Part shown: positions 1-64,000 of the stretch, in pieces
How the letters are laid out: each line of letters opens with the position of its first letter
Position numbering within the stretch: the first letter of the stretch is position 1
From: Nostoc sp. LEGE 12450
GTDB taxonomy: Bacteria > Cyanobacteriota > Cyanobacteriia > Cyanobacteriales > Nostocaceae
Direction of reading: 5' to 3'
Length of the DNA stretch: 64,000 bases
Assembly: GCF_015206895.1 (NCBI RefSeq)
Contig: NZ_JADEXU010000013.1
Location: forward strand, 1-64,000
Translations under genes and position numbers: made by a program
Notes under the pieces: model-generated
What the model saw: the letters and a program-made list of their open reading frames with translations, nothing else
Database searches by the model: none
What the model was told of the DNA's origin: nothing

Positions 1-55
1 GGGGAATGGGGAATTATTGAACAAGTCTCCCCCCTCTTCCTTGTCTCTTCTTTAT

Positions 56-113
56 TCCCAATGCCCTATTCCCAATGCTCAATACCCAATGCCCTATCCC
101 CAATGCCCTAAAA
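56..113. repeat. short tandem repeat tract
   Basis: Four imperfect copies of a roughly 14-nt unit CCCAATGCCCTAT(T/C) lie just beyond the 3' end of purS and overlap its last few bases. Such tracts are common between genes in Nostoc-type genomes. Similar tracts recur near 2445, 13890 and 24850. No other function is visible. Confidence 0.75.
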
Positions 114-386
114 GACTCCCGTTTGGGTTTCGACCTCAATCAACTCAAAGCGGTAATTTTCAATCACGGGATTTGCTAGCATTTGGTCACAAATGCGATC
201 GAGGTCTTGACGCGCTTTCTTTTCCTCAGTCGAGGTAATGGTGAGTTCAATGTACTTGCCAATCCGCACCTGGTCAACGTTATCGTATCCCAGTTGCTGA
301 AGACCGGATTGTACAGCCACACCAGCAGGGTCTAAGACTGAAGGACGAAGTGTCACAAAAATTTTGGCTAGATACTTGGTTTGCAC
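108..386 (-). CDS. purS: phosphoribosylformylglycinamidine synthase subunit PurS
   Basis: PurS is the small subunit of the three-part FGAM synthase (PurS-PurQ-PurL) in cytosolic de novo purine synthesis. It bridges the glutaminase and the synthetase. The 92-residue length and the family pattern are clear: an N-terminal strand (KIFVTLRPSVLDPAG), the stretch ending LGYDNVDQVRIGKYIEL, then a helix rich in charged residues and a C-terminal strand with the YRFELIEV segment. The start at 386 gives the normal family length. purQ, often the next gene, would have to lie past the left edge, because only a repeat tract separates purS from the edge. The gene is divergent from the Fur-family gene at 530. 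Confidence 0.93.
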   Translation of the reverse strand: MQTKYLAKIFVTLRPSVLDPAGVAVQSGLQQLGYDNVDQVRIGKYIELTITSTEEKKARQDLDRICDQMLANPVIENYRFELIEVETQTGVF

Positions 387-529
387 GGCTTTTGCTGAAT
401 GCTGCGATCGCTATACTATAACTTTCTGTTCCAACTGAGTGAAAATAAGATTACGAAGCAGTTAAAGTTAATTGATTAATTAGCCCATCTAACAGCTTCA
501 ACTACAGTGGCATATTTAAATAATTGTCT

Positions 530-934
530 ATGAGAGCTATACGCACCCGCAGTCAAGAGCGTATTTTCAACCTACTGAAAACCATCAAAAAAGGCATTTC
601 CGCCCAGGACATTTACGTAGAATTACGTAATACAAATCAGAGTATGGGTTTAGCAACAGTTTACCGTTCTTTAGAAGCTTTAAAACTCGAAGGCATAGTA
701 CAAGTACGGAATTTGGCTAATGGTGAAGCCCTCTATAGCCTAGCCCAGCAAGACAAACATCACCTTACCTGCTTGCAATGCGGTGTTTCAATTCCGATTC
801 ATCAATGCCCCGTGCATGATTTAGAAGAGCAGTTAGAATCTAGCCATAAGTTTAAAGTTTTTTACCACACCCTAGAGTTTTTTGGATTATGCAGCCAATG
901 CCAAGTAAATCAAGCTACTGCAACTGGTCAATAA
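530..934 (+). CDS. zur: Fur-family metalloregulator, Zur (FurB) type
   Basis: A DNA-binding repressor of about 134 residues. An N-terminal winged helix (MRAIRTRSQERIFNLLK onward, with the recognition segment GLATVYRSLEALKLEG) is followed by a dimerization/metal domain with HHLTCLQCG and GLCSQCQ, the two CxxC pairs of the structural zinc site. The sequence resembles the cyanobacterial FurB/Zur group, which represses zinc-uptake genes, more than FurA or PerR; that assignment is from memory of the family, not a search. A TTG six bases upstream (524) could also serve as start, but ATG at 530 gives the usual N-terminus. It lies divergently from purS with an AT-rich 140-nt promoter region between them. 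Confidence 0.85.
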   Translation: MRAIRTRSQERIFNLLKTIKKGISAQDIYVELRNTNQSMGLATVYRSLEALKLEGIVQVRNLANGEALYSLAQQDKHHLTCLQCGVSIPIHQCPVHDLEEQLESSHKFKVFYHTLEFFGLCSQCQVNQATATGQ

Positions 935-989
935 TCATACCAATCCTATGAGAGTAATAAAGCGTGTTTTACTTCAATGATGTTGAAAA

Positions 990-1220
990 ATGAAGGTCAA
1001 AAGACAAAGAATTACTGCTGAAGAATTGTTGAGTAGATATGCTGCTGGAGAGCGAGATTTCACGAGATTCATTGAGGACTCCCGTGAAGGATTGATCAGA
1101 GGTCTTGACCTCAGTAACATCAATCTGGAGGCTTCCATCCTCATTATTGACCTTAGTGGTGCTATTTTGAGGAATGACTTCGATAATGCCGATTTTAGCG
1201 AAGTTAACCTCTATGGGTAG
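990..1220 (+). CDS. short pentapeptide-repeat protein, probably truncated
   Basis: A 76-residue protein. The N-terminal half (ITAEELLSRYAAGERDF) is the usual lead-in of cyanobacterial pentapeptide-repeat proteins. It is followed by about five A(D/N)LXX-type repeats (GLDLSNINLEAS, LSGAILRNDFDNADFSEVNL) and then a stop. Family members usually carry many more repeats forming a right-handed beta-helix, so this copy looks cut short after NLYG. No function can be assigned. A palindromic intergenic repeat follows about 50 nt downstream and may relate to the truncation. Confidence 0.6.
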   Translation: MKVKRQRITAEELLSRYAAGERDFTRFIEDSREGLIRGLDLSNINLEASILIIDLSGAILRNDFDNADFSEVNLYG

Positions 1221-1273
1221 AATTCTCAGGAAGAATAGCTGAAAAAGTTTGTCAGTAGATAATTGTGATTGTC

Positions 1274-1300
1274 TCGTTCCCAGTCTGAGACTGGAAACGA
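1274..1300. repeat. palindromic intergenic repeat
   Basis: Arms TCGTTCCCAGTCT and AGACTGGAAACGA pair with one mismatch around a single G. It could fold as a hairpin on either strand but has no T-run, so it looks like a dispersed palindromic element rather than a classic terminator. Confidence 0.6.
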
Positions 1301-1358
1301 AGTTTGAAAAGGGTTTTAAACTTAAGTTAATACTAATGTCACTCCCAACTCTTCATTC

Positions 1359-2366
1359 TTAACTAGAGCGGTTATTTTCTAACCCTGGTATTTGCTTAGA
1401 AAACAACTCATTAGAGTCAACCTGACCATTTGAGATAACGGAACGCATACCTTCAAAAGCAGCAGGAATGGTGCGCGGATCTATAAATAAGACCTTGCTG
1501 CTATCGCTTCTGCCAATTGTCGCGCCCATATCCAGATAGCCCAAAGCAAACAGAACTTCCACTGCTTTATTAGCATTGGGATTAGTCTGGAGCTTTTGGG
1601 CAATAATGTCTGCTGATTCTGCGATCGCCTGCGCTTTCAAAACTTGCTGCTGACGTTCAGCTTGAGACTTCAAAATGATCGCCTTTTGTTCGGCTTCCGC
1701 TTGCAGAATTGTCGATTTTTGACGAGCTTCCGCATCCAGGAGTTGCGCGTCAGCTTTACCTCTGGCGCTATTGACAGCAGCTTCGCGTTCCCCCTCAGAA
1801 GTTAAAATTGCTGCCCGTTTGCGTCGTTCTGCCGACATTTGCAATTCCATCGATTCTCGCACTGCCTGAGATGGAATAATATCTCGCAGTTCTACCCGTG
1901 TAACTTTCACTCCCCAAGGATCGGTAGCAACGTCCAAATCCCGTAGCAAAAGTTCACTAATGTGAGAACGAGCAGTAAAAGTTTGATCCAACTCCAGTTG
2001 CCCCATTTCAGCGCGAATTTGAGTTAGCACCATATTTATCATTGCAGCTTGGAGATTTTCTACCTTGTACCAGGCTTTTTCCATATCCACGATGCGCCAG
2101 TAGAACACTGCATCTACCTCAATGCCAACATTGTCGCGGGTGATACACTGTTGTGGAGGAATATCTAAGACTTTTTCGCGGATAGTTTCTTTGTAGACAA
2201 TTTTATCTATGAAAGGAAAGATCACGTTTAGTCCTGGTTCCAGTTTTTTGTTATAACTACCCAATCTTTCCACCAAAGCTTCATTGCCCTGATTGACGAC
2301 TTTCACAGATCCTGCGACGGCAGAACCACCAAGGGCTAAAAGTACGAGCAAAAAAAACTGTTCCAT
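1359..2366 (-). CDS. SPFH/band-7 (stomatin/paraslipin-like) membrane protein
   Basis: A 335-residue SPFH protein. Such proteins form large membrane-anchored oligomeric cages in detergent-resistant microdomains and often regulate membrane proteases. An N-terminal membrane anchor (residues 1-20) precedes the band-7 domain with [20 protein letters not shown] and [15 protein letters not shown] long Ala/Glu-rich coiled coil follows at about 180-260 ([35 protein letters not shown]). The C-terminal tail resembles that of the paraslipin (SLP-2) branch. The gene lies about 100 nt downstream of an NfeD gene on the same strand, the classic SPFH-NfeD pairing, so the two probably act together at the membrane. 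The link to cyanobacterial prohibitin-like proteins is inference. Confidence 0.92.
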
Positions 2367-2465
2367 TGTGAATCTCCTGATTTTTTAAGTATTAAATGTT
2401 AAAGAGAGTAGGAAATGGACGAGATGGGGAAATAAAGAAAATAACCAATTCCCCATTCCCAATAA

Positions 2466-2900
2466 CTAAGAATTCAACAAATTTTCTGGTATCACAATCA
2501 AAGTAGTACCCTCTCTCCTAACCACATAAACTCTTTGATGGGGTGCTACAGTAAATTTGTCATCATCACATCGTGCTTGCCAGGAATTTCCCTCATACAA
2601 TACCCGCCCTGTTTTACCAGGCGGAATTTCTGTTAAAGTTTCGGCTATGACTGCATCCTGAATTTTCGATTTGCGTCGTCGTGGTTGCAAAAACCGACGA
2701 GAAAGCACGATTAGAAATGTGGAAAGTAATAGCCAAACTACAACTTGCAACCATACATTTCCCAAACCCACTCCAGACAGCAGCGCCACCACAAAAGCGC
2801 TAATTCCCATCATGAAGGCGACAAACGCCGATGGTAAGAACAGTTCCATGAGACACAAAACTGCTCCCGCCAGAAGCCAGATTAAGGTCAAACTTGGCAT
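2466..2900 (-). CDS. NfeD-like membrane protein
   Basis: A 144-residue short-form NfeD protein. Three or four closely packed hydrophobic segments occupy residues 5-65, starting MPSLTLIWLLAGAVLCLMEL. After the basic linker RRFLQPRRRKSK comes an OB-fold-like domain containing PGKTGRVLYEGNSWQARCDD and the closing VYVVRREGTTLIVIPE. The N-terminal ClpP-like protease domain of long NfeD proteins is absent, as is usual for this subfamily. It is first in a two-gene unit with the SPFH gene. NfeD OB domains are thought to bind their SPFH partner. The gap to that partner holds a CCCCATTCCCAAT repeat. Confidence 0.9.
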   Translation of the reverse strand: MPSLTLIWLLAGAVLCLMELFLPSAFVAFMMGISAFVVALLSGVGLGNVWLQVVVWLLLSTFLIVLSRRFLQPRRRKSKIQDAVIAETLTEIPPGKTGRVLYEGNSWQARCDDDKFTVAPHQRVYVVRREGTTLIVIPENLLNS

Positions 2901-3133
2901 AGTGCCATCCTAGACTCTACATTGACGTAAATCCATTTCTACGATTAGATACAGCCAGACGTAAGTTATTTACAGAAATCAAAACTTGGTCTTTTTACCA
3001 ATAATTTTGATTACTTTCAGTAACCAGGTGTAGCTAGCGGTACACGAATCCAGTCTATTCTAGCCTTCAAGCCATTGCCAGCTAAATGTAATCGAAATTC
3101 ATGAGTTGATTAGTTTTTTAAATTTATAGTTTT

Positions 3134-5134
3134 ATGATTTCTACTCAACTGACAATTTATTGTATAAATCCAGGCTGTAATAGCCCCATTAATCCTATTG
3201 GAGATCGTGTTTGTGCAAGTTGCCAAACTCCCTTAGTTCAACGTTATCTTTGGGCTACTGGCTCATTGTCTGCTCAAATTACACCAGGCACCAAAGTAGC
3301 AGACAGATATGGAGTAATTACTCGCCAGATTTGGCTGGATACTCAACCAGGACTACCACCAGATGTCCCTGAAGAATTACCAAAGGAAGTAATTCCTTAT
3401 CTACGGTTATATCAAGAACGGTTACATCTGCCCCAAGCTTATGGGTTTGCTAGTGATGGTGAGAAAGATACAACTGATATCTTATTATTGGAAAATGCGC
3501 CAATAGATGACACAGGAAATATCTATCCAACTATTGTTGAGGCTTGGGAGCAAGCAACGGCGGTACGACAAGTTTATTGGCTGTGGCAAATTCTTCAACT
3601 TTGGAAACCTTTATCAGAATTAGGACTTAGCCGCAGTTTATTGGTAGTAGACAACTTGAGAGTCCAAGGTTGGTGTGTGCGACTGTTAGAACTCTACCAA
3701 ACACCAGAAGATGAGAAGCTGAGTTTAAAAAATCTGGGGGAGTGTTGGCAGTTTTGGGTAGCTTCTGCAAAGACATCAGTAGCTAAAGGGTTGCAGAACA
3801 TAGTCCAGGATATGTGTGAAACGGAAATTGAGTTGGATGATGTTGCTACTCAACTCAATGGTTTATTACTAGCATCTGCGGCAGAATTGCCACTAGTTTT
3901 GAAGGTGGCAGGTTCTACAGATATTGGCCCAATCATGGCGCAAAATGAAGACGCTTGCTACCCGAATACTTTGAATGACTTAGATGAGCCTTTATTCTCC
4001 CACTTGTCAATTGTTTGCGATGGCATTGGTGGGCACGAAGGCGGCGAGGTTGCCAGTAGATTGGCAGTGCAGTCTGTAAAGTTGCAAATTCGCGCCTTAC
4101 TTGCGGAGGTTACAGAACAAGCTGTACTTGTATCACCAGAGTTATTACAGGAACAATTAGAAGCAAGCTTACGGGTGGTAAATAATGTGATTTGTGCCCG
4201 CAATAACGAACAAAAACGTCAAGGTAAAGAACGCATGGCTACAACCATTGTCATGGCGTTGCAAGTTCCACAACGAGTACACACAAGTACTGGGTGGCAA
4301 TCAAATAATACCCATGAACTTTACTTGGCTAATGTTGGCGATAGCCGTGCCTATTGGATTACTCGCAACTATTGTCAGCTACTCACAGTAGATGATGATG
4401 TGGCGACGCGAGAAGTCCGCTTTGCCAAAAGTTTGTATAGAAAAGCATTAATAAGAACAGACGCTACTGCCTTAACTCAAGCCTTGGGGACAAGAAATGC
4501 AGAATCTTTACGTCTCAAGATTCAGCGATTTATTGTGGAAGAAGATGGCATATTACTACTGTGTTCTGATGGTTTAAGTGATAATGACAGGGTGGAACAA
4601 TATTGGCAAGATTATGCAATACCCGTGTTAAAAGGCCAGATGACAGTTGAAGATGCTGTACGCAACTGGATTAATTTGGCAAACGAAAAAAATGGGCGTG
4701 ATAATACGTCAGTTGTTCTCACTTATTGCCGGGTTTCTCCCGAATACATAGTACCTGTGACTCCGGCGTTGCCAGAAGAGATCATAGAAGCAGAGATACA
4801 AGAAGAACAAGAGGAATTAGAGGAATTAGAGGAAGAAGAGGAATTAATTTCCTTCACAGAAAGTTCGCAAACTTTGCTAGATTTGGATCTAGATTTGGAT
4901 CTAGATTTAGATACTTCAGAGGAATCAGTTACAAGCCCAGAAATTCCACCAACCTTAATTACAAAACCTAATCGGGGTAAACGCTTGGTAATGCTGGGGG
5001 GAATATTGGCGTTGCTTGTAGGAGGTACAAGTTTAGGATTATTTGCTTGGTGGCAAATTAATCTTCAAGGATTCCAGCAAATGTGTCGGCAACTTCCTCA
5101 AAAAGTGCAGCAATCGTGTCCACCTAGTAATTAG
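3134..5134 (+). CDS. membrane-anchored PP2C-family protein phosphatase with N-terminal zinc ribbon
   Basis: A 666-residue Ser/Thr phosphatase. Residues 1-35 form a zinc ribbon (Cys10, Cys15, Cys27, Cys30). Residues about 36-250 look like a decayed kinase-fold region with no visible catalytic motifs. Residues about 257-530 are a PP2C domain with the metal-binding motifs GSTDIGPIMAQNEDACYP, VCDGIGGHEGGEVAS, ANVGDSRAYW, LLLCSDGLSDN and GRDNTSVVLTY; all key acidic residues are present. A low-complexity acidic stretch and an LD repeat (about 545-595) lead to one transmembrane helix (about 616-638) and a short Cys-containing tail. The catalytic domain therefore faces the cytosol. It probably opposes Ser/Thr kinases; no kinase gene is next to it. 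The pseudokinase reading is inference from position and general look only. Confidence 0.88.
   Translation: MISTQLTIYCINPGCNSPINPIGDRVCASCQTPLVQRYLWATGSLSAQITPGTKVADRYGVITRQIWLDTQPGLPPDVPEELPKEVIPYLRLYQERLHLPQAYGFASDGEKDTTDILLLENAPIDDTGNIYPTIVEAWEQATAVRQVYWLWQILQLWKPLSELGLSRSLLVVDNLRVQGWCVRLLELYQTPEDEKLSLKNLGECWQFWVASAKTSVAKGLQNIVQDMCETEIELDDVATQLNGLLLASAAELPLVLKVAGSTDIGPIMAQNEDACYPNTLNDLDEPLFSHLSIVCDGIGGHEGGEVASRLAVQSVKLQIRALLAEVTEQAVLVSPELLQEQLEASLRVVNNVICARNNEQKRQGKERMATTIVMALQVPQRVHTSTGWQSNNTHELYLANVGDSRAYWITRNYCQLLTVDDDVATREVRFAKSLYRKALIRTDATALTQALGTRNAESLRLKIQRFIVEEDGILLLCSDGLSDNDRVEQYWQDYAIPVLKGQMTVEDAVRNWINLANEKNGRDNTSVVLTYCRVSPEYIVPVTPALPEEIIEAEIQEEQEELEELEEEEELISFTESSQTLLDLDLDLDLDLDTSEESVTSPEIPPTLITKPNRGKRLVMLGGILALLVGGTSLGLFAWWQINLQGFQQMCRQLPQKVQQSCPPSN
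4798..4916 (+). repeat. low-complexity coding repeat (acidic tract, then LD repeat)
   Basis: Inside the PP2C gene, GAGGAATTA-type units encode a Glu-rich tract and GATTTGGATCTA units encode alternating Leu-Asp. The repeat is in frame, lies between the catalytic domain and the membrane helix, and is likely a length-variable linker. Confidence 0.7.
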
Positions 5135-5274
5135 CTTACTGATTTGAGAACAATAAATGTTTACTCAAATCTTTATCACGGATTAGCATCGCTCTTCAGA
5201 TAGTCACAGAAAAATACAATGGTTTCCTCTTTTATCTTCTGGTGAATTCATGATACTACACTGTGCTTGAAGAA

Positions 5275-5388
5275 GAATTCAGAAGTCAGAATTAAGATGC
5301 TCGTAAGCGTTGCACTATAAGCTTTTTCGGTAACAATCTATTCTGTTAGCGGATAGCTAAGGTTTAGCCCATTCTGACTCCTGAATTC
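5275..5388. repeat. widely spaced inverted repeat
   Basis: GAATTCAGAAGTCAGAAT (5275-5292) and ATTCTGACTCCTGAATTC (5371-5388) are reverse complements at 17 of 18 positions. They flank 78 nt in the gap between the convergent PP2C and rubrerythrin genes. This is a cyanobacterial dispersed repeat with no clear function. Confidence 0.6.
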
Positions 5389-5407
5389 TGTTGCGATAAA
5401 TAATCGA

Positions 5408-5440
5408 AAACGCGAAGTATCCTTAAGACGCTTCGCGTTT
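5408..5440 (-). terminator. rho-independent terminator of the rubrerythrin gene
   Basis: Perfect 10-nt arms AAACGCGAAG and CTTCGCGTTT flank a 13-nt loop. Read on the minus strand the stem runs into TTTTCGATTA. It lies 35 nt past the rubrerythrin stop and could also serve the convergent PP2C gene. Confidence 0.65.
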
Positions 5441-5474
5441 ATATGCTAAAAAGAGTGCCTAATTAATTGTCGTC

Positions 5475-6188
5475 CTAAGCTGCAACTTTTTCCTCAAATG
5501 GCTTAAAAGTTTTTTTGCTAGCGCCGCAAATCGGACATTCCCAATCATCAGGAATTTCTTCAAAAGGTGTACCAGGTGCAATCCCAGAATCGGGATCGCC
5601 AGCAACAGGATCGTAAATCATACTGCATTGTCTACAAATCCATTTACGAGTTTTAGGATCTTCACCTGCAACTCTGGTTGCTGTTTGTCCTCCATTTAAT
5701 ACTTCTAAGGCTTCAGCATAGCGATCGGCGTGGTAATTTTCGATGAATTTTAACAAGCCAAAACGGTGTGCAGCTTCTCGAAATGTGTTGGCATGATCTG
5801 TAGATTCTTTAACTTGTTTGAGAAATTCTTCTGCCGCAGGATTGTCGCGATCGCGTTGAGCATCGGCAGCAAACTCTGGATACATTGTAGTATATTCATA
5901 AGTCTCGCCTTCAATTGCCAAAGATAAACAGCGAGATATAATTTCTCGTTTTTGTTCATCAGTTAAAGCAGCCGCATTTTCTACCACAAGTTCTGGATGC
6001 AGCAACTTAAAATGTGCAAAAGCGTGTTCGGTTTCTTGATCTGCGGTTTCTTTAAAAAGTTTCGCCAAGTCTGTAAACCCAAGTTGACGGGCTACGTCAG
6101 CAAAAAACAGATACTTGCGATTTGCCATCGATTCACCACCGAAGGCAGCTTCTAAGTTTTGAAGTGTAGTAAAGTTGGACAAATCCAT
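5475..6188 (-). CDS. rbrA: rubrerythrin (diiron peroxidase with C-terminal rubredoxin)
   Basis: A 237-residue cytosolic non-heme iron protein that reduces hydrogen peroxide. The N-terminal ferritin-like four-helix domain (about 1-150) supplies Glu/His diiron ligands in patterns such as [27 protein letters not shown] and [14 protein letters not shown]. The C-terminal rubredoxin domain has two CxxC pairs, WICRQC (about 184/187) and WECPIC (about 217/220). The length and order match the RbrA of heterocystous cyanobacteria, where it helps protect nitrogenase-containing cells from peroxide. It is a single-gene transcript with a 400-nt upstream region containing an inverted repeat. The symbol rests on family resemblance. 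Confidence 0.93.
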
Positions 6189-6259
6189 AATTTTGGATGA
6201 GAGGGAAGTGATATTTAGTACGAAAACACAGACTCTACAACCGGATAGATGAGCCGTTA

Positions 6260-6289
6260 TTTGTATAAGCTAGAAACGGTTTATACAAA
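6260..6289. promoter_or_regulatory. inverted repeat upstream of rubrerythrin
   Basis: TTTGTATAA (6260-6268) and TTATACAAA (6281-6289) are perfect 9-nt arms with a 12-nt spacer, about 70-100 nt upstream of the rubrerythrin start. They could be an operator (the gene family is often peroxide-regulated) or a hairpin. They do not match the PerR consensus. The rest of the gap 6189-6589 shows no coding signal. Confidence 0.35.
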
Positions 6290-6589
6290 CTTTTTCAGCC
6301 CAGATTTAGCAATCCGTTTTGTTAGCTGCACTGGGACAATTATATTCGAGTAAAAAGCTCGAATGAATTGGAGTAGCAGTCTAATTTTCGCCTACCCTAA
6401 CAGGACTAGCAATGCCCAGGTTACTAGCTGAGGTTTTGAAACGGAGAATATCGCGTTTATGAGGCAATACGCTTGGGTTAAGGGCTACTGGCAAAAATTT
6501 TGAGTTTTTGAGACGCGATAAATCGCCGTCTCTACAAGTGTTTTGGTCTTATCTGACTGGATTGGTTTATGAGGAGAGCTTTAACTATA

Positions 6590-7351
6590 TCAGGCGATTC
6601 CACCGTTTACACGGATATTTTGCCCTGTGATCCATCTGGCTTCATCGCTAGCGAGAAACGCTACTACATCGGCGATTTCTTGCACATCTCCCAGTTTCCC
6701 AAAAGCAGCCATTTGGGCCAAACGATCTATCTGTTCTTGGGTTTTGCCTTCTTGGAATAGTTCTGTATTGGTAGGGCCAGGAGAAATAACATTAACTGCG
6801 ATCGCTTTTGCACCCAATTCTTTAGCTAATACTCGCGTGATTTGTTCAACAGCACCTTTCGTTCCTACATAGGCACTATAAGTTGGCAGCATCATCACCG
6901 TAGTTGATGACGAAAAATTGATAATCCGTCCGCCTTCTGATAGGTGTTGCGCGGCTTGTTGGCAAGCAAAAAAAGTACCTTTGACGTTAATAGCAAAAAT
7001 CGCATCGAAATCTTCTTCACTCACCTGAGTAATTGGTTTATAGAAGGCGATTCCGGCATTGTTGACCAAAATATCAACTTTACCAAAACGCTCAAGTGTT
7101 TGCTCAAATAGGCGTTGGATGTCGGGTACTTTGCTAATATCGGCTTGGATAGCGATCGCTTCTACTCCCAACTTTTCAATTTCTGCAACAACTTCCTGTG
7201 CTTTGGCTGCATTACCCGCATAGTTGACAACAATAGATGCGCCGTTACCAGCTAATTTTAGTGCGTAGGCGTAGCCCGTCGAAGACATCGCTCGTCCAAT
7301 TCCCCGCGATGCACCAGTGATAATTGCAACTTTCCCTGATAAAGATGCCAT
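6590..7351 (-). CDS. SDR-family NAD(P)-dependent oxidoreductase (FabG-like)
   Basis: A 253-residue classical short-chain dehydrogenase. It has the cofactor loop TGASRGIGRA (13-22), the NNAG motif near residue 97, a catalytic Ser in NFSSST and the YxxxK motif in YVGTK near 160-166; it ends with the usual ITGQNIRVNGG segment. It resembles 3-oxoacyl-ACP reductase-like enzymes (glucose dehydrogenase/FabG group) and the substrate is unknown. An oddity sits directly after the cofactor loop, where residues MSSTGYAY replace the usual short join (GIGRAIALKLA in relatives). This is encoded by a 29-nt dispersed repeat (7263-7291) inserted in frame. Whether the enzyme tolerates it is unknown, but the rest of the frame is intact. 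Confidence 0.9.
   Translation of the reverse strand: MASLSGKVAIITGASRGIGRAMSSTGYAYALKLAGNGASIVVNYAGNAAKAQEVVAEIEKLGVEAIAIQADISKVPDIQRLFEQTLERFGKVDILVNNAGIAFYKPITQVSEEDFDAIFAINVKGTFFACQQAAQHLSEGGRIINFSSSTTVMMLPTYSAYVGTKGAVEQITRVLAKELGAKAIAVNVISPGPTNTELFQEGKTQEQIDRLAQMAAFGKLGDVQEIADVVAFLASDEARWITGQNIRVNGGIA
7263..7291 (-). repeat. 29-nt dispersed repeat inserted in frame in the SDR gene
   Basis: On the minus strand it begins GCGATGTCTTCGA and ends CGGGCTACGCCTACGC. It matches the copy at 25629-25657 at all but two or three positions, and more loosely the intergenic copy at 11560. It adds 8 codons. Confidence 0.75.
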
Positions 7352-7518
7352 AGATTAATCTAGTTTTATTTTGGTTCACCAAGGTGATTATCTGTTGTTA
7401 AAGTACTACACCAAGGTTAAATTTTGTCATTTGTCATTTGGTTATTAATCTCATGTCCTCAACTTGCCCAATCCTTAGTAGAGACGAGATTAATCACGTC
7501 TCTACCCACTCCCCTTAA

Positions 7519-8829
7519 TTAAGATTCTGGAACGATCGCAGCACCATCTCTAAGATTGATCAACCCTGAGATAATAACTTTATCTTCTGGTTGTAATCCT
7601 TCAAGAACTTGGTAATTATTATCTTTGATTTCGCCTAGCTTCACGCGCTTTTGTCGAGCTACTTGTTGAGATACACCTTGGGGAGATGTTTCGGTTTCAA
7701 CTACATAAACAAAAGTGTCGCCACCTACACGAGTCATTGCTGTTGTGGGGATTAAAATTCCGGGGCGCTGATTCCAAAATAATCTAGCCCTTACCAATTG
7801 ATCTGCACGTAGCTGACCGTTAGGATTGTCAAAAAGTGCTTTGATAAGTATCCCTTGTGTTTCGTTATTAGCAGTAGGCGCAATGAAAAATACCCTACTT
7901 CTACCCAGCTTTTGACCTTGTGTATTCATCACCTCCACTGGCATTCCCTTACGCAATTGCGGCCCTTGCTGTAGTGGCACAGAGATGTTGACTTCTAAAG
8001 GCCGATTTTGTGTGAGATTAACTAATTGTGTGGAAGTATTAACTAAATCACCTACTTTCACAGCAATGTTGCCAACAGTGCCACTAAAGGGAGCGGTAAT
8101 TTTGTCAGACAGGATTTGTTGTGTTTGAGTATTTACATTAGCTTGCTGCAACGTTTTTTCAGCCTGCAATATATTGGCTCTTTGGGCTTGAATCCTGGAA
8201 TCAATTGCATCAAGACTAGTTTTAGCATTGGCAAGTCGATCAGCAAACTGATTGCGAGTCTGTCGAGACACGGCTCCTTGTTCAGCTAAAATGGAATACT
8301 TTTCGTAGGTTTGCTGATACAATTGCACATTCTCAACGTATGATGCTCGTTGGGCTTCTAGAGATTTCAGTACAGTGCGGGCAGTTTCCAGTTGCAATAA
8401 AAATGCTTGAGGCGCAGCATTGTTAGGAGCGATCGCTGCTTGTGATGTACGATCTACTTGGATAATTGCCGTTCCTTCGGCTACTGGATCTCCCGATTTC
8501 ACAAATATTTGGGTAACTTGGCCCTGAATCCTCGGCTGGAGGATGACTGATCGCTGGGATTTTAAGCTAGCAATAAAATCTGAACTTTCCTCAATTATGC
8601 CGCTTTGTACTGTGGATACTTTGACTCTTACCCCTTGAGGTTGAGCGTTAGTAGTTGAAGGCGCTGAATTTTGCGGAGTGAGCAAACGCCAAACGAGAGC
8701 TGTTCCGCCCCCTAACAATAGTAGTGCTGCTAAAAATAACCAAAGCCACCGCCGTTTTCCAGAAGGTGGCTCAAATGAGGTTTGTGGAGCTTTTTCTCCA
8801 AAATCAGTTTGAGGCTCAGGGGATGTCAT
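7519..8829 (-). CDS. HlyD/RND-type periplasmic adaptor (membrane fusion protein)
   Basis: A 436-residue adaptor that links an inner-membrane pump to an outer-membrane channel. It has a Pro-rich cytosolic start, one membrane helix (about 29-50, WLWLFLAALLLLGGGTALVW) and a biotinyl-lipoyl half-motif (VILQPRIQGQVTQIFVKSGD). A long helical hairpin (about 145-235) follows, then the second lipoyl half (ITAPFSGTVGNIAVKVGDLV) and a beta-barrel/membrane-proximal domain ending LQPEDKVIISGLINLRDGA. The family is the RND (AcrA/MexA) adaptor group. No pump or channel gene lies next to it in this window: downstream is the SDR gene and upstream a 340-nt gap. It is therefore an orphan adaptor or is served by pumps elsewhere. 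Confidence 0.9.
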   Translation of the reverse strand: MTSPEPQTDFGEKAPQTSFEPPSGKRRWLWLFLAALLLLGGGTALVWRLLTPQNSAPSTTNAQPQGVRVKVSTVQSGIIEESSDFIASLKSQRSVILQPRIQGQVTQIFVKSGDPVAEGTAIIQVDRTSQAAIAPNNAAPQAFLLQLETARTVLKSLEAQRASYVENVQLYQQTYEKYSILAEQGAVSRQTRNQFADRLANAKTSLDAIDSRIQAQRANILQAEKTLQQANVNTQTQQILSDKITAPFSGTVGNIAVKVGDLVNTSTQLVNLTQNRPLEVNISVPLQQGPQLRKGMPVEVMNTQGQKLGRSRVFFIAPTANNETQGILIKALFDNPNGQLRADQLVRARLFWNQRPGILIPTTAMTRVGGDTFVYVVETETSPQGVSQQVARQKRVKLGEIKDNNYQVLEGLQPEDKVIISGLINLRDGAAIVPES

Positions 8830-9172
8830 GGCTTATGAGGATAAGGAACAAATTAACTAGAATTCAATCAAAATTTCATCTGTTTATCTTGAAATTACTG
8901 ATTTAGCATGAGGTTTTGTGGCAAATTATGTGTTACCCCATCCAAATATACAGTTTTGATGATTCTGTCTTAATCTACCGAAAGGTTAATCCCTAATCTT
9001 TCATCCACTTATAGTAATGGAAAAGGTTTGGTGAGGCTGGCATAGCCGTAATTGCACCGCACAAAGTCGGTTAGTTCCGTGAGTCAATAATATTAAGTTA
9101 GTTAATTACATAGCTAGTTGACCGTAGCTCAATCACTTTAGAGTATTTATAGCCAAGCTTCCGATTATAAAA
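8830..9172. other. intergenic gap, nothing recognised
   Basis: An AT-rich 343-nt stretch between the adaptor gene start and the methyltransferase stop. No ORF, hairpin with T-run or RNA gene was recognised. It should carry the promoter of the adaptor gene. Confidence 0.5.
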
Positions 9173-10297
9173 TTAACGGCTGAACTCTGCTTCTGGCAAG
9201 TCAACAAAAGCCTTAGCAACAGTTACGTAAGGTAGTAGCCCAAATAATTCAAGTTCAGGACTATGAGTAGATAAAGGTAAGCGAATACTACCAATGTCCT
9301 TTCGGCAACCAAGAAAAAATAATCGCCGCCTTAATTGGGGAGTACCGAAATCAGCAGCTAAAAGTACACCGATTGAGATGTTGTAACCCAAATTCGCCAT
9401 TTTGTCCCAAATTTGCTGGTATAGTGTGCCACCTGCAATCCCTTTGAGATTAGATACATTTTCCATAACGAAAAATGGCGGGTACAAATGTTCGACAAAA
9501 CGTAAAAATTCATAAATCATACCACCTCGATCATCCTGAAAGCCTTTCTGTTTACCTGCCTGACTGAAAGCTTGACAAGGTGGCCCTCCAAAGACAATAT
9601 CTGGTTTCTCAACTTCACCGGAAAACTTTTGCCATAAACTTAACGGGTTTTCTACAGTAGAAATATCCTTTTCCAAAACGCAAATATGACCACCAAAAAA
9701 ACCACGCAGTGTTGCACAAGCATCTGACCAACTATCGAGAGCTACCTTAGTTTCTATACTGCCTGTAAGATAAGCACCAATATCCATACCTCCTGCGCCA
9801 CTAAATACGCTGAAAGCTTTGAGGGAACGATTTTCAAATCCTAACAACTTTGCTTGTTGAACTAAAGATTTAAACACAGCTTCTGCAAGCGGTACAGGTA
9901 CAGCATTACCTACCTGAAGCTGAGTACTTGTTAGCGTTCCCTCAAATTTCATATTGTCAGGAAAGCCTTGTAAACGAGCTGCCTCTCGTACAGTAATAAA
10001 TCGGTTTTCATAGGGATGAACAAATTTATTGAAAATGTACCCCGTCACCGTTAATGAAGGTTTATCTGGATCAAGACGAATTATTCTTAAATTTGGGCCA
10101 CCTTGACGATTTGGATCTTGCTTGAGATAAAATTTAAAGCTATCGTGCCAAAGTTCTTCAGGCAAGTCTTGCATTTTTTGCCCAATTTTTAAGGCATCGA
10201 TCCGCTTTTGTACATCTGAACCAACCCGTCTAGCAATGTGATTTGCAACCAATTTGCACGGACTATTAAAATTGGAAATTTTCTGAAATCCAGTCAT
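9173..10297 (-). CDS. circularly permuted DNA (cytosine-5) methyltransferase
   Basis: A 374-residue C5-cytosine methyltransferase with all main motifs in a shifted order. Motif IX (REAARLQGFPD, 104-114) and motif X (QVGNAVPVPLAEA, 128-140) come first. Then follow motif I (FSVFSGAGGMDIG, 162-174), motif IV with catalytic Cys241 (GGPPCQAFSQAG), motif VI (ENV, 279-281) and motif VIII (GTPQLRRRLFFLG). The N-terminal 100 residues resemble the second half of a target-recognition domain and the last 45 residues (LPYVTVAKAFVDLP) its lead-in, so the break falls inside the region before motif IX. Natural permuted enzymes such as M.BssHII are known. It overlaps the upstream endonuclease gene by 32 nt. 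Specificity is unknown. The enzyme looks active. Confidence 0.93.
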   Translation of the reverse strand: MTGFQKISNFNSPCKLVANHIARRVGSDVQKRIDALKIGQKMQDLPEELWHDSFKFYLKQDPNRQGGPNLRIIRLDPDKPSLTVTGYIFNKFVHPYENRFITVREAARLQGFPDNMKFEGTLTSTQLQVGNAVPVPLAEAVFKSLVQQAKLLGFENRSLKAFSVFSGAGGMDIGAYLTGSIETKVALDSWSDACATLRGFFGGHICVLEKDISTVENPLSLWQKFSGEVEKPDIVFGGPPCQAFSQAGKQKGFQDDRGGMIYEFLRFVEHLYPPFFVMENVSNLKGIAGGTLYQQIWDKMANLGYNISIGVLLAADFGTPQLRRRLFFLGCRKDIGSIRLPLSTHSPELELFGLLPYVTVAKAFVDLPEAEFSR

Positions 10298-11540
10298 CTC
10301 TCACATGGCTTTGGGTGAAGGTGATTATACCATCAAAAAGATTGTAAATCTCTTTTTCAGGTGGCAAATCTGCAACTTTTTTCGCTTTTCCTGTTTCATC
10401 TAGTGTCCATATAACATCCTGAAGTTCGAGCAGGTAATCATTATAGTGACGCACAGCATGAATGTTAGACAGCAAAGCAGTTTTTACTACCATTTGACTA
10501 TATTTTGGCTTTCCTGTAGCAGCAATTTTTAAGACTTGATAAATCCCTTTTTTAATATCATCAGTTCTGTCCATTCCTACGCTAGATTTACCATCAGAGA
10601 CGGATTCGTACCCATCACCACTCTTTCTCAATGGCCAAGTTAAAGGTCTAGGAGTAGGTTGTCCACAAGCATTTGTTAACCAATAAACTGTTTCAGGTAT
10701 AGTTCCCCTACCCCGTGCTGCTTTATTATACGCAGAATAGGCAATATTCCAAAACTGAAAATATCGATAAAATAGTTGATTATCTAGACCAAAACTTCTG
10801 CCAATTTGTTCGTATGCCCAAGTCGGAGAACTATGGCTTGCTTTTATTCCTAAATCCACAAGTTCATAGTTCCAGTAGTTATCTTCTAACTTGGGCAGAA
10901 TTATATGCAAGTTAGATGATGCCAGGAATGAATTGTCTGTAGGAGAGTGCGAACAAGGTATTGGTTCTCCATTTTCTCCCATCTCGGTTTGTACCTCAAC
11001 CTTTGCAGCTAGAGCAAGTGTTGTCAATGGTGCGGCTTTTACTTCTGCAAGTAAGATTATACTCTCTTTTTCATCATAAATTATTACATCAACTGGTTCA
11101 GCACCATGATAAATTTTTAAGTTCCTCGAATTAATTTTAAATAAATGCTTTAGAAATACACAGAGCAAACGACTTGTGGTTTTGCCAATAGTTCCAGATG
11201 GTAATTTGTTTGCCTGATGATAGTAAAAGTTACCTTTTAAAACACATCTTGGGCAAGTATTAGTGTATGGGTAAATTAATAGAGGAATATTATTTATTGG
11301 ACAATAAAGCCATCCTTTATTGGTTAATTTTGTATAATATTCGGCAGCTACAATCAGATCAAAAGCTGCTGCCAATGATATACCAGGATTGGTAGCAGTG
11401 CGTTTGGCATTTTCCAAAGCTTGCTCAACCAGAATTGAGGTTAATACTTCTTCATGGGGATTTACTTCCAGAGCTTTCACTCTTCCTAAAAGGTTGACTA
11501 TCCAATCGGTTTTAAGTGGTTCAGGTTTATTACTTTGCAC
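10266..11540 (-). CDS. probable type II restriction endonuclease
   Basis: A 424-residue protein encoded immediately upstream of, and overlapping, the methyltransferase, the usual restriction-modification layout. A PD-(D/E)xK-like core is visible: Asp151 in GAEPVDVIIYD and Glu166/Lys168 in ILLAEVKA. A Cys cluster (Cys80, Cys96, Cys99) lies in GWLYCPINN and NTCPRC and may bind zinc. The C-terminal half is rich in aromatic residues and not recognised. The gene probably cuts the site protected by the partner methyltransferase. I do not recognise its family or recognition sequence. The assignment rests on context plus the nuclease-like motif. Its start is about 100 nt from the SLH gene stop, with a dispersed repeat between. 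Confidence 0.75.
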   Translation of the reverse strand: MQSNKPEPLKTDWIVNLLGRVKALEVNPHEEVLTSILVEQALENAKRTATNPGISLAAAFDLIVAAEYYTKLTNKGWLYCPINNIPLLIYPYTNTCPRCVLKGNFYYHQANKLPSGTIGKTTSRLLCVFLKHLFKINSRNLKIYHGAEPVDVIIYDEKESIILLAEVKAAPLTTLALAAKVEVQTEMGENGEPIPCSHSPTDNSFLASSNLHIILPKLEDNYWNYELVDLGIKASHSSPTWAYEQIGRSFGLDNQLFYRYFQFWNIAYSAYNKAARGRGTIPETVYWLTNACGQPTPRPLTWPLRKSGDGYESVSDGKSSVGMDRTDDIKKGIYQVLKIAATGKPKYSQMVVKTALLSNIHAVRHYNDYLLELQDVIWTLDETGKAKKVADLPPEKEIYNLFDGIITFTQSHVRDDWISENFQF

Positions 11541-11559
11541 TATTCTTCAAAGATAAAGA

Positions 11560-11590
11560 TGCGATGTCTACGACGGGCGTAGCTACGATA
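11560..11590 (+). repeat. dispersed repeat, intergenic copy
   Basis: It begins GCGATGTCTACGACGGG and continues CGTAGCTACGATAC. It is a diverged relative of the in-frame copies at 7263 and 25629 and lies between the endonuclease start and the SLH gene stop. Confidence 0.6.
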
Positions 11591-11643
11591 CTCATACTAC
11601 ACAAGAGCATAACAGCGATCGCACTCATAGACAGCATCTTTGT

Positions 11644-13788
11644 TCAACTCACTGTAATCACTGTTCCCGCACTCTCATTGGCCAATCTATCCACCGCACA
11701 TACGGCATAAGTTCCCGCTTGTTGAACGGTAGCGAAGGTTGTGCCAGCAGACAAAATTCGCTGAATTGTCCAAGTATCCCCAGTTTGCCGATAAAGTGTC
11801 CAAGAACGAACTGGCTGATTATCTCCAGGCTGCCAACTCAGTTTGCGGTTATTGACTTGTAATCCAATGGGTGGAGGGGGTGGCGTTGTATCTTGCCAAG
11901 GCAAAGTTGGCGGTAGCGCAGGTTTGTTATAAAGCAGACTTTGGAATTTATCAGCAATACCCTGACTATTTTGCGTCAAAACACCGAGATTAAAGAAGAT
12001 ATTGCCCAGTGACAACCGTCCAGCTTGGCTACGACTAATTTTCACCTGCTTTTCAATCTCATCACTCTCTCGACTCTTATTACTTGGTTCTGTCAGATTG
12101 TTGCCAGCGTAAACGTGTCTTTGCTTTGTATTTACCTGTGTCCACCACTGTAGCAACGCTGGATAACTTTGTTGTGGTTGGTCTGTACGCCAGTAAAGTT
12201 GAGGCGCAATATAATCAATCCAGCCTTCTTCTAACCATTTTTTTGAGTCGGCATACAACACATTGTAAGCATCTAACCCAGTAATACCAGCAGGTTGTCC
12301 GGGGCGATAAATCCCAAAGGGGCTGATACCAAATTTCACATCGGGTTTGGCTGCTTTAATCCCCTGCCAGAGACGCTGTACCATTTTGTTAACATTGTCG
12401 CGTCGCCAGTCGCCAAGGTTGAGTGAACCACCAGCTGCTTGATATGCAGCATAAGTTTTGTTATCGGGGAAAGGTTGTCCCTCGATGGGATATGGATAGA
12501 AATAATCATCTAAGTGAATGCCATCAACATCGTAGCGCTTCACTACATCAAGAATTACGTTGTAAGCTCTATCTTGAACTATTTTCAATCCTGGGTCCAT
12601 CCAGCGTTGAGTTTTCCACAAATAAACGCTTTCTGGATTAGTCGCTGCTATGTGGGGACGTACTGTTTTAGCTGGGTCGGTGGAAGTGCTGGCGCGGTAA
12701 GGGTTAAACCAAGCATGGAGTTCAATATTACGCTTGTGACATTCTGCGATCGCAAACGCTAAAGGATCGTAAAATGGTTCTGGTGCTTTCCCCTGAGTTC
12801 CTGTAATCCAAGCACTCCAAGGCTCTAATTGCGATTCATATAAAGCGTCTCCCTCCGGTCGCACCTGAAAGATAAGTGCATTGAAGTTTAGCGCTTGTAA
12901 TTTACTAATAATCTCAGTGAGTTCAGCTTTCTGTTGAGCAACAGAAAGTCCTGGCTTGGAAGGCCAATCACCATTCCACACAGATACTACCCACGCCCCC
13001 CGAAATTCCCGACTATGATTAACCCTAACGCTACCGACAGGTGCAGGTATTGGTGTGGGCGTTGGTATTGGTGTGGGCGTTGGTATTGGTGTGGGTGTCG
13101 GTATTGGTGTGGGCGTTGGTATTGGTATTGGTGTCGGTATTGGTGTGGGCGTAGGCTTCGGCGTAGGCGTTAGTGTTGGCGGCTGCACTAAGTAACTAGA
13201 GGCAATTTTTTCTGCTTCACCTAAATACACCAAAGCTTGATAAACAATTGCCGCTACATCTGCACGGGTAGCTGCAAGATTGGGATTGAGTAATTTGATA
13301 TTTGGGAAACTAACCACCAATCCAGCGCTGGTGGCAATAGCTACCTGATTTCTACCATACCCAGGAATCTGAATAGAATCTTGATAAATTTGTGGGAGTG
13401 CTGAGAGGAGTTCTGGTTTTACCTTGGTGGCAATTTCTAAGCCTGCTACCAAAGAAACTAAAACTTCTGCCCTAGTAATTCGCTCGGCGGGGCGGAAACT
13501 TTTATCAGTAAATCCGCTAATAAATGCTTTTTCGTAAGCTGTTTGAATGGCAGCTGCTGCCCAATAATTTATGGGTACATCCACAAAAGGTACATATTGC
13601 CGCTTCTTGCTAACTGTGCCAAATGCCTTGGCGACGATGGCGGCAAATTCAGCGCGAGTGAGTGAGTTATCGGGGCGATATGTGCCATTAGGCGACCCAC
13701 TGACAATACCACGTTGGGCTAAGGCTGTAATAAATAAGCGTGCCCAATGGTTTTGAATATCCGAGAAGGAAGTAGCAATAGATACCAT
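11644..13788 (-). CDS. SLH-domain surface protein with GHL10-type glycoside hydrolase domain
   Basis: A 714-residue modular surface protein. Three S-layer homology domains (about 5-55, 65-115, 130-190; e.g. [20 protein letters not shown] and [14 protein letters not shown]) probably anchor it to the cell-wall polymer. A Pro-Thr/Ile linker (about 205-250, [11 protein letters not shown] units) follows. The main domain starts at [16 protein letters not shown] and contains [20 protein letters not shown] and [14 protein letters not shown], typical of the GHL10 (DUF187) hydrolase family with a TIM-barrel fold, thought to act on cell-wall glycans. The C-terminal 90 residues form a fibronectin-III-like domain. 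No signal peptide is visible before the first SLH domain, which is odd for a surface protein but is seen in related cyanobacterial proteins. Confidence 0.9.
13042..13179 (-). repeat. coding tandem repeat (Pro-Thr-Ile linker)
   Basis: Imperfect 12- and 18-nt units of the GGTATTGGTGTGGGCGTT type (plus-strand reading) encode the Pro/Thr/Ile linker between the SLH domains and the hydrolase domain. The tract is likely length-variable. Confidence 0.8.
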
Positions 13789-13882
13789 CGTAGATTGCAG
13801 CTAGCTGGCCTTGATTTTGATTTCCTTAGTTAATTTAGCAATTTCAAGGCGATCGCTGCTGCAATCTCTTAGTAAACTTTCA

Positions 13883-13985
13883 CTACTCAAGATTGGGCAT
13901 TGGGCATTGGTCATTAATAATTACTTTTTCCTATTTCCCATACTTCGACTGCGCTCAGTACAAGTTCCCCATTCCCCATGCTCTA
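13883..13985. repeat. intergenic short repeats
   Basis: GATTGGGCATTGGGCATTGG and CAAGTTCCCCATTCCCCATG tracts flank the motif CTTCGACTGCGCTCAGT, all familiar Nostoc-type intergenic repeats. No coding signal was seen in the gap. Confidence 0.55.
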
Positions 13986-13989
13986 TCTC

Positions 13990-14562
13990 CTAAGTAGGAT
14001 TTGCAGCTTCGTTAGTAGGATTTGAGGTAGAACGCGCATTCAATGACAGCATTACGCGTGAAATGCCAGTGAAAATAATGCTGATACCAACTAGTGTGCC
14101 AAGAAGCCAGGGCGCATTGAAGGGCCACTGGAACCAAATCATTACACCTAAGACCAGTGTAATAATGCCATCACCTAGTATCCACTTCCAGTTCTCTTGC
14201 GGACGTAACTTGAATGCCAGAATTAACTCGAATGTACCTTCAGCCACCAAGAAGCTGCCAAGCAACAGAGTCAGCGTGAGAATACCTGTAAAAGGATAAA
14301 CAAACAGCATTATACCCGTTGCAATATAGAGTCCGCTCAATAGAAGTTTCCAAATAAAACCTCCTTGGTCGCGGGTTTGAGTGGCATAAACTAGTTTTGT
14401 AAATCCGGCGAAAATCAAAATTACTGCAATCCAAGTTTCGGCGAATAAGGTGGAGAGGTTAGGCGCTGCGATCGCAATAACCCCCAAAACACTTAGGAGA
14501 ACACCACTTATCAGCGCTCCATTAGTGTCCTTGTTAATATTTCTAGAAACGTCAGTTGTCAT
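13990..14562 (-). CDS. HdeD-family (DUF308) membrane protein
   Basis: A 190-residue integral membrane protein with six hydrophobic segments arranged as pairs, e.g. ALISGVLLSVLGVIAIAAP, WIAVILIFAGFTKLVYA, LLLSGLYIATGIMLFVYP, LLLGSFLVAEGTFELILAF and GIITLVLGVMIWFQWP. This repeated two-helix pattern with internal Gly is typical of HdeD/DUF308 proteins, linked to acid or general stress in enterobacteria but without a defined molecular role in cyanobacteria. It stands alone, with its own upstream gap. Confidence 0.85.
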   Translation of the reverse strand: MTTDVSRNINKDTNGALISGVLLSVLGVIAIAAPNLSTLFAETWIAVILIFAGFTKLVYATQTRDQGGFIWKLLLSGLYIATGIMLFVYPFTGILTLTLLLGSFLVAEGTFELILAFKLRPQENWKWILGDGIITLVLGVMIWFQWPFNAPWLLGTLVGISIIFTGISRVMLSLNARSTSNPTNEAANPT

Positions 14563-14666
14563 ATAAACTTTTCCCTAACTCTACAATTACGTTAGGAAAT
14601 TTCTCAGTCACAAAATAGAACCCTAAGATAGACTCATGGGTATTAAATTTTAGCAGTAACTAGCTA

Positions 14667-15218
14667 TCATAAAAGTTCTGCTAGGCTGCTTAGGCGTTCA
14701 TAAACAGAGATGAGGCGATCGCCTTCAAGTTCAACAGAAGTATTAGGATAATTCTGAATGGCTCCAAGGAGTGTAACTTCACCATTTTGTTGAATAGATG
14801 TACTTAAAGCACTTCGCAGCGCCTGTTGATCTAATTGTCCTGCGGGAGGATGAACTACTTCACCAATTTGGTTAACTAAAATTGGCCCTGCCCAGCTAGA
14901 CAGTAAGTTATTTAAAAAGGCAGGATCGGCTTTTATTGGGGCTTTCAGTGCCTTACGAGCTACTTCTGGGTCTTGTTTGGCTGCGTCTAAATAAGCTTGT
15001 AATGTAGGGGTAGTCTTGCCTGTTTCTGTAAACTGACTTAATTCTTGAACAGAAACTTGCCCCTGAAAAGTACCATACTTTAAAACAACTTGCTCGGCGG
15101 CATTAGCATTAGTAGTTGAGAGGAGAACAAAAGCACCTACGCCTAAAGCTACTGCTTGAGTGAGTAACTTAGTAAATTTGCTATTGTTTAATCGATTAAA
15201 AATTTGAGAAATCTGCAT
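14667..15218 (-). CDS. secreted DUF1400-domain protein
   Basis: A protein of about 183 residues. A basic start and hydrophobic stretch (ALGVGAFVLLSTTNANA) form a signal peptide. The mature part starts AEQVVLKYGTFQGQVSVQEL and continues LSQFTETGKTTPTLQAYLDA, the pattern of the cyanobacterial DUF1400 domain, usually the N-terminal part of larger alpha/beta hydrolases. Here the domain stands alone, with no hydrolase following. The start at 15218 is preferred because an AGGA lies 11 nt upstream; ATG codons at 15284 and 15230 are in the same frame. It is probably periplasmic. Function unknown. Confidence 0.75.
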   Translation of the reverse strand: MQISQIFNRLNNSKFTKLLTQAVALGVGAFVLLSTTNANAAEQVVLKYGTFQGQVSVQELSQFTETGKTTPTLQAYLDAAKQDPEVARKALKAPIKADPAFLNNLLSSWAGPILVNQIGEVVHPPAGQLDQQALRSALSTSIQQNGEVTLLGAIQNYPNTSVELEGDRLISVYERLSSLAELL

Positions 15219-15365
15219 TTTATCGAACATCCTAATGGTGTGGAGCGTACATAGTGCTAGAGATACATAATTAGGGGTGTACATCTGTACGCCCCTATAG
15301 CCAGTTTATTTGTTGCAAAAATCTTTTTTGGAAATGGTGTTATCAAGCTTGTTCATTAGAAGAAG

Positions 15366-15557
15366 CTAATGAGGTAATATTGACTGATCTTCGTCTAAGG
15401 TTGGTGCAGGTATACCCAAATGCTTCCTTGCTGATTCTTCAGCTAGCTTTCGGTCTTGCTCGTTTTCGAACTGACTCTCATCTAACAAATGAGGGTTTTT
15501 TGCCGCTTCATCTCGGCTTGGTTTATAGCCATTTTTCCACCTGTACTTCCAGTCCAT
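15366..15557 (-). CDS. small conserved-looking protein, unknown function
   Basis: A 63-residue hydrophilic, acidic protein that begins MDWKYRWKNGYKPSRDEAAK and includes the segment KLAEESARKHLGIPAP. It has no signal peptide or membrane segment. The composition and lack of repeats favour a real gene over a chance frame, but no family is recognised. It lies alone between the DUF1400 gene and the caspase operon. Confidence 0.5.
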   Translation of the reverse strand: MDWKYRWKNGYKPSRDEAAKNPHLLDESQFENEQDRKLAEESARKHLGIPAPTLDEDQSILPH

Positions 15558-15780
15558 AATTTGAAAGGCAGATATACTGCAATTTTATTTCCTAGTTCTT
15601 CATAGTAGGCGCTTAATGGAACATGACACTCCTACTATAGGTTGAAGAGGCTCATTCTGAGGGTACAAATTTTACATCATCTTAAAGTAAGAATACTCTA
15701 TAACCTTAATTTTAAAGCAATCAGGAGTTGCGATCGCAAATTTAATAATCCTATTTGATTTACTCTCCACTGAGAGGCTC

Positions 15781-15813
15781 AGAACCCCGACTTCTTGAAG
15801 AAGTCGGGGTTCT
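15781..15813. repeat. perfect 33-nt palindrome (hairpin)
   Basis: Two perfect 16-nt arms, AGAACCCCGACTTCTT and AAGAAGTCGGGGTTCT, surround a single G. It lies about 110 nt beyond the caspase gene stop and could end that transcript, but there is no T-run. The same palindrome type is widely dispersed in cyanobacteria. Confidence 0.7.
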
Positions 15814-15922
15814 AGGAGCGCAAAGCTATTCAACTGGAAAATAGTGATTTTAACTCTGGTCGATTAAATCAGCCAAGTAATATTAGACCAAAATTTGAAA
15901 TGTGACGTGTTCACAGTGATGC

Positions 15923-18028
15923 CTACCAATCATAAATTTTGGGAATCTCATAACAACTATATTTATTCCAAATACCACTTTGATCCTTTGGTGGTAAGCG
16001 AATTTCACCTTTATAATTTTGAGGTTTAGATTGAGATCCTGGTATTGTTTTATCGTACAGAACAACTTGTTGAACAACTCGACATTGGTGCCATCTATCT
16101 TTATTAATACCAGCAGGTGGTTTTGTTTCTGCATAATATTGAGGTTGCACAGGTGTGTTTACAGCAGACTTTATAAACAGATAAGTTGAACTTGCAGAGA
16201 CAAATAAAACTCCTACTACAATACCTATGAACAACTTATTTTGTCGAGGTTGGGATTTTGAATGGTGAACTGTTTCCTGATGTAGTTTACGGGGTAAGTT
16301 TAAATTAGCAGAATTATATAAAGTATCTGGTTCTAATCCTTCTATTTGCTCTTGTTTTAGTCTAACTTTTGATTCCTGAACTAACTGATTTGGTTGAGTT
16401 AACAAATTAGGATTAGTTAGAGTTCGCTGTGTCTCTCTTTCTCGAACAACTTTTTGTTCAATTTGTGCTACTTCTTCATCCCCAAGTTCCAAAACGTGCT
16501 GATATCGCCTTAACTCTTCACGAATCTCTTCTGTGAATGGGTATTCATGCTCAATTGCTTGAGTTATTACTTGTTCATACTGCTGCAATCTTTGTTGATA
16601 TGCCTCTATCTCTGCTGTAATTCGGGCTGTAATTGGGTGAATATCTTCAGCTTTTAGACCTAAGAGTTGCTGCTGTTGCCACAGTTGGTTATGGTTTGCT
16701 TGGCTCAAAGGATATTCCTGCTGCACTGCTCTTATAAATGCCTGCTCAAACTGCTGTAACTTTTGTCGATATACCTCCACCTCTGCTCTAAGGCTGTTTT
16801 CAATTGCAGCTAAATCCTCATCTTTAAGTTGCCATTCCTGCTGCATTTGTTGCAGTTGATAGCGAGTAGGTTGACTTAGGGGATACTCTTGTCGCATTGC
16901 TTTAGCTAACGACTGCCTGTAGTGTTGAAGGTGTCGCTTATATGCTTCAATTTTTGCTTTAACCTGCGCCTCAATTGGCATGGTATCCTCATTCCTCAGC
17001 CCCAAAATTTGCTGAAGATTCAGTCGTAGCATATTGAGATCATCTTCACTGAGAGCTACTTTCTGCTGGAGTGCCTCACTAAAGTCCCGCTCATATTGCT
17101 GTAATTTTTGTTTAAATTCCTGACGAGCAACTGCTAACATCTCATCTTCAATTGCAGTTGCTTCCATTTCGGATAGTCCCAAGCGGCTTCTGAGGGCATC
17201 CAAAGTCTTGCGACCCACAAAAGAAACATCACCACGGCTACTATATCGCGCCACTTCTTTGCGATACTTCTGTTTGGGATCACCTTGCGGAACTTTTGTA
17301 AGTCGAATCTTAAAGCCTTCTCTACTTGTGTAGATTTCGGGCTTCATCGTCGGCTGTATTTCTCTAACTTTTTTACTAGCATACTCATGCAACTCGTCAA
17401 TTGAGACAACCCCATCTTCATCTAGGTCTGCCGCCCCAGTTGTAATTCCTTCAATCAAATAACGAGTATAAATTGATAGGTCTGACCCCTGCTGCTCAAA
17501 AGAATATTGAGTTGAACTGGATGAAGTGAGAACGGCCCGCCCCTCTCCTCCTAATTGCTCACGGATATTTACACTGCCGTCATCTTTGGCTGATAAACCT
17601 TCGGCAAAAGCACCACTAAAACAACTATCCAAAATCACAACTTGCCGCTTAGAACGGCTGCGGCTCATGCTTTCATGGACAACACTGGCTGCTACTGCCG
17701 ATGAGCGAATTAAATCTCCTCTGGGAGTTTTGCGTGTGGTGCGCGTTGCTAAAAACAGTCTGCCAGTGTCATCCTTAATACCATGACCAGAGAAAAAGAG
17801 AACTAACAGATCATCTTTTTGACGATGGGCAAATAGATTTTCGATAGCTTCCTCCATATCTTGGCGCTGGGGATTTTTTAGCACCATAATATCTGTCTCA
17901 GTAAAGCCACCCATTTCTGGGTGTAACAGCACTTGCTGCATCGCTTCGACATCTTTTACAGCACCTGGTAGCGGGTTCAAACCAGGCTCATACTCACTCA
18001 CCCCAATCAGCAACGCTACCTTAACCAT
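15923..18028 (-). CDS. caspase-family (C14, metacaspase-like) protease with EF-hand, repeat region and membrane helix
   Basis: A 701-residue protein. The p20-like caspase domain has catalytic His82 (FFSGHGIKDD) and Cys136 (VVILDSCFSGAF). A perfect EF-hand loop occupies residues 201-212 (DLDEDGVVSIDE), so calcium control is plausible. Residues about 270-530 hold four or so tandem helical units of roughly 60-70 residues, each with KQKLQQYEQAF-like and QEYPLS-like segments. A membrane helix (about 610-632, IGIVVGVLFVSASSTYLFI) precedes a roughly 70-residue tail. The upstream gene, 10 nt away, encodes an EACC1-like protein. The pair matches conflict or cell-death modules described in multicellular bacteria. 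The protease looks active; its substrate is unknown. Confidence 0.9.
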   Translation of the reverse strand: MVKVALLIGVSEYEPGLNPLPGAVKDVEAMQQVLLHPEMGGFTETDIMVLKNPQRQDMEEAIENLFAHRQKDDLLVLFFSGHGIKDDTGRLFLATRTTRKTPRGDLIRSSAVAASVVHESMSRSRSKRQVVILDSCFSGAFAEGLSAKDDGSVNIREQLGGEGRAVLTSSSSTQYSFEQQGSDLSIYTRYLIEGITTGAADLDEDGVVSIDELHEYASKKVREIQPTMKPEIYTSREGFKIRLTKVPQGDPKQKYRKEVARYSSRGDVSFVGRKTLDALRSRLGLSEMEATAIEDEMLAVARQEFKQKLQQYERDFSEALQQKVALSEDDLNMLRLNLQQILGLRNEDTMPIEAQVKAKIEAYKRHLQHYRQSLAKAMRQEYPLSQPTRYQLQQMQQEWQLKDEDLAAIENSLRAEVEVYRQKLQQFEQAFIRAVQQEYPLSQANHNQLWQQQQLLGLKAEDIHPITARITAEIEAYQQRLQQYEQVITQAIEHEYPFTEEIREELRRYQHVLELGDEEVAQIEQKVVRERETQRTLTNPNLLTQPNQLVQESKVRLKQEQIEGLEPDTLYNSANLNLPRKLHQETVHHSKSQPRQNKLFIGIVVGVLFVSASSTYLFIKSAVNTPVQPQYYAETKPPAGINKDRWHQCRVVQQVVLYDKTIPGSQSKPQNYKGEIRLPPKDQSGIWNKYSCYEIPKIYDW

Positions 18029-18038
18029 CTGAGATTCT

Positions 18039-18416
18039 CTATCCTGCTACAAATTTCTGTGCTGCCTCAATTGCTGCTTCTAGCTCTTGCCGACTACTGG
18101 CTTTGACTTTCAGTTTCTTGCCATTGGCCTCAATTTCTAGTTCAATGGTTTTGTTGCCAAGGCGATCGCCTAAAAATCCCATCAGTGCTTTAATATTCTT
18201 GGCATTCACCTGCGCTGTTAGCCAACCCACAGCTAGCCCTGTAAGTGACTTGCTTCCTTCCGGTGCTTCTGCTTCACGGTAAAGACTAGCATCTTCCACT
18301 TCATCCAGTTCCAGCATCTGTTGCAATAGTCTCTGCGTTTCGTCTTGCAGTTCATCGTCATCTAAACCAGGCTCTTGCAAGGCGATGGTAATCTGGACGT
18401 TGGATGTACTCGCCAT
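18039..18416 (-). CDS. EACC1-like (effector-associated constant component) protein
   Basis: A 125-residue soluble protein that begins MASTSNVQITIALQEPG. It has an acidic helix (DDDELQDETQRLLQQMLELD), then LTGLAVGWLTAQVNAKNIKA, and ends with strands (TIELEIEANGKKLKVKAS) and a helix. This order (strand, helix, Gly-rich hydrophobic helix, paired strands) matches EACC1, a small component described beside trypsin- or caspase-type effectors in bacterial conflict systems; the match is from memory of the family, not a search. It is the first gene of a two-gene operon with the caspase, with a 10-nt gap. It probably regulates or recruits the protease. Confidence 0.7.
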   Translation of the reverse strand: MASTSNVQITIALQEPGLDDDELQDETQRLLQQMLELDEVEDASLYREAEAPEGSKSLTGLAVGWLTAQVNAKNIKALMGFLGDRLGNKTIELEIEANGKKLKVKASSRQELEAAIEAAQKFVAG

Positions 18417-18840
18417 TTTTAACCTCTAATTGTGGTTAATGCTTAAATTATCACAAGTATCTTATACAATCCAACTAGTAATAATTCCGGTCTGGATTGT
18501 CGTAAATACAAATTTTGCCAAGATGCATAGCGTGCGATGAATAGGAAGAGTACTGCAAAGTAAAAATATATACTATTGCTTGCTCACAGCTAGCTAGGTT
18601 AGATTTTTATTTCCTTTGTTAATTTTGCAATACGAGAGCGATCGCTATTGCTGTGTCATATAAAATTCCACACTTGCAGAATTTGTTTAGTTTTATATTT
18701 TCATTCAAAAACCGATGTACCCTTCTCTACGGGACGCAAGCTATGGACAACCGTAATTTTTAATCCTTACGTATATTTGCTAATTACTTTATCAAAAAGC
18801 CTGTTTACTTTCTCAAAATACTTAAATGCTTTCTCAAAAG

Positions 18841-18979
18841 AAGCTTTTGCTTTCTCAAACTCCAGTTTGCTTAATCATTTGAGTGTTTTCCGCAAGTAAA
18901 AGAAGCTCTTGCTTTCTCAAACCCCAGTTTGCTTAATCATTTGAGTGTTTTCCGCAAGTAAAAGAAGCTCTTGCTTTCT
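18841..18979. repeat. 62-nt direct tandem repeat, 2.2 copies
   Basis: The unit starts AAGCT(T/C)TTGCTTTCT and ends CCGCAAGTAAAAG. Copies lie at 18841-18902 and 18903-18964, differing at two positions, and a third is cut after 15 nt. It lies in non-coding DNA; the open frame across it is a by-product of the repeat. Confidence 0.85.
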
Positions 18980-19336
18980 AGTAAGTAATACCATTTACAA
19001 AAATCTTTCTACTAAATGAATCGGCTGTAAGAGCGTACAACTGTCATTGATGTCAACTTAACGTGAAAGCCTTTTCAAATGTCGTTTCCAGCCAGAGAAT
19101 AGTAAGGGACTCCAAATAAAAAAATACTTAACTACTTCTTGTCGGGTGGGCGATGCGAGCGCCCGTAGCTAAAGGCAGACAAGATATCCACTCCACAAGA
19201 TTGGATAATTTCTTCGTTGGAAGTCCCTAATGCTGCTACTTGATCTGCTGCCGCCAGTAAGTGAAGCGAAGCCTAGTACGCTACAGCGCAAATAGAGGAA
19301 CTATTTAAAATCCTTAAAAAGCTGAGTTCATAATAC

Positions 19337-19357
19337 TTTTGACTTTTGACTTTTGAC
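19337..19357 (+). repeat. heptamer tandem repeat TTTTGAC x3
   Basis: Three perfect TTTTGAC copies, a classic cyanobacterial short tandem repeat, in the gap upstream of the PNPOx-like gene. Confidence 0.85.
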
Positions 19358-19682
19358 TTCCGCCTTGCGATACTAGCCTGTTGACTTTGTACCTTTTTAT
19401 GGGCTAAAAATTCATGCCAAATTTATAAAATTTATGTCTAAAGAAATAAGCGCACAATTCATATTTATATGTCCAAAAGCTATATGTGTACATAATAATC
19501 ACTATCAACCAATCTCTCTAAAGATATAACTAAAAAAGCTAATTTTAGGATAACTCCATCTGTAGGCTCACGCAATCTTAACAAAAAACGTTAATACTGG
19601 AAAGTAACTTTACCAGCACGAAACCTGATTGTAATCAAAAATTACAGTCTAGGAAAAGCAAATAGAGAAAATAGTACAAACA

Positions 19683-20126
19683 ATGGCAACTTCTATAGAC
19701 CGCACTCAAGAGATTCAAAAGCTGCATGAACTAATCAAAAATATTGATTATGGTATGTTTACCACAGTCGATGATGATGGAAGTTTGCATAGTTACCCCA
19801 TGTCAAAAAGTGGTCAGATTAACTCTGAAGCCACACTCTGGTTCTTTACTTATGCTGGTTCCCATAAGGTTACTGAGGTTGAACACCATGAGCAGGTCAA
19901 TGTTAGTTTCTCGTCACCCGAACAGCAGCGATACGTTTCTATCTCAGGTACATCACAACTCGTAAAAGACCGCAACAAGATGCGAGAGTTATGGAAGCCA
20001 GAACTTCAAACCTGGTTTCCTAAAGGATTGGACGAACCCGATATTGCTTTACTCAAGGTGAATATTAATCAGGTTAATTATTGGGATAGTACATCGAGTT
20101 TTAAGCCACAAACAATTAGTTTTTAG
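19683..20126 (+). CDS. pyridoxamine 5'-phosphate oxidase-like (general stress protein 26 type) flavoprotein
   Basis: A 147-residue split-barrel protein. The segment IDYGMFTTVDDDGSLHSYPM followed by LWFFTYAGSHKVTEVE and VNVSFSSPEQQRYVSISGTS is the pattern of the PNPOx-like/GSP26 group, which binds FMN or F420. C-terminal LLKVNINQVNYWDS is also typical. It is probably a stress-linked FMN-binding protein rather than the biosynthetic PdxH. It stands alone, with a hairpin (20141-20175) after its stop. Confidence 0.88.
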   Translation: MATSIDRTQEIQKLHELIKNIDYGMFTTVDDDGSLHSYPMSKSGQINSEATLWFFTYAGSHKVTEVEHHEQVNVSFSSPEQQRYVSISGTSQLVKDRNKMRELWKPELQTWFPKGLDEPDIALLKVNINQVNYWDSTSSFKPQTISF

Positions 20127-20140
20127 CACCATCATAACTT

Positions 20141-20175
20141 TAAATAATTCGTATTTAATAATTACGAATTATTTA
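20141..20175 (+). terminator. hairpin after the PNPOx-like gene
   Basis: Perfect 13-nt arms TAAATAATTCGTA and TACGAATTATTTA flank a 9-nt loop, 15 nt past the stop codon. The stem is AT-rich with no long T-run, so termination is likely but not certain. Confidence 0.5.
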
Positions 20176-20237
20176 AATCACTGTAATTGTTGGACGAAAT
20201 TGGCAAAAACTAAGTATTTTAAATTACGAAAAATGTA

Positions 20238-21359
20238 ATGATAGGTAACAATAATGATGAATCCGCGCAAAGCCATCTGTCTTTAGAGGTAAAGCGACGG
20301 CATTTTTTAAAAGGAATAGGCTTTATTGGCGCTGGTGCAGGAGCAATCTTTGTTGACCACATCCTCAATGCAAATTCTGAGGTGGAAGCAGCAGAGGTTC
20401 CAGCATTATCTGCAACTCCAACCAACAGCACAAACACTGGTGAAATTCCTCTCCGCCCATTGGGGAAAACTGGGGTGCAAGTGTCGGCCATTGGTTTGGG
20501 AGGTGCGACTTTAGGGCAAGTAAAGAGCAAGGAAGAGGCAATTCGCATCACCCACGAAGCCATTGACAACGGCATCACCTTTATGGATAACGCTTGGGAG
20601 TATAACCAGCATCGTAGTGAAGAGTGGATGGGAGAGGCGTTGCAAGGACGACGAGATAAAGTTTTTTTGATGACGAAGGTTTGCACCCACGGACGCGATC
20701 GCAAAGTGGCAATGCAGCAACTTGAAGAATCACTACGTCGTCTCAAAACTGACCACCTCGACTTGTGGCAAATCCACGAGGTTGTTTACGATAACGATCC
20801 AGAAAGGATTTTTCGTGCCAACGGAGCAATTGAAGCTTTGGATCAGGCGAAAAAAGAAGGTAAAGTCAGATTCGTTGGCTTTACGGGTCACAAAGACCCC
20901 TCTATTCATCTAAAAATACTCTCCCATAATTACCCATTTGATACAGTGCAAATGCCGCTTAATTGTTTTGATGCTACTTTTAGAAGCTTTGAGCGGCAAG
21001 TACTACCAGAACTCAACAAACGAGGAATTGCCGTAATTGGGATGAAAAGTCTTAGTGGCAATGCCGATGCAGTAAAAAAAGGTGTAGTTACTCCCCAAGA
21101 AGCCATCCGCTATGCAATGAGTTTACCGATCGCTACACTCGTTAGTGGTATTGATTCCCTGGAAGTACTGCGACAAAATTTAGCGATCGCCCGTGGCTTT
21201 CAACCGATGCAAGCAAAAGAAATGCAGGCTTTGCGCGATCGCTGTGCCCAATATGCTGCTGATGGGCGTTTTGAACTCTTCAAAACCTCCAAACAGTTTG
21301 ATGCTGATGAAGGCAGAATTCAGCATGGCTTTCCACCTCAAAGCCAAGTGCAGACATGA
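20238..21359 (+). CDS. aldo/keto reductase with Tat-type signal
   Basis: A 373-residue protein. The N-terminus has a twin-arginine motif (KRRHFLKGIG) and a hydrophobic stretch (FIGAGAGAIFVDHIL), which suggests export by Tat. The catalytic domain starts about residue 70 (IPLRPLGKTGVQVSAIGLGG). It shows the AKR tetrad pattern: Asp/Tyr in FMDNAWEY, Lys in MTKVCTH and His in LWQIHEV, followed by VRFVGFTGHKDP and GVVTPQEAIRYAMSLP. Folding with the NADPH cofactor before Tat export would fit. The substrate is unknown. It lies 110 nt downstream of the PNPOx-like gene but beyond the hairpin, so it is probably a separate transcript. Confidence 0.9.
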   Translation: MIGNNNDESAQSHLSLEVKRRHFLKGIGFIGAGAGAIFVDHILNANSEVEAAEVPALSATPTNSTNTGEIPLRPLGKTGVQVSAIGLGGATLGQVKSKEEAIRITHEAIDNGITFMDNAWEYNQHRSEEWMGEALQGRRDKVFLMTKVCTHGRDRKVAMQQLEESLRRLKTDHLDLWQIHEVVYDNDPERIFRANGAIEALDQAKKEGKVRFVGFTGHKDPSIHLKILSHNYPFDTVQMPLNCFDATFRSFERQVLPELNKRGIAVIGMKSLSGNADAVKKGVVTPQEAIRYAMSLPIATLVSGIDSLEVLRQNLAIARGFQPMQAKEMQALRDRCAQYAADGRFELFKTSKQFDADEGRIQHGFPPQSQVQT

Positions 21360-21709
21360 GGACTGCTCCCTTGCCCCTTTTTCAACAAGCACCATATAGC
21401 GTTTATTGGCCACATAAGGTACATCTAGCCCCCTCCTAGCTTGCTCTTAGCAGAGTGGTTTCATACAACCAGAGAAAAACTAAAACCGGGTTTCAAAGCC
21501 TCTCCCCGAAACGGAGAGAGGTTTGGAGAGGGGTAAAAAGCCATGCCACAAAACAAGAAATCAAAACTTATGTATTTTTCTTTTTTCGTATGAAACCACC
21601 CTAGCCTCCTAGCTTGCTCTTAGGGGTTTGGAGGTAGAGTTTTTGTACCTTACAAAGGACGAGAACCGCTATATTTAACATTACTCCATCAAGTAAGGAA
21701 AAGAAATTT
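21360..21709. other. intergenic region with duplicated repeat motif
   Basis: CCTCCTAGCTTGCTCTTA occurs twice (near 21434 and 21603). Between the copies are the motifs GTGGTTTCATAC and its reverse complement GTATGAAACCAC, and a GGAGAGAGGTTTGGAGAGGGG tract. The pair of inverted motifs flanking about 130 nt looks like a small non-coding (MITE-like) insertion. No gene was seen. Confidence 0.45.
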
Positions 21710-21913
21710 ATGCCTTACCAAGAGATTGCAGACTTACCTGATTCAGTCAAAGATCACTTACCCAAGCACGCCCAAGAAATTTTTCGAGCTGCATTTAACA
21801 ATGCTCAAGAAGAGTATGGTGAAGAGGAGCGTGCTTTTCGTGTTGCTTGGAGCGCTGTGAAACGCGATTATGAAAAAGGCAACGATGGGCAATGGCACAA
21901 AAAGCCAGAATAG
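21710..21913 (+). CDS. ChaB family protein
   Basis: A 67-residue protein: MPYQEIADLPDSVKDHLPKH, then AQEIFRAAFNNAQEEYG and a stretch ending AWSAVKRDYEKG. This is the standard ChaB fold pattern (small helical domain; E. coli ChaB is linked to the ChaA cation antiporter). The role in cyanobacteria is unclear; it often clusters with stress genes, as here. An AAGGAAAAGAAATTT purine stretch precedes the start. The membrane protein gene at 21979 follows 65 nt later in the same direction and may be co-transcribed. Confidence 0.92.
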   Translation: MPYQEIADLPDSVKDHLPKHAQEIFRAAFNNAQEEYGEEERAFRVAWSAVKRDYEKGNDGQWHKKPE

Positions 21914-21978
21914 CTCGGATCGTATTCAGCAGTTTTATTAATTTCGCACAAAAAATCTTTCTTAAAAAGGAAATCCTT

Positions 21979-22512
21979 ATGAATTACCTTGTTGCAGTTT
22001 TACCAGATCGAATACAAGTAGAAGCCGCTTACTCTGCTCTGGAAAAAGCAGGCTTGCCAACTTCACAAGTGAATATTTTGGGAGATGGTTATCTAAGTGC
22101 TGATGAATTTGGAATGATTGATCCCGACAAGCAAGCCCGTAAACAATCAACTCGGCTCTTTTGGTGGCTTGTACCCTTTGGATTTGTTGCAGGTTATGCC
22201 TTTAACTATCTCACACAAATTGAAATATTTCCCCAGTTTGCTCGATTTGGCAATGAATTTCTTGCTGGTATATTAGGAGCGATAGCCGGTGCTTTGGGGG
22301 CTGGTTTAGTCGGTCGAGGAACTGGCATAACAGTTGGCAGTGGCGATGCTTTACCCTATCGTAACCGTCTGAATGCTGGTAAATACCTAATTGTAGTTAC
22401 TGGAAATGAGGATTTAACACGTGAAGCTACGCGTGTACTGCGTCAATTTGAACCAGAGAATATTCAAGGCTATACAGACTATTCACAAAACAGGAAACTT
22501 GTAAAAAATTAA
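21979..22512 (+). CDS. glycine-rich two-helix membrane protein, stress-related
   Basis: A 177-residue protein. The N-terminal domain (MNYLVAVLPDRIQVEAAYSA, then LEKAGLPTSQVNILGDG) and the C-terminal segment (LNAGKYLIVVTGNEDLTREA) resemble the ferredoxin-like halves of general stress protein 17M-type proteins. Two membrane helices lie between them (about 59-80 and 95-115), the second a Gly/Ala zipper (GILGAIAGALGAGLVG). The start at 21979 is chosen over an upstream in-frame codon because of the AAAAAGGAAA ribosome site and the natural N-terminus. It follows chaB. Its stop overlaps that of the convergent Uma2 gene by 4 nt. No specific function known. Confidence 0.75.
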   Translation: MNYLVAVLPDRIQVEAAYSALEKAGLPTSQVNILGDGYLSADEFGMIDPDKQARKQSTRLFWWLVPFGFVAGYAFNYLTQIEIFPQFARFGNEFLAGILGAIAGALGAGLVGRGTGITVGSGDALPYRNRLNAGKYLIVVTGNEDLTREATRVLRQFEPENIQGYTDYSQNRKLVKN

Positions 22513-23261
22513 GTATCTACATCGGGTTCAACGCCGAGCGCTCGTAGTTGTGCAATCAACCGTTCAGCCCGTTGTCTTTCTTGTTCAGCCCGTTGGCTTT
22601 CTTGTTCTGTAGAAGTCAATACCCAGTTGAGAGTTCGATCATACCAGCGTAACCAGGGCTGTTCTACATTTTGATAGTGTCCCCGCCACACACCCAAGCC
22701 TAATTCTAATTCCGGTATCCAAAAACGTGAATCCGACAATGCTATCTCAGCATAACGACCTCCATCTAATTTAAATACCCTAAACTCATATTTGTACCGA
22801 TCAAATACTACGTAATAAGGAACACGCAGAATCTGTTCATACACTTCCCATTTTTCTGGTGGTTGCTTAATATCCCGCAACGTCTGTCCTAAGTCTTCCT
22901 TTTCAGTACCTGGAGACAGCAATTCGACCACAATAAAAGGATGAACTCCCTCTTGCCAAACAACATAACTTAAGCGTAAATCTTGTTGTTCGTAGAGCCG
23001 GGAAACACCTAAAACAGCAAACCAATCTGGTCGCTTATGCCACAGTGGATGGCGCGGATCGTAATAAAGATTAAGATCGCTAGCAACAAATATCTCATCA
23101 CTAGGATAATTCTTTGGACGAAAGGTTTCGTCTAACAGACGAGGTTGCAATAAATGAAACTGATCGGGCAAACCAGGCTCCTCAGGATCTTCACTGGGAA
23201 GATCATACATGGTCGGCAATACATCCTTTGGCGATCGCGGCGGGTCAGTTTGATACATCAT
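22509..23261 (-). CDS. Uma2-family (DUF820) putative endonuclease
   Basis: A 250-residue member of the large cyanobacterial Uma2/DUF820 family, with a PD-(D/E)xK-like fold. Visible signature elements are VASDLNLYYDP, RPDWFAVLGV, HPFIVVELLSPGTEKEDLG (with the conserved Glu-Leu-Ser-Pro) and VPYYVVFDRYKYEFRVFKL. The C-terminal tail is a Gln/Glu/Arg coiled coil with a repeated ESQRAEQERQRAER unit. The family is spread in dozens of copies per genome, and neither substrate nor role is established. Expression direction is against the chaB pair. Confidence 0.88.
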   Translation of the reverse strand: MMYQTDPPRSPKDVLPTMYDLPSEDPEEPGLPDQFHLLQPRLLDETFRPKNYPSDEIFVASDLNLYYDPRHPLWHKRPDWFAVLGVSRLYEQQDLRLSYVVWQEGVHPFIVVELLSPGTEKEDLGQTLRDIKQPPEKWEVYEQILRVPYYVVFDRYKYEFRVFKLDGGRYAEIALSDSRFWIPELELGLGVWRGHYQNVEQPWLRWYDRTLNWVLTSTEQESQRAEQERQRAERLIAQLRALGVEPDVDT

Positions 23262-23320
23262 AAAGCAGTGGTAATGATGAAACTCTCAGTTCTATTATGA
23301 TTCAATTGTTTTTGAGTAAC

Positions 23321-24196
23321 TCAACACCTTGCAGAACGAGACAGCATAAATTTCTCACCTTCTGCTGCAAATTTACCACGAACCATCAGCATAGTTTCGT
23401 CAAACGCATGGGGGAATGATTCCACATCTTTAACATCCAAAAGTTCTGGACTAAAGTAAATCACTACTTCTTCAATGGGTTGAGATATCTTAGCAAGAAT
23501 ATTCTTCAAAGAGCATATCTGCGGTGTTACAAGATCAAAAAGATGAAGTCGGGTATCTTCTATCTCTATGCAAGCGATTAAATCTAAATCTTCTGCATAG
23601 TATAAAGTACGACTTCCTTCATTGACGCAGAACACAGATTTTTCCTTGACTACGCCAACTATATTAGAGACAGGGGCGCGTGTTTCTAAAAGTCTGTGCA
23701 GCAATGTGTAATCTTTGGTATCTGTAAAATCGAGTGTTCTGAATCTATCAGTGCTACCTGTAGAGTCACATTTAACTTTGAAGATATGTTCTTCGACTAC
23801 ACGAAAGCCAAAAGGTAAGTAAAATTCTGGCTGTGGTGTTGTTAGTACCAAAGTTTCGTAAATGCTATCGCAATATTCCAGCACTTCCTCCATTACTTCG
23901 CGGTAATAACCTCTCCGGCGAAATTCTGCACGGGTAGCTACTCCATGAATTCCTCCGACAATCCGCCTTTGTCCCATAATTTGCATAGGAATTTCCAACA
24001 CTCCCACATGGGTAATAGCTATATCATCATGAAAGCGAATAAACGGAGTTGAAGCTGTTTCCCAAGATGCACCTAGTTTTCTTGCACATTCTGCTAAACT
24101 CGTGAGTCCGGGAAATGTCACTTCCATTAAGTCAAAAAGTTTATCGCTGATGCTGGGTTCAGCAGGGAATGACTGTTTAAAACTATACTGGTTCAT
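23321..24196 (-). CDS. GNAT-family N-acetyltransferase (Eis-like)
   Basis: A 291-residue acetyltransferase. The acetyl-CoA binding motif A is clear: GGIHGVATRAEFRRRGYYRE (V-A-T-x6-R-R-x-G-Y). It is followed by LTTPQPEFYLPFGFRVVEEH, the usual motif B with the FYxxxGF pattern. The C-terminal half is a second, degenerate domain, as in Eis-type enzymes. The substrate is unknown. Downstream is the Uma2 gene (60 nt) on the same strand; upstream is a transposase remnant, so the left neighbourhood has been rearranged. Confidence 0.85.
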   Translation of the reverse strand: MNQYSFKQSFPAEPSISDKLFDLMEVTFPGLTSLAECARKLGASWETASTPFIRFHDDIAITHVGVLEIPMQIMGQRRIVGGIHGVATRAEFRRRGYYREVMEEVLEYCDSIYETLVLTTPQPEFYLPFGFRVVEEHIFKVKCDSTGSTDRFRTLDFTDTKDYTLLHRLLETRAPVSNIVGVVKEKSVFCVNEGSRTLYYAEDLDLIACIEIEDTRLHLFDLVTPQICSLKNILAKISQPIEEVVIYFSPELLDVKDVESFPHAFDETMLMVRGKFAAEGEKFMLSRSARC

Positions 24197-24333
24197 GTTT
24201 TAACTATTACTATAAATTACATTTTTTACTACAAAATCAATTCCAGCAAATCCAGAAAAAGGAAAAGATAAATGGATAGCAGCGCGTAAGTGTTGCGCCT
24301 CCAAAGTTCACCCCAACATTTCTTAGTTTAATT

Positions 24334-24708
24334 TTGATGGTTGTCGTAGATACAGCTTCAATTCAAGACTGTGACGGCGCAAAGCTTGTATTCGACAAAA
24401 TTGACCATTTATTTCCTAAACTACATTTGATTTGGGCGGATGCCGGATATGCTGGCTCGTTAGTCGACTGGGTTAGATATTTCATTGGTTGTAGACTCGA
24501 AATCATCAAATATTGCGATCTCACACAGGCGGGTTTAAAGTATTACCAAGGGCGGTGGGTAGTAGAGCGTACACTTGCGTGGCTGGGTCGCTATCGTCGT
24601 CTCAGTGAAGAATCTAATAGTCGTCTTCCTGATGTTGTTTCAGTAGTTAAAATGTCAACTCCAACACAGTGCCTTAGTCCGAAAGTGTTATTGGGGAATT
24701 GTTTCTAA
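24334..24708 (+). pseudogene. IS5-family transposase remnant (C-terminal half)
   Basis: The frame matches the C-terminal half of IS5-group DDE transposases: LMVVVDTASIQDCDGAKLVF, then LIWADAGYAGSLVDWV (catalytic Asp region) and GRWVVERTLAWLGRYRRLS (catalytic Glu region). The N-terminal half with the first catalytic Asp is missing, and the end diverges after SRLPDVVSVVKM. No intact inverted repeats were recognised. It is a dead element between the GNAT gene and the lipoxygenase cluster. Confidence 0.85.
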
Positions 24709-25097
24709 ATCTTGGCAAGTATCATTTGTAGTGCTAAATATTCCTTGCAAAATTTCGAAACATTTAGCGTATGGCTCAAAAATTGAGAAATTCCAGAAAA
24801 TTTCTTTAGAAAAATCAAAATTTCAAACTTGATTGCGATAATAAGTTTAGATAAAGGCAATAGGCAACAGGCAACAGGACAGGAGTTGGAAGGGGACTGT
24901 TACCCGTCCAACACAATCGTCCCATTGGGACAGGGCTTCTGACCCGATGAAAGGTTGAGGGAACAAGATCCGCATCTAACCAAAAATCTTCATTGTTGCC
25001 CATTGCCTGTTCCCTGTTCCTTTGGCCGAAAGTTAGTAACTCAAACCTGTTTATCCTCAAGTGTTAAATTTCCCAGTACTACACATGAGTAGAGCCA
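24709..25097. other. intergenic region with repeats, upstream of the lipoxygenase gene
   Basis: GGCAATAGGCAACAGGCAAC (about 24857) and the inverted-sense GCCCATTGCCTGTTCCCTGT (about 24998) flank about 120 nt. A reading frame crosses this stretch on the minus strand but shows no protein-like pattern. The lipoxygenase promoter should lie here. Confidence 0.45.
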
Positions 25098-27011
25098 ATG
25101 ACTGCTTTATCACCAGATCATTCAATCAGTTCATCAAGTACTCATACTTTAGATATAGCTAGGCAAGAGTATCAATATAACTACAACCATATTCCATCTA
25201 TTGCGATGGTGGATCGGCTTTCTATTACGGAAGAGTTCACCACTAATTGGTATTTTTTATTAGCCCAGCAGTTACGAGTTCTTTTTATCAATACCTTGAT
25301 TGTCAACAGAGGCAATCAAGATTCTAAATCGATTTGTGATGATGTCGAAAGATTTATTTTAGAAGCCTTGCTCAAGGGAGCAGTACCAGCCCGAATCAGC
25401 ATTCTGGCAAGAATCCTGCAAATTATCCCTCAGCTTTTGCTCAAAGGGATATCTAAGGATTTTAGAGAACTCGACGAGCTTTTTCATTCTATTCTGAAAG
25501 AAAACGGACTTGCGATCCTCAGAGATGCTCTAAATAGGATAATTACCCTTCTATATGAAGGACAGCCTACAGGACATGCAACCAGTCTCAAGGACTACGA
25601 AAATTTGTTTCCGGTGATTAGTCTACCAGCGATGCCTACGGCGGGCTACGCCTACGCTAAAACTTACCAGGAAGATGAAGTATTTGCGTACATGAGAGTA
25701 GCTGGCTACAATCCCGTAATGATTGAGCGAGTAACTACTCCAAGCGATCGCTTCCCAGTCACAGACGAACATTACCAAGCAGTGATGGGAACTGACGATT
25801 CATTAGCAGCAGCAGGACTTGAAGGCAGGCTCTACTTAGCTGACTATAAAATTTTAGATGGTGCGATCAACGGTACATTCCCACACGAGCAAAAATATCT
25901 CTATGCTCCCCTAGCACTATTTGCCTTACCCAAAGGCTCAGATCCCACCCGTCTATTGCGTCCGGTAGCCATTCAATGCGGTCAAACCCCAGACCCAGAT
26001 TATCCGATCATTACCCCTAACTCCGGTAAATACGCTTGGCTTTTTGCCAAAACGATTGTCCAAATAGCAGATGCTAACATCCACGAAGCTGTTACTCACC
26101 TAGCAAGAACTCATCTTTTAGTTGGTGTTTTTGCGATCGCAACTGCTCGACAATTGCCACTCACCCATCCCCTCAGAATCCTGCTGCGCCCGCATTTTGA
26201 TAGCACCTTAGCAATTAACGATGCCGCCCAACGGATTCTCATAGCTCCAGGGGGTGGTGTCGATAGATTACTCTCATCATCAATCGATAACTCTCGCGTT
26301 TTAGCAGTGCTAGGGTTGCAAAGCTATAGTTTTAACAGCGCCATCTTACCTAAGCAATTCCAACAGCGCGGTGTAGACGATCCCAACCTCTTGCCTATTT
26401 ATCCTTACCGGGATGATGCCCTACTAGTCTGGAATGCTATTCATCAATGGGTTTCAGACTACCTGAACCTTTACTACACCACGGATGAAGACATTCAAAA
26501 AGACAGAGCATTGCAAGCGTGGGCAGCCGAAATCCCAGCTTACGATGGTGGTCGCATCCCCGATTTTGGCGAAGATGGGGGCATCAAAACGCGCAATTAT
26601 CTAATTGATGCCACTACGCTGATTATTTTCACTGCCAGCGCCCAACACGCTGCGGTTAACTTTCCGCAAAAAGATTTTATGGGCTACGCCGCAGCCATAC
26701 CATTGGCAGGTTATTTACCAGCCTCAACTCTCAAAAGAGAAGTTACTGAGCAAGACTACCTTAATTTGCTCCCTCCGTTAGATCAGGCGCAACGGCAATA
26801 CAACCTACTCAGCTTATTGGGATCTGTGTATTACAACAAGCTGGGTGATTATCAGCAAGGATACTTTACAGACCAAAAAGTAAAACCATTGTTACAAGCA
26901 TTCCAAAGTAATCTTCAGCAGGTAGAAGATACCATCAAGCAACGTAATTTGCACCGTCCACCCTATGAGTATCTACTTCCTTCTAAAATTCCTCAGAGCA
27001 TCAATATCTGA
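25098..27011 (+). CDS. lipoxygenase
   Basis: A 637-residue single-domain (no PLAT) non-heme iron lipoxygenase that oxygenates polyunsaturated fatty acids to hydroperoxides. All five iron ligands are present: His334 and His339 (AVTHLARTHLLVGVF), His517 and Asn521 (SAQHAAVNFPQ) and the C-terminal Ile637. The stretch WLFAKTIVQIADANIHEAVT and PLTHPLRILLRPHF are family hallmarks. Residues about 1-165 are a less conserved helical N-terminus. At residues 179-187, MPTAGYAYA is encoded by a 29-nt dispersed repeat inserted in frame, replacing what was probably a Pro-Ala-Ile-Ala-Lys join. A P450 gene follows 39 nt downstream, suggesting a two-step oxylipin pathway. Confidence 0.94.
   Translation: MTALSPDHSISSSSTHTLDIARQEYQYNYNHIPSIAMVDRLSITEEFTTNWYFLLAQQLRVLFINTLIVNRGNQDSKSICDDVERFILEALLKGAVPARISILARILQIIPQLLLKGISKDFRELDELFHSILKENGLAILRDALNRIITLLYEGQPTGHATSLKDYENLFPVISLPAMPTAGYAYAKTYQEDEVFAYMRVAGYNPVMIERVTTPSDRFPVTDEHYQAVMGTDDSLAAAGLEGRLYLADYKILDGAINGTFPHEQKYLYAPLALFALPKGSDPTRLLRPVAIQCGQTPDPDYPIITPNSGKYAWLFAKTIVQIADANIHEAVTHLARTHLLVGVFAIATARQLPLTHPLRILLRPHFDSTLAINDAAQRILIAPGGGVDRLLSSSIDNSRVLAVLGLQSYSFNSAILPKQFQQRGVDDPNLLPIYPYRDDALLVWNAIHQWVSDYLNLYYTTDEDIQKDRALQAWAAEIPAYDGGRIPDFGEDGGIKTRNYLIDATTLIIFTASAQHAAVNFPQKDFMGYAAAIPLAGYLPASTLKREVTEQDYLNLLPPLDQAQRQYNLLSLLGSVYYNKLGDYQQGYFTDQKVKPLLQAFQSNLQQVEDTIKQRNLHRPPYEYLLPSKIPQSINI
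25629..25657 (+). repeat. 29-nt dispersed repeat inserted in frame in the lipoxygenase gene
   Basis: It begins GCGATGCCTACGG and ends CGGGCTACGCCTACGC, and is nearly identical to the copy in the SDR gene (7263-7291). It keeps the reading frame. Confidence 0.75.
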
Positions 27012-27017
27012 ATTAGG

Positions 27018-27055
27018 GACAAATAACTAACGACAAATGACCAATGACAAATGAC
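27018..27055 (+). repeat. short repeat tract overlapping the P450 start
   Basis: GACAAAT(G/A)AC(C/T)AA-type heptamers run through the gap between the lipoxygenase and P450 genes. The P450 ATG lies inside the last unit, so repeat-number change could alter the leader. Confidence 0.6.
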
Positions 27056-28415
27056 AGTAAATATTATGACACTTAAAGATAAAGTCCTCAAAGGTCACGA
27101 TCGCCAGCTTTGGCTTGCACCTATACTAGCCAAAGTAGGTTACGATACTGCGATCGGCAAGTTTCTGCGTTTGATTTTCTATTATACAGATGCCTCAATC
27201 ATACTCAAAGCGTGGCGGGACTTCCTCTACATTCGTAAGGACAATATTGGAGACAAGTATTTTGCAGTAGACCAAGCAATTATGCATTCCTCTCACTCCC
27301 AGGTGAGGGAACTAATGCAAACCCAACCACAACTGCGAGGAAATGATTTAGGCATCATCAGAATATTAGCTCCTAGCTACCTGCTCGATAATCCTCTGAG
27401 CTTGGGAACGAACGGTAACGAACACACAGGACTACGTACTGTAATCTTACAAGCCTTACCAGAACCGTCTCAAAAGATAGACTTCTTAGGGAATCTAGTT
27501 GAGCAAAGCTTGTTAGAAGCTGCTAAACAAGGCAAATTACACATCGGCAACGATTTGCCAAAGATGATACTGTCGATTTTGCATCAATTGGTTTTTCAGA
27601 TATCTTTATCTGAGGAAGAAATTACAGCATCCGATAGTTATATTAAAGGTTTAGCTCTTGCATCCTTGCCTAATTTTATTAACAAGTATCTGCTGGCAAT
27701 ATTAACAGCACCAAAAATTCGGCATCGTCAATATTTAACCAAGCGATATAAACAATCAGCTAAATGGGCATCTTACTTTGAAACAGGCGCTCGCTATCAA
27801 TTGAATGAACACCAAATCGCTAATACCCTTTTCGATATGATTCATATCGCTGGTACTGCCGGCACGAGTGCGCTTTTAGGATCAGTTATTGGTGTTCTCT
27901 GCTTGGATGATGCTCTCAGAAATGATGTAGTGTCAGAAGTGAATGCAGTCTGGAATGGTAAGGAAACTTTAGACCCAGACGCTCTAGAACAGTTAACACT
28001 TCTCAATCAAGTGATTCTAGAAACGGCTCGTCTCTATCCACCTGTGCGGTTTGTTAGCCAACTCACCACTGAAGGGGGTGAAGTTGAGATTGGAGAACAA
28101 AAATGTCCATTCCAAAAAGGTACTCGTTTGCTTGGCTCTATTCTTACAGCTAATCTGGATGCCAACAGATACCAAAATCCAGATGATTTTGACCTAACAC
28201 GGAATTTTTCAGATATTTTATCTTGGAACGGTGAAGGGCATGAGCGAGCCTGTCCTGGTAAATCCTTATCAATTGGCTTTATCAAGATTTTCTGTTTACA
28301 TCTGTTCCAGAACTATCAATGGGACTCAATTACAGAAGTCAAGTGGAATTTCGAAAAAGTGACTGCCGTTACTCCTAATAATTTAGTGCTACAAGGTTTT
28401 ACTCAACGACTATGA
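27051..28415 (+). CDS. cytochrome P450, probably hydroperoxide-metabolising (CYP74-like chemistry)
   Basis: A 454-residue heme-thiolate protein. The ExxR motif is E324-R327 (VILETARLYPPVRF) and the heme Cys is Cys401 in SWNGEGHERACPGKSLSIGF. In the I-helix, where monooxygenases carry (A/G)Gx(D/E)T(T/S), this protein has AGTAGTS (267-273): the acid and the alcohol residue are Ala and Gly. Loss of that pair is a mark of P450s that rearrange hydroperoxides without O2 (allene oxide synthase, hydroperoxide lyase types). The lipoxygenase gene immediately upstream would supply the hydroperoxide. The specific product is unknown. A second in-frame ATG (27066) could be the true start. Confidence 0.9.
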   Translation: MTVNIMTLKDKVLKGHDRQLWLAPILAKVGYDTAIGKFLRLIFYYTDASIILKAWRDFLYIRKDNIGDKYFAVDQAIMHSSHSQVRELMQTQPQLRGNDLGIIRILAPSYLLDNPLSLGTNGNEHTGLRTVILQALPEPSQKIDFLGNLVEQSLLEAAKQGKLHIGNDLPKMILSILHQLVFQISLSEEEITASDSYIKGLALASLPNFINKYLLAILTAPKIRHRQYLTKRYKQSAKWASYFETGARYQLNEHQIANTLFDMIHIAGTAGTSALLGSVIGVLCLDDALRNDVVSEVNAVWNGKETLDPDALEQLTLLNQVILETARLYPPVRFVSQLTTEGGEVEIGEQKCPFQKGTRLLGSILTANLDANRYQNPDDFDLTRNFSDILSWNGEGHERACPGKSLSIGFIKIFCLHLFQNYQWDSITEVKWNFEKVTAVTPNNLVLQGFTQRL

Positions 28416-28504
28416 GTAATGAAGCTAGGAGTTAGAAGCTTTGAATTAAAGGATGTTTATAAAATGTTTTTGTGGTGTATATTAATTACGAATTAAAAAT
28501 TAGT

Positions 28505-29065
28505 ATGGCCGAATTAATTGAAGAAAAGCAACTTGATAATATTGCAACCTGGATGATTCCAATTAAAGAAACAAACTTACCATCTATCCTTAAGGGTGTA
28601 TTTTTTATGGATGGTAATCCTCTGCCAGATACTTGCATTACTATGTACAATTTGGAATGGAATATGCAGAGTAGAACTTTGTTTTTACCGACCTTTGCCC
28701 CATTACAGTGGACTTTTCATAACTCGATTGCGGGTTGGATATTACTACGTTTAACTCAATGGTTTAAAGTAACTTACGAAATTCAGTTTGAAGATGAAAC
28801 GTTGCAACAAGCTCAAATCACCCCTATTTTGCTGGGAATACCAATTTCAAAATTGATTGTAAGTTCTACAATGTCCCAAGACAAAAATTCTCTTAATGGA
28901 GATATTTGGCACAGAAATAACGTTTGGTTCGGCGGACTTTCTAGGGCTGGTGAGTATACTCTCCGTAAGGTTGTTGATAAAGATGGTCGTTATACCCCTG
29001 CTTTTAACGATATGCTTACCAGGGTGAAAAATGAGTGTTTAGTGATTGCACCCTACTCAAATTGA
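28505..29065 (+). CDS. unknown protein following the lipoxygenase-P450 pair
   Basis: A 186-residue protein that is not recognised. It begins MAELIEEKQLDNIATWMIPI and has a hydrophobic patch around WTFHNSIAGWILLRLTQWFK but no clear membrane helix or signal peptide; many Trp/aromatic residues suggest a lipid-facing or small-molecule-binding fold. ATG at 28505 is chosen; a frame extension to 28472 lacks a ribosome site. It lies 89 nt downstream of the P450 gene on the same strand, so it probably belongs to the oxylipin cluster and might be a third pathway enzyme or binding protein (inference). Confidence 0.65.
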   Translation: MAELIEEKQLDNIATWMIPIKETNLPSILKGVFFMDGNPLPDTCITMYNLEWNMQSRTLFLPTFAPLQWTFHNSIAGWILLRLTQWFKVTYEIQFEDETLQQAQITPILLGIPISKLIVSSTMSQDKNSLNGDIWHRNNVWFGGLSRAGEYTLRKVVDKDGRYTPAFNDMLTRVKNECLVIAPYSN

Positions 29066-29367
29066 TATGGCTTGTCCTTTTGAGTAGGACGTTTACCCGT
29101 TTCCCGTCAATGCTCTCTTAGAAAAGCAGTCAACACAAAAAATGACTACTCATATAATAAAAAGTATAAGCTTCTAATTCGTTATTTTGATTCAGCAATC
29201 CCAAATTAGTTAAAGGCTTACTCCAAGAGATTAAACAAGAAGACAGGATTTGCTTATAGATAATCATATAAATATTTCGTGAATTCATTATCTAAACAGG
29301 CCGATCCAACACCAACAAAAAGCGATTACGATATACTGAGCCTAAATTGTAAAAGGAAATATAACTG
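29066..29367. other. intergenic gap, nothing recognised
   Basis: An AT-rich 302-nt stretch. No ORF, repeat or hairpin with a T-run was recognised. An AAAAGGAAAT ribosome site for the next gene lies at its end. Confidence 0.5.
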
Positions 29368-31044
29368 ATGAACTCTTGTGATAATCAGAATCTGCCAGAC
29401 AATCAACCATATAAAATTTACGAATTTAAAAAAACTAATCAGGAAAAAATCCCTGGTTATTTAGTAGTTAGTACTGCCAAACTGAACGTTGAGACAGAAG
29501 AACAGAATTCTAATAGATATTTATCATCAGTTGCTAATAAAAAGCTTTTTAATATCAATGATGGACAAGTTGAACCTTCAACCCAAGAGATGATTGAGAA
29601 AATTGCTAAAACTTTGGAATCAAGCCCCGAACCAGAAATTATTATAAATATTCATGGATATAGTTCTACACCATCGGATACAGAGACAGGCTGCAAAAAG
29701 ATTTATGAATACATTAATACGGCTATTCAGCAACCAAATAAGTATATTTTTATCGGATATAGATGGCCATCGGAAAATCCCATAAAAACGGATGAGTCTG
29801 GTTCTTTTGGGCAAAAGCTAATCAACGCACTTTCTTCTCTACCAACTTTACTAGCTATCAATTTAGCTCTGGGACTAACAATTAGTATATGGTCTACTAT
29901 AGCTTTATTGTTCTTAAATATTTTGAGTAATAGCGCTGTCCACTTTTTTACAGCGATGTTAATTTTATCTGGCATTGTATCTGCAATTATTTTTACATTA
30001 ATTATTCTTAGGTTATCTACTTATTTTCGTGATACTTATAGAGCTACTAATTACGGGGTTACAGATTTAGTTGAATTGATTAGACAGCTTGATTATACGG
30101 TAAAGCTACCTCGAAATAAACGGATTAAATTATCTTTTATTAGTCATAGTATGGGATGTTTTGTAGTTACAGATGTAATTCGTATTCTCTCTGATGTTTT
30201 TGATGTAAAATCTATTAATAAAAAACCGGATTCGGATATTGGCAATGTATTTCGATTAGGCAGACTTGTGCTAGTTGCACCTGATATACCTGTAGAAAGT
30301 ATCTTGCCAGGACGTGCTAATTTCCTTCGTTCTTCTTTACGTCGCTGCGAAGAAGCTTATATATTTTGTAATGAGGGAGACTTAGCGTTACGATTTACCT
30401 CTACTGCCGCAAATTATTTTAGTTTCCCAGCGCGAACTCGTATTAGTGGATACAGGCTTGGTAATATAACAGTTAAGCATTTCAACAATAAAAATGATTT
30501 AGTGGGTAACACACCCAGATATGGAGTTGTTAATTTGCACAAGCAAGACTATGGCAAAGGTTATAGACTTGACAACCCTTATAAGTATTTAGAAATTCGT
30601 TCTTCTAGTAACGAACATAGAAAACTTGAAGAGATAACTGCAATGTCAGAAGAGTCGATACAACCCGCAGATTTATTTACATATTTTGACTGTACAGATT
30701 ATAAAGATGACCGGATGAATCAGATCGGAATTGTTAGTTCTGCCATCCAAAAGCCAGCGATAAATTTTGGTAATTATATTCTCCTAACCTTGGCATTTAT
30801 TCGGAAGTCTATTAACAATAGAGATCCTCAAGGGATTGATACCCACACAGGCTATTTTGGAGGTGGTTTTAGTCAAAAAGCTATTTACGAATTAGCTTTT
30901 TTAGGATTTCAAGGATTTTTACGATCTTTGTCAATTGAAGGAGACGAATCTGAGCAAATTAGCGTTTTTTCTCAAAGATGCCAAGAAAAGCAAATTCAAG
31001 TGATTCTTGCGCCGCAAATTTATCAACAAAAAACTCAACGTTAG
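29368..31044 (+). CDS. membrane-bound alpha/beta hydrolase (DUF900-like)
   Basis: A 558-residue protein. Residues about 85-140 hold the hydrolase start (IIINIHGYSSTPSDTETG, FIGYRWPSENP). Residues about 155-220 contain two or three membrane helices (LLAINLALGLTISIWSTIAL, MLILSGIVSAIIFTLIILRL) inserted before the nucleophile elbow SFISHSMGCFVVTD (S-H-S-M-G). LVLVAPDIPVES and a YIFCNEGDLALRF strand continue the fold. The C-terminal 200 residues are not recognised, except possibly a catalytic His in HTGYFGGGFSQ. DUF900 proteins are serine hydrolases of unknown substrate. The membrane insertion is unusual. Confidence 0.75.
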   Translation: MNSCDNQNLPDNQPYKIYEFKKTNQEKIPGYLVVSTAKLNVETEEQNSNRYLSSVANKKLFNINDGQVEPSTQEMIEKIAKTLESSPEPEIIINIHGYSSTPSDTETGCKKIYEYINTAIQQPNKYIFIGYRWPSENPIKTDESGSFGQKLINALSSLPTLLAINLALGLTISIWSTIALLFLNILSNSAVHFFTAMLILSGIVSAIIFTLIILRLSTYFRDTYRATNYGVTDLVELIRQLDYTVKLPRNKRIKLSFISHSMGCFVVTDVIRILSDVFDVKSINKKPDSDIGNVFRLGRLVLVAPDIPVESILPGRANFLRSSLRRCEEAYIFCNEGDLALRFTSTAANYFSFPARTRISGYRLGNITVKHFNNKNDLVGNTPRYGVVNLHKQDYGKGYRLDNPYKYLEIRSSSNEHRKLEEITAMSEESIQPADLFTYFDCTDYKDDRMNQIGIVSSAIQKPAINFGNYILLTLAFIRKSINNRDPQGIDTHTGYFGGGFSQKAIYELAFLGFQGFLRSLSIEGDESEQISVFSQRCQEKQIQVILAPQIYQQKTQR

Positions 31045-31129
31045 ACAAGAGATTCCGAAATCATTGGTGATACGGGTTGGCAAACGCGACATCCTCAGTA
31101 TTCAACCGATAGTATTTAACCCAGACTTA

Positions 31130-31335
31130 TTATCATTGGCAACAAGAAAAAGGCAGAAAGAAGACCAAGTACATTCCCAAGCAAATACTTGGGGTTATTC
31201 AAGAAGCAGAGTTCAAGAAGCGCCCACTTTCTGCGCCACACCCACGCGACGAAACGGAGCTTCTGATTTTGACTTGCAAGCAGATTTGGGCCATGCAACA
31301 CCTGCAACAACTGCAAAGTACACTCACCATGTCGG
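31130..31335 (+). pseudogene. decayed tyrosine recombinase (integrase) fragment
   Basis: One frame reads FDLQADLGHATPATTAKYTH (near 31275-31332), the classic C-terminal LGHxxxxTTxxYxH segment of phage-type integrases. About 50 nt before, in another frame, LRHTHAT carries the preceding RHTHAT motif. At least one frameshift separates them, and the part beyond the His is lost. Upstream, a third frame (YHWQQEKGRKKTKYIPKQ) looks like another coding fragment. The element is dead. Confidence 0.65.
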
Positions 31336-31740
31336 GTGTGTTGGGACTTCTCACGCACTGCACTCCGCTCAATCGCCTCCAGACCACAGGAGGTTTATCG
31401 CCGACAACGCACTCAAGGATACTTGAGCCTACGGAACACGATACCTGCGCCTGACGGAGCGATCGCATCCTTGAGTGCCTTGGGGCATTTTTAGTTCAAG
31501 CGTACTATGAAAATCCCACTCAAGTTTTGGGTGGGTGCGCTTATATTTGATGTACGTCAATCGCCTTCTAGGTTTGGAGTTTCGCACTGCGAACTAGTCT
31601 AAACTCCAGTAGCCAGGGATGGAACCTCCAAGAAAATGGCTTGTGCTTCTCACTGCGTTATTCGCCATTTTGAGGCGATCGTTTCAAAACTATACCGTTT
31701 TGGGCAACCTAAAATGCAAGGTATAAATAAAGGCTTGGCA

Positions 31741-34263
31741 ATGACAACGAACTCTATTTGGTTGGGTCTGTGCGCTGGAATACTGCCGTTGATGGTAATG
31801 CCTGTGAGTGCCCAGGTAACTCCTGATAGCAGTTTAAATACTACTGTCTCTCAAAGTGGCGATAACTTTACCATCACCAACGGTAATCGAGTTGGCAACA
31901 ACCTCTTCCACAGCTTCAGCCAATTTTCAGTTCCCAGCAACGGCTCGGCTTTTTTCAACAATGCCGCAGATGTGCAAAATATCTTCAGTCGCATCACTGG
32001 AGGCAGTGTTTCCAACATTGATGGTTTAATTAAAGCCAATGGTAGCGCTAATCTGTTTTTGCTCAATCCCAGTGGGATTATTTTCGGTGCGAATACCCAA
32101 CTTAATATTGGCGGCTCCTTTTTTGGGACAACTGCTGAGAGCATTAAATTTAGCGATGGTGCTGAATTTAGCGCAATTAGTCCCCAAAAGGCTCCATTGT
32201 TGAGCATCAATGTTCCCATTGGTTTGCAGATGGGTAGCAATCCAGGTGCGATTGCTGTTCAAGGGTCAGGACACAATGCTCAATTAGGCGACTCACTTCA
32301 GGTTTCTGGATTAAACCTCGGTACGAGAGGATTACAGTTGCAACCTGGAAAGATGCTGGCATTGCTGGGTGGGAATGTTGCCTTAGATGGAGGATTGCTC
32401 TCCGCACCCGGAGGGCCAATAGAACTGGGTAGCATCACTAACGGCAACGTTGCTCTCAATTCCATCCCTGAAGGATTTGCGCTGAGTTATTCTAATGCTT
32501 CGAGTTTTGGCGATATTCAGATAACCCAACGAGCTTTAGCATCTACACGTGACCTCAGTGGGCAAAGGGGAGGAGCTATTCAAATTCAGGGTAAACACGT
32601 GAGTATCCGAGATGGTTCACTGATATTAGTGCAAAATCGCAGCAACCAAACTGCTGGTGATATTGCAATCAATGCCACAGAGTCCCTCCAGATTATCGGC
32701 AAGTCTCCTGATTTTAAAAGTTCCAGCAGTTTAATTAATGAAACTATATCCCCAGGTGCAGCAGGGAATATTATCGTTACCACCCCACAGTTGAATATTG
32801 ACGGGGGTGGGTATATCTTAAACCGTACCTTTAGCACAGCACCAGGTGGCAATATTGCAATAAATACTAATGAAATGCGGGTGAATGGTTTTGCATTTGG
32901 CGATCCTTCTCCTTTTCGAGCAGTCAGCCAGATATTAGCCGCTTCCTATGGGGCTGGAAAAGGTGGAGATGTCAATATTTCAACTCAAAACCTGTCTATT
33001 TTAGCTGGCGGCAATATAGCAGCAAGACCCTACAGTTTCGGTAATGGCGGCGATCTCATCGTTAAGGCAGATACAATTCAGGTGACAAATGAGGGAGCGC
33101 CAAAGGGTTTGTATTTTAGTCTGTTGTCTACTGCCACATTTGGGTTTGGTAATGCAGGGGATTTGAAAATCGATACCCGCAAGCTGTCGGTTCAAGCTGG
33201 CGGCAGAGTGTCAGCTTCTAGCATAGTTATAGGAAATGCGGGTTCACTGACTATCAATGCGTCTGAATCGATTGATGTGAATGGTGTCAAAGATGCACAA
33301 AATCCCAGCTATATTGGTACGGCAGTTCGTCCTGTTTTTGGATTTTCCAGCGCTACTTCAGGTAACACCACGATTAACACCCCACTTCTTAATATCAGTA
33401 ATGGTGCAACAGTTTTTGTCCAAAACCTTGGCTCCGGTAAAGCTGGTACTTTAAACATTCAGGCGAATACCCTACGACTCGACAATGGGGCCAGCATTTC
33501 AGCATCCACAAGAGCAGGCGGTGGTGGTAACACTAATTTACAACTGCGGGATCTACTACTGATGCGTCATGGTAGCTTTATCAGTGCAGAAGCAGGGGGC
33601 AGTGGTAATGGTGGCAATATCACGCTTAATGCTCCGAACATCGTGGGTTTAGAAAACAGTGACATTATTGCCAATGCAGTCCAAGGAAAAGGTGGCAATA
33701 TTCAAATCACTACCCAAGGAATTATTGGGCTGAAATATCGTCCTCAACTGACTCCCGAAAACGATATCACTGCCAGTTCCCAGTTTGGAGTCAACGGTAC
33801 GGTTCAAGTTAATAATATTGGTGTCGATCCCAATTCGGGCTTAGTGGAACTACCAGCGAATGTCACTGATTCATCCCAGCAAATAGCTAGTGGTTGTTCT
33901 GCAAATCAAGGCAGTCGATTTGTAGCAACGGGAAGAGGTGGTGTACCGCAAAATCCTAATCAAGAAGTGACGAGCGATCGCACTTGGTCTGATATCCGCG
34001 ATATCTCTGCATACCGTAAAAATAGCGAAATCACGACACAACTTCCAACTACCCCAGAAACTCTCCTCCAAGCCACAGGTTGGGGACGCAATGCTCAAGG
34101 CAAAATCGAGTTAGTTGCAAATCAACCTTCTACAAGAATACAACCATCTTTAACCTGTGCCGTACTTCCTAAGAAAAATTTAGGTCAGATCCCCAATTTT
34201 TTCAAAAATTCTGCGATCACACAGCTATCAATTGTTGCCGATCTATATACATCGAAATTATAG
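31741..34263 (+). CDS. two-partner secretion (TpsA) adhesin, filamentous hemagglutinin-like
   Basis: About 840 residues from the chosen start. A signal peptide (MTTNSIWLGLCAGILPLMVM, cut after PVSA) leads to the TPS domain (QVTPDSSLNTTVSQSGDNFT, NGSAFFNNAADVQNIFSRI, LFLLNPSGIIFGANTQLNIG), which is recognised by an outer-membrane TpsB transporter. The rest is a beta-helix of repeated strand units rich in Gly/Asn (NAGDLKIDTRKLSVQAGG, GNGGNITLNAPNIVGLENSD) and a conserved cyanobacterial C-terminus (SDRTWSDIRDISAYR, LLQATGWGRNAQGKIELVA). ATG 31714 and a codon at 31636 are in the same frame; 31741 has the better ribosome site and signal peptide. No tpsB gene is in the window. Confidence 0.9.
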   Translation: MTTNSIWLGLCAGILPLMVMPVSAQVTPDSSLNTTVSQSGDNFTITNGNRVGNNLFHSFSQFSVPSNGSAFFNNAADVQNIFSRITGGSVSNIDGLIKANGSANLFLLNPSGIIFGANTQLNIGGSFFGTTAESIKFSDGAEFSAISPQKAPLLSINVPIGLQMGSNPGAIAVQGSGHNAQLGDSLQVSGLNLGTRGLQLQPGKMLALLGGNVALDGGLLSAPGGPIELGSITNGNVALNSIPEGFALSYSNASSFGDIQITQRALASTRDLSGQRGGAIQIQGKHVSIRDGSLILVQNRSNQTAGDIAINATESLQIIGKSPDFKSSSSLINETISPGAAGNIIVTTPQLNIDGGGYILNRTFSTAPGGNIAINTNEMRVNGFAFGDPSPFRAVSQILAASYGAGKGGDVNISTQNLSILAGGNIAARPYSFGNGGDLIVKADTIQVTNEGAPKGLYFSLLSTATFGFGNAGDLKIDTRKLSVQAGGRVSASSIVIGNAGSLTINASESIDVNGVKDAQNPSYIGTAVRPVFGFSSATSGNTTINTPLLNISNGATVFVQNLGSGKAGTLNIQANTLRLDNGASISASTRAGGGGNTNLQLRDLLLMRHGSFISAEAGGSGNGGNITLNAPNIVGLENSDIIANAVQGKGGNIQITTQGIIGLKYRPQLTPENDITASSQFGVNGTVQVNNIGVDPNSGLVELPANVTDSSQQIASGCSANQGSRFVATGRGGVPQNPNQEVTSDRTWSDIRDISAYRKNSEITTQLPTTPETLLQATGWGRNAQGKIELVANQPSTRIQPSLTCAVLPKKNLGQIPNFFKNSAITQLSIVADLYTSKL

Positions 34264-34347
34264 AGCTAGGGAGGATAAGTTTACTTATCTTTTAATTCCT
34301 TATACTGTGAAAAATTTTTATTTTGTAACAACTAAATCACATCAATT

Positions 34348-35646
34348 ATGCTCGAACCTATTTTGAAGTCAATACATATTCTTTTGGTAGATGACAATCC
34401 CAATAATCTCAAAGTGCTATCACAAGCAATTCAGGGATGTGGTTGGAAAATACTCATGGCAACCGATGGAGAATCGGCCATTGAACAAGCAGAATACTCT
34501 GATCCCAACCTCATTCTCCTGGATGTAATGATGCCGGATATTGATGGATTTGAAATTTGCCGCCGACTGAAAGCCAATTTTCTAACTAAGAATATTCCGG
34601 TCATTTTTATGACTGCTTTATGCGATGCCACAGATAAAGTAAAAGGACTAGAAATTGGTGCAGTTGATTACATTACGAAACCTTTTCGAAAAGAAGAAGT
34701 CATTGCTCGATTAAAGTTACATTTGAACATCTCCCATCTTACCCGTACTCTCGAACAAAGAGTGGAAGAACGCACCATAGAATTAACTCAATCTCTACAA
34801 AGGTTACAAAATACCCAACTACAACTAATTCAAAGTGAGAAAATGTCCACTCTTGGACAACTTGTTGCAGGTATAGGTCATGAGATTAATAACCCAATTG
34901 GTTTTATTAGTGGAAGTTGCTCTCATATTGAAGAATATATGAATGATCTCCTGCGTTTGGTGAATCTCCAACAGCAAAAGTTACCACACCCAGACCCGGA
35001 AATTGAAGAACTCATTGAAGAAATTGACTTAGAATATCTGGCTAAAGATTTACCAAAAATTATGGAATCAATGCACCAGGGAATCGATCGTCTTAAGGAC
35101 ATTAGCCTCTCTCTAAGAACCTTTGCTCGATCCGATATTTTATCTCTGGTCGAGTTTCAGATTCATGAAGGAATTGATAGTACCTTAATGCTCTTAAAAC
35201 ATCGACTCAAAAACCAAGGAGACCGCCCGACAATCGAGGTTATCAAAAAATATGGGGTGCTACCTCTAATTACTTGCTATCCTGGTCAATTAAATCAAGT
35301 ATTTATGAATTTAATAGCAAATGCTATAGATGCATTGGATGAATCAAATACAGGTCGGAATTTTGAGGAAATTAAAGCTAATCCTAACCGAATTACAATT
35401 ACCACTTCCTTGAAAGAGTTAAATGTTGAGGTGAAAATTGCTGATAATGGAATTGGCATGAGCGAATCAGTCAAACAAAAAATATTTGACCACTTGTTTA
35501 CTACCAAAAGTGTTGGTAAAGGTACAGGATTAGGGCTGGCGATCGCCCGACAAATTATAGTGGAAAAACATGGTGGTTCAATCGATTGCAACTCTTCTAC
35601 AGAGCAAGGTACAGAATTTGTGATCTTAATTCCAGTTCGACAGTAA
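34348..35646 (+). CDS. response-regulator receiver / histidine kinase hybrid
   Basis: A 432-residue cytosolic signalling protein. An N-terminal receiver domain (1-125) has the acidic pair (LLVDDNPNN), phospho-acceptor Asp59 (LLDVMMPDIDG) and Lys in YITKPF. A coiled coil (about 130-165, TLEQRVEERTIELTQSLQRL) joins it to a histidine kinase with H-box GIGHEINNPIG (His near 178), N-box NQVFMNLIANAIDAL, G1 DNGIGM, F-box and G2 GTGLGLAIARQII. No sensor or membrane domain is present, so input comes through the receiver from another kinase. This Nostoc-type architecture typically works in phosphorelays. No partner is adjacent; the upstream neighbour is the TPS adhesin, 84 nt away. Confidence 0.92.
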   Translation: MLEPILKSIHILLVDDNPNNLKVLSQAIQGCGWKILMATDGESAIEQAEYSDPNLILLDVMMPDIDGFEICRRLKANFLTKNIPVIFMTALCDATDKVKGLEIGAVDYITKPFRKEEVIARLKLHLNISHLTRTLEQRVEERTIELTQSLQRLQNTQLQLIQSEKMSTLGQLVAGIGHEINNPIGFISGSCSHIEEYMNDLLRLVNLQQQKLPHPDPEIEELIEEIDLEYLAKDLPKIMESMHQGIDRLKDISLSLRTFARSDILSLVEFQIHEGIDSTLMLLKHRLKNQGDRPTIEVIKKYGVLPLITCYPGQLNQVFMNLIANAIDALDESNTGRNFEEIKANPNRITITTSLKELNVEVKIADNGIGMSESVKQKIFDHLFTTKSVGKGTGLGLAIARQIIVEKHGGSIDCNSSTEQGTEFVILIPVRQ

Positions 35647-35688
35647 GCGGGAAAAACAAGTCATGTATACTGAATAACTGGTGTGGCA

Positions 35689-35901
35689 ATGCCAGAACAA
35701 ATTCAAATTAACCGGCGTAGAAACTGGAATGCTACCAGAGAAGCAACTTACCAAGGAATTGGTCAACGCGACTCGCTCAAAGCCAACGTTACTGAACAAG
35801 GTGAGAAGCTGCTAGGTGGTAAACACATCCAAGGAAAGCTGATGAGTAAGGTAGTCAACCTACTGTTCCAAGAATTGTGTAAAGTGATTCACGTGGCCTG
35901 A
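35689..35901 (+). CDS. small basic protein, unknown
   Basis: A 70-residue frame (MPEQIQINRRRNWNATREAT, then GKHIQGKLMSKVVNLLFQEL). It is basic with an amphipathic C-terminal helix and no known family. Support for it being real: it lies 42 nt after the kinase stop and ends 8 nt before a strong terminator. GTG 35683 is an alternative start. It might instead be a relic of a longer gene. Confidence 0.4.
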   Translation: MPEQIQINRRRNWNATREATYQGIGQRDSLKANVTEQGEKLLGGKHIQGKLMSKVVNLLFQELCKVIHVA

Positions 35902-35908
35902 TATTAAT

Positions 35909-35934
35909 AACCCTTCATCCAAATGAAGGGTTTT
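35909..35934 (+). terminator. rho-independent terminator
   Basis: Perfect 10-nt arms AACCCTTCAT and ATGAAGGGTT, loop CCAA, followed by TT. It closes the transcript of the receiver-kinase and the small gene at 35689. It also shows that the upstream in-frame ATG at 35923 is not the start of the next gene. Confidence 0.75.
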
Positions 35935-35982
35935 AAAGCCCAAACTTTCAGTTACCCTGAAGAAAGTTATGAGGACGCAAAT

Positions 35983-37467
35983 ATGACTGACAAAAATCGT
36001 TCTCAATGGGACTTAGGCAGGTTTCTCGAAACCCTGACTTACTTTGAGGTAATTCCTTTCCTTAACTGGGTACAGCAGTTAATCCAAGGCCGTCCAAAGG
36101 ATAATCAAGATAGACCCAATGGAGGGAGAAACGTGGGTGTAATACTTGTCGCAGGTGCAACAGGTGGTGTAGGTAAACGAGTGGTGCAGCGATCGCTCCA
36201 ACGGGGTTATAAAGTTCGCGCCCTAGTTCGAGACATTGACAAAGCACGGTCAATTCTAGGTAACGATATAGACTTAGTAGTTGCGGATATCACAAAACCA
36301 GAAACTTTAACTCCTTTAGTTATGGCTGATATCCAAGCTCTAATTTGCTGCACAGCAGTGCGCGTGCAGCCAGTTGAGGGAGACACAGCCGATAGAGCCA
36401 AATATTATCAAGGTGTTAAATTTTACCAGCCAGAAATTGTTGGCGACACCCCAGAAAATGTAGAATATCAAGGTGTCAAAAACTTAGTCCAAGCGGCCGC
36501 AAAATATCTACCCCAAGCAAACGAAAAACCGATATTTGATTTCACCAAGCCATCAACAGAATTAAAAGATAACTGGGGGGCGTTGGATGATGTCGTCATG
36601 GGTGGCGTGAGTGCCAGTAATATCCAATTAGTGGAAAATACAGCTTTGTTTGCTGGTAATGTCTCCACCGCTAACTCTGGCGGATTTGCATCTGTTAGAA
36701 CTAAGAATTTTGATCCCCCCTTCAACTTATCTGGTTATGAAGGTGTTAAATTGCACATCAAAGGTGATGGACAACGTTATAAAATCTTCCTACGAACAGA
36801 TACAAAATGGGATGGCATTGGCTACAGCTATTCTTTTGACACAGTAGCTAATACTTGGATAGATGTTCACATTCCCTTTGCAGATTTGATTCCCGTCTTT
36901 CGGGCAAAAGTTGTCAAAGATGCGCCGCCTATTGAGGAGACTAGAATTTGTTCATTCCAATTGATGTTGAGCAAATTTGAATATGATGGGGCTTTGAATC
37001 CCAAATTTTCCCCTGGTGGTTTTACTTTGCAATTGGAATCAATTAAAGCTTACGGCGGTACAACTTTACCACAATTTATCCTAGTCAGTTCAGCAGGCGT
37101 AACTCGTCCCGGCCGCCCTGGCATTAATTTAGATGAAGAACCGCCGGCAGTGAAATTAAATGACCAATTAGGAGGAATTCTAACTTGGAAATTGAAGGGA
37201 GAAGATAGTTTAAGAGAAAGCGGAGTTCCTTATACGATTATTAGACCTTGTGCTTTAACTGAGGAACCAGGTGGTAAAGAATTAATATTGGAGCAAGGCG
37301 ATAATATTAAGGGCAAAATCAGCCGTGAGGATGTGGCAGAAATTTGCGTGCAAGCGCTAAAAATAGCGAAAGCTTGTAATGTCACCTTTGAGGTAAAACA
37401 GGCAGACAATACTGTTAACTCTATCGATTGGCAGAAGCTATTTTCTAATTTAGTAAAGGATAAATAA
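35983..37467 (+). CDS. NAD(P)-binding Rossmann protein with inserted CIA30 domain
   Basis: A 494-residue protein. An atypical SDR/NmrA-type Rossmann domain starts near residue 46 (VGVILVAGATGGVGKRVVQR, then VRALVRDIDKARS, VADITKPETL). After about residue 180 a CIA30 domain (respiratory complex I intermediate-associated protein 30, a galactose-binding-like sandwich) is inserted: FDFTKPSTELKDNWGALDDV, then VVMGGVSASNIQLVE and FSPGGFTLQLESIKAYGG. The Rossmann fold then resumes (FILVSSAGVTRPGRPG, SGVPYTIIRPCALTEEPGG). ATG 35983 has a GAGG site 8 nt upstream. Related fusions occur in plants and cyanobacteria; a role in NDH-1 or photosystem assembly is inference. Confidence 0.9.
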   Translation: MTDKNRSQWDLGRFLETLTYFEVIPFLNWVQQLIQGRPKDNQDRPNGGRNVGVILVAGATGGVGKRVVQRSLQRGYKVRALVRDIDKARSILGNDIDLVVADITKPETLTPLVMADIQALICCTAVRVQPVEGDTADRAKYYQGVKFYQPEIVGDTPENVEYQGVKNLVQAAAKYLPQANEKPIFDFTKPSTELKDNWGALDDVVMGGVSASNIQLVENTALFAGNVSTANSGGFASVRTKNFDPPFNLSGYEGVKLHIKGDGQRYKIFLRTDTKWDGIGYSYSFDTVANTWIDVHIPFADLIPVFRAKVVKDAPPIEETRICSFQLMLSKFEYDGALNPKFSPGGFTLQLESIKAYGGTTLPQFILVSSAGVTRPGRPGINLDEEPPAVKLNDQLGGILTWKLKGEDSLRESGVPYTIIRPCALTEEPGGKELILEQGDNIKGKISREDVAEICVQALKIAKACNVTFEVKQADNTVNSIDWQKLFSNLVKDK

Positions 37468-37530
37468 GTTAAGTGGCTATAGATTTATACTCTGTAGCCA
37501 TACCAAAAGATATTGTCTAAATAGACTGTT

Positions 37531-37878
37531 ATGAAACAAATCCAAGTGCTAATAGTTGCCGGGATTTTAGCAACTATTATCTGGGGTGGATTATTTGGAA
37601 ACACTGCTTTATCGCAGCAAGTGGAGTCCCGCATCAGCAATCTGGAAGCGGACTTTAATCGTGTGGAGTCACGATTAAACCAAATAGAGTCTCAACTTGG
37701 TCAAGGTCGCCAATCTCAATCTCGAAGAACGACACTTACCCCACGACAGTCAAGTGGTTCCAGAGGAAATTTATCACAGCAAGATCCGATGTTTGATCGG
37801 CTGGCAACTTTGGTGGTTGAATTGAAGCAACAAGTCAATAAATTAGAGGGGCGAGTTTCTAAATTAGAAAATCGCTGA
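37531..37878 (+). CDS. small secreted or membrane-anchored coiled-coil protein
   Basis: A 115-residue protein. Its N-terminal hydrophobic segment (IQVLIVAGILATIIWGGLFG) is a signal peptide or anchor. Two coiled-coil stretches (ISNLEADFNRVESRLNQIES and VVELKQQVNKLEGRVSKLEN) surround a Ser/Arg/Gln linker. Function unknown. It follows the CIA30 gene by 63 nt and may share its transcript. Confidence 0.7.
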   Translation: MKQIQVLIVAGILATIIWGGLFGNTALSQQVESRISNLEADFNRVESRLNQIESQLGQGRQSQSRRTTLTPRQSSGSRGNLSQQDPMFDRLATLVVELKQQVNKLEGRVSKLENR

Positions 37879-37942
37879 GTACTTAAATTATTCTATCTAG
37901 TTTTCATAACTTAACCTTTGTCTTTAACACCTTATGCTGTGA

Positions 37943-38761
37943 TTACAGAGTGTAAGCTGGCTTCAATTTCCACAGGAAGTTAAGCATGGCTGAAATCACA
38001 GTATCTGGCGACTCAATTAAGAAGCCATGACCCCCACCTTCGAGAACTACAAGTTCAGCGTTAGGAATGCCTTGAGCAAGTTGCTGGGAAAATTTTAGGG
38101 GGGTGAGAATGTCTTGTTTGCCAACTAGAACTAGGGTAGGACAATGAATTTTTTGAAGGCGATCTGTTGTGTCAAAGTCAAGCATAGCTTGGCTGTGATG
38201 ATAGAGTGAATGAGTCGCTGGCGGGAAAGGATATCTGATTGCAAATTCGATCAGACCTTCGATCATGCCAGGAACCGAGTAGAAGCTATCTGTAAATATC
38301 CAGGGTAATACGACTTTTTCATAAAGTTTCAGGTCTACATTAGCGCAGAGTTCGCCCCAAGTCTCAATGATACTGTTGAATAATCCATCGCCTTTTGCCA
38401 GTGACGAAAGTAGCATTAGACTTTGCACTTTTTCAGGATGTGCTAACACTAACTCTTGAGCTATCTGACCTCCCATTGAATGACCTACTAGATGCACCTT
38501 ATCGATCGCAAGATGATTGAGCAATGCTGCAACGTCATTAGCCATTTGCTTCAGACTATAGGGGCTTTCGGGAGCGGAACTTCGCCCCATACCTCGGTTA
38601 TCTAAGCGAATAACTTGATACTGCGAAATCAGCGATGGCATAATCAACGACCAATAGGCATGATCGCAAAGGAAGCCAGCTATTAATAGCAAAGGCTCAC
38701 CCTTTCCCTTAATGTCGTAGAACAAATCAATCCCATTAACCTGAAGCTTTGGCATAGTCAA
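37943..38761 (-). CDS. alpha/beta hydrolase
   Basis: A 272-residue soluble hydrolase of the MhpC/haloperoxidase type. It has the oxyanion loop LLLIAGFLCDHAYW, RLDNRGMGRSSAP, nucleophile Ser95 in VHLVGHSMGG, an Asp in LVLVGKQDILTP and a His in GGGHGFLIE; the triad is complete. The substrate is unknown; the family includes esterases and C-C hydrolases. The carboxymuconolactone-decarboxylase-like gene 45 nt upstream on the same strand suggests a two-gene unit. Confidence 0.9.
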   Translation of the reverse strand: MTMPKLQVNGIDLFYDIKGKGEPLLLIAGFLCDHAYWSLIMPSLISQYQVIRLDNRGMGRSSAPESPYSLKQMANDVAALLNHLAIDKVHLVGHSMGGQIAQELVLAHPEKVQSLMLLSSLAKGDGLFNSIIETWGELCANVDLKLYEKVVLPWIFTDSFYSVPGMIEGLIEFAIRYPFPPATHSLYHHSQAMLDFDTTDRLQKIHCPTLVLVGKQDILTPLKFSQQLAQGIPNAELVVLEGGGHGFLIESPDTVISAMLNFLWKLKPAYTL

Positions 38762-38806
38762 TAATTCTGCTAAACCCGATCTGAAGTAGGGATCGACAAC
38801 GCTACA

Positions 38807-39199
38807 TTACGTCTTAAATCTCTCGTCCACCGGAATTTGATAGCCGTTGGCGAGGCGATTGGTCATGTTGGCAGTAGCTGCGATCGCCATGAGTTCCCCG
38901 AACATGGTATCATTCATTCCCTTGGCCCGCGCTCCTGCTGTGTGCGAGGCAATACAATACTCACAGCCATTTGTCGCACTCACGGCGATATAAATTAGTT
39001 CTCGCATCAGTGGATCAATTTCACCAGGGCTAGTCATCACTTCTTTCACCGCTTGCCAAGTTCGTTGCAAGGTAGGGGGATGATTAGCTATGGCTTTCCA
39101 AAAGTTATTGATATAGTCATTCTGGCGGGTGACGCGGATGTCGTCATATACTGCCCGGATTTCATCGCTGGCTTCTTCGTATTCAATCAGCTTAGTCAT
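38807..39199 (-). CDS. carboxymuconolactone decarboxylase/AhpD-family protein
   Basis: A 130-residue all-helical protein with the CxxC-x3-H redox motif (Cys79, Cys82, His86 in NGCEYCIASHTAGARAKG). This marks the alkylhydroperoxidase-D-like branch rather than the true decarboxylase. It probably acts as a thiol peroxidase or peroxiredoxin partner. It ends 45 nt before the alpha/beta hydrolase start and begins 25 nt past the retropepsin-like gene stop, all on the same strand, so the three may form one operon. Confidence 0.88.
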   Translation of the reverse strand: MTKLIEYEEASDEIRAVYDDIRVTRQNDYINNFWKAIANHPPTLQRTWQAVKEVMTSPGEIDPLMRELIYIAVSATNGCEYCIASHTAGARAKGMNDTMFGELMAIAATANMTNRLANGYQIPVDERFKT

Positions 39200-39224
39200 G
39201 TTTCTATGTTTTTACTTCCAACCA

Positions 39225-39788
39225 TTAGCGGTGATGAAATTCGACCTCTCTCTCCAGAATCTTAATATCATAGTTGCCGAAGAAATCGTGGCCCAGTAAG
39301 CCGATGCTGGCTTTGGGTGCGATCGCTACCTGAAGATTATTGGCTGTAACTCCACCTGCTGCAATAGATTTTACCTTACTGGTTGGAAATTCTACTTCGC
39401 TACCATCGGCAATTTGGGCTTGCATTGTACCTGTAGCCTGGAGTTTAAGTGTATTCGCCATACTTTGAGTAATAATAGTCCCGCTAGCACCAGTATCTAC
39501 AATCATTTCAAAGGTTTTTTTATCATTGAAGGTAACGTCAATCACAGGAGTTCCACCAAAGCGGCGTTTAATTGAAACTCGAAAAACTTTGTCGTCTGAA
39601 GGTGCGGCTATGATATTGCCACAAAGCCTTTCTAATCCAACGGTTTTACCGGAGGACGTTACCATGTAACATGCTCCTGGATCGTCTGCTGTGGCCCGAT
39701 GAGAGAATGCTAAAAACATCTGCGTCGGCATTAGTGCAATTGCAGCTAGGTTAACGGTCGTAATCCAACGCCTCCAAGCATTCTTCAT
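39225..39788 (-). CDS. retropepsin-like aspartic protease, secreted or membrane-anchored
   Basis: A 187-residue single-domain clan-AA protease. An N-terminal hydrophobic segment (ITTVNLAAIALMPTQMFLAF) serves as signal or anchor. The active-site motif is FEMIVDTGASGTIITQSM (Asp98-Thr-Gly), and the partner motif IGLLGHDFFGNYDI is at the C-terminus. Such proteins act as homodimers, each subunit giving one Asp. Two Cys (40, 56) may form a disulfide outside the membrane. The role in cyanobacteria is unknown. It is first of three same-strand genes. Confidence 0.88.
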   Translation of the reverse strand: MKNAWRRWITTVNLAAIALMPTQMFLAFSHRATADDPGACYMVTSSGKTVGLERLCGNIIAAPSDDKVFRVSIKRRFGGTPVIDVTFNDKKTFEMIVDTGASGTIITQSMANTLKLQATGTMQAQIADGSEVEFPTSKVKSIAAGGVTANNLQVAIAPKASIGLLGHDFFGNYDIKILEREVEFHHR

Positions 39789-40112
39789 GTTATACTGCGC
39801 TCCAATTTTTTTGATTTTTATTAATAGCTAAACTCATCATTGTGGCTGTAAAACATGGTATTAAAAGCACAGCTTTTTGATATAAAAAATTAAATATATG
39901 TGTTTAATAGGTATTGCAACGGTTTTTTAGTTTTAAATTAGCTGATTTTTTTATAATATGTATCTTAAAAATATGAAATTGCATCTTACTCAATACATAT
40001 TACCTAGAATTACTGATTGATAAATTAAAGATTAGGTAAAGACATGATGAAACTACTTAGAGCAGTTTCAATCTGACATACTAAGAAGTTGGATTAGGAG
40101 AAATTTGTTAGC
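39789..40112. other. intergenic gap, nothing recognised
   Basis: A very AT-rich 324-nt stretch with no repeat or coding pattern recognised. It carries the promoter of the retropepsin-like gene at its left end and the 3' flank of the nucleoside phosphorylase gene at its right. Confidence 0.5.
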
Positions 40113-40886
40113 TTACTCAAAGTTTGCTGCTGCATTTACAGCAATTGCGATCGCATTTTTCACAGCAATATCCCTCTGTTCTAAGATGATATTTTCACTC
40201 ACAGTACGCCCAGCAACTACACCGCAAACAGCAGCAGCAGCAAAATTATACACACCTGCCATTTTGAATAGTGTGCCGGATTCCATCTCATAATTCAAGA
40301 TATTTAAGCGCCGATATTCTTCTGTGATGCCATGCAGCGATCGCATTAAATTTGGATTTGCTGAATCAGTGCGTTCTTGTCCTTCGTAAAAAGTATCAAC
40401 TGATGCCGTAATTCCGATGTAATGTTTAACCTTTAATTCTCGCGCGGCTTTAACTAAAGCGACTGTCAGAAACGGATCGGCTGCGGCTGGATATTCCACA
40501 GGTGCAATGTCATTTGCTGCACCTTGGCGACATAATGCTGCACTGCTAATAACAACGCTACCGACTGATATATAAGGTTGAATTGCTCCGCAAGTTCCAA
40601 TGCGAATAATTTGCCGAATTCCTACTTGTATTAACTCGTTGACAACAATACTTAATGAAGGCGCACCCATACCACTAGTAGCTGATAAGATGCTGCGGCC
40701 ATTTGGTAAGTATCCTACATAGCTATTTAGACCGCGATTTTCCGATAATAAGCGGGCATCTTGGAAATAAGTTTGGGCAATTAGATGCGATCGCTCTGGC
40801 TCACCAGATAATAGGGCAATGCTGGGAGGCGATGAACCTAAATCATCTTGTCCAAAGCCAATGTGATAAAAGCGTTTATTTGCCAT
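40113..40886 (-). CDS. udp: nucleoside phosphorylase (uridine phosphorylase type)
   Basis: A 257-residue PNP/UDP-superfamily enzyme that splits nucleosides with phosphate in salvage. It has the phosphate-site GxG region (ATSGMGAPSLSIVVNEL), RIGTCGAIQPYISVGSVVI, GITASVDTFYEGQER and the ribose-binding NYEMESGTLFKMAG. These motifs favour uridine phosphorylase-like members, though purine substrates cannot be excluded. Its ATG lies inside the last codons of the truncated ISAs1 transposase frame (11-nt overlap), so the native promoter region has been replaced by the insertion. Confidence 0.88.
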   Translation of the reverse strand: MANKRFYHIGFGQDDLGSSPPSIALLSGEPERSHLIAQTYFQDARLLSENRGLNSYVGYLPNGRSILSATSGMGAPSLSIVVNELIQVGIRQIIRIGTCGAIQPYISVGSVVISSAALCRQGAANDIAPVEYPAAADPFLTVALVKAARELKVKHYIGITASVDTFYEGQERTDSANPNLMRSLHGITEEYRRLNILNYEMESGTLFKMAGVYNFAAAAVCGVVAGRTVSENIILEQRDIAVKNAIAIAVNAAANFE

Positions 40887-41505
40887 TCAATAATAATGCC
40901 AGAATAGCTGTAATCTCATTTGATTTATCTTCTACTTTCATCTGTGCCAAGACCAAATTTTGTTCGCTTGCCCAGGCGCTAATCACGTGCAATGCTGCCA
41001 CGCCTTGATTTCGGTCGTAAGAACCCCTAATGGTCTTTCCGTCTATAGGAATTCTCTCTCCTCCCATCTTTGTCACCAGGGTTTCTATCCATCTCAAGAA
41101 ACAACGATTTAATTCTTCTGGGTTAATGAACTCAAATACCCGTCGAAAGGTATCGTCCGATAGCGAAGCGGTAGCCAGTCTTCGAGCGTCTGGAATTCCA
41201 TGTGGTAATGCCAAGAACTCTTCTAACCACTTTTGCTTACTAATGCCGTAATTCTCGATGTCTTCCCACCCTTGCGCTCCGGCTATTACTGCTAGAATTG
41301 CAATCACCAAGATATCCGTGAGTTGATGTTTCTTTGTTCGCTCTACTCTTGGGTCTTTGATGTCCCCAAAATTCTCCATCAAACTCTGTTGAATTGCTCC
41401 TATAGATGCTACTTCTTGCGGCTTTGGCTGATGACGATTACTTTTCTTGGCTGGAGCCGATTTAGTGTTAAATCCAACTCTTAGAGACGCTTTGCGAACA
41501 GACAT
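40876..41505 (-). pseudogene. ISAs1-family transposase, truncated at the C-terminus
   Basis: The 209-residue N-terminal part of an ISAs1 DDE transposase: GDIKDPRVERTKKHQLTDIL, GWEDIENYGISKQKWLEEFL, INPEELNRCFLRWIETLVTK and the first catalytic Asp region IPIDGKTIRGSYDRN. Normal members run to about 370 residues; here the frame ends right after EDKSNEITAILALLLNGK at the junction with the udp gene. Residues DARRLATASL in place of a direct IP-SDDTFRR join come from an inserted 30-nt repeat. The protein cannot be functional. Confidence 0.9.
41161..41190 (-). repeat. 30-nt dispersed repeat inserted in frame in the transposase
   Basis: The minus-strand sequence runs GACGCTCGAAGACTGG then CTACCGCTTCGCTA. 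The palindromic arrangement and the extra residues in the protein point to an inserted repeat of a different family from the copies at 7263 and 25629. Confidence 0.6.
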
Positions 41506-41665
41506 AAAGCTTTATTCGTGGAATTTTAAGGGTGAGCTTATTGCCCTAATCTCACTTATCCTGCTCCGATGTCAAGTACATTTTTTATCTGCTCTCTGAT
41601 GCTTATCTTGTTCTTTTTGTCAAGTTCATACTATACCAAATTAGATGAGCTTACCCTGCAAATAA

Positions 41666-41693
41666 AACCCCATCCCGCAAGCGAGATGAGGTT
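41666..41693 (-). terminator. terminator-like hairpin downstream of the NRPS cluster
   Basis: On the minus strand, arms AACCTCATCTCGC and GCGGGATGGGGTT pair fully with two G-U pairs around a TT loop, then TTATTTG. It lies about 150 nt past the stop of the last NRPS gene, just outside the ISAs1 end, and probably closes the biosynthetic operon. Confidence 0.6.
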
Positions 41694-41841
41694 GGAAAGG
41701 TATCACTAAAACAGAATTTAGAAATAACTTTGATCGTCTACTGAACTTGGAAAATCAGAAGCAAAACAGGCTTTATATGTGGCTTAGAGACTTAAGTTTT
41801 GCACATCACTGAATGACATATTCCTATTAATCTAGAAATAT

Positions 41842-44800
41842 TCAGGTTTCTGCAATAATTTGATCTATGCAAGCCTTCATTTTTTCGGACACAGATCGTA
41901 CATGGGGTTCTTTAAAAATGGAATTATGAATCCCAGAAATATCATAAATATCCACCCCCCCTAATGCCAATTTACCCCAACCCATTTTGGAATCAGCCTC
42001 TCGTTGTCCAACTACAAGACCATCTTCTGTTCGGAATACGGTTGCTCGACCTGAGTAAATTTGTAGAGCATATTTTCTGAGCGCTTGTATGGTAGCGTGT
42101 TCCACCATGTATTTCCGGTTGGAGTAAGGTAAGGGGCGACCGAGAATCAAGTGAAAGTGAAAAACAAAGCGCCAGAGTATCTCTTTGATTTGATACTTAA
42201 ACCGTTCTGTATTTCCTTTTACCTGCTCAATAAGATAGTTAGATGTAATTGCTAAAAGACTCTTCCAATCACGAGAGGCTGGCTTTTGCAATGATAGGGA
42301 TTCAGTATTTTTTGAACCATAAGTATCAAATAGAACTAGCAAAGCTACTTCCTTACCTTGTATGGTCAATTGCCGAGCCATCTCGTAAGCAATTAAACCC
42401 CCGGAAGAGTATCCACCGATTAAATAAGGCTCACATGGCTGAATAGTCTGGATTTGTTGAATGTAGTGCGCTGCCATGTCTTCAATTCGGGTATAAGGAA
42501 GCTGTTTTCCATCTAACCCTTGTGGTTGTAGTCCATAAAATGGTTGATCTGATCCTAAATGCACTGCCAATTCACGGAAACGTAGAACTTCTCCACCCAA
42601 ACCATGTACACAGAAGAAAGGAGGTTTAGAACCGTTGGGCTGAATAGCTACTAAAGATGACCAAGGAATTGATGTTTCAGACTTGACATCAGCTGTTGGT
42701 ACTGCCGCAACCCCAGATTTTGAGCATATTTCTCGCTCAACAATATTAGCTAACTGCTCAATAGTTGGGGCTTGCAAAAGTATAGATAGAGCTAGATTTT
42801 TCCCCACTATCTTTTCAATCTGAGAAAACAGACGTACTGCCAGCAGCGAGTGTCCACCCAAATCAAAAAAGTTATCTGTTATTCCAATCGGATGAATTCC
42901 TAAAACATTTTCCCAGATTTCTGTTAATTGAAGTTGTAATGGATTTTTTGCCGTAGCAAATATTTTTTCTCTTTCAGTATTAGTTGGATTAAGAGCAAGT
43001 AAGGCTTTACGATCAACTTGACCATTAGCATTCAACGGCAGAGAATCAACTATGACAAAGGTAGGCAACAAATGCTCAGGTAGCTTTTGCTGGAGAAAAT
43101 TCAGCAGTTGCTCATTTCCCAAAGCCTCTCCTTGTTTTGGGACAAGATAAGCAACTAAATGTTTATCTCCAGAAACATCTTCTCTGGCAATCACCACAGC
43201 ATTCTGCACGCCTGGATATTGATCCAAAATTGTCTCAATTTCTGTCAACTCAATCCGAAAACCGCTAATTTTAGCCTGATTATCTCGGCGGCCAATAAAC
43301 TCAATATTGCCGTCACTTAAGTAGCGTCCAAAGTCGCCACTTCTGTGAAGGTATGACCCGGATTCGCTGCTAAAGGGATTGGGGATAAATTTCTCAGATG
43401 TTAACTCAGTACGATTAAAGTAGCCTTGTGCAACACCGATACCACTGATGTAGATTTCGCCAGTAACGCCAATTGGCAGGGGTTGCGATCGCCGATCGAG
43501 AATGTAGATTTGGGTATTGGCGATCGCTTTTCCTATAGGAATTTCTGAACGAGTGTTACTGGCTTCAGTGGCAGTTGCCGGATCGTAAACCGTGGCGGTT
43601 AAAGTCGTTTCTAGCGATCCATAGCCATTAAGCCAACGTACTTGCTTGCCAACTTTTTCTACCCAAGTTAAATAAGCATTACGTGAGACTTTTTCACCAC
43701 CAACCATGACTAAGCGCAAGCTGACTGGCAAGGTTTGTGGAGATAGAGACGGCTCTTTAACTAACTGATGCCAAAAATACGTAGGTAGATTAACAACGGT
43801 AATCTGTTGTTGAGTAATGAATGGGAAAAACTGCGCTGTCGATTGTAACTCTTGAGACTGGATAATTGCAGTAGCACCAGCAATCCAAGTGGGGAATAAT
43901 GATTCTATAAAAGAATTGCAAGTGATACTAGGTAAGAGTAGGAGGCGATCGCTCTGGGTCAACTCCCAAGTGTCACTGATTGCTAGACTGTGGGTGACAA
44001 GATTACGGTGGGTAATGGTTATACCATTAGGTTTTCCATTGCCGCCGGACACATACATCACACAGGCGAGAGTCTGATCTGTAGTATAATAGTCTTGATT
44101 TTCTGTTGTATGTAGTGCGATACCTTCCCAATCATTATCTAAACAGATAACTTGTAGCTGATGCTCAGAGAGTTTTTCAACCAATGAGCTTTGAGTTAAC
44201 ACTACGGATATTTGGGCATCTTCTAAAATGAGAGCCAGACCATCTTGCCCAGATGTCGGAACTATGGATACGTAGGTTCCCCCAGCTTTCAAAATACCCA
44301 ACAGCCCCACAATCATCTCTAGCGAAGGTTCTACATAAAGACCGACGAATACCCCCGATTTTACCCCTAGAGTTTGCAAATAGTGGGCTAATTGATTTGC
44401 ACGCTGGTTGAGTTCCTGATAAGTTAGTTGCTGATTTTCAAAACTTACTGCAATATTATCTGGAGTTCGTTTAGCTTGAGCCTCAAACCACTGATGGATA
44501 CAAGTATTCTGCGGATAATCAGCCTGTTTGCCATTCCAGTCAACCAATAATTGATGCTCAGGTGCTGTCAACAGAGGTAATTCAGATATCGGCTGATCGG
44601 GATTAGCAACAATACCTTCGAGTAAAGTTTTGAAGTGTCCCAACATTCGCTCTATGGTACTGGCATCAAACATCTCGGCATTGTAATCAAATACCATACC
44701 TAGACCATTATCCTGTTCCCGCAAGACTAATGTCAGATCGTATTTGGTTTTGCCATGATAGATGTAACCAAATAGAGAAGTAATAGTCAAATCAGGTAGT

Positions 44801-46128
44801 TGCAATGCCCCCATCCCACGACCATTTGACCAAGGAGGATTGAGGGAGAACTTTACTTGAAATAAAGGCGAACTGTTCCGACTTTGTTGTTCTGGTCTAA
44901 GTTCTTCAATTAGTCTCTCAAATGGTAAGTCTTGATGGGTATAAGCCTCTAAGCAATCCTTACGCACGCGGTCTAACAATTGTCGAAAAGTTGGATTTCC
45001 TGCTAAGTTACCCCGCATTACAAGAGTATTAGAGAAAAATCCAATCAAGCGTTCGGTTTCTACTTGTCCCCGACTTGCACTTGCAAAGCTAATCAGTAGG
45101 TCTTCTTGTCCAGAATAACGGTAGAGCAATAGCTCAAACACTGTCAGGAGAGTCATGAAGAGGGTAACACCCCATTTTTGACTCAGGTCTGTCAAGGCAT
45201 GGTTCAGCGTCTTTGATAGCAGCAGGGCAGCGCGATCGCCTCGATATGTCTGCACACCATGAGGACGCGGATGATCGTAAGGTAACTCAATAATTGGTAA
45301 ATTGCCTTCTAGCTTTTGCTTCCAGTAGTTTACCTGTGACTCTAAAACCTCTCCTTGGAGCCACTGATATTGCCAATTGGTAAAATCGGCATACTGCACT
45401 GGTAAGGGAGTTAAGGGAGAAGCATTTCCCGCCGATAATGCTTTATAGATAGTAGTGAAGTCTTGATAAAATATATCAGAAGAAGCTCCATCACAAACTA
45501 TGCAGTGCATATTCCAGATTAACAGATGCTCGCGATCGCTCAACCGCAGAAGCAGCAGCCGCAAAATCGGCCCATTGGCTAGATCAAAAGGTTGATGAGC
45601 TTCTTTCGTTGCAAGTAGGAGAGCTTCTGCCTCCCGTTGTTCATCTGGTATTTGCCGCAAGTCAATTATTGGCAACGTCAAGGAAACATCGCTAGCAATT
45701 ACTTGAGTAGGCTTGCCATTTACGGCTGGAAAAGTTGTCCGCAGAACTTCATGGCGGCGGACGACTTCTCTCAAACTTTCCTCTAAGAAAGCAACATTGA
45801 GATTCCCCGTAAACCGCACCACAACGGGCATATTATTTGAAGAACTATTAGGTTCAAATTGATGCAGGAACCATATCCGTTGCTGACCAAAAGAAAGCGG
45901 CAAGTTGCCATTCCGTTCACAAGCGACAATTGGGGGAATCTGTGAACTGGCAGCTGTAGTAATTTGTCGGAGAAAGTTGATGATTTCGGCTTTTTGAGTT
46001 TTTAACTCGGTGAGCAATTCTGGTGTGAGACTATCTTTTGCCGCCCGATAGCGTAAGCGATCGCCCTCTAACCAAAGTTTGACATCGCGCTGACGTAGTT
46101 CAGAGAGTAGTTCATCTAATGTTTTCAT
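41842..46128 (-). CDS. terminal NRPS module (TubC docking, C, A, PCP, TE) with degenerate C and A domains
   Basis: 1428 residues. A TubC-type docking domain (1-55) is followed by condensation (about 65-500), adenylation (about 525-1030), PCP (about 1060-1130, NFFDLGGHSLLAVRLF) and thioesterase (about 1160-1420; GGYSSGG nucleophile, LFDTYG, GIHNSIF). The TE looks complete. The C domain active site reads H208-C209-IVC-D-G, so the essential second His of HHxxxDG is Cys. The A domain has lost three key features: the P-loop is VSGGNGKPNG, the position of the amino-group-binding Asp is Asn738 (CNSFIESLF), and the A10 catalytic Lys is Gln1037 (NANGQVDRK). Probably only PCP-TE is active. The start overlaps the upstream NRPS stop by 4 nt (translational coupling). 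Confidence 0.93.
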   Translation of the reverse strand: MKTLDELLSELRQRDVKLWLEGDRLRYRAAKDSLTPELLTELKTQKAEIINFLRQITTAASSQIPPIVACERNGNLPLSFGQQRIWFLHQFEPNSSSNNMPVVVRFTGNLNVAFLEESLREVVRRHEVLRTTFPAVNGKPTQVIASDVSLTLPIIDLRQIPDEQREAEALLLATKEAHQPFDLANGPILRLLLLRLSDREHLLIWNMHCIVCDGASSDIFYQDFTTIYKALSAGNASPLTPLPVQYADFTNWQYQWLQGEVLESQVNYWKQKLEGNLPIIELPYDHPRPHGVQTYRGDRAALLLSKTLNHALTDLSQKWGVTLFMTLLTVFELLLYRYSGQEDLLISFASASRGQVETERLIGFFSNTLVMRGNLAGNPTFRQLLDRVRKDCLEAYTHQDLPFERLIEELRPEQQSRNSSPLFQVKFSLNPPWSNGRGMGALQLPDLTITSLFGYIYHGKTKYDLTLVLREQDNGLGMVFDYNAEMFDASTIERMLGHFKTLLEGIVANPDQPISELPLLTAPEHQLLVDWNGKQADYPQNTCIHQWFEAQAKRTPDNIAVSFENQQLTYQELNQRANQLAHYLQTLGVKSGVFVGLYVEPSLEMIVGLLGILKAGGTYVSIVPTSGQDGLALILEDAQISVVLTQSSLVEKLSEHQLQVICLDNDWEGIALHTTENQDYYTTDQTLACVMYVSGGNGKPNGITITHRNLVTHSLAISDTWELTQSDRLLLLPSITCNSFIESLFPTWIAGATAIIQSQELQSTAQFFPFITQQQITVVNLPTYFWHQLVKEPSLSPQTLPVSLRLVMVGGEKVSRNAYLTWVEKVGKQVRWLNGYGSLETTLTATVYDPATATEASNTRSEIPIGKAIANTQIYILDRRSQPLPIGVTGEIYISGIGVAQGYFNRTELTSEKFIPNPFSSESGSYLHRSGDFGRYLSDGNIEFIGRRDNQAKISGFRIELTEIETILDQYPGVQNAVVIAREDVSGDKHLVAYLVPKQGEALGNEQLLNFLQQKLPEHLLPTFVIVDSLPLNANGQVDRKALLALNPTNTEREKIFATAKNPLQLQLTEIWENVLGIHPIGITDNFFDLGGHSLLAVRLFSQIEKIVGKNLALSILLQAPTIEQLANIVEREICSKSGVAAVPTADVKSETSIPWSSLVAIQPNGSKPPFFCVHGLGGEVLRFRELAVHLGSDQPFYGLQPQGLDGKQLPYTRIEDMAAHYIQQIQTIQPCEPYLIGGYSSGGLIAYEMARQLTIQGKEVALLVLFDTYGSKNTESLSLQKPASRDWKSLLAITSNYLIEQVKGNTERFKYQIKEILWRFVFHFHLILGRPLPYSNRKYMVEHATIQALRKYALQIYSGRATVFRTEDGLVVGQREADSKMGWGKLALGGVDIYDISGIHNSIFKEPHVRSVSEKMKACIDQIIAET

Positions 46129-49100
46129 AGCTCACCTTCCTCATAATCATCGGCGGTTTCACTATCAGCAGCCTGAACACTTTGGGTTGCCCAACGCAGA
46201 GTTTCCACTCGTTCAGCCAAATCTGCTACCGTTGGTAATTCAAATAAATTGGACATGAGGATTTCTACCTGCAAAGCTTGGCGCAGTCGAGAAACCACTT
46301 GAATTCCTAGTAGAGAATATCCACCCAATTCAAAAAAGTTGTCATAAATCCCAACCTGCCTGATATTCAAAACCTGTATCCAGATATCTGCAATCTGCTG
46401 CTCAATGGGAGTGCGAGGCGCTACATAATTTGCTTCCAGTTCTGGACGGAAAGAATCAGGCTTTGGTAGTGCCCGACGATCAACTTTGCCGTTAGCATTT
46501 AGCGGCAAGGCTTCCAGTGCCATAAAAATCTTGGGCACCATATATTCAGGAAGCTGCTGTTTTAAGAATCGACGTAATTCGGAGATTATTTGCGGGCTAT
46601 CTTGACCAGTTTCTGCTACAAAATAACCAACTAGCACTTTCTCACCAGGAGCATCTTCTCGAACAATTACTACCGCTTCTTTTACTGCCGTATATTGTAA
46701 AAGTGCAATTTCAATTTCACCCAATTCTATGCGGAAACCGCTCACTTTCACCTGATTGTCAATCCGACCCAGGTATTCAATCTTTCCATCTGGCAAATAG
46801 CGAGCTAAGTCTCCAGTTTTATATAAGCGTGATTGAGTATCTGAGCTAAAGGGATTGGCAATAAATCTTTCAGCCGTCAGATCCGGGCGATTGAAATATT
46901 CTCGTGCTAAACCATCGCCACTAATATACAACTCACCTGTGATTCCAATTGGGACGGGTTGTAAATGGGAGTCTAATATATAAACTTGAGTATTAGCAAT
47001 GGGGCGACCAATAGGAATAGAAGCCCCTGGCTTTAGTGGTCCTGTAATCTCATAACAGCAGGTAAAAGTTGTACTTTCTGTCGGCCCGTAACCATTAATT
47101 AGTTTACAGTTTTCTACTGTGTTGATAAATTTCTGGACATGGGTAACGGATAAAACATCACCACCTGCTAATAGTTGACGTAAGGGTTTTAAAGCATCAA
47201 TTTTTTCATCGACTATTAGATGGAATAAACCCGCTGTTAGCCATAAGGTTGTCACCTGATATTGCTGAATAAATTGTCCTAATTCGTCTAAAGATGGCGT
47301 ATGGGGAGGGAATATTATTAGTTTTCCACCATTAAGCAAACAACCCCAAATTTCAAAAGTTGAAGCATCAAAAGAGATAGGGCTAATTTGCAGAAATACT
47401 TCTTTGTTAGTGAGGCTTACATAGTTAGTTTCATTGACTAATCTAACTACACCTTGATGGATAACACTAACACCTTTGGGCTGACCTGTAGAACCAGATG
47501 TGTACATTACATAAGCCAAGTTGTCAGCCTTGACATTACTAATTAAATTCTCTGGCGTTGCTTGGTTGATAGTATCCCAGTCGGTATCTAGACAAATTAC
47601 ACTTGCTGCGTGAGCAGGTAGTTTGTCAATTAGCTGTTTTTGGGTCAATAGTAATTTGATCTGGGTGTCTGAAAGCATGAAAGCCAAGCGTTCTTGCGGA
47701 TAGCCCGGATCTAGGGGGATGTAAGCTCCACCTGCTTTCAGAATCCCTAAAAGACCTACTACCATTTCTAAGGAGCGATCAACGCAGATTCCCACAAGAA
47801 CATCTGCGCCTACTCCTAGTGTTTGCAGGTATTGCGCTAATTGGTTCGCACGAATATTTAACTCTCGATAAGTAAGTTGCTGTTCTTGAAATACCAACGC
47901 CACCGCATTGGGGGTGCGTTCTACCTGCTCCTCAAATAACTGATGAATACATTTATCTTGGGGATAGTCTGTTTGAGTCTGGTTCCATGTTGCTAATAAC
48001 TGTTGCTCTACTGCTGGTAAAATTGGCAATTTAGCAATACTTTGATTGGGGTTAGCAACTATACCCAATAACAAAGTTTCAAACTCTGCCATCCGGTGGC
48101 GAATAGTGTCAGCGTCAAATAAATTAGTGTTGTACTGACATTCCAGGGTCATCTGACCACGTAATTCTGTAGCATTGATGAACAGTTCAAAATTCTCGAA
48201 GGAACGGGGGTTAGAGAAAAATTCTACTTCCAGCCCAGTGAAGGGGAGTTTATCACTATCTAAACCCTGATCGATATTAAATGTAATGGGAACTAAGGGA
48301 ATACGGCTAGAATCTCGTGCCAAAACTAATTTTTTGACTAGACTACCAAAGGTAAATTGTTGATGATCGTAAGCATCTAAGACAGCCGATCGCCGCGATC
48401 GCAAGTAGTCGCTGAAAGATTTTTCGCCATCAATCTGGCTACGCAAAGGTAGTAAATTTACACAGTGACCTACGAGATTATATTGCCCTAGAGCAGCTTG
48501 TCCGGCGGCTGGAATACCTACAATCAAATCGTTTTGTCCTGTCAGACGGTGCAGCCAAACCTCAAATCCTCCCAGGAGAGTAGTCATAAAGCTACAACCG
48601 AGTTTTGTCCCTAGTTGTTTGAGGTTGGCAACTAATTCGGGATTTAAATGCCAATCTTCGCGGGCGGCGTTAAAGGTTCTGAGTGGTGGACGGGGGCGAT
48701 CGCTAGGGAAATCTACAACAGGTACAGAGTCAGCGAATTGTTCCAACCAATATTTTTCTGTGGCGATCGCTTCTGGACTATCCGCCTCTTCTTCCTGCAA
48801 AATCGCGTATTCACTTAAATTGTCTGGTTCTTCTAATTCAGGAACAATACCCTGTTGCAAGCCAGAATAAAGTTTACCCAAATCTGGCATCAGCACTGCC
48901 CAAGACCAACCATCACAAATAATATGATGTGCTGTCAAAGTAGCTAGATGCTCGTGCGCCTGCAATTTGACAATTTTTGCCCGAAATAGCGGCCCATGTT
49001 CCAAATCAAAAGGTTGCTCTACCTCTTGTTGCAAGATACTAGCTAATTTTTCCTGTTGTTCTTGTGATTCCAGGTTAGAAAGATCAATAATAGGGATTTC

Positions 49101-49406
49101 AATTTGCCGAGAAGCAACAATGCAGAGTGTATTGCCATCGGTGCTAAAAGTTGTCCGTAGTGCTTCATGACGTTGTACTAACTTTTCCACCGCAGACTGG
49201 AAAATTTTGACATCAAGTTCGCCTTTTAGTCGCAGAGATTGGGACTCGTTATAAGCACAATTGGCAGCATCCCCCATTTGTACAGAAGCCCAGATTTCTT
49301 TTTGTGATTCTGTGGCAGGGGCCGTTAGAAGTAATTCTCCATCTGCAAATGGATCAAAATCAACCGCAGTTAAACTGGATTGGTAATCTACAGGTAATAA
49401 GCTCAT
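46125..49406 (-). CDS. NRPS module (C-A-PCP), Val-like specificity
   Basis: 1093 residues. The N-terminal lead-in (DPFADGELLLTAPATESQKE, then IWASVQMGDAANCAYNESQ) is that of condensation domains following PKS-aminotransferase modules. The C domain has an intact HHIICDG. The A domain has an intact P-loop (YTSGSTGQPKG), the Asp of FDASTFEIWG and Lys in NANGKVDRR. My manual readout of the specificity pocket is D-A-F-W-L-G-G-T-F-K, one change from the classic Val code DAFWIGGTFK. The PCP (DNFFELGGYSLLGI) is near the C-terminus, with an acidic tail. The A domain is closely similar to that of the loader (55917-57947), suggesting duplication or gene conversion. Confidence 0.94.
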   Translation of the reverse strand: MSLLPVDYQSSLTAVDFDPFADGELLLTAPATESQKEIWASVQMGDAANCAYNESQSLRLKGELDVKIFQSAVEKLVQRHEALRTTFSTDGNTLCIVASRQIEIPIIDLSNLESQEQQEKLASILQQEVEQPFDLEHGPLFRAKIVKLQAHEHLATLTAHHIICDGWSWAVLMPDLGKLYSGLQQGIVPELEEPDNLSEYAILQEEEADSPEAIATEKYWLEQFADSVPVVDFPSDRPRPPLRTFNAAREDWHLNPELVANLKQLGTKLGCSFMTTLLGGFEVWLHRLTGQNDLIVGIPAAGQAALGQYNLVGHCVNLLPLRSQIDGEKSFSDYLRSRRSAVLDAYDHQQFTFGSLVKKLVLARDSSRIPLVPITFNIDQGLDSDKLPFTGLEVEFFSNPRSFENFELFINATELRGQMTLECQYNTNLFDADTIRHRMAEFETLLLGIVANPNQSIAKLPILPAVEQQLLATWNQTQTDYPQDKCIHQLFEEQVERTPNAVALVFQEQQLTYRELNIRANQLAQYLQTLGVGADVLVGICVDRSLEMVVGLLGILKAGGAYIPLDPGYPQERLAFMLSDTQIKLLLTQKQLIDKLPAHAASVICLDTDWDTINQATPENLISNVKADNLAYVMYTSGSTGQPKGVSVIHQGVVRLVNETNYVSLTNKEVFLQISPISFDASTFEIWGCLLNGGKLIIFPPHTPSLDELGQFIQQYQVTTLWLTAGLFHLIVDEKIDALKPLRQLLAGGDVLSVTHVQKFINTVENCKLINGYGPTESTTFTCCYEITGPLKPGASIPIGRPIANTQVYILDSHLQPVPIGITGELYISGDGLAREYFNRPDLTAERFIANPFSSDTQSRLYKTGDLARYLPDGKIEYLGRIDNQVKVSGFRIELGEIEIALLQYTAVKEAVVIVREDAPGEKVLVGYFVAETGQDSPQIISELRRFLKQQLPEYMVPKIFMALEALPLNANGKVDRRALPKPDSFRPELEANYVAPRTPIEQQIADIWIQVLNIRQVGIYDNFFELGGYSLLGIQVVSRLRQALQVEILMSNLFELPTVADLAERVETLRWATQSVQAADSETADDYEEGEL

Positions 49407-49479
49407 AAAATTCTATTATTTTCTCAGTTTATTCAAAGTAAAATTTAATTTTTTCTTGGCAAAGTATTGGCATTTAAAT

Positions 49480-50631
49480 TCATTGTTTAGCCAAGATTGT
49501 AGACTTTAAATAATTACGCATTGGAACCTCTAAAAATCTATATGTCAATGATGCAGCCAATATGATAATCATAAGAAATACTCCTAGAGATGTCAAGGCT
49601 TCATATTCTGTGAATCCTTTGCCAAAAGCATGGTGGAATTTATAAATCCATAATGTTTTTAACAATTCTTGAACAAACCAATGAACCATGTAAATCGAGT
49701 AAGATATGGTCCCGAAATACAGCATTAACTGTGAGTTTAAAAATTTTGATATTACACTATTATTGCTGATAGATACAGCTAAAATTAGGATAGAAAAAGC
49801 TGGCAAAATTAGCCAATCATGAAGACTACGCCAATAAGTCCAGTAGTAATTCATAATCAGAATTATCCAAGTTATAGCTATAATTGCTAGCAAATTAAGA
49901 TTAAAATATTTTCTATAATTACCTCTGCGATAGATTTTATAAGTTATAATGCCGAGTATGCACTCTAGCCCGCATCTAGCTATGGAAGGTATGCCAATAA
50001 TACTATCTAGATTTCCACGGGTAAAAGCGATTATTAGTAATATACTGAAGAGAGCAGAGACATAAATTTTTAAATCATTTTTCTCATTATTTCGTAATAA
50101 CAAAAATAAGAGAAATGGAAATATAGAATAAATAACAAATTCTACACTAATTGACCAAGCTGGCTCATTCCAATAAGTATCACACCAAAATAAAGGTGGG
50201 CAATTTAAGTCGAACGCTTGAAGAAGGAAAAAATTAGCAAAAAGGGCAGTTAAATTAAATTTGCCAGTAAAAGCAGAATTATTTAGTAAAAATATTTTTA
50301 AAATTTCTAATCCGATAAATAGAGATAAAACAAATATATGTAGAGGATAAATTCTGGCAAAACGCGACAATAAATATGAACGATATTTAGATGAATTAAC
50401 TTTTAATGAAAAATCTTCAATATAAACGTGGGTCATGATAAAACCACTCAAAATGAAGAAAAAATCAACCCACAAATATCCATTACGAAAAAAATTGCTA
50501 TATGCTGATAAAGTTGAACCAGTTTTAGGTAAAGTGTAATATGAGAAATGATGTACAACAACAACCAAAGCTGCAATACCGCGCAGAGCAGTGAGCGAAT
50601 TGATTTGGTTATACATTGATATTTTTGGCAT
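49480..50631 (-). CDS. acyltransferase-3 family membrane acyltransferase
   Basis: A 383-residue integral membrane protein with about ten helices. The N-terminal catalytic segment LTALRGIAALVVVVHHFSYY (His motif) and WVDFFFILSGFIMTHVY are hallmarks of the OafA/acyltransferase-3 family, which O- or N-acylates sugars, peptides or antibiotics. FLEVPMRNYLK closes the fold. It lies inside the NRPS/PKS operon between the aminotransferase-PKS and the C-A-PCP gene, on the same strand, so it may acylate the product (inference). Its base composition is more AT-rich than its neighbours'. A decayed relative lies at 57974-58265. Confidence 0.9.
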   Translation of the reverse strand: MPKISMYNQINSLTALRGIAALVVVVHHFSYYTLPKTGSTLSAYSNFFRNGYLWVDFFFILSGFIMTHVYIEDFSLKVNSSKYRSYLLSRFARIYPLHIFVLSLFIGLEILKIFLLNNSAFTGKFNLTALFANFFLLQAFDLNCPPLFWCDTYWNEPAWSISVEFVIYSIFPFLLFLLLRNNEKNDLKIYVSALFSILLIIAFTRGNLDSIIGIPSIARCGLECILGIITYKIYRRGNYRKYFNLNLLAIIAITWIILIMNYYWTYWRSLHDWLILPAFSILILAVSISNNSVISKFLNSQLMLYFGTISYSIYMVHWFVQELLKTLWIYKFHHAFGKGFTEYEALTSLGVFLMIIILAASLTYRFLEVPMRNYLKSTILAKQ

Positions 50632-50996
50632 TGAATTATCTCAAGAATATAAACAGTTAGATATTTTTAGGATAATATTGATGGTTTTATGGGATTTTTG
50701 AAATACAAGTTGTTCACCCGATTATAGTTTTGGTGGGCATTGACCACGCTATTTATAAAAATCATTTTGTTATATCAAATCTGTCAAAAGTTAGCTTTTA
50801 ATTTCTACTATGATCTGATTAAGACTTACTTGAACCAGGTTTAAGTACATTATCAGTTAATATAAAAGCCCTAATCGATGAGTATTTAATATTTGCAAAT
50901 ACAGTGAATTTTTGGTGTTGCTGAATTGGAGTAGGAATTGACATTTTTTGATATGACTTCATACTTGCAATCAGCAACGCCAATTTTTTAAAGCAC
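50632..50996. other. gap inside the biosynthetic operon
   Basis: A 365-nt AT-rich stretch between the PKS-aminotransferase stop and the acyltransferase start. A short minus-strand frame (50819-51040) overlaps the end of the PKS gene but has no protein-like features. It could carry an internal promoter for the acyltransferase. Confidence 0.5.
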
Positions 50997-53900
50997 TTAG
51001 GAAACACTTGCAACTTGTAAATACTTCCCAGGTCGCTCAATATCGGGGATATACCAAGCGGGGTTGCCTTGGGGATCTCGCCCTAATTTGGCATTAGGTT
51101 GCGGAGGACGATTACGTAGGCTGTTATTGGTAACTTCGCTGTTTGTTACTTCTATGGGCGGTGCAGACAAAAAGCCAGCAGACTGCATTTCGGCAATACT
51201 TTCTTTAAAGGCTGCCATTACAAAAGCTAGATCGGCTTCGGAATGGGCTGTTGTCAAGAAGCAAGGACGGTGATCCCAAGTATGCACTCCCTTATCCCGC
51301 AGTAAATAAAATAGTAAGTCTCCATAAGGAAACTCTGGTGCAGATTTCACCATAAATAGGGAGCCGAAGTTATAAGCTGTATACGGAGCCTGAACTTTCT
51401 GGAAATAGCCCATAAGTTCCGCTACAAACTTATCGGTTCTTGCATTGAGATTTTGCTGCAAGCTGGGGCCACTCTGTTTTAAATGTTGAAGTACTGCTTT
51501 GGCGGCTGCTAGTGCTAAAGGATGGCGGACAAAAGTTCCGGCAAAGTAAGTTACACCAACTTCTGGAACTGAGTCATCCCCAAACTGCCAAAATCCACCA
51601 TCTAAAGCATCCATATATTGTGATTTCCCAGCAATGACTCCAATCGGTAGTCCACCGCCCACAATCTTGCCGTAGGTTGCTATATCAGCTTTGATACCAA
51701 AATGTGCCTGAGCGCCACCTGGATGAATTCTAAATCCGGTAACGATTTCGTCAAAAATTAGAGCAATACCAGCTTCTTCCGTGAAATCACGTAATTGCTG
51801 AAGGAATTCCTTGGGCTGGTATTCAGGGCGACGGCTTTGCACAGATTCAACCATCACTGCTGCTAACTCATCAGCCCGGCTTCTAAGGATTTCTAGAGAC
51901 TCAGGTGAATCGTAGTCCACCACCAAAATGTTCTCTACCATTTCCGGTGGAATACCGGGAGCAGCCGGAATTGACCGGAGTTTTTTTGTCCCCCGAACAA
52001 TTACTTCATCCAAAATACCGTGATAAGCTCCAGAAAAGATAGCGATTAAGTTACGCCCTGTGATGGTGCGTGCCATCCGCATCGCTCCCAAAACCGCTTC
52101 CGAACCTGTGTTGCAAAAGGCTGCTCGGTCAAAGTTGGTCAACTCACACATCAGCTTTGCCACTTCTCCAACTAAGGGAGTCTGCGGCCCAATTTCCATG
52201 CCTAGTTTCAGTTGCGCTTCTATTGCTTCGGTAATGAAAGGTGGCGACCAACCAAACAAATTCAAACCAAAGCCATTGCTTAAATCGACATATTCATTGC
52301 CATCAAGATCCCAAAGTTTAGAACCCGATGAACGAGACGCTACGATGGGATAAACCATCTCTTTCATCGTCGGGTTAAAACCAGAAACAGTTCTTGGATC
52401 TGCTAGATAAGGACGATGGGATTGAGTATATTCTTTGGATTTTTTAGTCCGTTGTGTGTATCTTTGAATAATTTTGTCTAGATAAGTGCGTTGTTGCGTT
52501 GTCAGAGTTTTAGTCTGGGTTTTTTCAATTCGAGCAGCCGCACCAAATGCCTTTTTAGCACCATTTGATTCCGTGTCTACCGATGCAGGTGATTCTTTGC
52601 TGGTTTGAGTTGCTGGGATAGATACGGCGTTTTGTGGTTTGACACCATTATTTTGAGGTGTCGCCGCAGGTACGACTGGGATTGTTACAGGTTGACTGTT
52701 GTTACCCAATAATGCCAATTGCTGACTCATGATTTGTAGCTGCTGATTAATCACATTTTCGAAGAAACTGGATGCAGCAGGTTGGGGAGAAATCTGAGGT
52801 GCAGATCCATTTGTATGAACTTCATGCACTACCAAAGTGGGTGATGTGGTTGCAGGTGCTGGTAATGGTACTTCTGGAATGGGTTCTGCAACGGTTTCTG
52901 TTAATCCTAATGCGGATAAAGTTTCGGGAGACAAGGCTGGATTGATAAAGTCAGCTAGTGTTCCTAAATTGGGGTAAATTTCTAGTAACTGCCTTAGTGT
53001 TACCTTTACTTGAAATTTTTTCTTTAACGCTAGCCCCACTTGAGTCAGTGATAAAGAATCTAATCCCATTTCTAAAAATGTTGTCGAATCGTCAACACTA
53101 GCGATTTCCAATCCTGATGTTTCTTCGATAATTTCTTTTAGCAGAGGAATAAGCTTTTGCTGAGGAGATTTTGTCATATCTTGGGTATTTTCTAACTGGG
53201 GATTTGAAGGTTTGGGAGTTGCTGTGCGATTGGGATGAGGTAAAGGATCAATCCAGAAGCGTTGGCGTTCAAAGGGATAGGTAGGCAGAGGAATTCGTTG
53301 TCGCGTTTCCCTTTGATAGAAGTTGCTCCAGTCAATAGATACTCCTGCTAGCCACAGTTGTCCTACTGCCTTGAGTAATGCTGTCCATTCAGCTTCGTTC
53401 TCAGCGTTATCGCCCAGAGAAGCGATCGCTATCTGTTGTTTAATATCTTTTGCTTGTTGGCGGGCTAGGGTCGTAGTTGTGATTCGCGGCCCAACTTCTA
53501 ACAGTACGCGTTCTGGCTGCTGCCATAAGGTTTGTATACCCTCCGCAAATCGCACAGTCTGACGTAAATGTCTAGCCCAATACATCGGATCAGTTGCTTG
53601 CTGGGCTGTAATCCAGTCGGCGGTAACTGTGGAAACAAAGGGAATTTGAGGAGGTGATAATTTAACTTTCCTAACTACCTCAGCGAAGGGGGCTATGATG
53701 TCATCCATCATTGGGGAATGGAAAGCGTGGGAAGTGTGTAAACGGCGACAGACAACTTCTTCGCTTTCTAGTTGTTTTTGCAGAGCCGCGATCGCTTCTG
53801 TTGGCCCAGAAACTACACACAGGGAAGGGCCGTTAATTGCGGCGATCGCTAATTCTGGACTCAATCGCGGCTCTACCTCTTTGGCTGGTAAGCGCACTGA

Positions 53901-55913
53901 GAGCATGGCCCCTTGTGGTAAGTCCCACATGAAGCGACCGCGATTCGCAACTAACATCAGTGCATCTTCTAAGGTGAATACACCCGCAATACAGGCGGCG
54001 ACAAATTCGCCAATGCTGTGACCAATCATCGCTTGGGGCTTGACTCCCCAACTTTGCCACAGTTGCGCTAAAGCGTATTCAATGACGAATAATGCTGGTT
54101 GAGTAAAGCAGGTTTGCCGTAGGGCGATAGCGGCAGTTTCGCGATCGCTTGGCGCGGGATATATAATTTTTCGTAAATCACCGCCCAGTAATGGTTTAAG
54201 GATTTCTGCACATTCATCTACTACCTCCTGAAACACAGGTTCACGGTTGTAGAGATTCAGTCCCATATCCACATATTGCGACCCTTGTCCGGGGAACATG
54301 AAGGCAACAGCTGGATTACGGATTTCTGTATGGCGGGTATTTACTTGATTGGGATCTAAAAATTGTAACGCTGCGATCGCATCTGTGATGTCGTGACAAA
54401 CTACACTACGTCGATAATTTAAGGCTTTGCGCCCTCGCTGTAGGGTATAAGCTACATCGGCTAAGTTAATTTCAGCATTGTACTGGAGATGTTGCTGCAA
54501 ATTTGCTGTTGCAGCTTCTAAGGCTGTACTAGTTTTTGCCGAGAGCAACAATAGCTGCTGTGGACGAGAAGATCCAGAATTTTGAATTTGTGGCGCTTCT
54601 TCCAGCACAATATGAGCATTAGTCCCGCCGACACCAAAAGAACTTACACCGGCTCGTCGCGGAGTTTCACCTTCTGGCCATTCAGCTAGTTTGGTATTTA
54701 CATAGAAAGGGCTATTGGCAAAATCAATCTTGGGATTGGGAGCCTCAAAATTTAAGCTAGGTGGAATCTTTTTATAATGCAGGGCAAGAACGGTTTTAAT
54801 TAATCCTGCTACCCCAGCCGCCGCAACTAAATGTCCGACATTGCTTTTCAGAGAGCCGATCGCACAAAATTGTTTAGCATCTGTATGCACACGAAATGCT
54901 TGCGTCAGCGCTTCAATTTCAATGGGGTCGCCTAAAGGTGTGGCTGTACCGTGAGCTTCAATATAAGAGATGGTTTCTGGATGGAAGTTGGCATAAGCTT
55001 GCGCCATTGCAACGGCTTCTGCTTGTCCGTCTACGCTAGGAGCCGTAAAGCTTACTTTATCAGCACCATCATTATTAATACCTGAACCACGAATTACGGC
55101 ATAGATGCGATCGCCTTCATTGAGTGCATCTTCTAAACGCTTGAGGACAACTATTCCTGCACCATTGTTGAACATTGTACCCTGAGCGCTGGCATCAAAG
55201 GGACGACAATGACCATCTCCAGACAGCATACTGCCTTCTTGAGCCATATAACCGCTATTTTGAGGTGTAGTCATAGATACACCACCAGCTAAAGCCATAT
55301 CGCACTGATAGCTGCTTAAGGCTTGGCAAGCTTGAATAATTGCTACTAAAGAAGTAGAGCAAGCTGTATTAACACTGACAGCCGGGCCTTTCAGGTTGAG
55401 CTTGTAAGCAGCACGGGTGGTTAAAAAGTCTTTTTCATTTGCTAACATCGTCTGGAACTCGCCGATGCGATCGACAATTTCCATGCGTCCAGAAATATGG
55501 TTGGCAAAATAAGTATTTTGACCACAACCAGCGTATAAACCAATCAAACCATCGAAAGATTCTGATTCATAACCAGCATTTTCTAGAGCTTCATAAACCA
55601 ACTCTAGAAAAACTCTAGCTTGTGGGTCCATAACCACAGCTTCCATTGGATTAATGCCAAAGAAGGCAGCATCAAAAGTTTCTCCCCCAGGAATGATTCC
55701 TCTAGCTTTTACATAACTGGGATCTTTGCAAAGGTTCGGGTCAATGCTGGGATCTAATTCCTCATCTTGAAAAAAAGTCGTTGACTCTAATCCCTCACAC
55801 AGATTGCGCCAAAACTCATCGACATTGCCAGCGCCAGGAAATCTTCCTACCATGCCGATAATGGCAACACCATCAATAGGATCTTGGTTATCTGAGGTTT
55901 GCATATTTACCAT
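50997..55913 (-). CDS. type I PKS with aminotransferase (KS-AT-ACP-AMT)
   Basis: 1638 residues. KS (about 10-440) has Cys in NTACSTSLVA and His in EAHGTATPLGDP and KSNVGHLVAAAG. AT (about 550-850) has GHSIGEF and HAFHSPMM, the malonyl-CoA signature. ACP follows at about 940-1010 (FLEMGLDSLSL). A low-complexity linker leads to a class III PLP aminotransferase (about 1160-1580; AAFCNTGSEAV, FDEIVTGFR, PLP Lys in ATYGKIVGGGLPIG). No KR, DH or ER is present, so the beta-keto group is left for transamination. The order matches the aminotransferase modules of mycosubtilin, microcystin (McyE) and microginin synthases. Here the following C domain is in a separate protein, yet the C-terminus (GNPAWYIPDIERPGKYLQV) is the usual linker into one. 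Only 3 nt separate it from the loader gene. Confidence 0.95.
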   Translation of the reverse strand: MVNMQTSDNQDPIDGVAIIGMVGRFPGAGNVDEFWRNLCEGLESTTFFQDEELDPSIDPNLCKDPSYVKARGIIPGGETFDAAFFGINPMEAVVMDPQARVFLELVYEALENAGYESESFDGLIGLYAGCGQNTYFANHISGRMEIVDRIGEFQTMLANEKDFLTTRAAYKLNLKGPAVSVNTACSTSLVAIIQACQALSSYQCDMALAGGVSMTTPQNSGYMAQEGSMLSGDGHCRPFDASAQGTMFNNGAGIVVLKRLEDALNEGDRIYAVIRGSGINNDGADKVSFTAPSVDGQAEAVAMAQAYANFHPETISYIEAHGTATPLGDPIEIEALTQAFRVHTDAKQFCAIGSLKSNVGHLVAAAGVAGLIKTVLALHYKKIPPSLNFEAPNPKIDFANSPFYVNTKLAEWPEGETPRRAGVSSFGVGGTNAHIVLEEAPQIQNSGSSRPQQLLLLSAKTSTALEAATANLQQHLQYNAEINLADVAYTLQRGRKALNYRRSVVCHDITDAIAALQFLDPNQVNTRHTEIRNPAVAFMFPGQGSQYVDMGLNLYNREPVFQEVVDECAEILKPLLGGDLRKIIYPAPSDRETAAIALRQTCFTQPALFVIEYALAQLWQSWGVKPQAMIGHSIGEFVAACIAGVFTLEDALMLVANRGRFMWDLPQGAMLSVRLPAKEVEPRLSPELAIAAINGPSLCVVSGPTEAIAALQKQLESEEVVCRRLHTSHAFHSPMMDDIIAPFAEVVRKVKLSPPQIPFVSTVTADWITAQQATDPMYWARHLRQTVRFAEGIQTLWQQPERVLLEVGPRITTTTLARQQAKDIKQQIAIASLGDNAENEAEWTALLKAVGQLWLAGVSIDWSNFYQRETRQRIPLPTYPFERQRFWIDPLPHPNRTATPKPSNPQLENTQDMTKSPQQKLIPLLKEIIEETSGLEIASVDDSTTFLEMGLDSLSLTQVGLALKKKFQVKVTLRQLLEIYPNLGTLADFINPALSPETLSALGLTETVAEPIPEVPLPAPATTSPTLVVHEVHTNGSAPQISPQPAASSFFENVINQQLQIMSQQLALLGNNSQPVTIPVVPAATPQNNGVKPQNAVSIPATQTSKESPASVDTESNGAKKAFGAAARIEKTQTKTLTTQQRTYLDKIIQRYTQRTKKSKEYTQSHRPYLADPRTVSGFNPTMKEMVYPIVASRSSGSKLWDLDGNEYVDLSNGFGLNLFGWSPPFITEAIEAQLKLGMEIGPQTPLVGEVAKLMCELTNFDRAAFCNTGSEAVLGAMRMARTITGRNLIAIFSGAYHGILDEVIVRGTKKLRSIPAAPGIPPEMVENILVVDYDSPESLEILRSRADELAAVMVESVQSRRPEYQPKEFLQQLRDFTEEAGIALIFDEIVTGFRIHPGGAQAHFGIKADIATYGKIVGGGLPIGVIAGKSQYMDALDGGFWQFGDDSVPEVGVTYFAGTFVRHPLALAAAKAVLQHLKQSGPSLQQNLNARTDKFVAELMGYFQKVQAPYTAYNFGSLFMVKSAPEFPYGDLLFYLLRDKGVHTWDHRPCFLTTAHSEADLAFVMAAFKESIAEMQSAGFLSAPPIEVTNSEVTNNSLRNRPPQPNAKLGRDPQGNPAWYIPDIERPGKYLQVASVS

Positions 55914-55916
55914 TGC

Positions 55917-57947
55917 TTAAACACCTTGTTGATGATTACGGCGACGAGCTTGGGCTGCTTGTTGGCGTTGAGCGCGATTTTGCAGCTTGTCATGAGACGG
56001 TTGGCTGTTCTGGTTTGAATGCAAATATTTTGCTAAAGAGCCAATCGTTGAATACTGAAATAGCTTTACAGCAGGTAGTTCAATACCAAGTTCCTGTTTG
56101 ACTCGCGCAGCAACTTGCAGAATTGAGATTGAAGTTCCTCCTAAATCAAAGAAATTATCATCAATCCCAACGCGATCGATTTTGAGCAGTTCGGATAAAA
56201 TACCTGCAAGCAGACGCTCTAAATCGGTTTGGGGAGTAATATAAGCTTGTTCCAGTTGTGGACGTTCTCTACTTGGTGCTGGCAATTTATGTCTATCTAC
56301 TTTGCCATTTGCAGTCAAAGGCAGTGACTCTAACATCACAAACGCTGATGGCACCATGTAATGAGGTAGTTGCTGCTGTAAAAAACTACGTAAATTATTG
56401 TGTGTATATTTGCTGTTATAGTGAGGAACAATATAAGCAGTCAACTGCTTTTCACCTGTTTCATCCTGACGAGCTAAAACAACAATTTCCCGAACATCAG
56501 GATGTTGTGCAATCTCCCGCTCAATTTCGCCTAGTTCAATTCGGAAACCGCGAATTTTTACCTGATTGTCAATCCGACCTAAAAACTCGATATTGCCATC
56601 TGGAAGATAACGAGCTAAATCTCCGGTTTTGTAAAGGCGGGTTATTAAATTGCTATCAAATGAGTGAGAAATAAATTTTTCGCCAGTCAATTCGGGGCGA
56701 TTCAAATACCCTCTAGCTAATCCATCTCCAGCAATGTACAATTCGCCAATTTCTCCAATTGCTACTGCTTGAAAGTTGTTGTCTAATATATAAACTTGGG
56801 TATTAGCAATTGGGCGACCAATAGGAATAGATACACCTGGTTGCAGTGGCGCTGTTATCAGATGACAGCAGGTAAAAGTTGTATTCTCAGTTGGCCCATA
56901 ACCATTAATTAGCCGACAGTTCTCTACTGTTTGGAGAAACTTCTGTACATGGGGAACAGATAAGACATCGCCACCCGCTAAAAGTTGACGCAAAGATTTT
57001 AACGCATCAATTTTTTCATCCACTATGAGATGGAATAAGCCGGCTGTCAGCCAAAGAGTAGTGACTTGATATTGTTGAATAATCTGCCCTAATTCTTCTA
57101 ATGATGGTGTATGAGGAGGGCAAATTACTAGTTGCCCACCGTTAAGTAAGCAACCCCAAATTTCAAAAGTTGAAGCGTCGAAGGAAATAGGAGCAAGTTG
57201 CAGAATTATTTCTTCAGCCGTGAGGTGAGCATAATTAGTTTCTTTAACCAACCTAACTACACCACGATGGATAATGCTAACCCCTTTGGGTGTACCTGTA
57301 GAACCTGATGTATACATGACATAAGCCAAGTTTTCAGCAGTGACGTTAGTGCTTAGGTTCTCTTTTTTATTTTGGGCGATTGTATGCCAATCTGCATCTA
57401 GGCAAATTACAAATGCTGTATGAGTAGGTAATTTAGCAACTAGTTCTTTTTGAGTTAATAGTATAGATACCTGGGTATCTAATAGCATAAAAGCTAAACG
57501 TTCTTGTGGATACCCTGGATCTAGTGGTACATAAGCTCCACCCGCTTTGAGGATAGCTAAAAGTGCTACAACCATTTCTAAGGAGCGCTCTATGCAGATA
57601 CCTACAAGAGTTTCTGCTCCTATACCTAATGTTTGTAGATATTGTGCCAGTTGATTAGCACGACTATTCAAATCTCTATAGGTGAGATGCTGATTATTAA
57701 AGATTAATGCTACAGCATCAGGTGTTTTCTCAACCTGTGCTTCAAACAACTGATGAATACACGCTTGTTGAGGATAATCTGTTTGAGTCTTATTCCACTC
57801 GATGAGTAGGTCTTTTTCGGATTTTTTCAAGATAGGTAATGTTAAATTATATCGTTCTGAGTTATTATCTGATGATAATGATGTTTGACACTCAGTTACC
57901 AAAAATTGATTTTTATTTTTAGCTAATGAATCAGTTATTGCTTTCAT
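55917..57947 (-). CDS. NRPS loading module (A-PCP), Val-like specificity
   Basis: About 676 residues from ATG 57947 (a TTG at 57962 is in frame; GGA 8 nt upstream favours the ATG). There is no condensation domain. The A domain (about 65-570) has an intact P-loop (YTSGSTGTPKG), FDASTFEIWG, NGYGPTENTTFTCC, GFRIELGEIE and catalytic Lys in TANGKVDRH. The pocket code by manual alignment is D-A-F-W-L-G-G-T-F-K, Val-like. The PCP (DNFFDLGGTSISIL) is followed by a Gln/Arg-rich tail, likely a docking element for the KS. It begins the operon: it should load valine and pass it to the KS of the next protein. It is not a fatty-acyl ligase: the amino-acid-binding Asp is present. Confidence 0.93.
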   Translation of the reverse strand: MKAITDSLAKNKNQFLVTECQTSLSSDNNSERYNLTLPILKKSEKDLLIEWNKTQTDYPQQACIHQLFEAQVEKTPDAVALIFNNQHLTYRDLNSRANQLAQYLQTLGIGAETLVGICIERSLEMVVALLAILKAGGAYVPLDPGYPQERLAFMLLDTQVSILLTQKELVAKLPTHTAFVICLDADWHTIAQNKKENLSTNVTAENLAYVMYTSGSTGTPKGVSIIHRGVVRLVKETNYAHLTAEEIILQLAPISFDASTFEIWGCLLNGGQLVICPPHTPSLEELGQIIQQYQVTTLWLTAGLFHLIVDEKIDALKSLRQLLAGGDVLSVPHVQKFLQTVENCRLINGYGPTENTTFTCCHLITAPLQPGVSIPIGRPIANTQVYILDNNFQAVAIGEIGELYIAGDGLARGYLNRPELTGEKFISHSFDSNLITRLYKTGDLARYLPDGNIEFLGRIDNQVKIRGFRIELGEIEREIAQHPDVREIVVLARQDETGEKQLTAYIVPHYNSKYTHNNLRSFLQQQLPHYMVPSAFVMLESLPLTANGKVDRHKLPAPSRERPQLEQAYITPQTDLERLLAGILSELLKIDRVGIDDNFFDLGGTSISILQVAARVKQELGIELPAVKLFQYSTIGSLAKYLHSNQNSQPSHDKLQNRAQRQQAAQARRRNHQQGV

Positions 57948-57973
57948 ATTTAATTTCCGCAAAAAATATATCT

Positions 57974-58265
57974 TTTTGCAAAACTTGTAGTTTTTAAGTA
58001 GTGCTGCATTTTTAACTCGACAGATGTCAACTTTAACGATGCAGCTAATGTTACTACTAAACTATACAAAACCAGAATTATTACTGAGTGAAAAATACTA
58101 AGGTTTGTTCTAAAATTCATATTGAGAGATACTTTTATATAGATATAGATTTTTGGATAAACCAGTAAACTATGTAAGTTGAGTAGGATATTGTTTCGAG
58201 ATAAAGAAGTAACGATGAATTATGATGTCTGAAAACTAAATATAGCTCCAACACCACGCAAATTT
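57974..58265 (-). pseudogene. decayed acyltransferase-3 gene remnant
   Basis: The stretch aligns by eye with the acyltransferase gene at 49480-50631: GATGCAGC(T/C)AAT and ACCATGTAAATCGAGTAAGATAT-like segments recur as ACTATGTAAGTTGAGTAGGATAT, in the same order. Near 58243-58265 the minus strand reads LRGVGAIFS, matching the LRGIAALVV start motif, so the middle of the gene is deleted. No frame is maintained. It lies directly upstream of the loader gene. Confidence 0.6.
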
Positions 58266-58858
58266 TGTTTAAATACTAGTATTTTTAATTACATTTTTTA
58301 GTCATATTTTTAATTTTTAAATTATATTTCAAGGCTAATTTGACAAGAAATCATGCCGCAATCTTATAATGTTTATATGAAAGGGCACTGACTCTTAGAT
58401 TTAGTTTTTTTATTTTGACCTATTTCCTCAAAATCTGAGTTATTTTCAATACATCTTCATTGAAAATTAAAACTTTAGAGGTGATTTGCAATGAGAGTAT
58501 TAACTGTACGTTCGCTTATTTGAGAGGATAAGAAGGATCAATGCCTTGATGGGCAAGGAAGACAGCGATTTTACCAGCCGATAAGCAAGCAATGGAATCC
58601 CTTTGGAGGTAGTTTGAACTCCAGGCTATGACCAGCGAAATTTTTTGTGACCCTAATTCTACTTATTAATACTTAGTCATCTCAATATTTTATAATATAA
58701 AATAGTTATACCTTATACAATTGGCATAAATCTTTGCAACACATCAGTCGGCTGTAGGGACGTACATCTGTACTGCCTACGTAAGTATTTGTACCAGGTG
58801 TATTGTAAAATATTAAGCTGATTAGGGCAGGCAAGATGCCAGCAACGCCAATTTCATA
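58266..58858. other. AT-rich gap, nothing recognised
   Basis: About 590 nt between two gene remnants. No conserved frame, hairpin with T-run or RNA gene was recognised. The promoter of the NRPS/PKS operon should lie near its left side, within or beside the acyltransferase remnant. Confidence 0.4.
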
Positions 58859-59050
58859 TTAAACAGCGTTAACGCTTAAATTCACTCGCATAATCGTATC
58901 GTTGTAGTTTTTGTCACCATCATTTGCCAAATCTTCAAAGCCAAAGGTGTTATTTCCCAACGTTGAAAGCTTGCTTTTACCGTACAAAATTTTGATTTGC
59001 CATATATCATTTTTGGTAGAGTTAGTAAAACAATAAGGCATAGTCTGCAA
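58859..59050 (-). pseudogene. fragment of a DUF4114-type domain
   Basis: The frame ends NNTFGFEDLANDGDKNYND then TIMRVNLSV. This matches the C-terminal signature of DUF4114 domains (FGFEDL-x2-GGD-x-DYND). Only the last 45 residues are family-like and no start or upstream part is visible, so this is a 3' remnant of a larger secreted protein gene. Confidence 0.5.
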
Positions 59051-59118
59051 TATTTATTTACAACGTTTCCGAATTTACACATATCTCGGCGACCACCCTG
59101 TACCGCAAAATCCTATGT

Positions 59119-59336
59119 AAGAAGTGAGGAGCGATCGCACTTGGTCTGATACGCGCGATATCTCTGCATTCCGCAACACACAGTCAGTACAAGCCTAAAT
59201 ACCCCAACCACAACAAGGTCTTGTGCAAGCTGCATCTTGGCATCGTCATCCTGATGGCCAAATTGAGCTAGTCGCATCACCATCTCCTGTAAATATCAAA
59301 CCGCAGTTAACTTGTGCCGCATTTTCCAGGAGTTAA
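59119..59336 (+). pseudogene. 3' remnant of a TPS adhesin gene
   Basis: The frame reads SDRTWSDTRDISAFR, then an in-frame stop, then GLVQAASWHRHPDGQIELVA and IKPQLTCAAFSRS. It parallels the C-terminus of the adhesin at 31741-34263 (SDRTWSDIRDISAYR, LLQATGWGRNAQGKIELVA, IQPSLTCAVLPKK). The 5' part of the gene is absent. It is a dead relative of that adhesin. Confidence 0.8.
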
Positions 59337-59520
59337 TTTGCCAGAAAAGTACAGGATACTAATAGTTTATATAGAACTCATATTTGATTTTTGAAAAAGT
59401 TCAGTACAACTCAAAGAGCCTTCTTGACTATTACCTATTGCCTCCTACACAAATAAGTTTAGAAATCAAATCGATTGCTATAGTACCTTTTATGTTGAAT
59501 ATGCAGTTACTAAAAAATAT

Positions 59521-59547
59521 AAAAAACGAGGGAGGCCCACTCCCTCG
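59521..59547 (-). terminator. rho-independent terminator of the phosphatase/esterase gene
   Basis: Arms CGAGGGAG and CTCCCTCG flank a 5-nt loop. Read on the minus strand the stem is followed by TTTTTT. It lies 48 nt past the stop codon at 59595. Confidence 0.85.
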
Positions 59548-59594
59548 CATTAACTAATTTTGAATGTTAAATCTAAGCTGTAATCATTTTTCGG

Positions 59595-62500
59595 CTAAAT
59601 GACACTAGCAATAAAAACGAAATCATTTGCTGTGAGGCTAGTTGATGTAATTCCAACTAATGAAGCCAACTCTGTATTTCCGGCTTTCACCAAAGTATCG
59701 CTACCCTGTTGCAATAGTGTTAAAGCACTAAACTGAGTAACACCAATACCACACAGCCCGATTTTATCAATGCCAACTGTAAAATCAGTCACGATGTTCT
59801 TGCTAATTGGCAGACTAGCGTTAGCAATCCAGAATTGGTCAGCACCAGTACCACCAGTTAAGCGATTACCGCCCTGTTGACCAGCAAATAGCACATCATC
59901 ACCATCGCCACCAGATAGGGAATCATTGATACTGGAGAAGAGTTTGTCATCTCCAGAACCACCGTAGAGACGGTTATTGCTACCGTTGCTAGTGAGGGTA
60001 TCGTTACCTGAACCACCGAAGGATGATTGACGCGAACCTTCAACTACTGTGAGAGTATCAGCACCTGCTGCCCCAAACAAATTATTACTACCATTGGCTT
60101 CCACTACGGTAATTTCATCATCACCAGCACCACCATCAGCATTAGTATTGTTAGCAGGGCCATTTACGCCAATCAAGACTTGATCGTTACCGTCTCCTGT
60201 GGACACCGAGGAGTCGCTGCCGGCTAGTACCGTGTCTTCACCGTTTCCAGTCTGGATTGTGTTCCCTTTAGTACCTTCTACAAAGTCTGCTCCGTCACCT
60301 GTGAATAGGGTTTGATTTGGCTGAACGATAATATCATCGCTGGTAGTAGAGCCAAAGTTAATTTCTTCAGTTTCAGGTTGACCTAAACCAGGAGCAAGGT
60401 TAAGGGGCTTCTCCAACTTCAGCAGTAGAATTTCATTGTTGTCTATGACTGGATTTTGAGGATCATTTCCAGGACGACCTGTAGAGAAGGGATAATTGTT
60501 ATCATTAGCTACCAAAATGGTGTTTTTGTCAACAACTAAAACATTTTCAATTGTGACAAATGGGAAGTCAAAGGTGGTTTTGCCATCTCCATTCAGGTCG
60601 TTGGGGTCTTGGATGTTTAACAAGTCTGCAACTTCTTCCTTGGCTACATAACCATTAGAATCTGCTTTAGACAAGTCAATTTTGTAGATCCGCTTAAATT
60701 TAGCTGAGGCTCCTTGACCACCATCCCGCTCAATGACTAGGTACTCATTATCATTAATGACTGCTAAATCCCCGATCGCATACGCGGGATTATCCAGCTT
60801 GTAGTAAAGTGTATTATCGGTGTACTTGCGGCTGGCGATATCAAATTCGTTAATCCGCAACGCACCGGGAGCATCACCTTGAACCGTACCCTCTAGCAGC
60901 ATATAGAGCTTGGTTTTGCTGGCGTTAATTGCTCCACCTTCAAAACCTTTTGAACCACCCAAGTTAGCAAAGGCATCTCCTGAGAGAACATCAGGGTTTT
61001 GTGGCGATCGCACTAAGTTATTCTGAGGATCGCTCAAGAAATCTCGGACTTTATCACCTGTCTCTGGGAAGTCTGTAAATAGTGCATCTACGCCTAATTG
61101 ATAGAACTGCTGAAATTCTAGTTCTGGATTACCTTTGTAATCTGCTGCTAAATACAGGTCTTCATCGCGGAAGGTGTAAGGATGAACCTGTAAACCTGCA
61201 TTGTGAGCATCTTGAACTAAAGTAGTGGGAGCTAACAGCGTTTTGTCAGCATCATTTACTGCACCATCTCCATTGACATCATCTGCCAAACCATCGTTAT
61301 TAGCGTCAATACCTCTGACGCTGACAATCATCCGCTTCCAAGGGCCAATGCCATCAGCATAGGTAGCGATTTCAGCCAAACCTTCTGGAGTCCGTAAATC
61401 ACCATAGGTACGGGTGTCAGTAGTGCCTTCTAAATCATAAGGCTGAGTTTCTATGAGCGTACCATTAAGCTCAATTCCAGCTGCATCTAGAAGTTGAACC
61501 AGGGGAATATCTACACCTGCATTAGGCATAATGCGATCGTGGAGATCCTTGAGATTACCGACTTCAAAGGATTGGATGAAAATCCGGCTGGGATCGGTGA
61601 AGTTCTCCGCCTTGAGTGTATCGATGAGGATTTCACTGATGTTTCGGTTAATTTTCTCCGTAGTGCCTACATAAGTAGCTTCTTCGGCAGAATAGGTGGG
61701 ATGCTTAGTTTCGGGATAGATGCCAATCTTTTTACCTGTCTCGGCTTCTACTTCCTTAACCAAGTCGATGATTTCGGCGAGGGTGGGAATTTCAAATTGA
61801 CCATTGAAGGATTGGTCGCGGAAAGGCACACGCTGTATCGCACCTAAAGTCTTGATTTCTTCTAAAGTAAAGTCTTCAGCAAACCAACCTGTGATTTCTG
61901 TTCCATCTAGGCTGACTGTTTTCTTGCGATCGGTGAACTGTGGATACTTGGTAATATCGTAAACGTCTGTGGTTGTATTGCTCAGATTGACAGTACCATC
62001 AGCGTTCAAAATTGCCAAAGCAGGTTCATGGCGAGCAATTAACACGCCATCTTTTGTAACTACTAAGTCTGGCTCAATAAAGTCAGCACCATCTTCAATT
62101 GCTCGTCTGTATGCCTCTAAGGTATGTTCTGGAAGATCGCCACTAGCGCCTCTGTGACCAATAACTTTAGGTGCTTCTCCATCTAGAGTTTTGAATTGGT
62201 CGGGTGTAGCAATGGGAGCTTCCAACAACTTACCACTGGCATCAAAATGTAGCAGGTAAGGGCCAAACTCATCTCCAACCCAGATTGTGCCGTCTTTATC
62301 AAAGACGAACGATTCTACATCAAAGTCTGCACCAGTCAGTAATCTTCCAGTAGTTCCTTCATTCACAATTTGGAAAGGAACTTTGTTATTAGGGTCAGAC
62401 AGTTGAATGTAATCTAAAACTTTAACAGTGCCATCGCCATTTTCTGTTCCCTTAAAATTCGGGTCTACACGATTGATTCGTAACAGGAAGTCTTCACTAT

Positions 62501-64000
62501 TATCTTTGCTACCGTAGCCATTATCTGACAGGAAGTACAAAGAGTTGCTGTTAGCAAATTGAACACCGCTAAAACCCTGAATTGGCTGTCCAGGGAAAGG
62601 CCCGGTTCTGCCATTGGCTGAAATTTCTGCACCAGAAGCCGGCCCATCACTATAGGTATCAGCAGGTAAAGAAGCAAAACCTACTAACTCAACTTTTGGC
62701 TTTATTGAAGCAAACATCGTTTGGTAAATGTGGGTTTGATCATTTAAACCCGCAATTCCCGGAATATCAGAACCATAGGCGTTATAACCTTGACCTACCA
62801 AGCTATTTAGAACTTCAGAACCAGCACCTTGGTAGTAAACAGGTACGGGACGGTTGGTGTGAGTTCCCCAACCATACTTGACGGTAGGATCTGACCCCCA
62901 GTAATGTCCAACTTCTGCTGGAGTATCCAAATTGGTTAATGCTTCAGCACCTTGATTTTGTACTAAAGTTGGAAAATCACCGTCGAGAGTCAGGTAGTGA
63001 TCGTGGTCAGCAGTAACGATTAGTAGGTTTTCATCCCAACCACCATTGTTGTTAATCCAGTCAATCGTTGATCCAACTGCCTTATCGAAGTCCAAGGTGG
63101 TGCCGATCAAGTTGTCTATGTTGTTATCATGGGCAGACCAATCGATATCGCCACCTTCAACCATTAACCAGAAACCATCGGGATCTTTACCCAATACATC
63201 TAATGCAGCACTTGTCAAGTCTTTGAGGGTTGGGTTTTCGTTAACCTCTTTGGCAATGAAAGATGCATCCGTCTCTCCAGGAAGCAGTGGACGTGTGGTG
63301 TCCACTTTGGCGTTATCACCTTGGTTAGCGAAAACGCTGAACATATCTAAACCAGTGGTGCTGTAATCACCGTTGGCAGAACTGACAGGCAAGTTACCAT
63401 TTTGACCACGCGCACCGTATAGACCGAAGAGGCGATCGCCTTTTTCTGGATCGATTGTCGCCGCAGTTTCAGCTAGTTTCTGGGCAGCATTCTCACCCCG
63501 CTCCAAAAAGGTGTAATCGTAGATGTTATTAGTTGGTTTAGTGCTAAGTTCTGTGTAAGTTGATTGACGAATGAATTCATTGCTCGTATTCGGCTCAACC
63601 CCTGCTGGTAATAAGTCTCCAGGAGCAGAGAGTGGGTGTCCACCACCAAGTAATACTGTTGGTTGATAGACACGGAGTTGCTGTTGCAAGATATTGTCTA
63701 ATGCCGGATAGTCAGCATCATACTTGCTGCGACGGTTAACGTTGGCAGCAGCAGCAGCAGGTGTGGCGTGGTCAATGGGAACTGAAGTTACTAAACCAGT
63801 AGATTTACCAACTTCATTTGCAGTTTTGAGAATTGTTTCTAGAGGATTCTCGAAAATATCAACGCCAACAGCGTTATTGTAGCTTTTAACGCCAGTGTAC
63901 AGAGTTGTTGCAGTGTTTGCAGAGTCAGGATAACTGTACTTAATATATTCAGGATCGTTACCGGGAGTCCAAGGATTAACGCCGCCTCTGCTAGGGTCAT
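59595..64000 (-). CDS. secreted multi-domain alkaline phosphatase / esterase-like / GDPD / RTX protein (partial, start beyond the window)
   Basis: The frame stays open to the right edge, so the start lies outside; an apparent TTG start at 63689 is not real. Within the window the protein first carries an alkaline phosphatase domain. Its phosphoserine motif [13 protein letters not shown] lies at about 63880-63930, and [20 protein letters not shown] and VTADHDHY supply metal ligands. An esterase-like (phytase-like) domain starts [21 protein letters not shown] glycerophosphodiester phosphodiesterase is inserted into it ([32 protein letters not shown]). The esterase-like part then resumes, and RTX calcium repeats ([19 protein letters not shown]) end it, implying type I secretion. 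It should release phosphate from mono- and diesters outside the cell. Regulation by phosphate starvation is likely but the promoter is not visible. Confidence 0.93.

Follow-up and report, generated by a model that had tools for sequence, protein, structure and literature searches.

A compact cluster of five genes in Nostoc sp. LEGE 12450 is predicted to encode an amino-acid-primed assembly line with an aminotransferase (AMT) module, in which valine would be loaded, extended with malonyl, aminated and joined to another valine, while the terminal module would only release the chain; we give this reading a probability of roughly 0.6. The cluster lies in the window, that is, the whole stretch of 64,000 nucleotides that was analyzed. 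In the proposed pathway, the loader A-PCP would activate valine, the KS would accept the valyl group, and one malonyl unit would be added, giving 4-amino-5-methyl-3-oxohexanoyl-ACP, whose 3-ketone the AMT would convert to an amine to yield 3,4-diamino-5-methylhexanoyl-ACP. The C2-A2-PCP2 protein would append valine, and the last protein, C*-A*-PCP-TE, would take the diaminoacyl-Val chain and contribute no residue. Release by the TE may give the free acid or proceed via attack by a free amine, e.g., to a seven-membered lactam, and the membrane acyltransferase encoded next to these genes might add an acyl group to the product. Nature rarely uses beta,gamma-diamino acids as building blocks, and no described pathway making them in such a manner was found in the open-licence PMC literature.

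Genes and domains of the cluster

The five cluster genes are intact open reading frames on the minus strand, and Pfam assigns to them, in gene order, A-PCP, KS-AT(malonyl)-ACP-AMT without KR, an OafA-type acyltransferase, C-A-PCP and dock-C-A-PCP-TE, in agreement with the NRPS/PKS-AMT cluster described by an earlier, sequence-only reading. The loader (681 aa; 55917..57962) has a TTG start with an ATG 5 codons downstream and contains an A domain (~56301-57746; code DAFWLGGTFK) and a PCP (~56022-56213). The C-A-PCP protein (46125..49406) is composed of a C domain with an intact HHIICDG (~47994-49322), an A domain (46485-47936) and a PCP (46206-46400). The nine-residue code is DAFWLGGTF in both of these A domains, which we take to be a Val-type code, and both carry NGKVDR, as expected if the loader and the second module are of Val type, as had been claimed; these specificities are predictions from the codes.

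The PKS protein (50997..55913) carries KS (~54597-55868), AT (53367-54302) and ACP (52944-53141) followed by an Aminotran_3 domain with the PLP-lysine motif (AMT; 51285-52352), the layout of an AMT-containing type I PKS module, and KR was absent from the module by Pfam at an E value of 0.001. The KS Cys-His-His, the AT motifs GHSIGE and HAFHS, the AMT lysine motif and the carrier serines are all present, and the KS, AT and AMT motifs were found in the window proteins as well as in aligned relatives; presumably they have their usual functional meaning in these proteins. The top PDB matches of the AMT were 6kfu/6kfm (MycA AMT; 457 bits), and median dN/dS values were 0.048 for KS and 0.038 for AMT, indicating strong constraint. 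Pfam, the motifs and the relationship to the mycosubtilin AMT thus bear out the single malonyl extension and the AMT without KR proposed earlier. With a loader of Val type, a single malonyl extension, the AMT and then a Val-type module, a beta,gamma-diamino acid made from valine is the natural prediction from codes, domain order and motifs, as the earlier reading had put forward. Since all motifs are intact as far as PCP2, the predicted chain is best read as a 3,4-diamino-5-methylhexanoyl unit to which Val is attached. The 4-amino-3-oxo or 3,4-diamino chain might instead cyclize to a tetramic acid or gamma-lactam and leave before C2, a reaction that is chemically easy for gamma-amino thioesters. 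However, C2 is intact and is placed by the tree among C domains located, for the most part, downstream of AMT modules, and the A2 motifs are intact as well, making such an early exit improbable.

The membrane acyltransferase gene (Acyl_transf_3, OafA type; 49480..50631), located between the PKS and NRPS genes, was absent from the earlier reading. A match of at least 170 aa was found in 17/19 Nostoc-type loci, and its median dN/dS was 0.22. Two minus-strand remnants were also observed: one of a deleted Cupin_8-like gene (50822..50898), recognized by similarity on both gap edges and intact in sister strains (e.g., L002), and the other, which lies upstream of the loader (57965..58408), of another acyltransferase gene, detected by tblastn/blastn and intact in L004. 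Decay of the whole cluster was rejected because median dN/dS was 0.04-0.28 in each of 11 domains (55 pairs from 11 chosen loci), with the highest single-pair value, 0.51, in the last PCP. The scanned window genes included no transporter, PPTase genes are on contigs other than the cluster's, and Pfam detected no P450 among the cluster genes. A P450 gene was observed at 27051-28415, 14 kb from the cluster, and tandem phosphatase-type ORFs were observed in 9 relatives.

Terminal module

The terminal protein (41842..46128, minus strand) is composed of a TubC_N dock (45964-46116), C* (44545-45909), A* (43021-44487), a PCP that keeps its serine (PCP3; 42745-42930) and a TE with an intact motif (GYSSGG; 41845-42621). 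C* reads HCxxxDG (HCIVCDG) in place of HHxxxDG, and the second His is missing in 22/22 members of the C* clade of the C-domain tree. In A*, the A3 motif reads VSGGNGKPNG, Asp235 is replaced by Asn, NGKVDR has become NGQVDR (K517 to Q), and the code is NSENMGGLT. Lys517 is missing in 12/12 full-length A* domains; six further A* lie outside this count, four running off the fetched DNA (L088, L095, L096 and L104) and two present as pieces only (L012 and L015). Moreover, the A domain is deleted in L013, L014, L022 and L030, in which C*, PCP and TE are still there, and median dN/dS was 0.093 for C* versus 0.265 for A*. The module therefore lacks both the HHxxxDG motif and the Lys517 of a canonical elongating NRPS module, and because C* is without the second His and A* is without the catalytic Lys or absent, it is probably non-elongating. 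This refines the release module of the earlier reading, of which the TE stands, while the probable failure to elongate had gone unnoticed.

Might the module nevertheless elongate? PCP3 would then be loaded with Val in trans and C* would still condense, giving a tripeptide. The kept serine, with which PCP3 could be loadable in trans, the intact TE motif and the strong conservation of C* agree with this possibility, and a VibH mutant reportedly indicates that C domains can retain activity when the second His is gone. Nevertheless, the consistent absence of the second His and of Lys517, together with the four A-domain deletions, renders elongation unlikely, and a two-residue product is likelier than a three-residue one. 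The A-less C-CP modules of L056, L092, L097 and L098 retain HHxxxDG; therefore, loss of the A domain need not entail loss of the His. X-domain identity for C* was rejected, as sequence scores favor LCL C domains (Txo1, 308 bits) over X domains (4tx2, 174 bits). The conserved C*, lacking its second His, raises a testable question on non-condensing C domains.

The AMT family

In the AMT tree, which was built without loci L058-L087, as was the C-domain tree, and with AMT or C matches under the length cut excluded, 60 AMT rows form a clade separate from 20 other cyanobacterial AMTs (SH-aLRT 99). An A-CP lies directly upstream in 51 of the 52 clade AMTs with visible upstream DNA, the other 8 of the 60 having too little of it to be counted. 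Domain calls on relatives used HMMs built from those relatives, and the duplicates L093, L101, L102 and L106 (equal to L019, L021, L034 and L038) were removed before counting. The window AMT falls inside the 60-row clade with an A-CP directly upstream, which assigns it to the aminoacyl-primed KS-AT-ACP-AMT family as delimited here; with an amino-acid A-PCP upstream and its AMT in another clade, it does not belong to the fatty-acid- or PKS-primed AMTs. Judged by sequence, the core machine is a member of a widespread family recurring in distant bacteria. Four control AMTs (L110-112 and L115) also follow C-A-CP, and amino-acid priming is therefore not unique to the 60-row clade. Loader codes differ across the family (Val-, Thr-, Pro-, Asp- and Gly-like), and one KS-AT-ACP-AMT core with exchangeable loaders would constitute an engineering platform.

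Glycan genes near relatives

Polysaccharide sugar transferases near relatives, not near the Nostoc cluster, provide hints of glycan decoration, in which a diaminoacyl peptide would be attached to an exopolysaccharide repeat unit, in relatives through the glycan enzymes encoded nearby and in Nostoc perhaps with the OafA-type acyltransferase. A Bac_transf sugar transferase, the only glycan neighbor compared with controls, lies within 20 kb of a family AMT in 9/20 loci versus 0/20 control AMT loci (expected, 0.65) and in 5/24 other genomes or records (expected, 0.76), with G109 and G151 excluded from the search. UGDH, Wzy-like, GT1, GT2, Wzx-like and EPS-export genes adjoin several family loci, and in L021 a GT2 domain is fused to the synthetase. 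On the other hand, 8 of the 9 sugar-transferase loci share one cyanobacterial family code, the window's contig carries no sugar transferase, and no glycan genes were found among the window genes scanned, in the 10 flank proteins of the Nostoc-type clusters L013, L088 and L023, or among the neighbors scanned at L018, L022, L033, L040 and L045. The TE, in turn, suggests a freed product. Weighing both sides, we regard this use of the product as a tentative possibility. With similar reserve, the cross-phylum aminoacyl-primed AMT family might make small diaminoacyl peptides that are attached to bacterial surface polysaccharides and tailored by fused glycosyltransferases and by TIGR04325 methyltransferases; in Nostoc, either the TE or the membrane acyltransferase might receive the finished peptide from a conserved non-condensing C domain. 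If the glycan link is true, assembly-line chemistry would decorate bacterial polysaccharides. A literature search with the terms chosen gave no match for NRPS/PKS genes in exopolysaccharide loci. A block of genes at L013 was considered as a sugar pathway and rejected, since the genes encode a citrate transporter, OmpA, a Ras-like protein and others.

Comparison with known systems

Statine-type PKS modules also combine an amino acid with one malonyl unit; however, their KR leads to an alcohol, whereas the window has an AMT and lacks the KR that defines such modules. Statine carries a hydroxyl. The earlier suggestion of a protease inhibitor, i.e., a freely diffusing statine-like product, draws on the presumed resemblance of a gamma-amino acid unit beside Val to statine peptides, but the predicted unit would bear an amine in place of the hydroxyl, and nothing in the neighborhood points to proteases as targets; the suggestion is thus unsupported and very improbable. 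The glycopeptide X domain (4tx2) is likewise a C-type domain before a TE without the second His, but it is not the closest to C* by sequence, and no P450, such as X domains recruit to the carrier-bound peptide, is encoded by the cluster genes.

The other cyanobacterial AMTs are ~48-58% identical to the window AMT and belong to clusters that are presumably of the microginin, puwainaphycin and microcystin types. They differ from the window in their separate AMT clade and in having mostly a low-scoring A domain, which may be FAAL-like, or a PKS upstream. Mycosubtilin MycA likewise has an Aminotran_3 AMT in a PKS/NRPS hybrid, and its AMT is the top PDB match noted above; mycosubtilin is primed with a fatty acid, whereas the window places an amino-acid A-PCP before the KS.

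The present cluster is not described in the excerpts of PMC13291983, PMC12184294 and PMC4247773. The combination of loader and AMT module had been thought unmatched, which no longer holds, because the family is widespread and Table 2 of PMC3870968 (2013) lists A-CP-KS-AT-CP-PLP1 in Pedobacter heparinus (C6XWU5) and Thiorhodococcus (G2E5C9), where the layouts are catalogued only, without a product. The window has this layout in common with both but differs in being split over genes, in its additional acyltransferase and in a last module that is probably non-elongating.

Cluster architecture and predicted product

The cluster at 41842-57962 consists of five intact genes, all on the minus strand. 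Their Pfam domains are, gene by gene, A-PCP; KS-AT-ACP-Aminotran_3; Acyl_transf_3; C-A-PCP; and TubC_N-C-A-PCP-TE. No KR, DH or ER was listed by Pfam in the five genes. The architecture proposed in the sequence-only reading was confirmed. The motifs of KS, AT and the aminotransferase (AMT) are intact. Both live A domains carry NGKVDR and, at the nine Stachelhaus positions, DAFWLGGTF, which we take to be a Val code; they share 369 of 504 residues (73%). The best reading of the predicted product is a 3,4-diamino-5-methylhexanoyl unit, in which valine would be extended with malonyl and the ketone converted to an amine by the AMT.

A family of predicted aminoacyl-primed AMT assembly lines

Scanning genome contigs with the PKS protein retrieved 46 loci. 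Nineteen, from Nostoc and close genera (Nostoc-type), showed at least 86% identity to the window PKS; the others, at 26-63%, came from Tychonema, Lyngbya, Leptolyngbya, Bacteroidota, Planctomycetota, Pseudomonadota and others. With self-built HMMs, no AMT domain was found in L027, L035 and L046. Among 243 sampled genomes of the order, 80 had an AMT at E<=1e-90 and 19 a full family match by C-terminal tail coverage. In an 80-row AMT tree, made by a quick method, 60 family rows separated from 20 other cyanobacterial AMTs, used as controls. Sampling was biased to query-like rows, although the loader was not part of the query. Upstream DNA of 800 bases or more before the KS was available for 52 family rows, and A-CP precedes KS in 51 of them, the sole exception (L037) having a CP without A; C-A-CP precedes the AMT module in 4/20 controls (L110-112, L115). 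These four represent a second, separate case of an AMT downstream of an amino acid module, and three of them carry IDWVVSLADK, presumably a beta-alanine-like code. Many sampled cyanobacteria also have a stand-alone-sized AMT homologue (open frame of ~460-530 aa, ~49-58% identical), some with in-frame stops.

Family loader codes include what we take to be Val-type, Thr-type (DFWNIGMVHK), Pro-like, Asp-like and Gly-like codes, plus some without an assigned type. L006 has a Thr-type loader on the Nostoc core, and the second A domain is of a different type in L005, L007, L008 and L010; therefore, the core is constant and its substrates are exchanged between loci. The A domains of L004, L012, L024, L025, L088 and L097 are split in two by an insert, suggesting that they may be N-methylating A domains.

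The last module

The C domain of the last module (C*) reads HCIVCDG instead of HHxxxDG, and its A domain (A*) in the window cluster lacks Asp235, the A3 lysine and Lys517. A sequencing accident is ruled out for these altered residues. In a 93-row C-domain tree (quick method without bootstrap), C* fell within a 22-row clade (SH-aLRT 99) of Nostoc-type, Leptolyngbya and further genera. The second His is missing in all 22, replaced by C, S or R, and in 2 of the remaining 71 rows (one each in L057 and L104). X-domain identity was considered for C* and rejected, since it is LCL-type by sequence. Lys517 is missing in 12/12 full-length A* domains, and L013, L014, L022 and L030 have no A domain in the last module. 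Eleven selected loci were compared in 55 pairs: C* had a median dN/dS of 0.093 versus 0.115 for C2, the C domain of the C-A-PCP gene, and A* one of 0.265 versus 0.148 and 0.144 for the loader A domain and that of the C-A-PCP gene, indicating that C* is retained and A* only loosely constrained. The PCP serine is retained in all 29 TE-bearing terminal modules among those listed. We infer that the last module probably serves hand-over and release. A-less C-CP modules of L056, L092, L097 and L098 retain HHxxxDG, which speaks against a simple rule.

Putative tailoring genes and cluster surroundings

An Acyl_transf_3 stretch of at least 170 aa is present in 17/19 Nostoc-type loci. Of the other two, L006 stops short of this gene and L027 contains just fragments. 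A Cupin_8-like gene follows the PKS in L002, L004, L005, L010, L022 and L023 (Pfam above cut-off in L022, just under in L002); pieces are left in L007, L008 and L012, and just its edges remain in the window cluster. TIGR04325 methyltransferases adjoin the cluster in L022, L030, L056, L095 and L104, and one lies 5.5 kb away in L057, by annotation. TIGR04325 exceeded the cut-off at 10 places in 31 genomes, 6 of them no more than 3 kb from a family AMT; at that distance it occurs in 4/20 family loci versus 0/20 control loci.

Adjoining the cluster, a large minus-strand ORF (59595-63998) that runs past the window edge fuses alkaline phosphatase with GDPD, phytase-like and RTX-repeat parts, and nine Nostoc-type relatives have at least two similar ORFs upstream. 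Near the TE end, an ISAs1 transposase-like ORF overlaps a uridine phosphorylase-like gene (40113-41505, minus). A lipoxygenase gene and the P450 gene that comes after it (25098-28415, plus) are a possible oxylipin pair.

Association with glycan genes in part of the family

The neighbours of L021 include a sugar-phosphate transferase, a Wzx-like protein and two ORFs resembling glycosyltransferases, judged by eye, and its synthetase itself has a fused GT2 domain; the layout of L034 is similar. We also observed UGDH in L089, a sugar transferase in L090, a Wzy-like protein in L099, glycosyltransferases in L091 and L103, a glycosyltransferase plus ATP-grasp in L026, two opposite-strand GT2 genes in L024, and polysaccharide genes at L056 and L057. 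Scans of neighbours of L018, L022, L033, L040 and L045 and of Nostoc-type flanks showed no such genes.

Family and control AMT loci were compared for the presence of Bac_transf (PF02397) at up to 20 kb from the AMT. Among the matches listed, it occurred in 9/20 family loci versus 0/20 controls (Fisher p 0.0006), with 0.65 expected, the nine not being independent because eight share one family code (f32); the ninth, in genome G111, belongs to the window's family. A second set comprised 24 genomes or records from which other loci came, and five of these had a match (0.76 expected, p 0.001): Variovorax, Rhizobium, Psychroserpens, Pedobacter xixiisoli and Dyella, with contigs confirmed for the last three and the rest matched by accession number or unmatched. 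The 8 Nostoc-type genomes among the 24 had none, nor did the window's contig among the matches listed. Therefore, the link to glycan genes looks genuine in part of the family; for the window cluster it is unproven. This association and the reading of the last module are the two new points of the analysis.

Comparison with known systems

The sequence-only reading took the pairing of an amino-acid loader with an AMT module to be unmatched by described pathways. For the layout this was too strong: in the part of PMC3870968 consulted, Pedobacter heparinus and Thiorhodococcus appear with A-CP-KS-AT-CP-PLP1 and Salinisphaera with C-A-CP-KS-AT-CP-PLP1-C-A-CP, and no product is given for them. For the product it was fair, as the portion of the open-licence PMC literature covered yielded no described product or pathway. 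The top solved-structure match of the window AMT is the mycosubtilin MycA AMT (6kfu/6kfm, ~457 bits).
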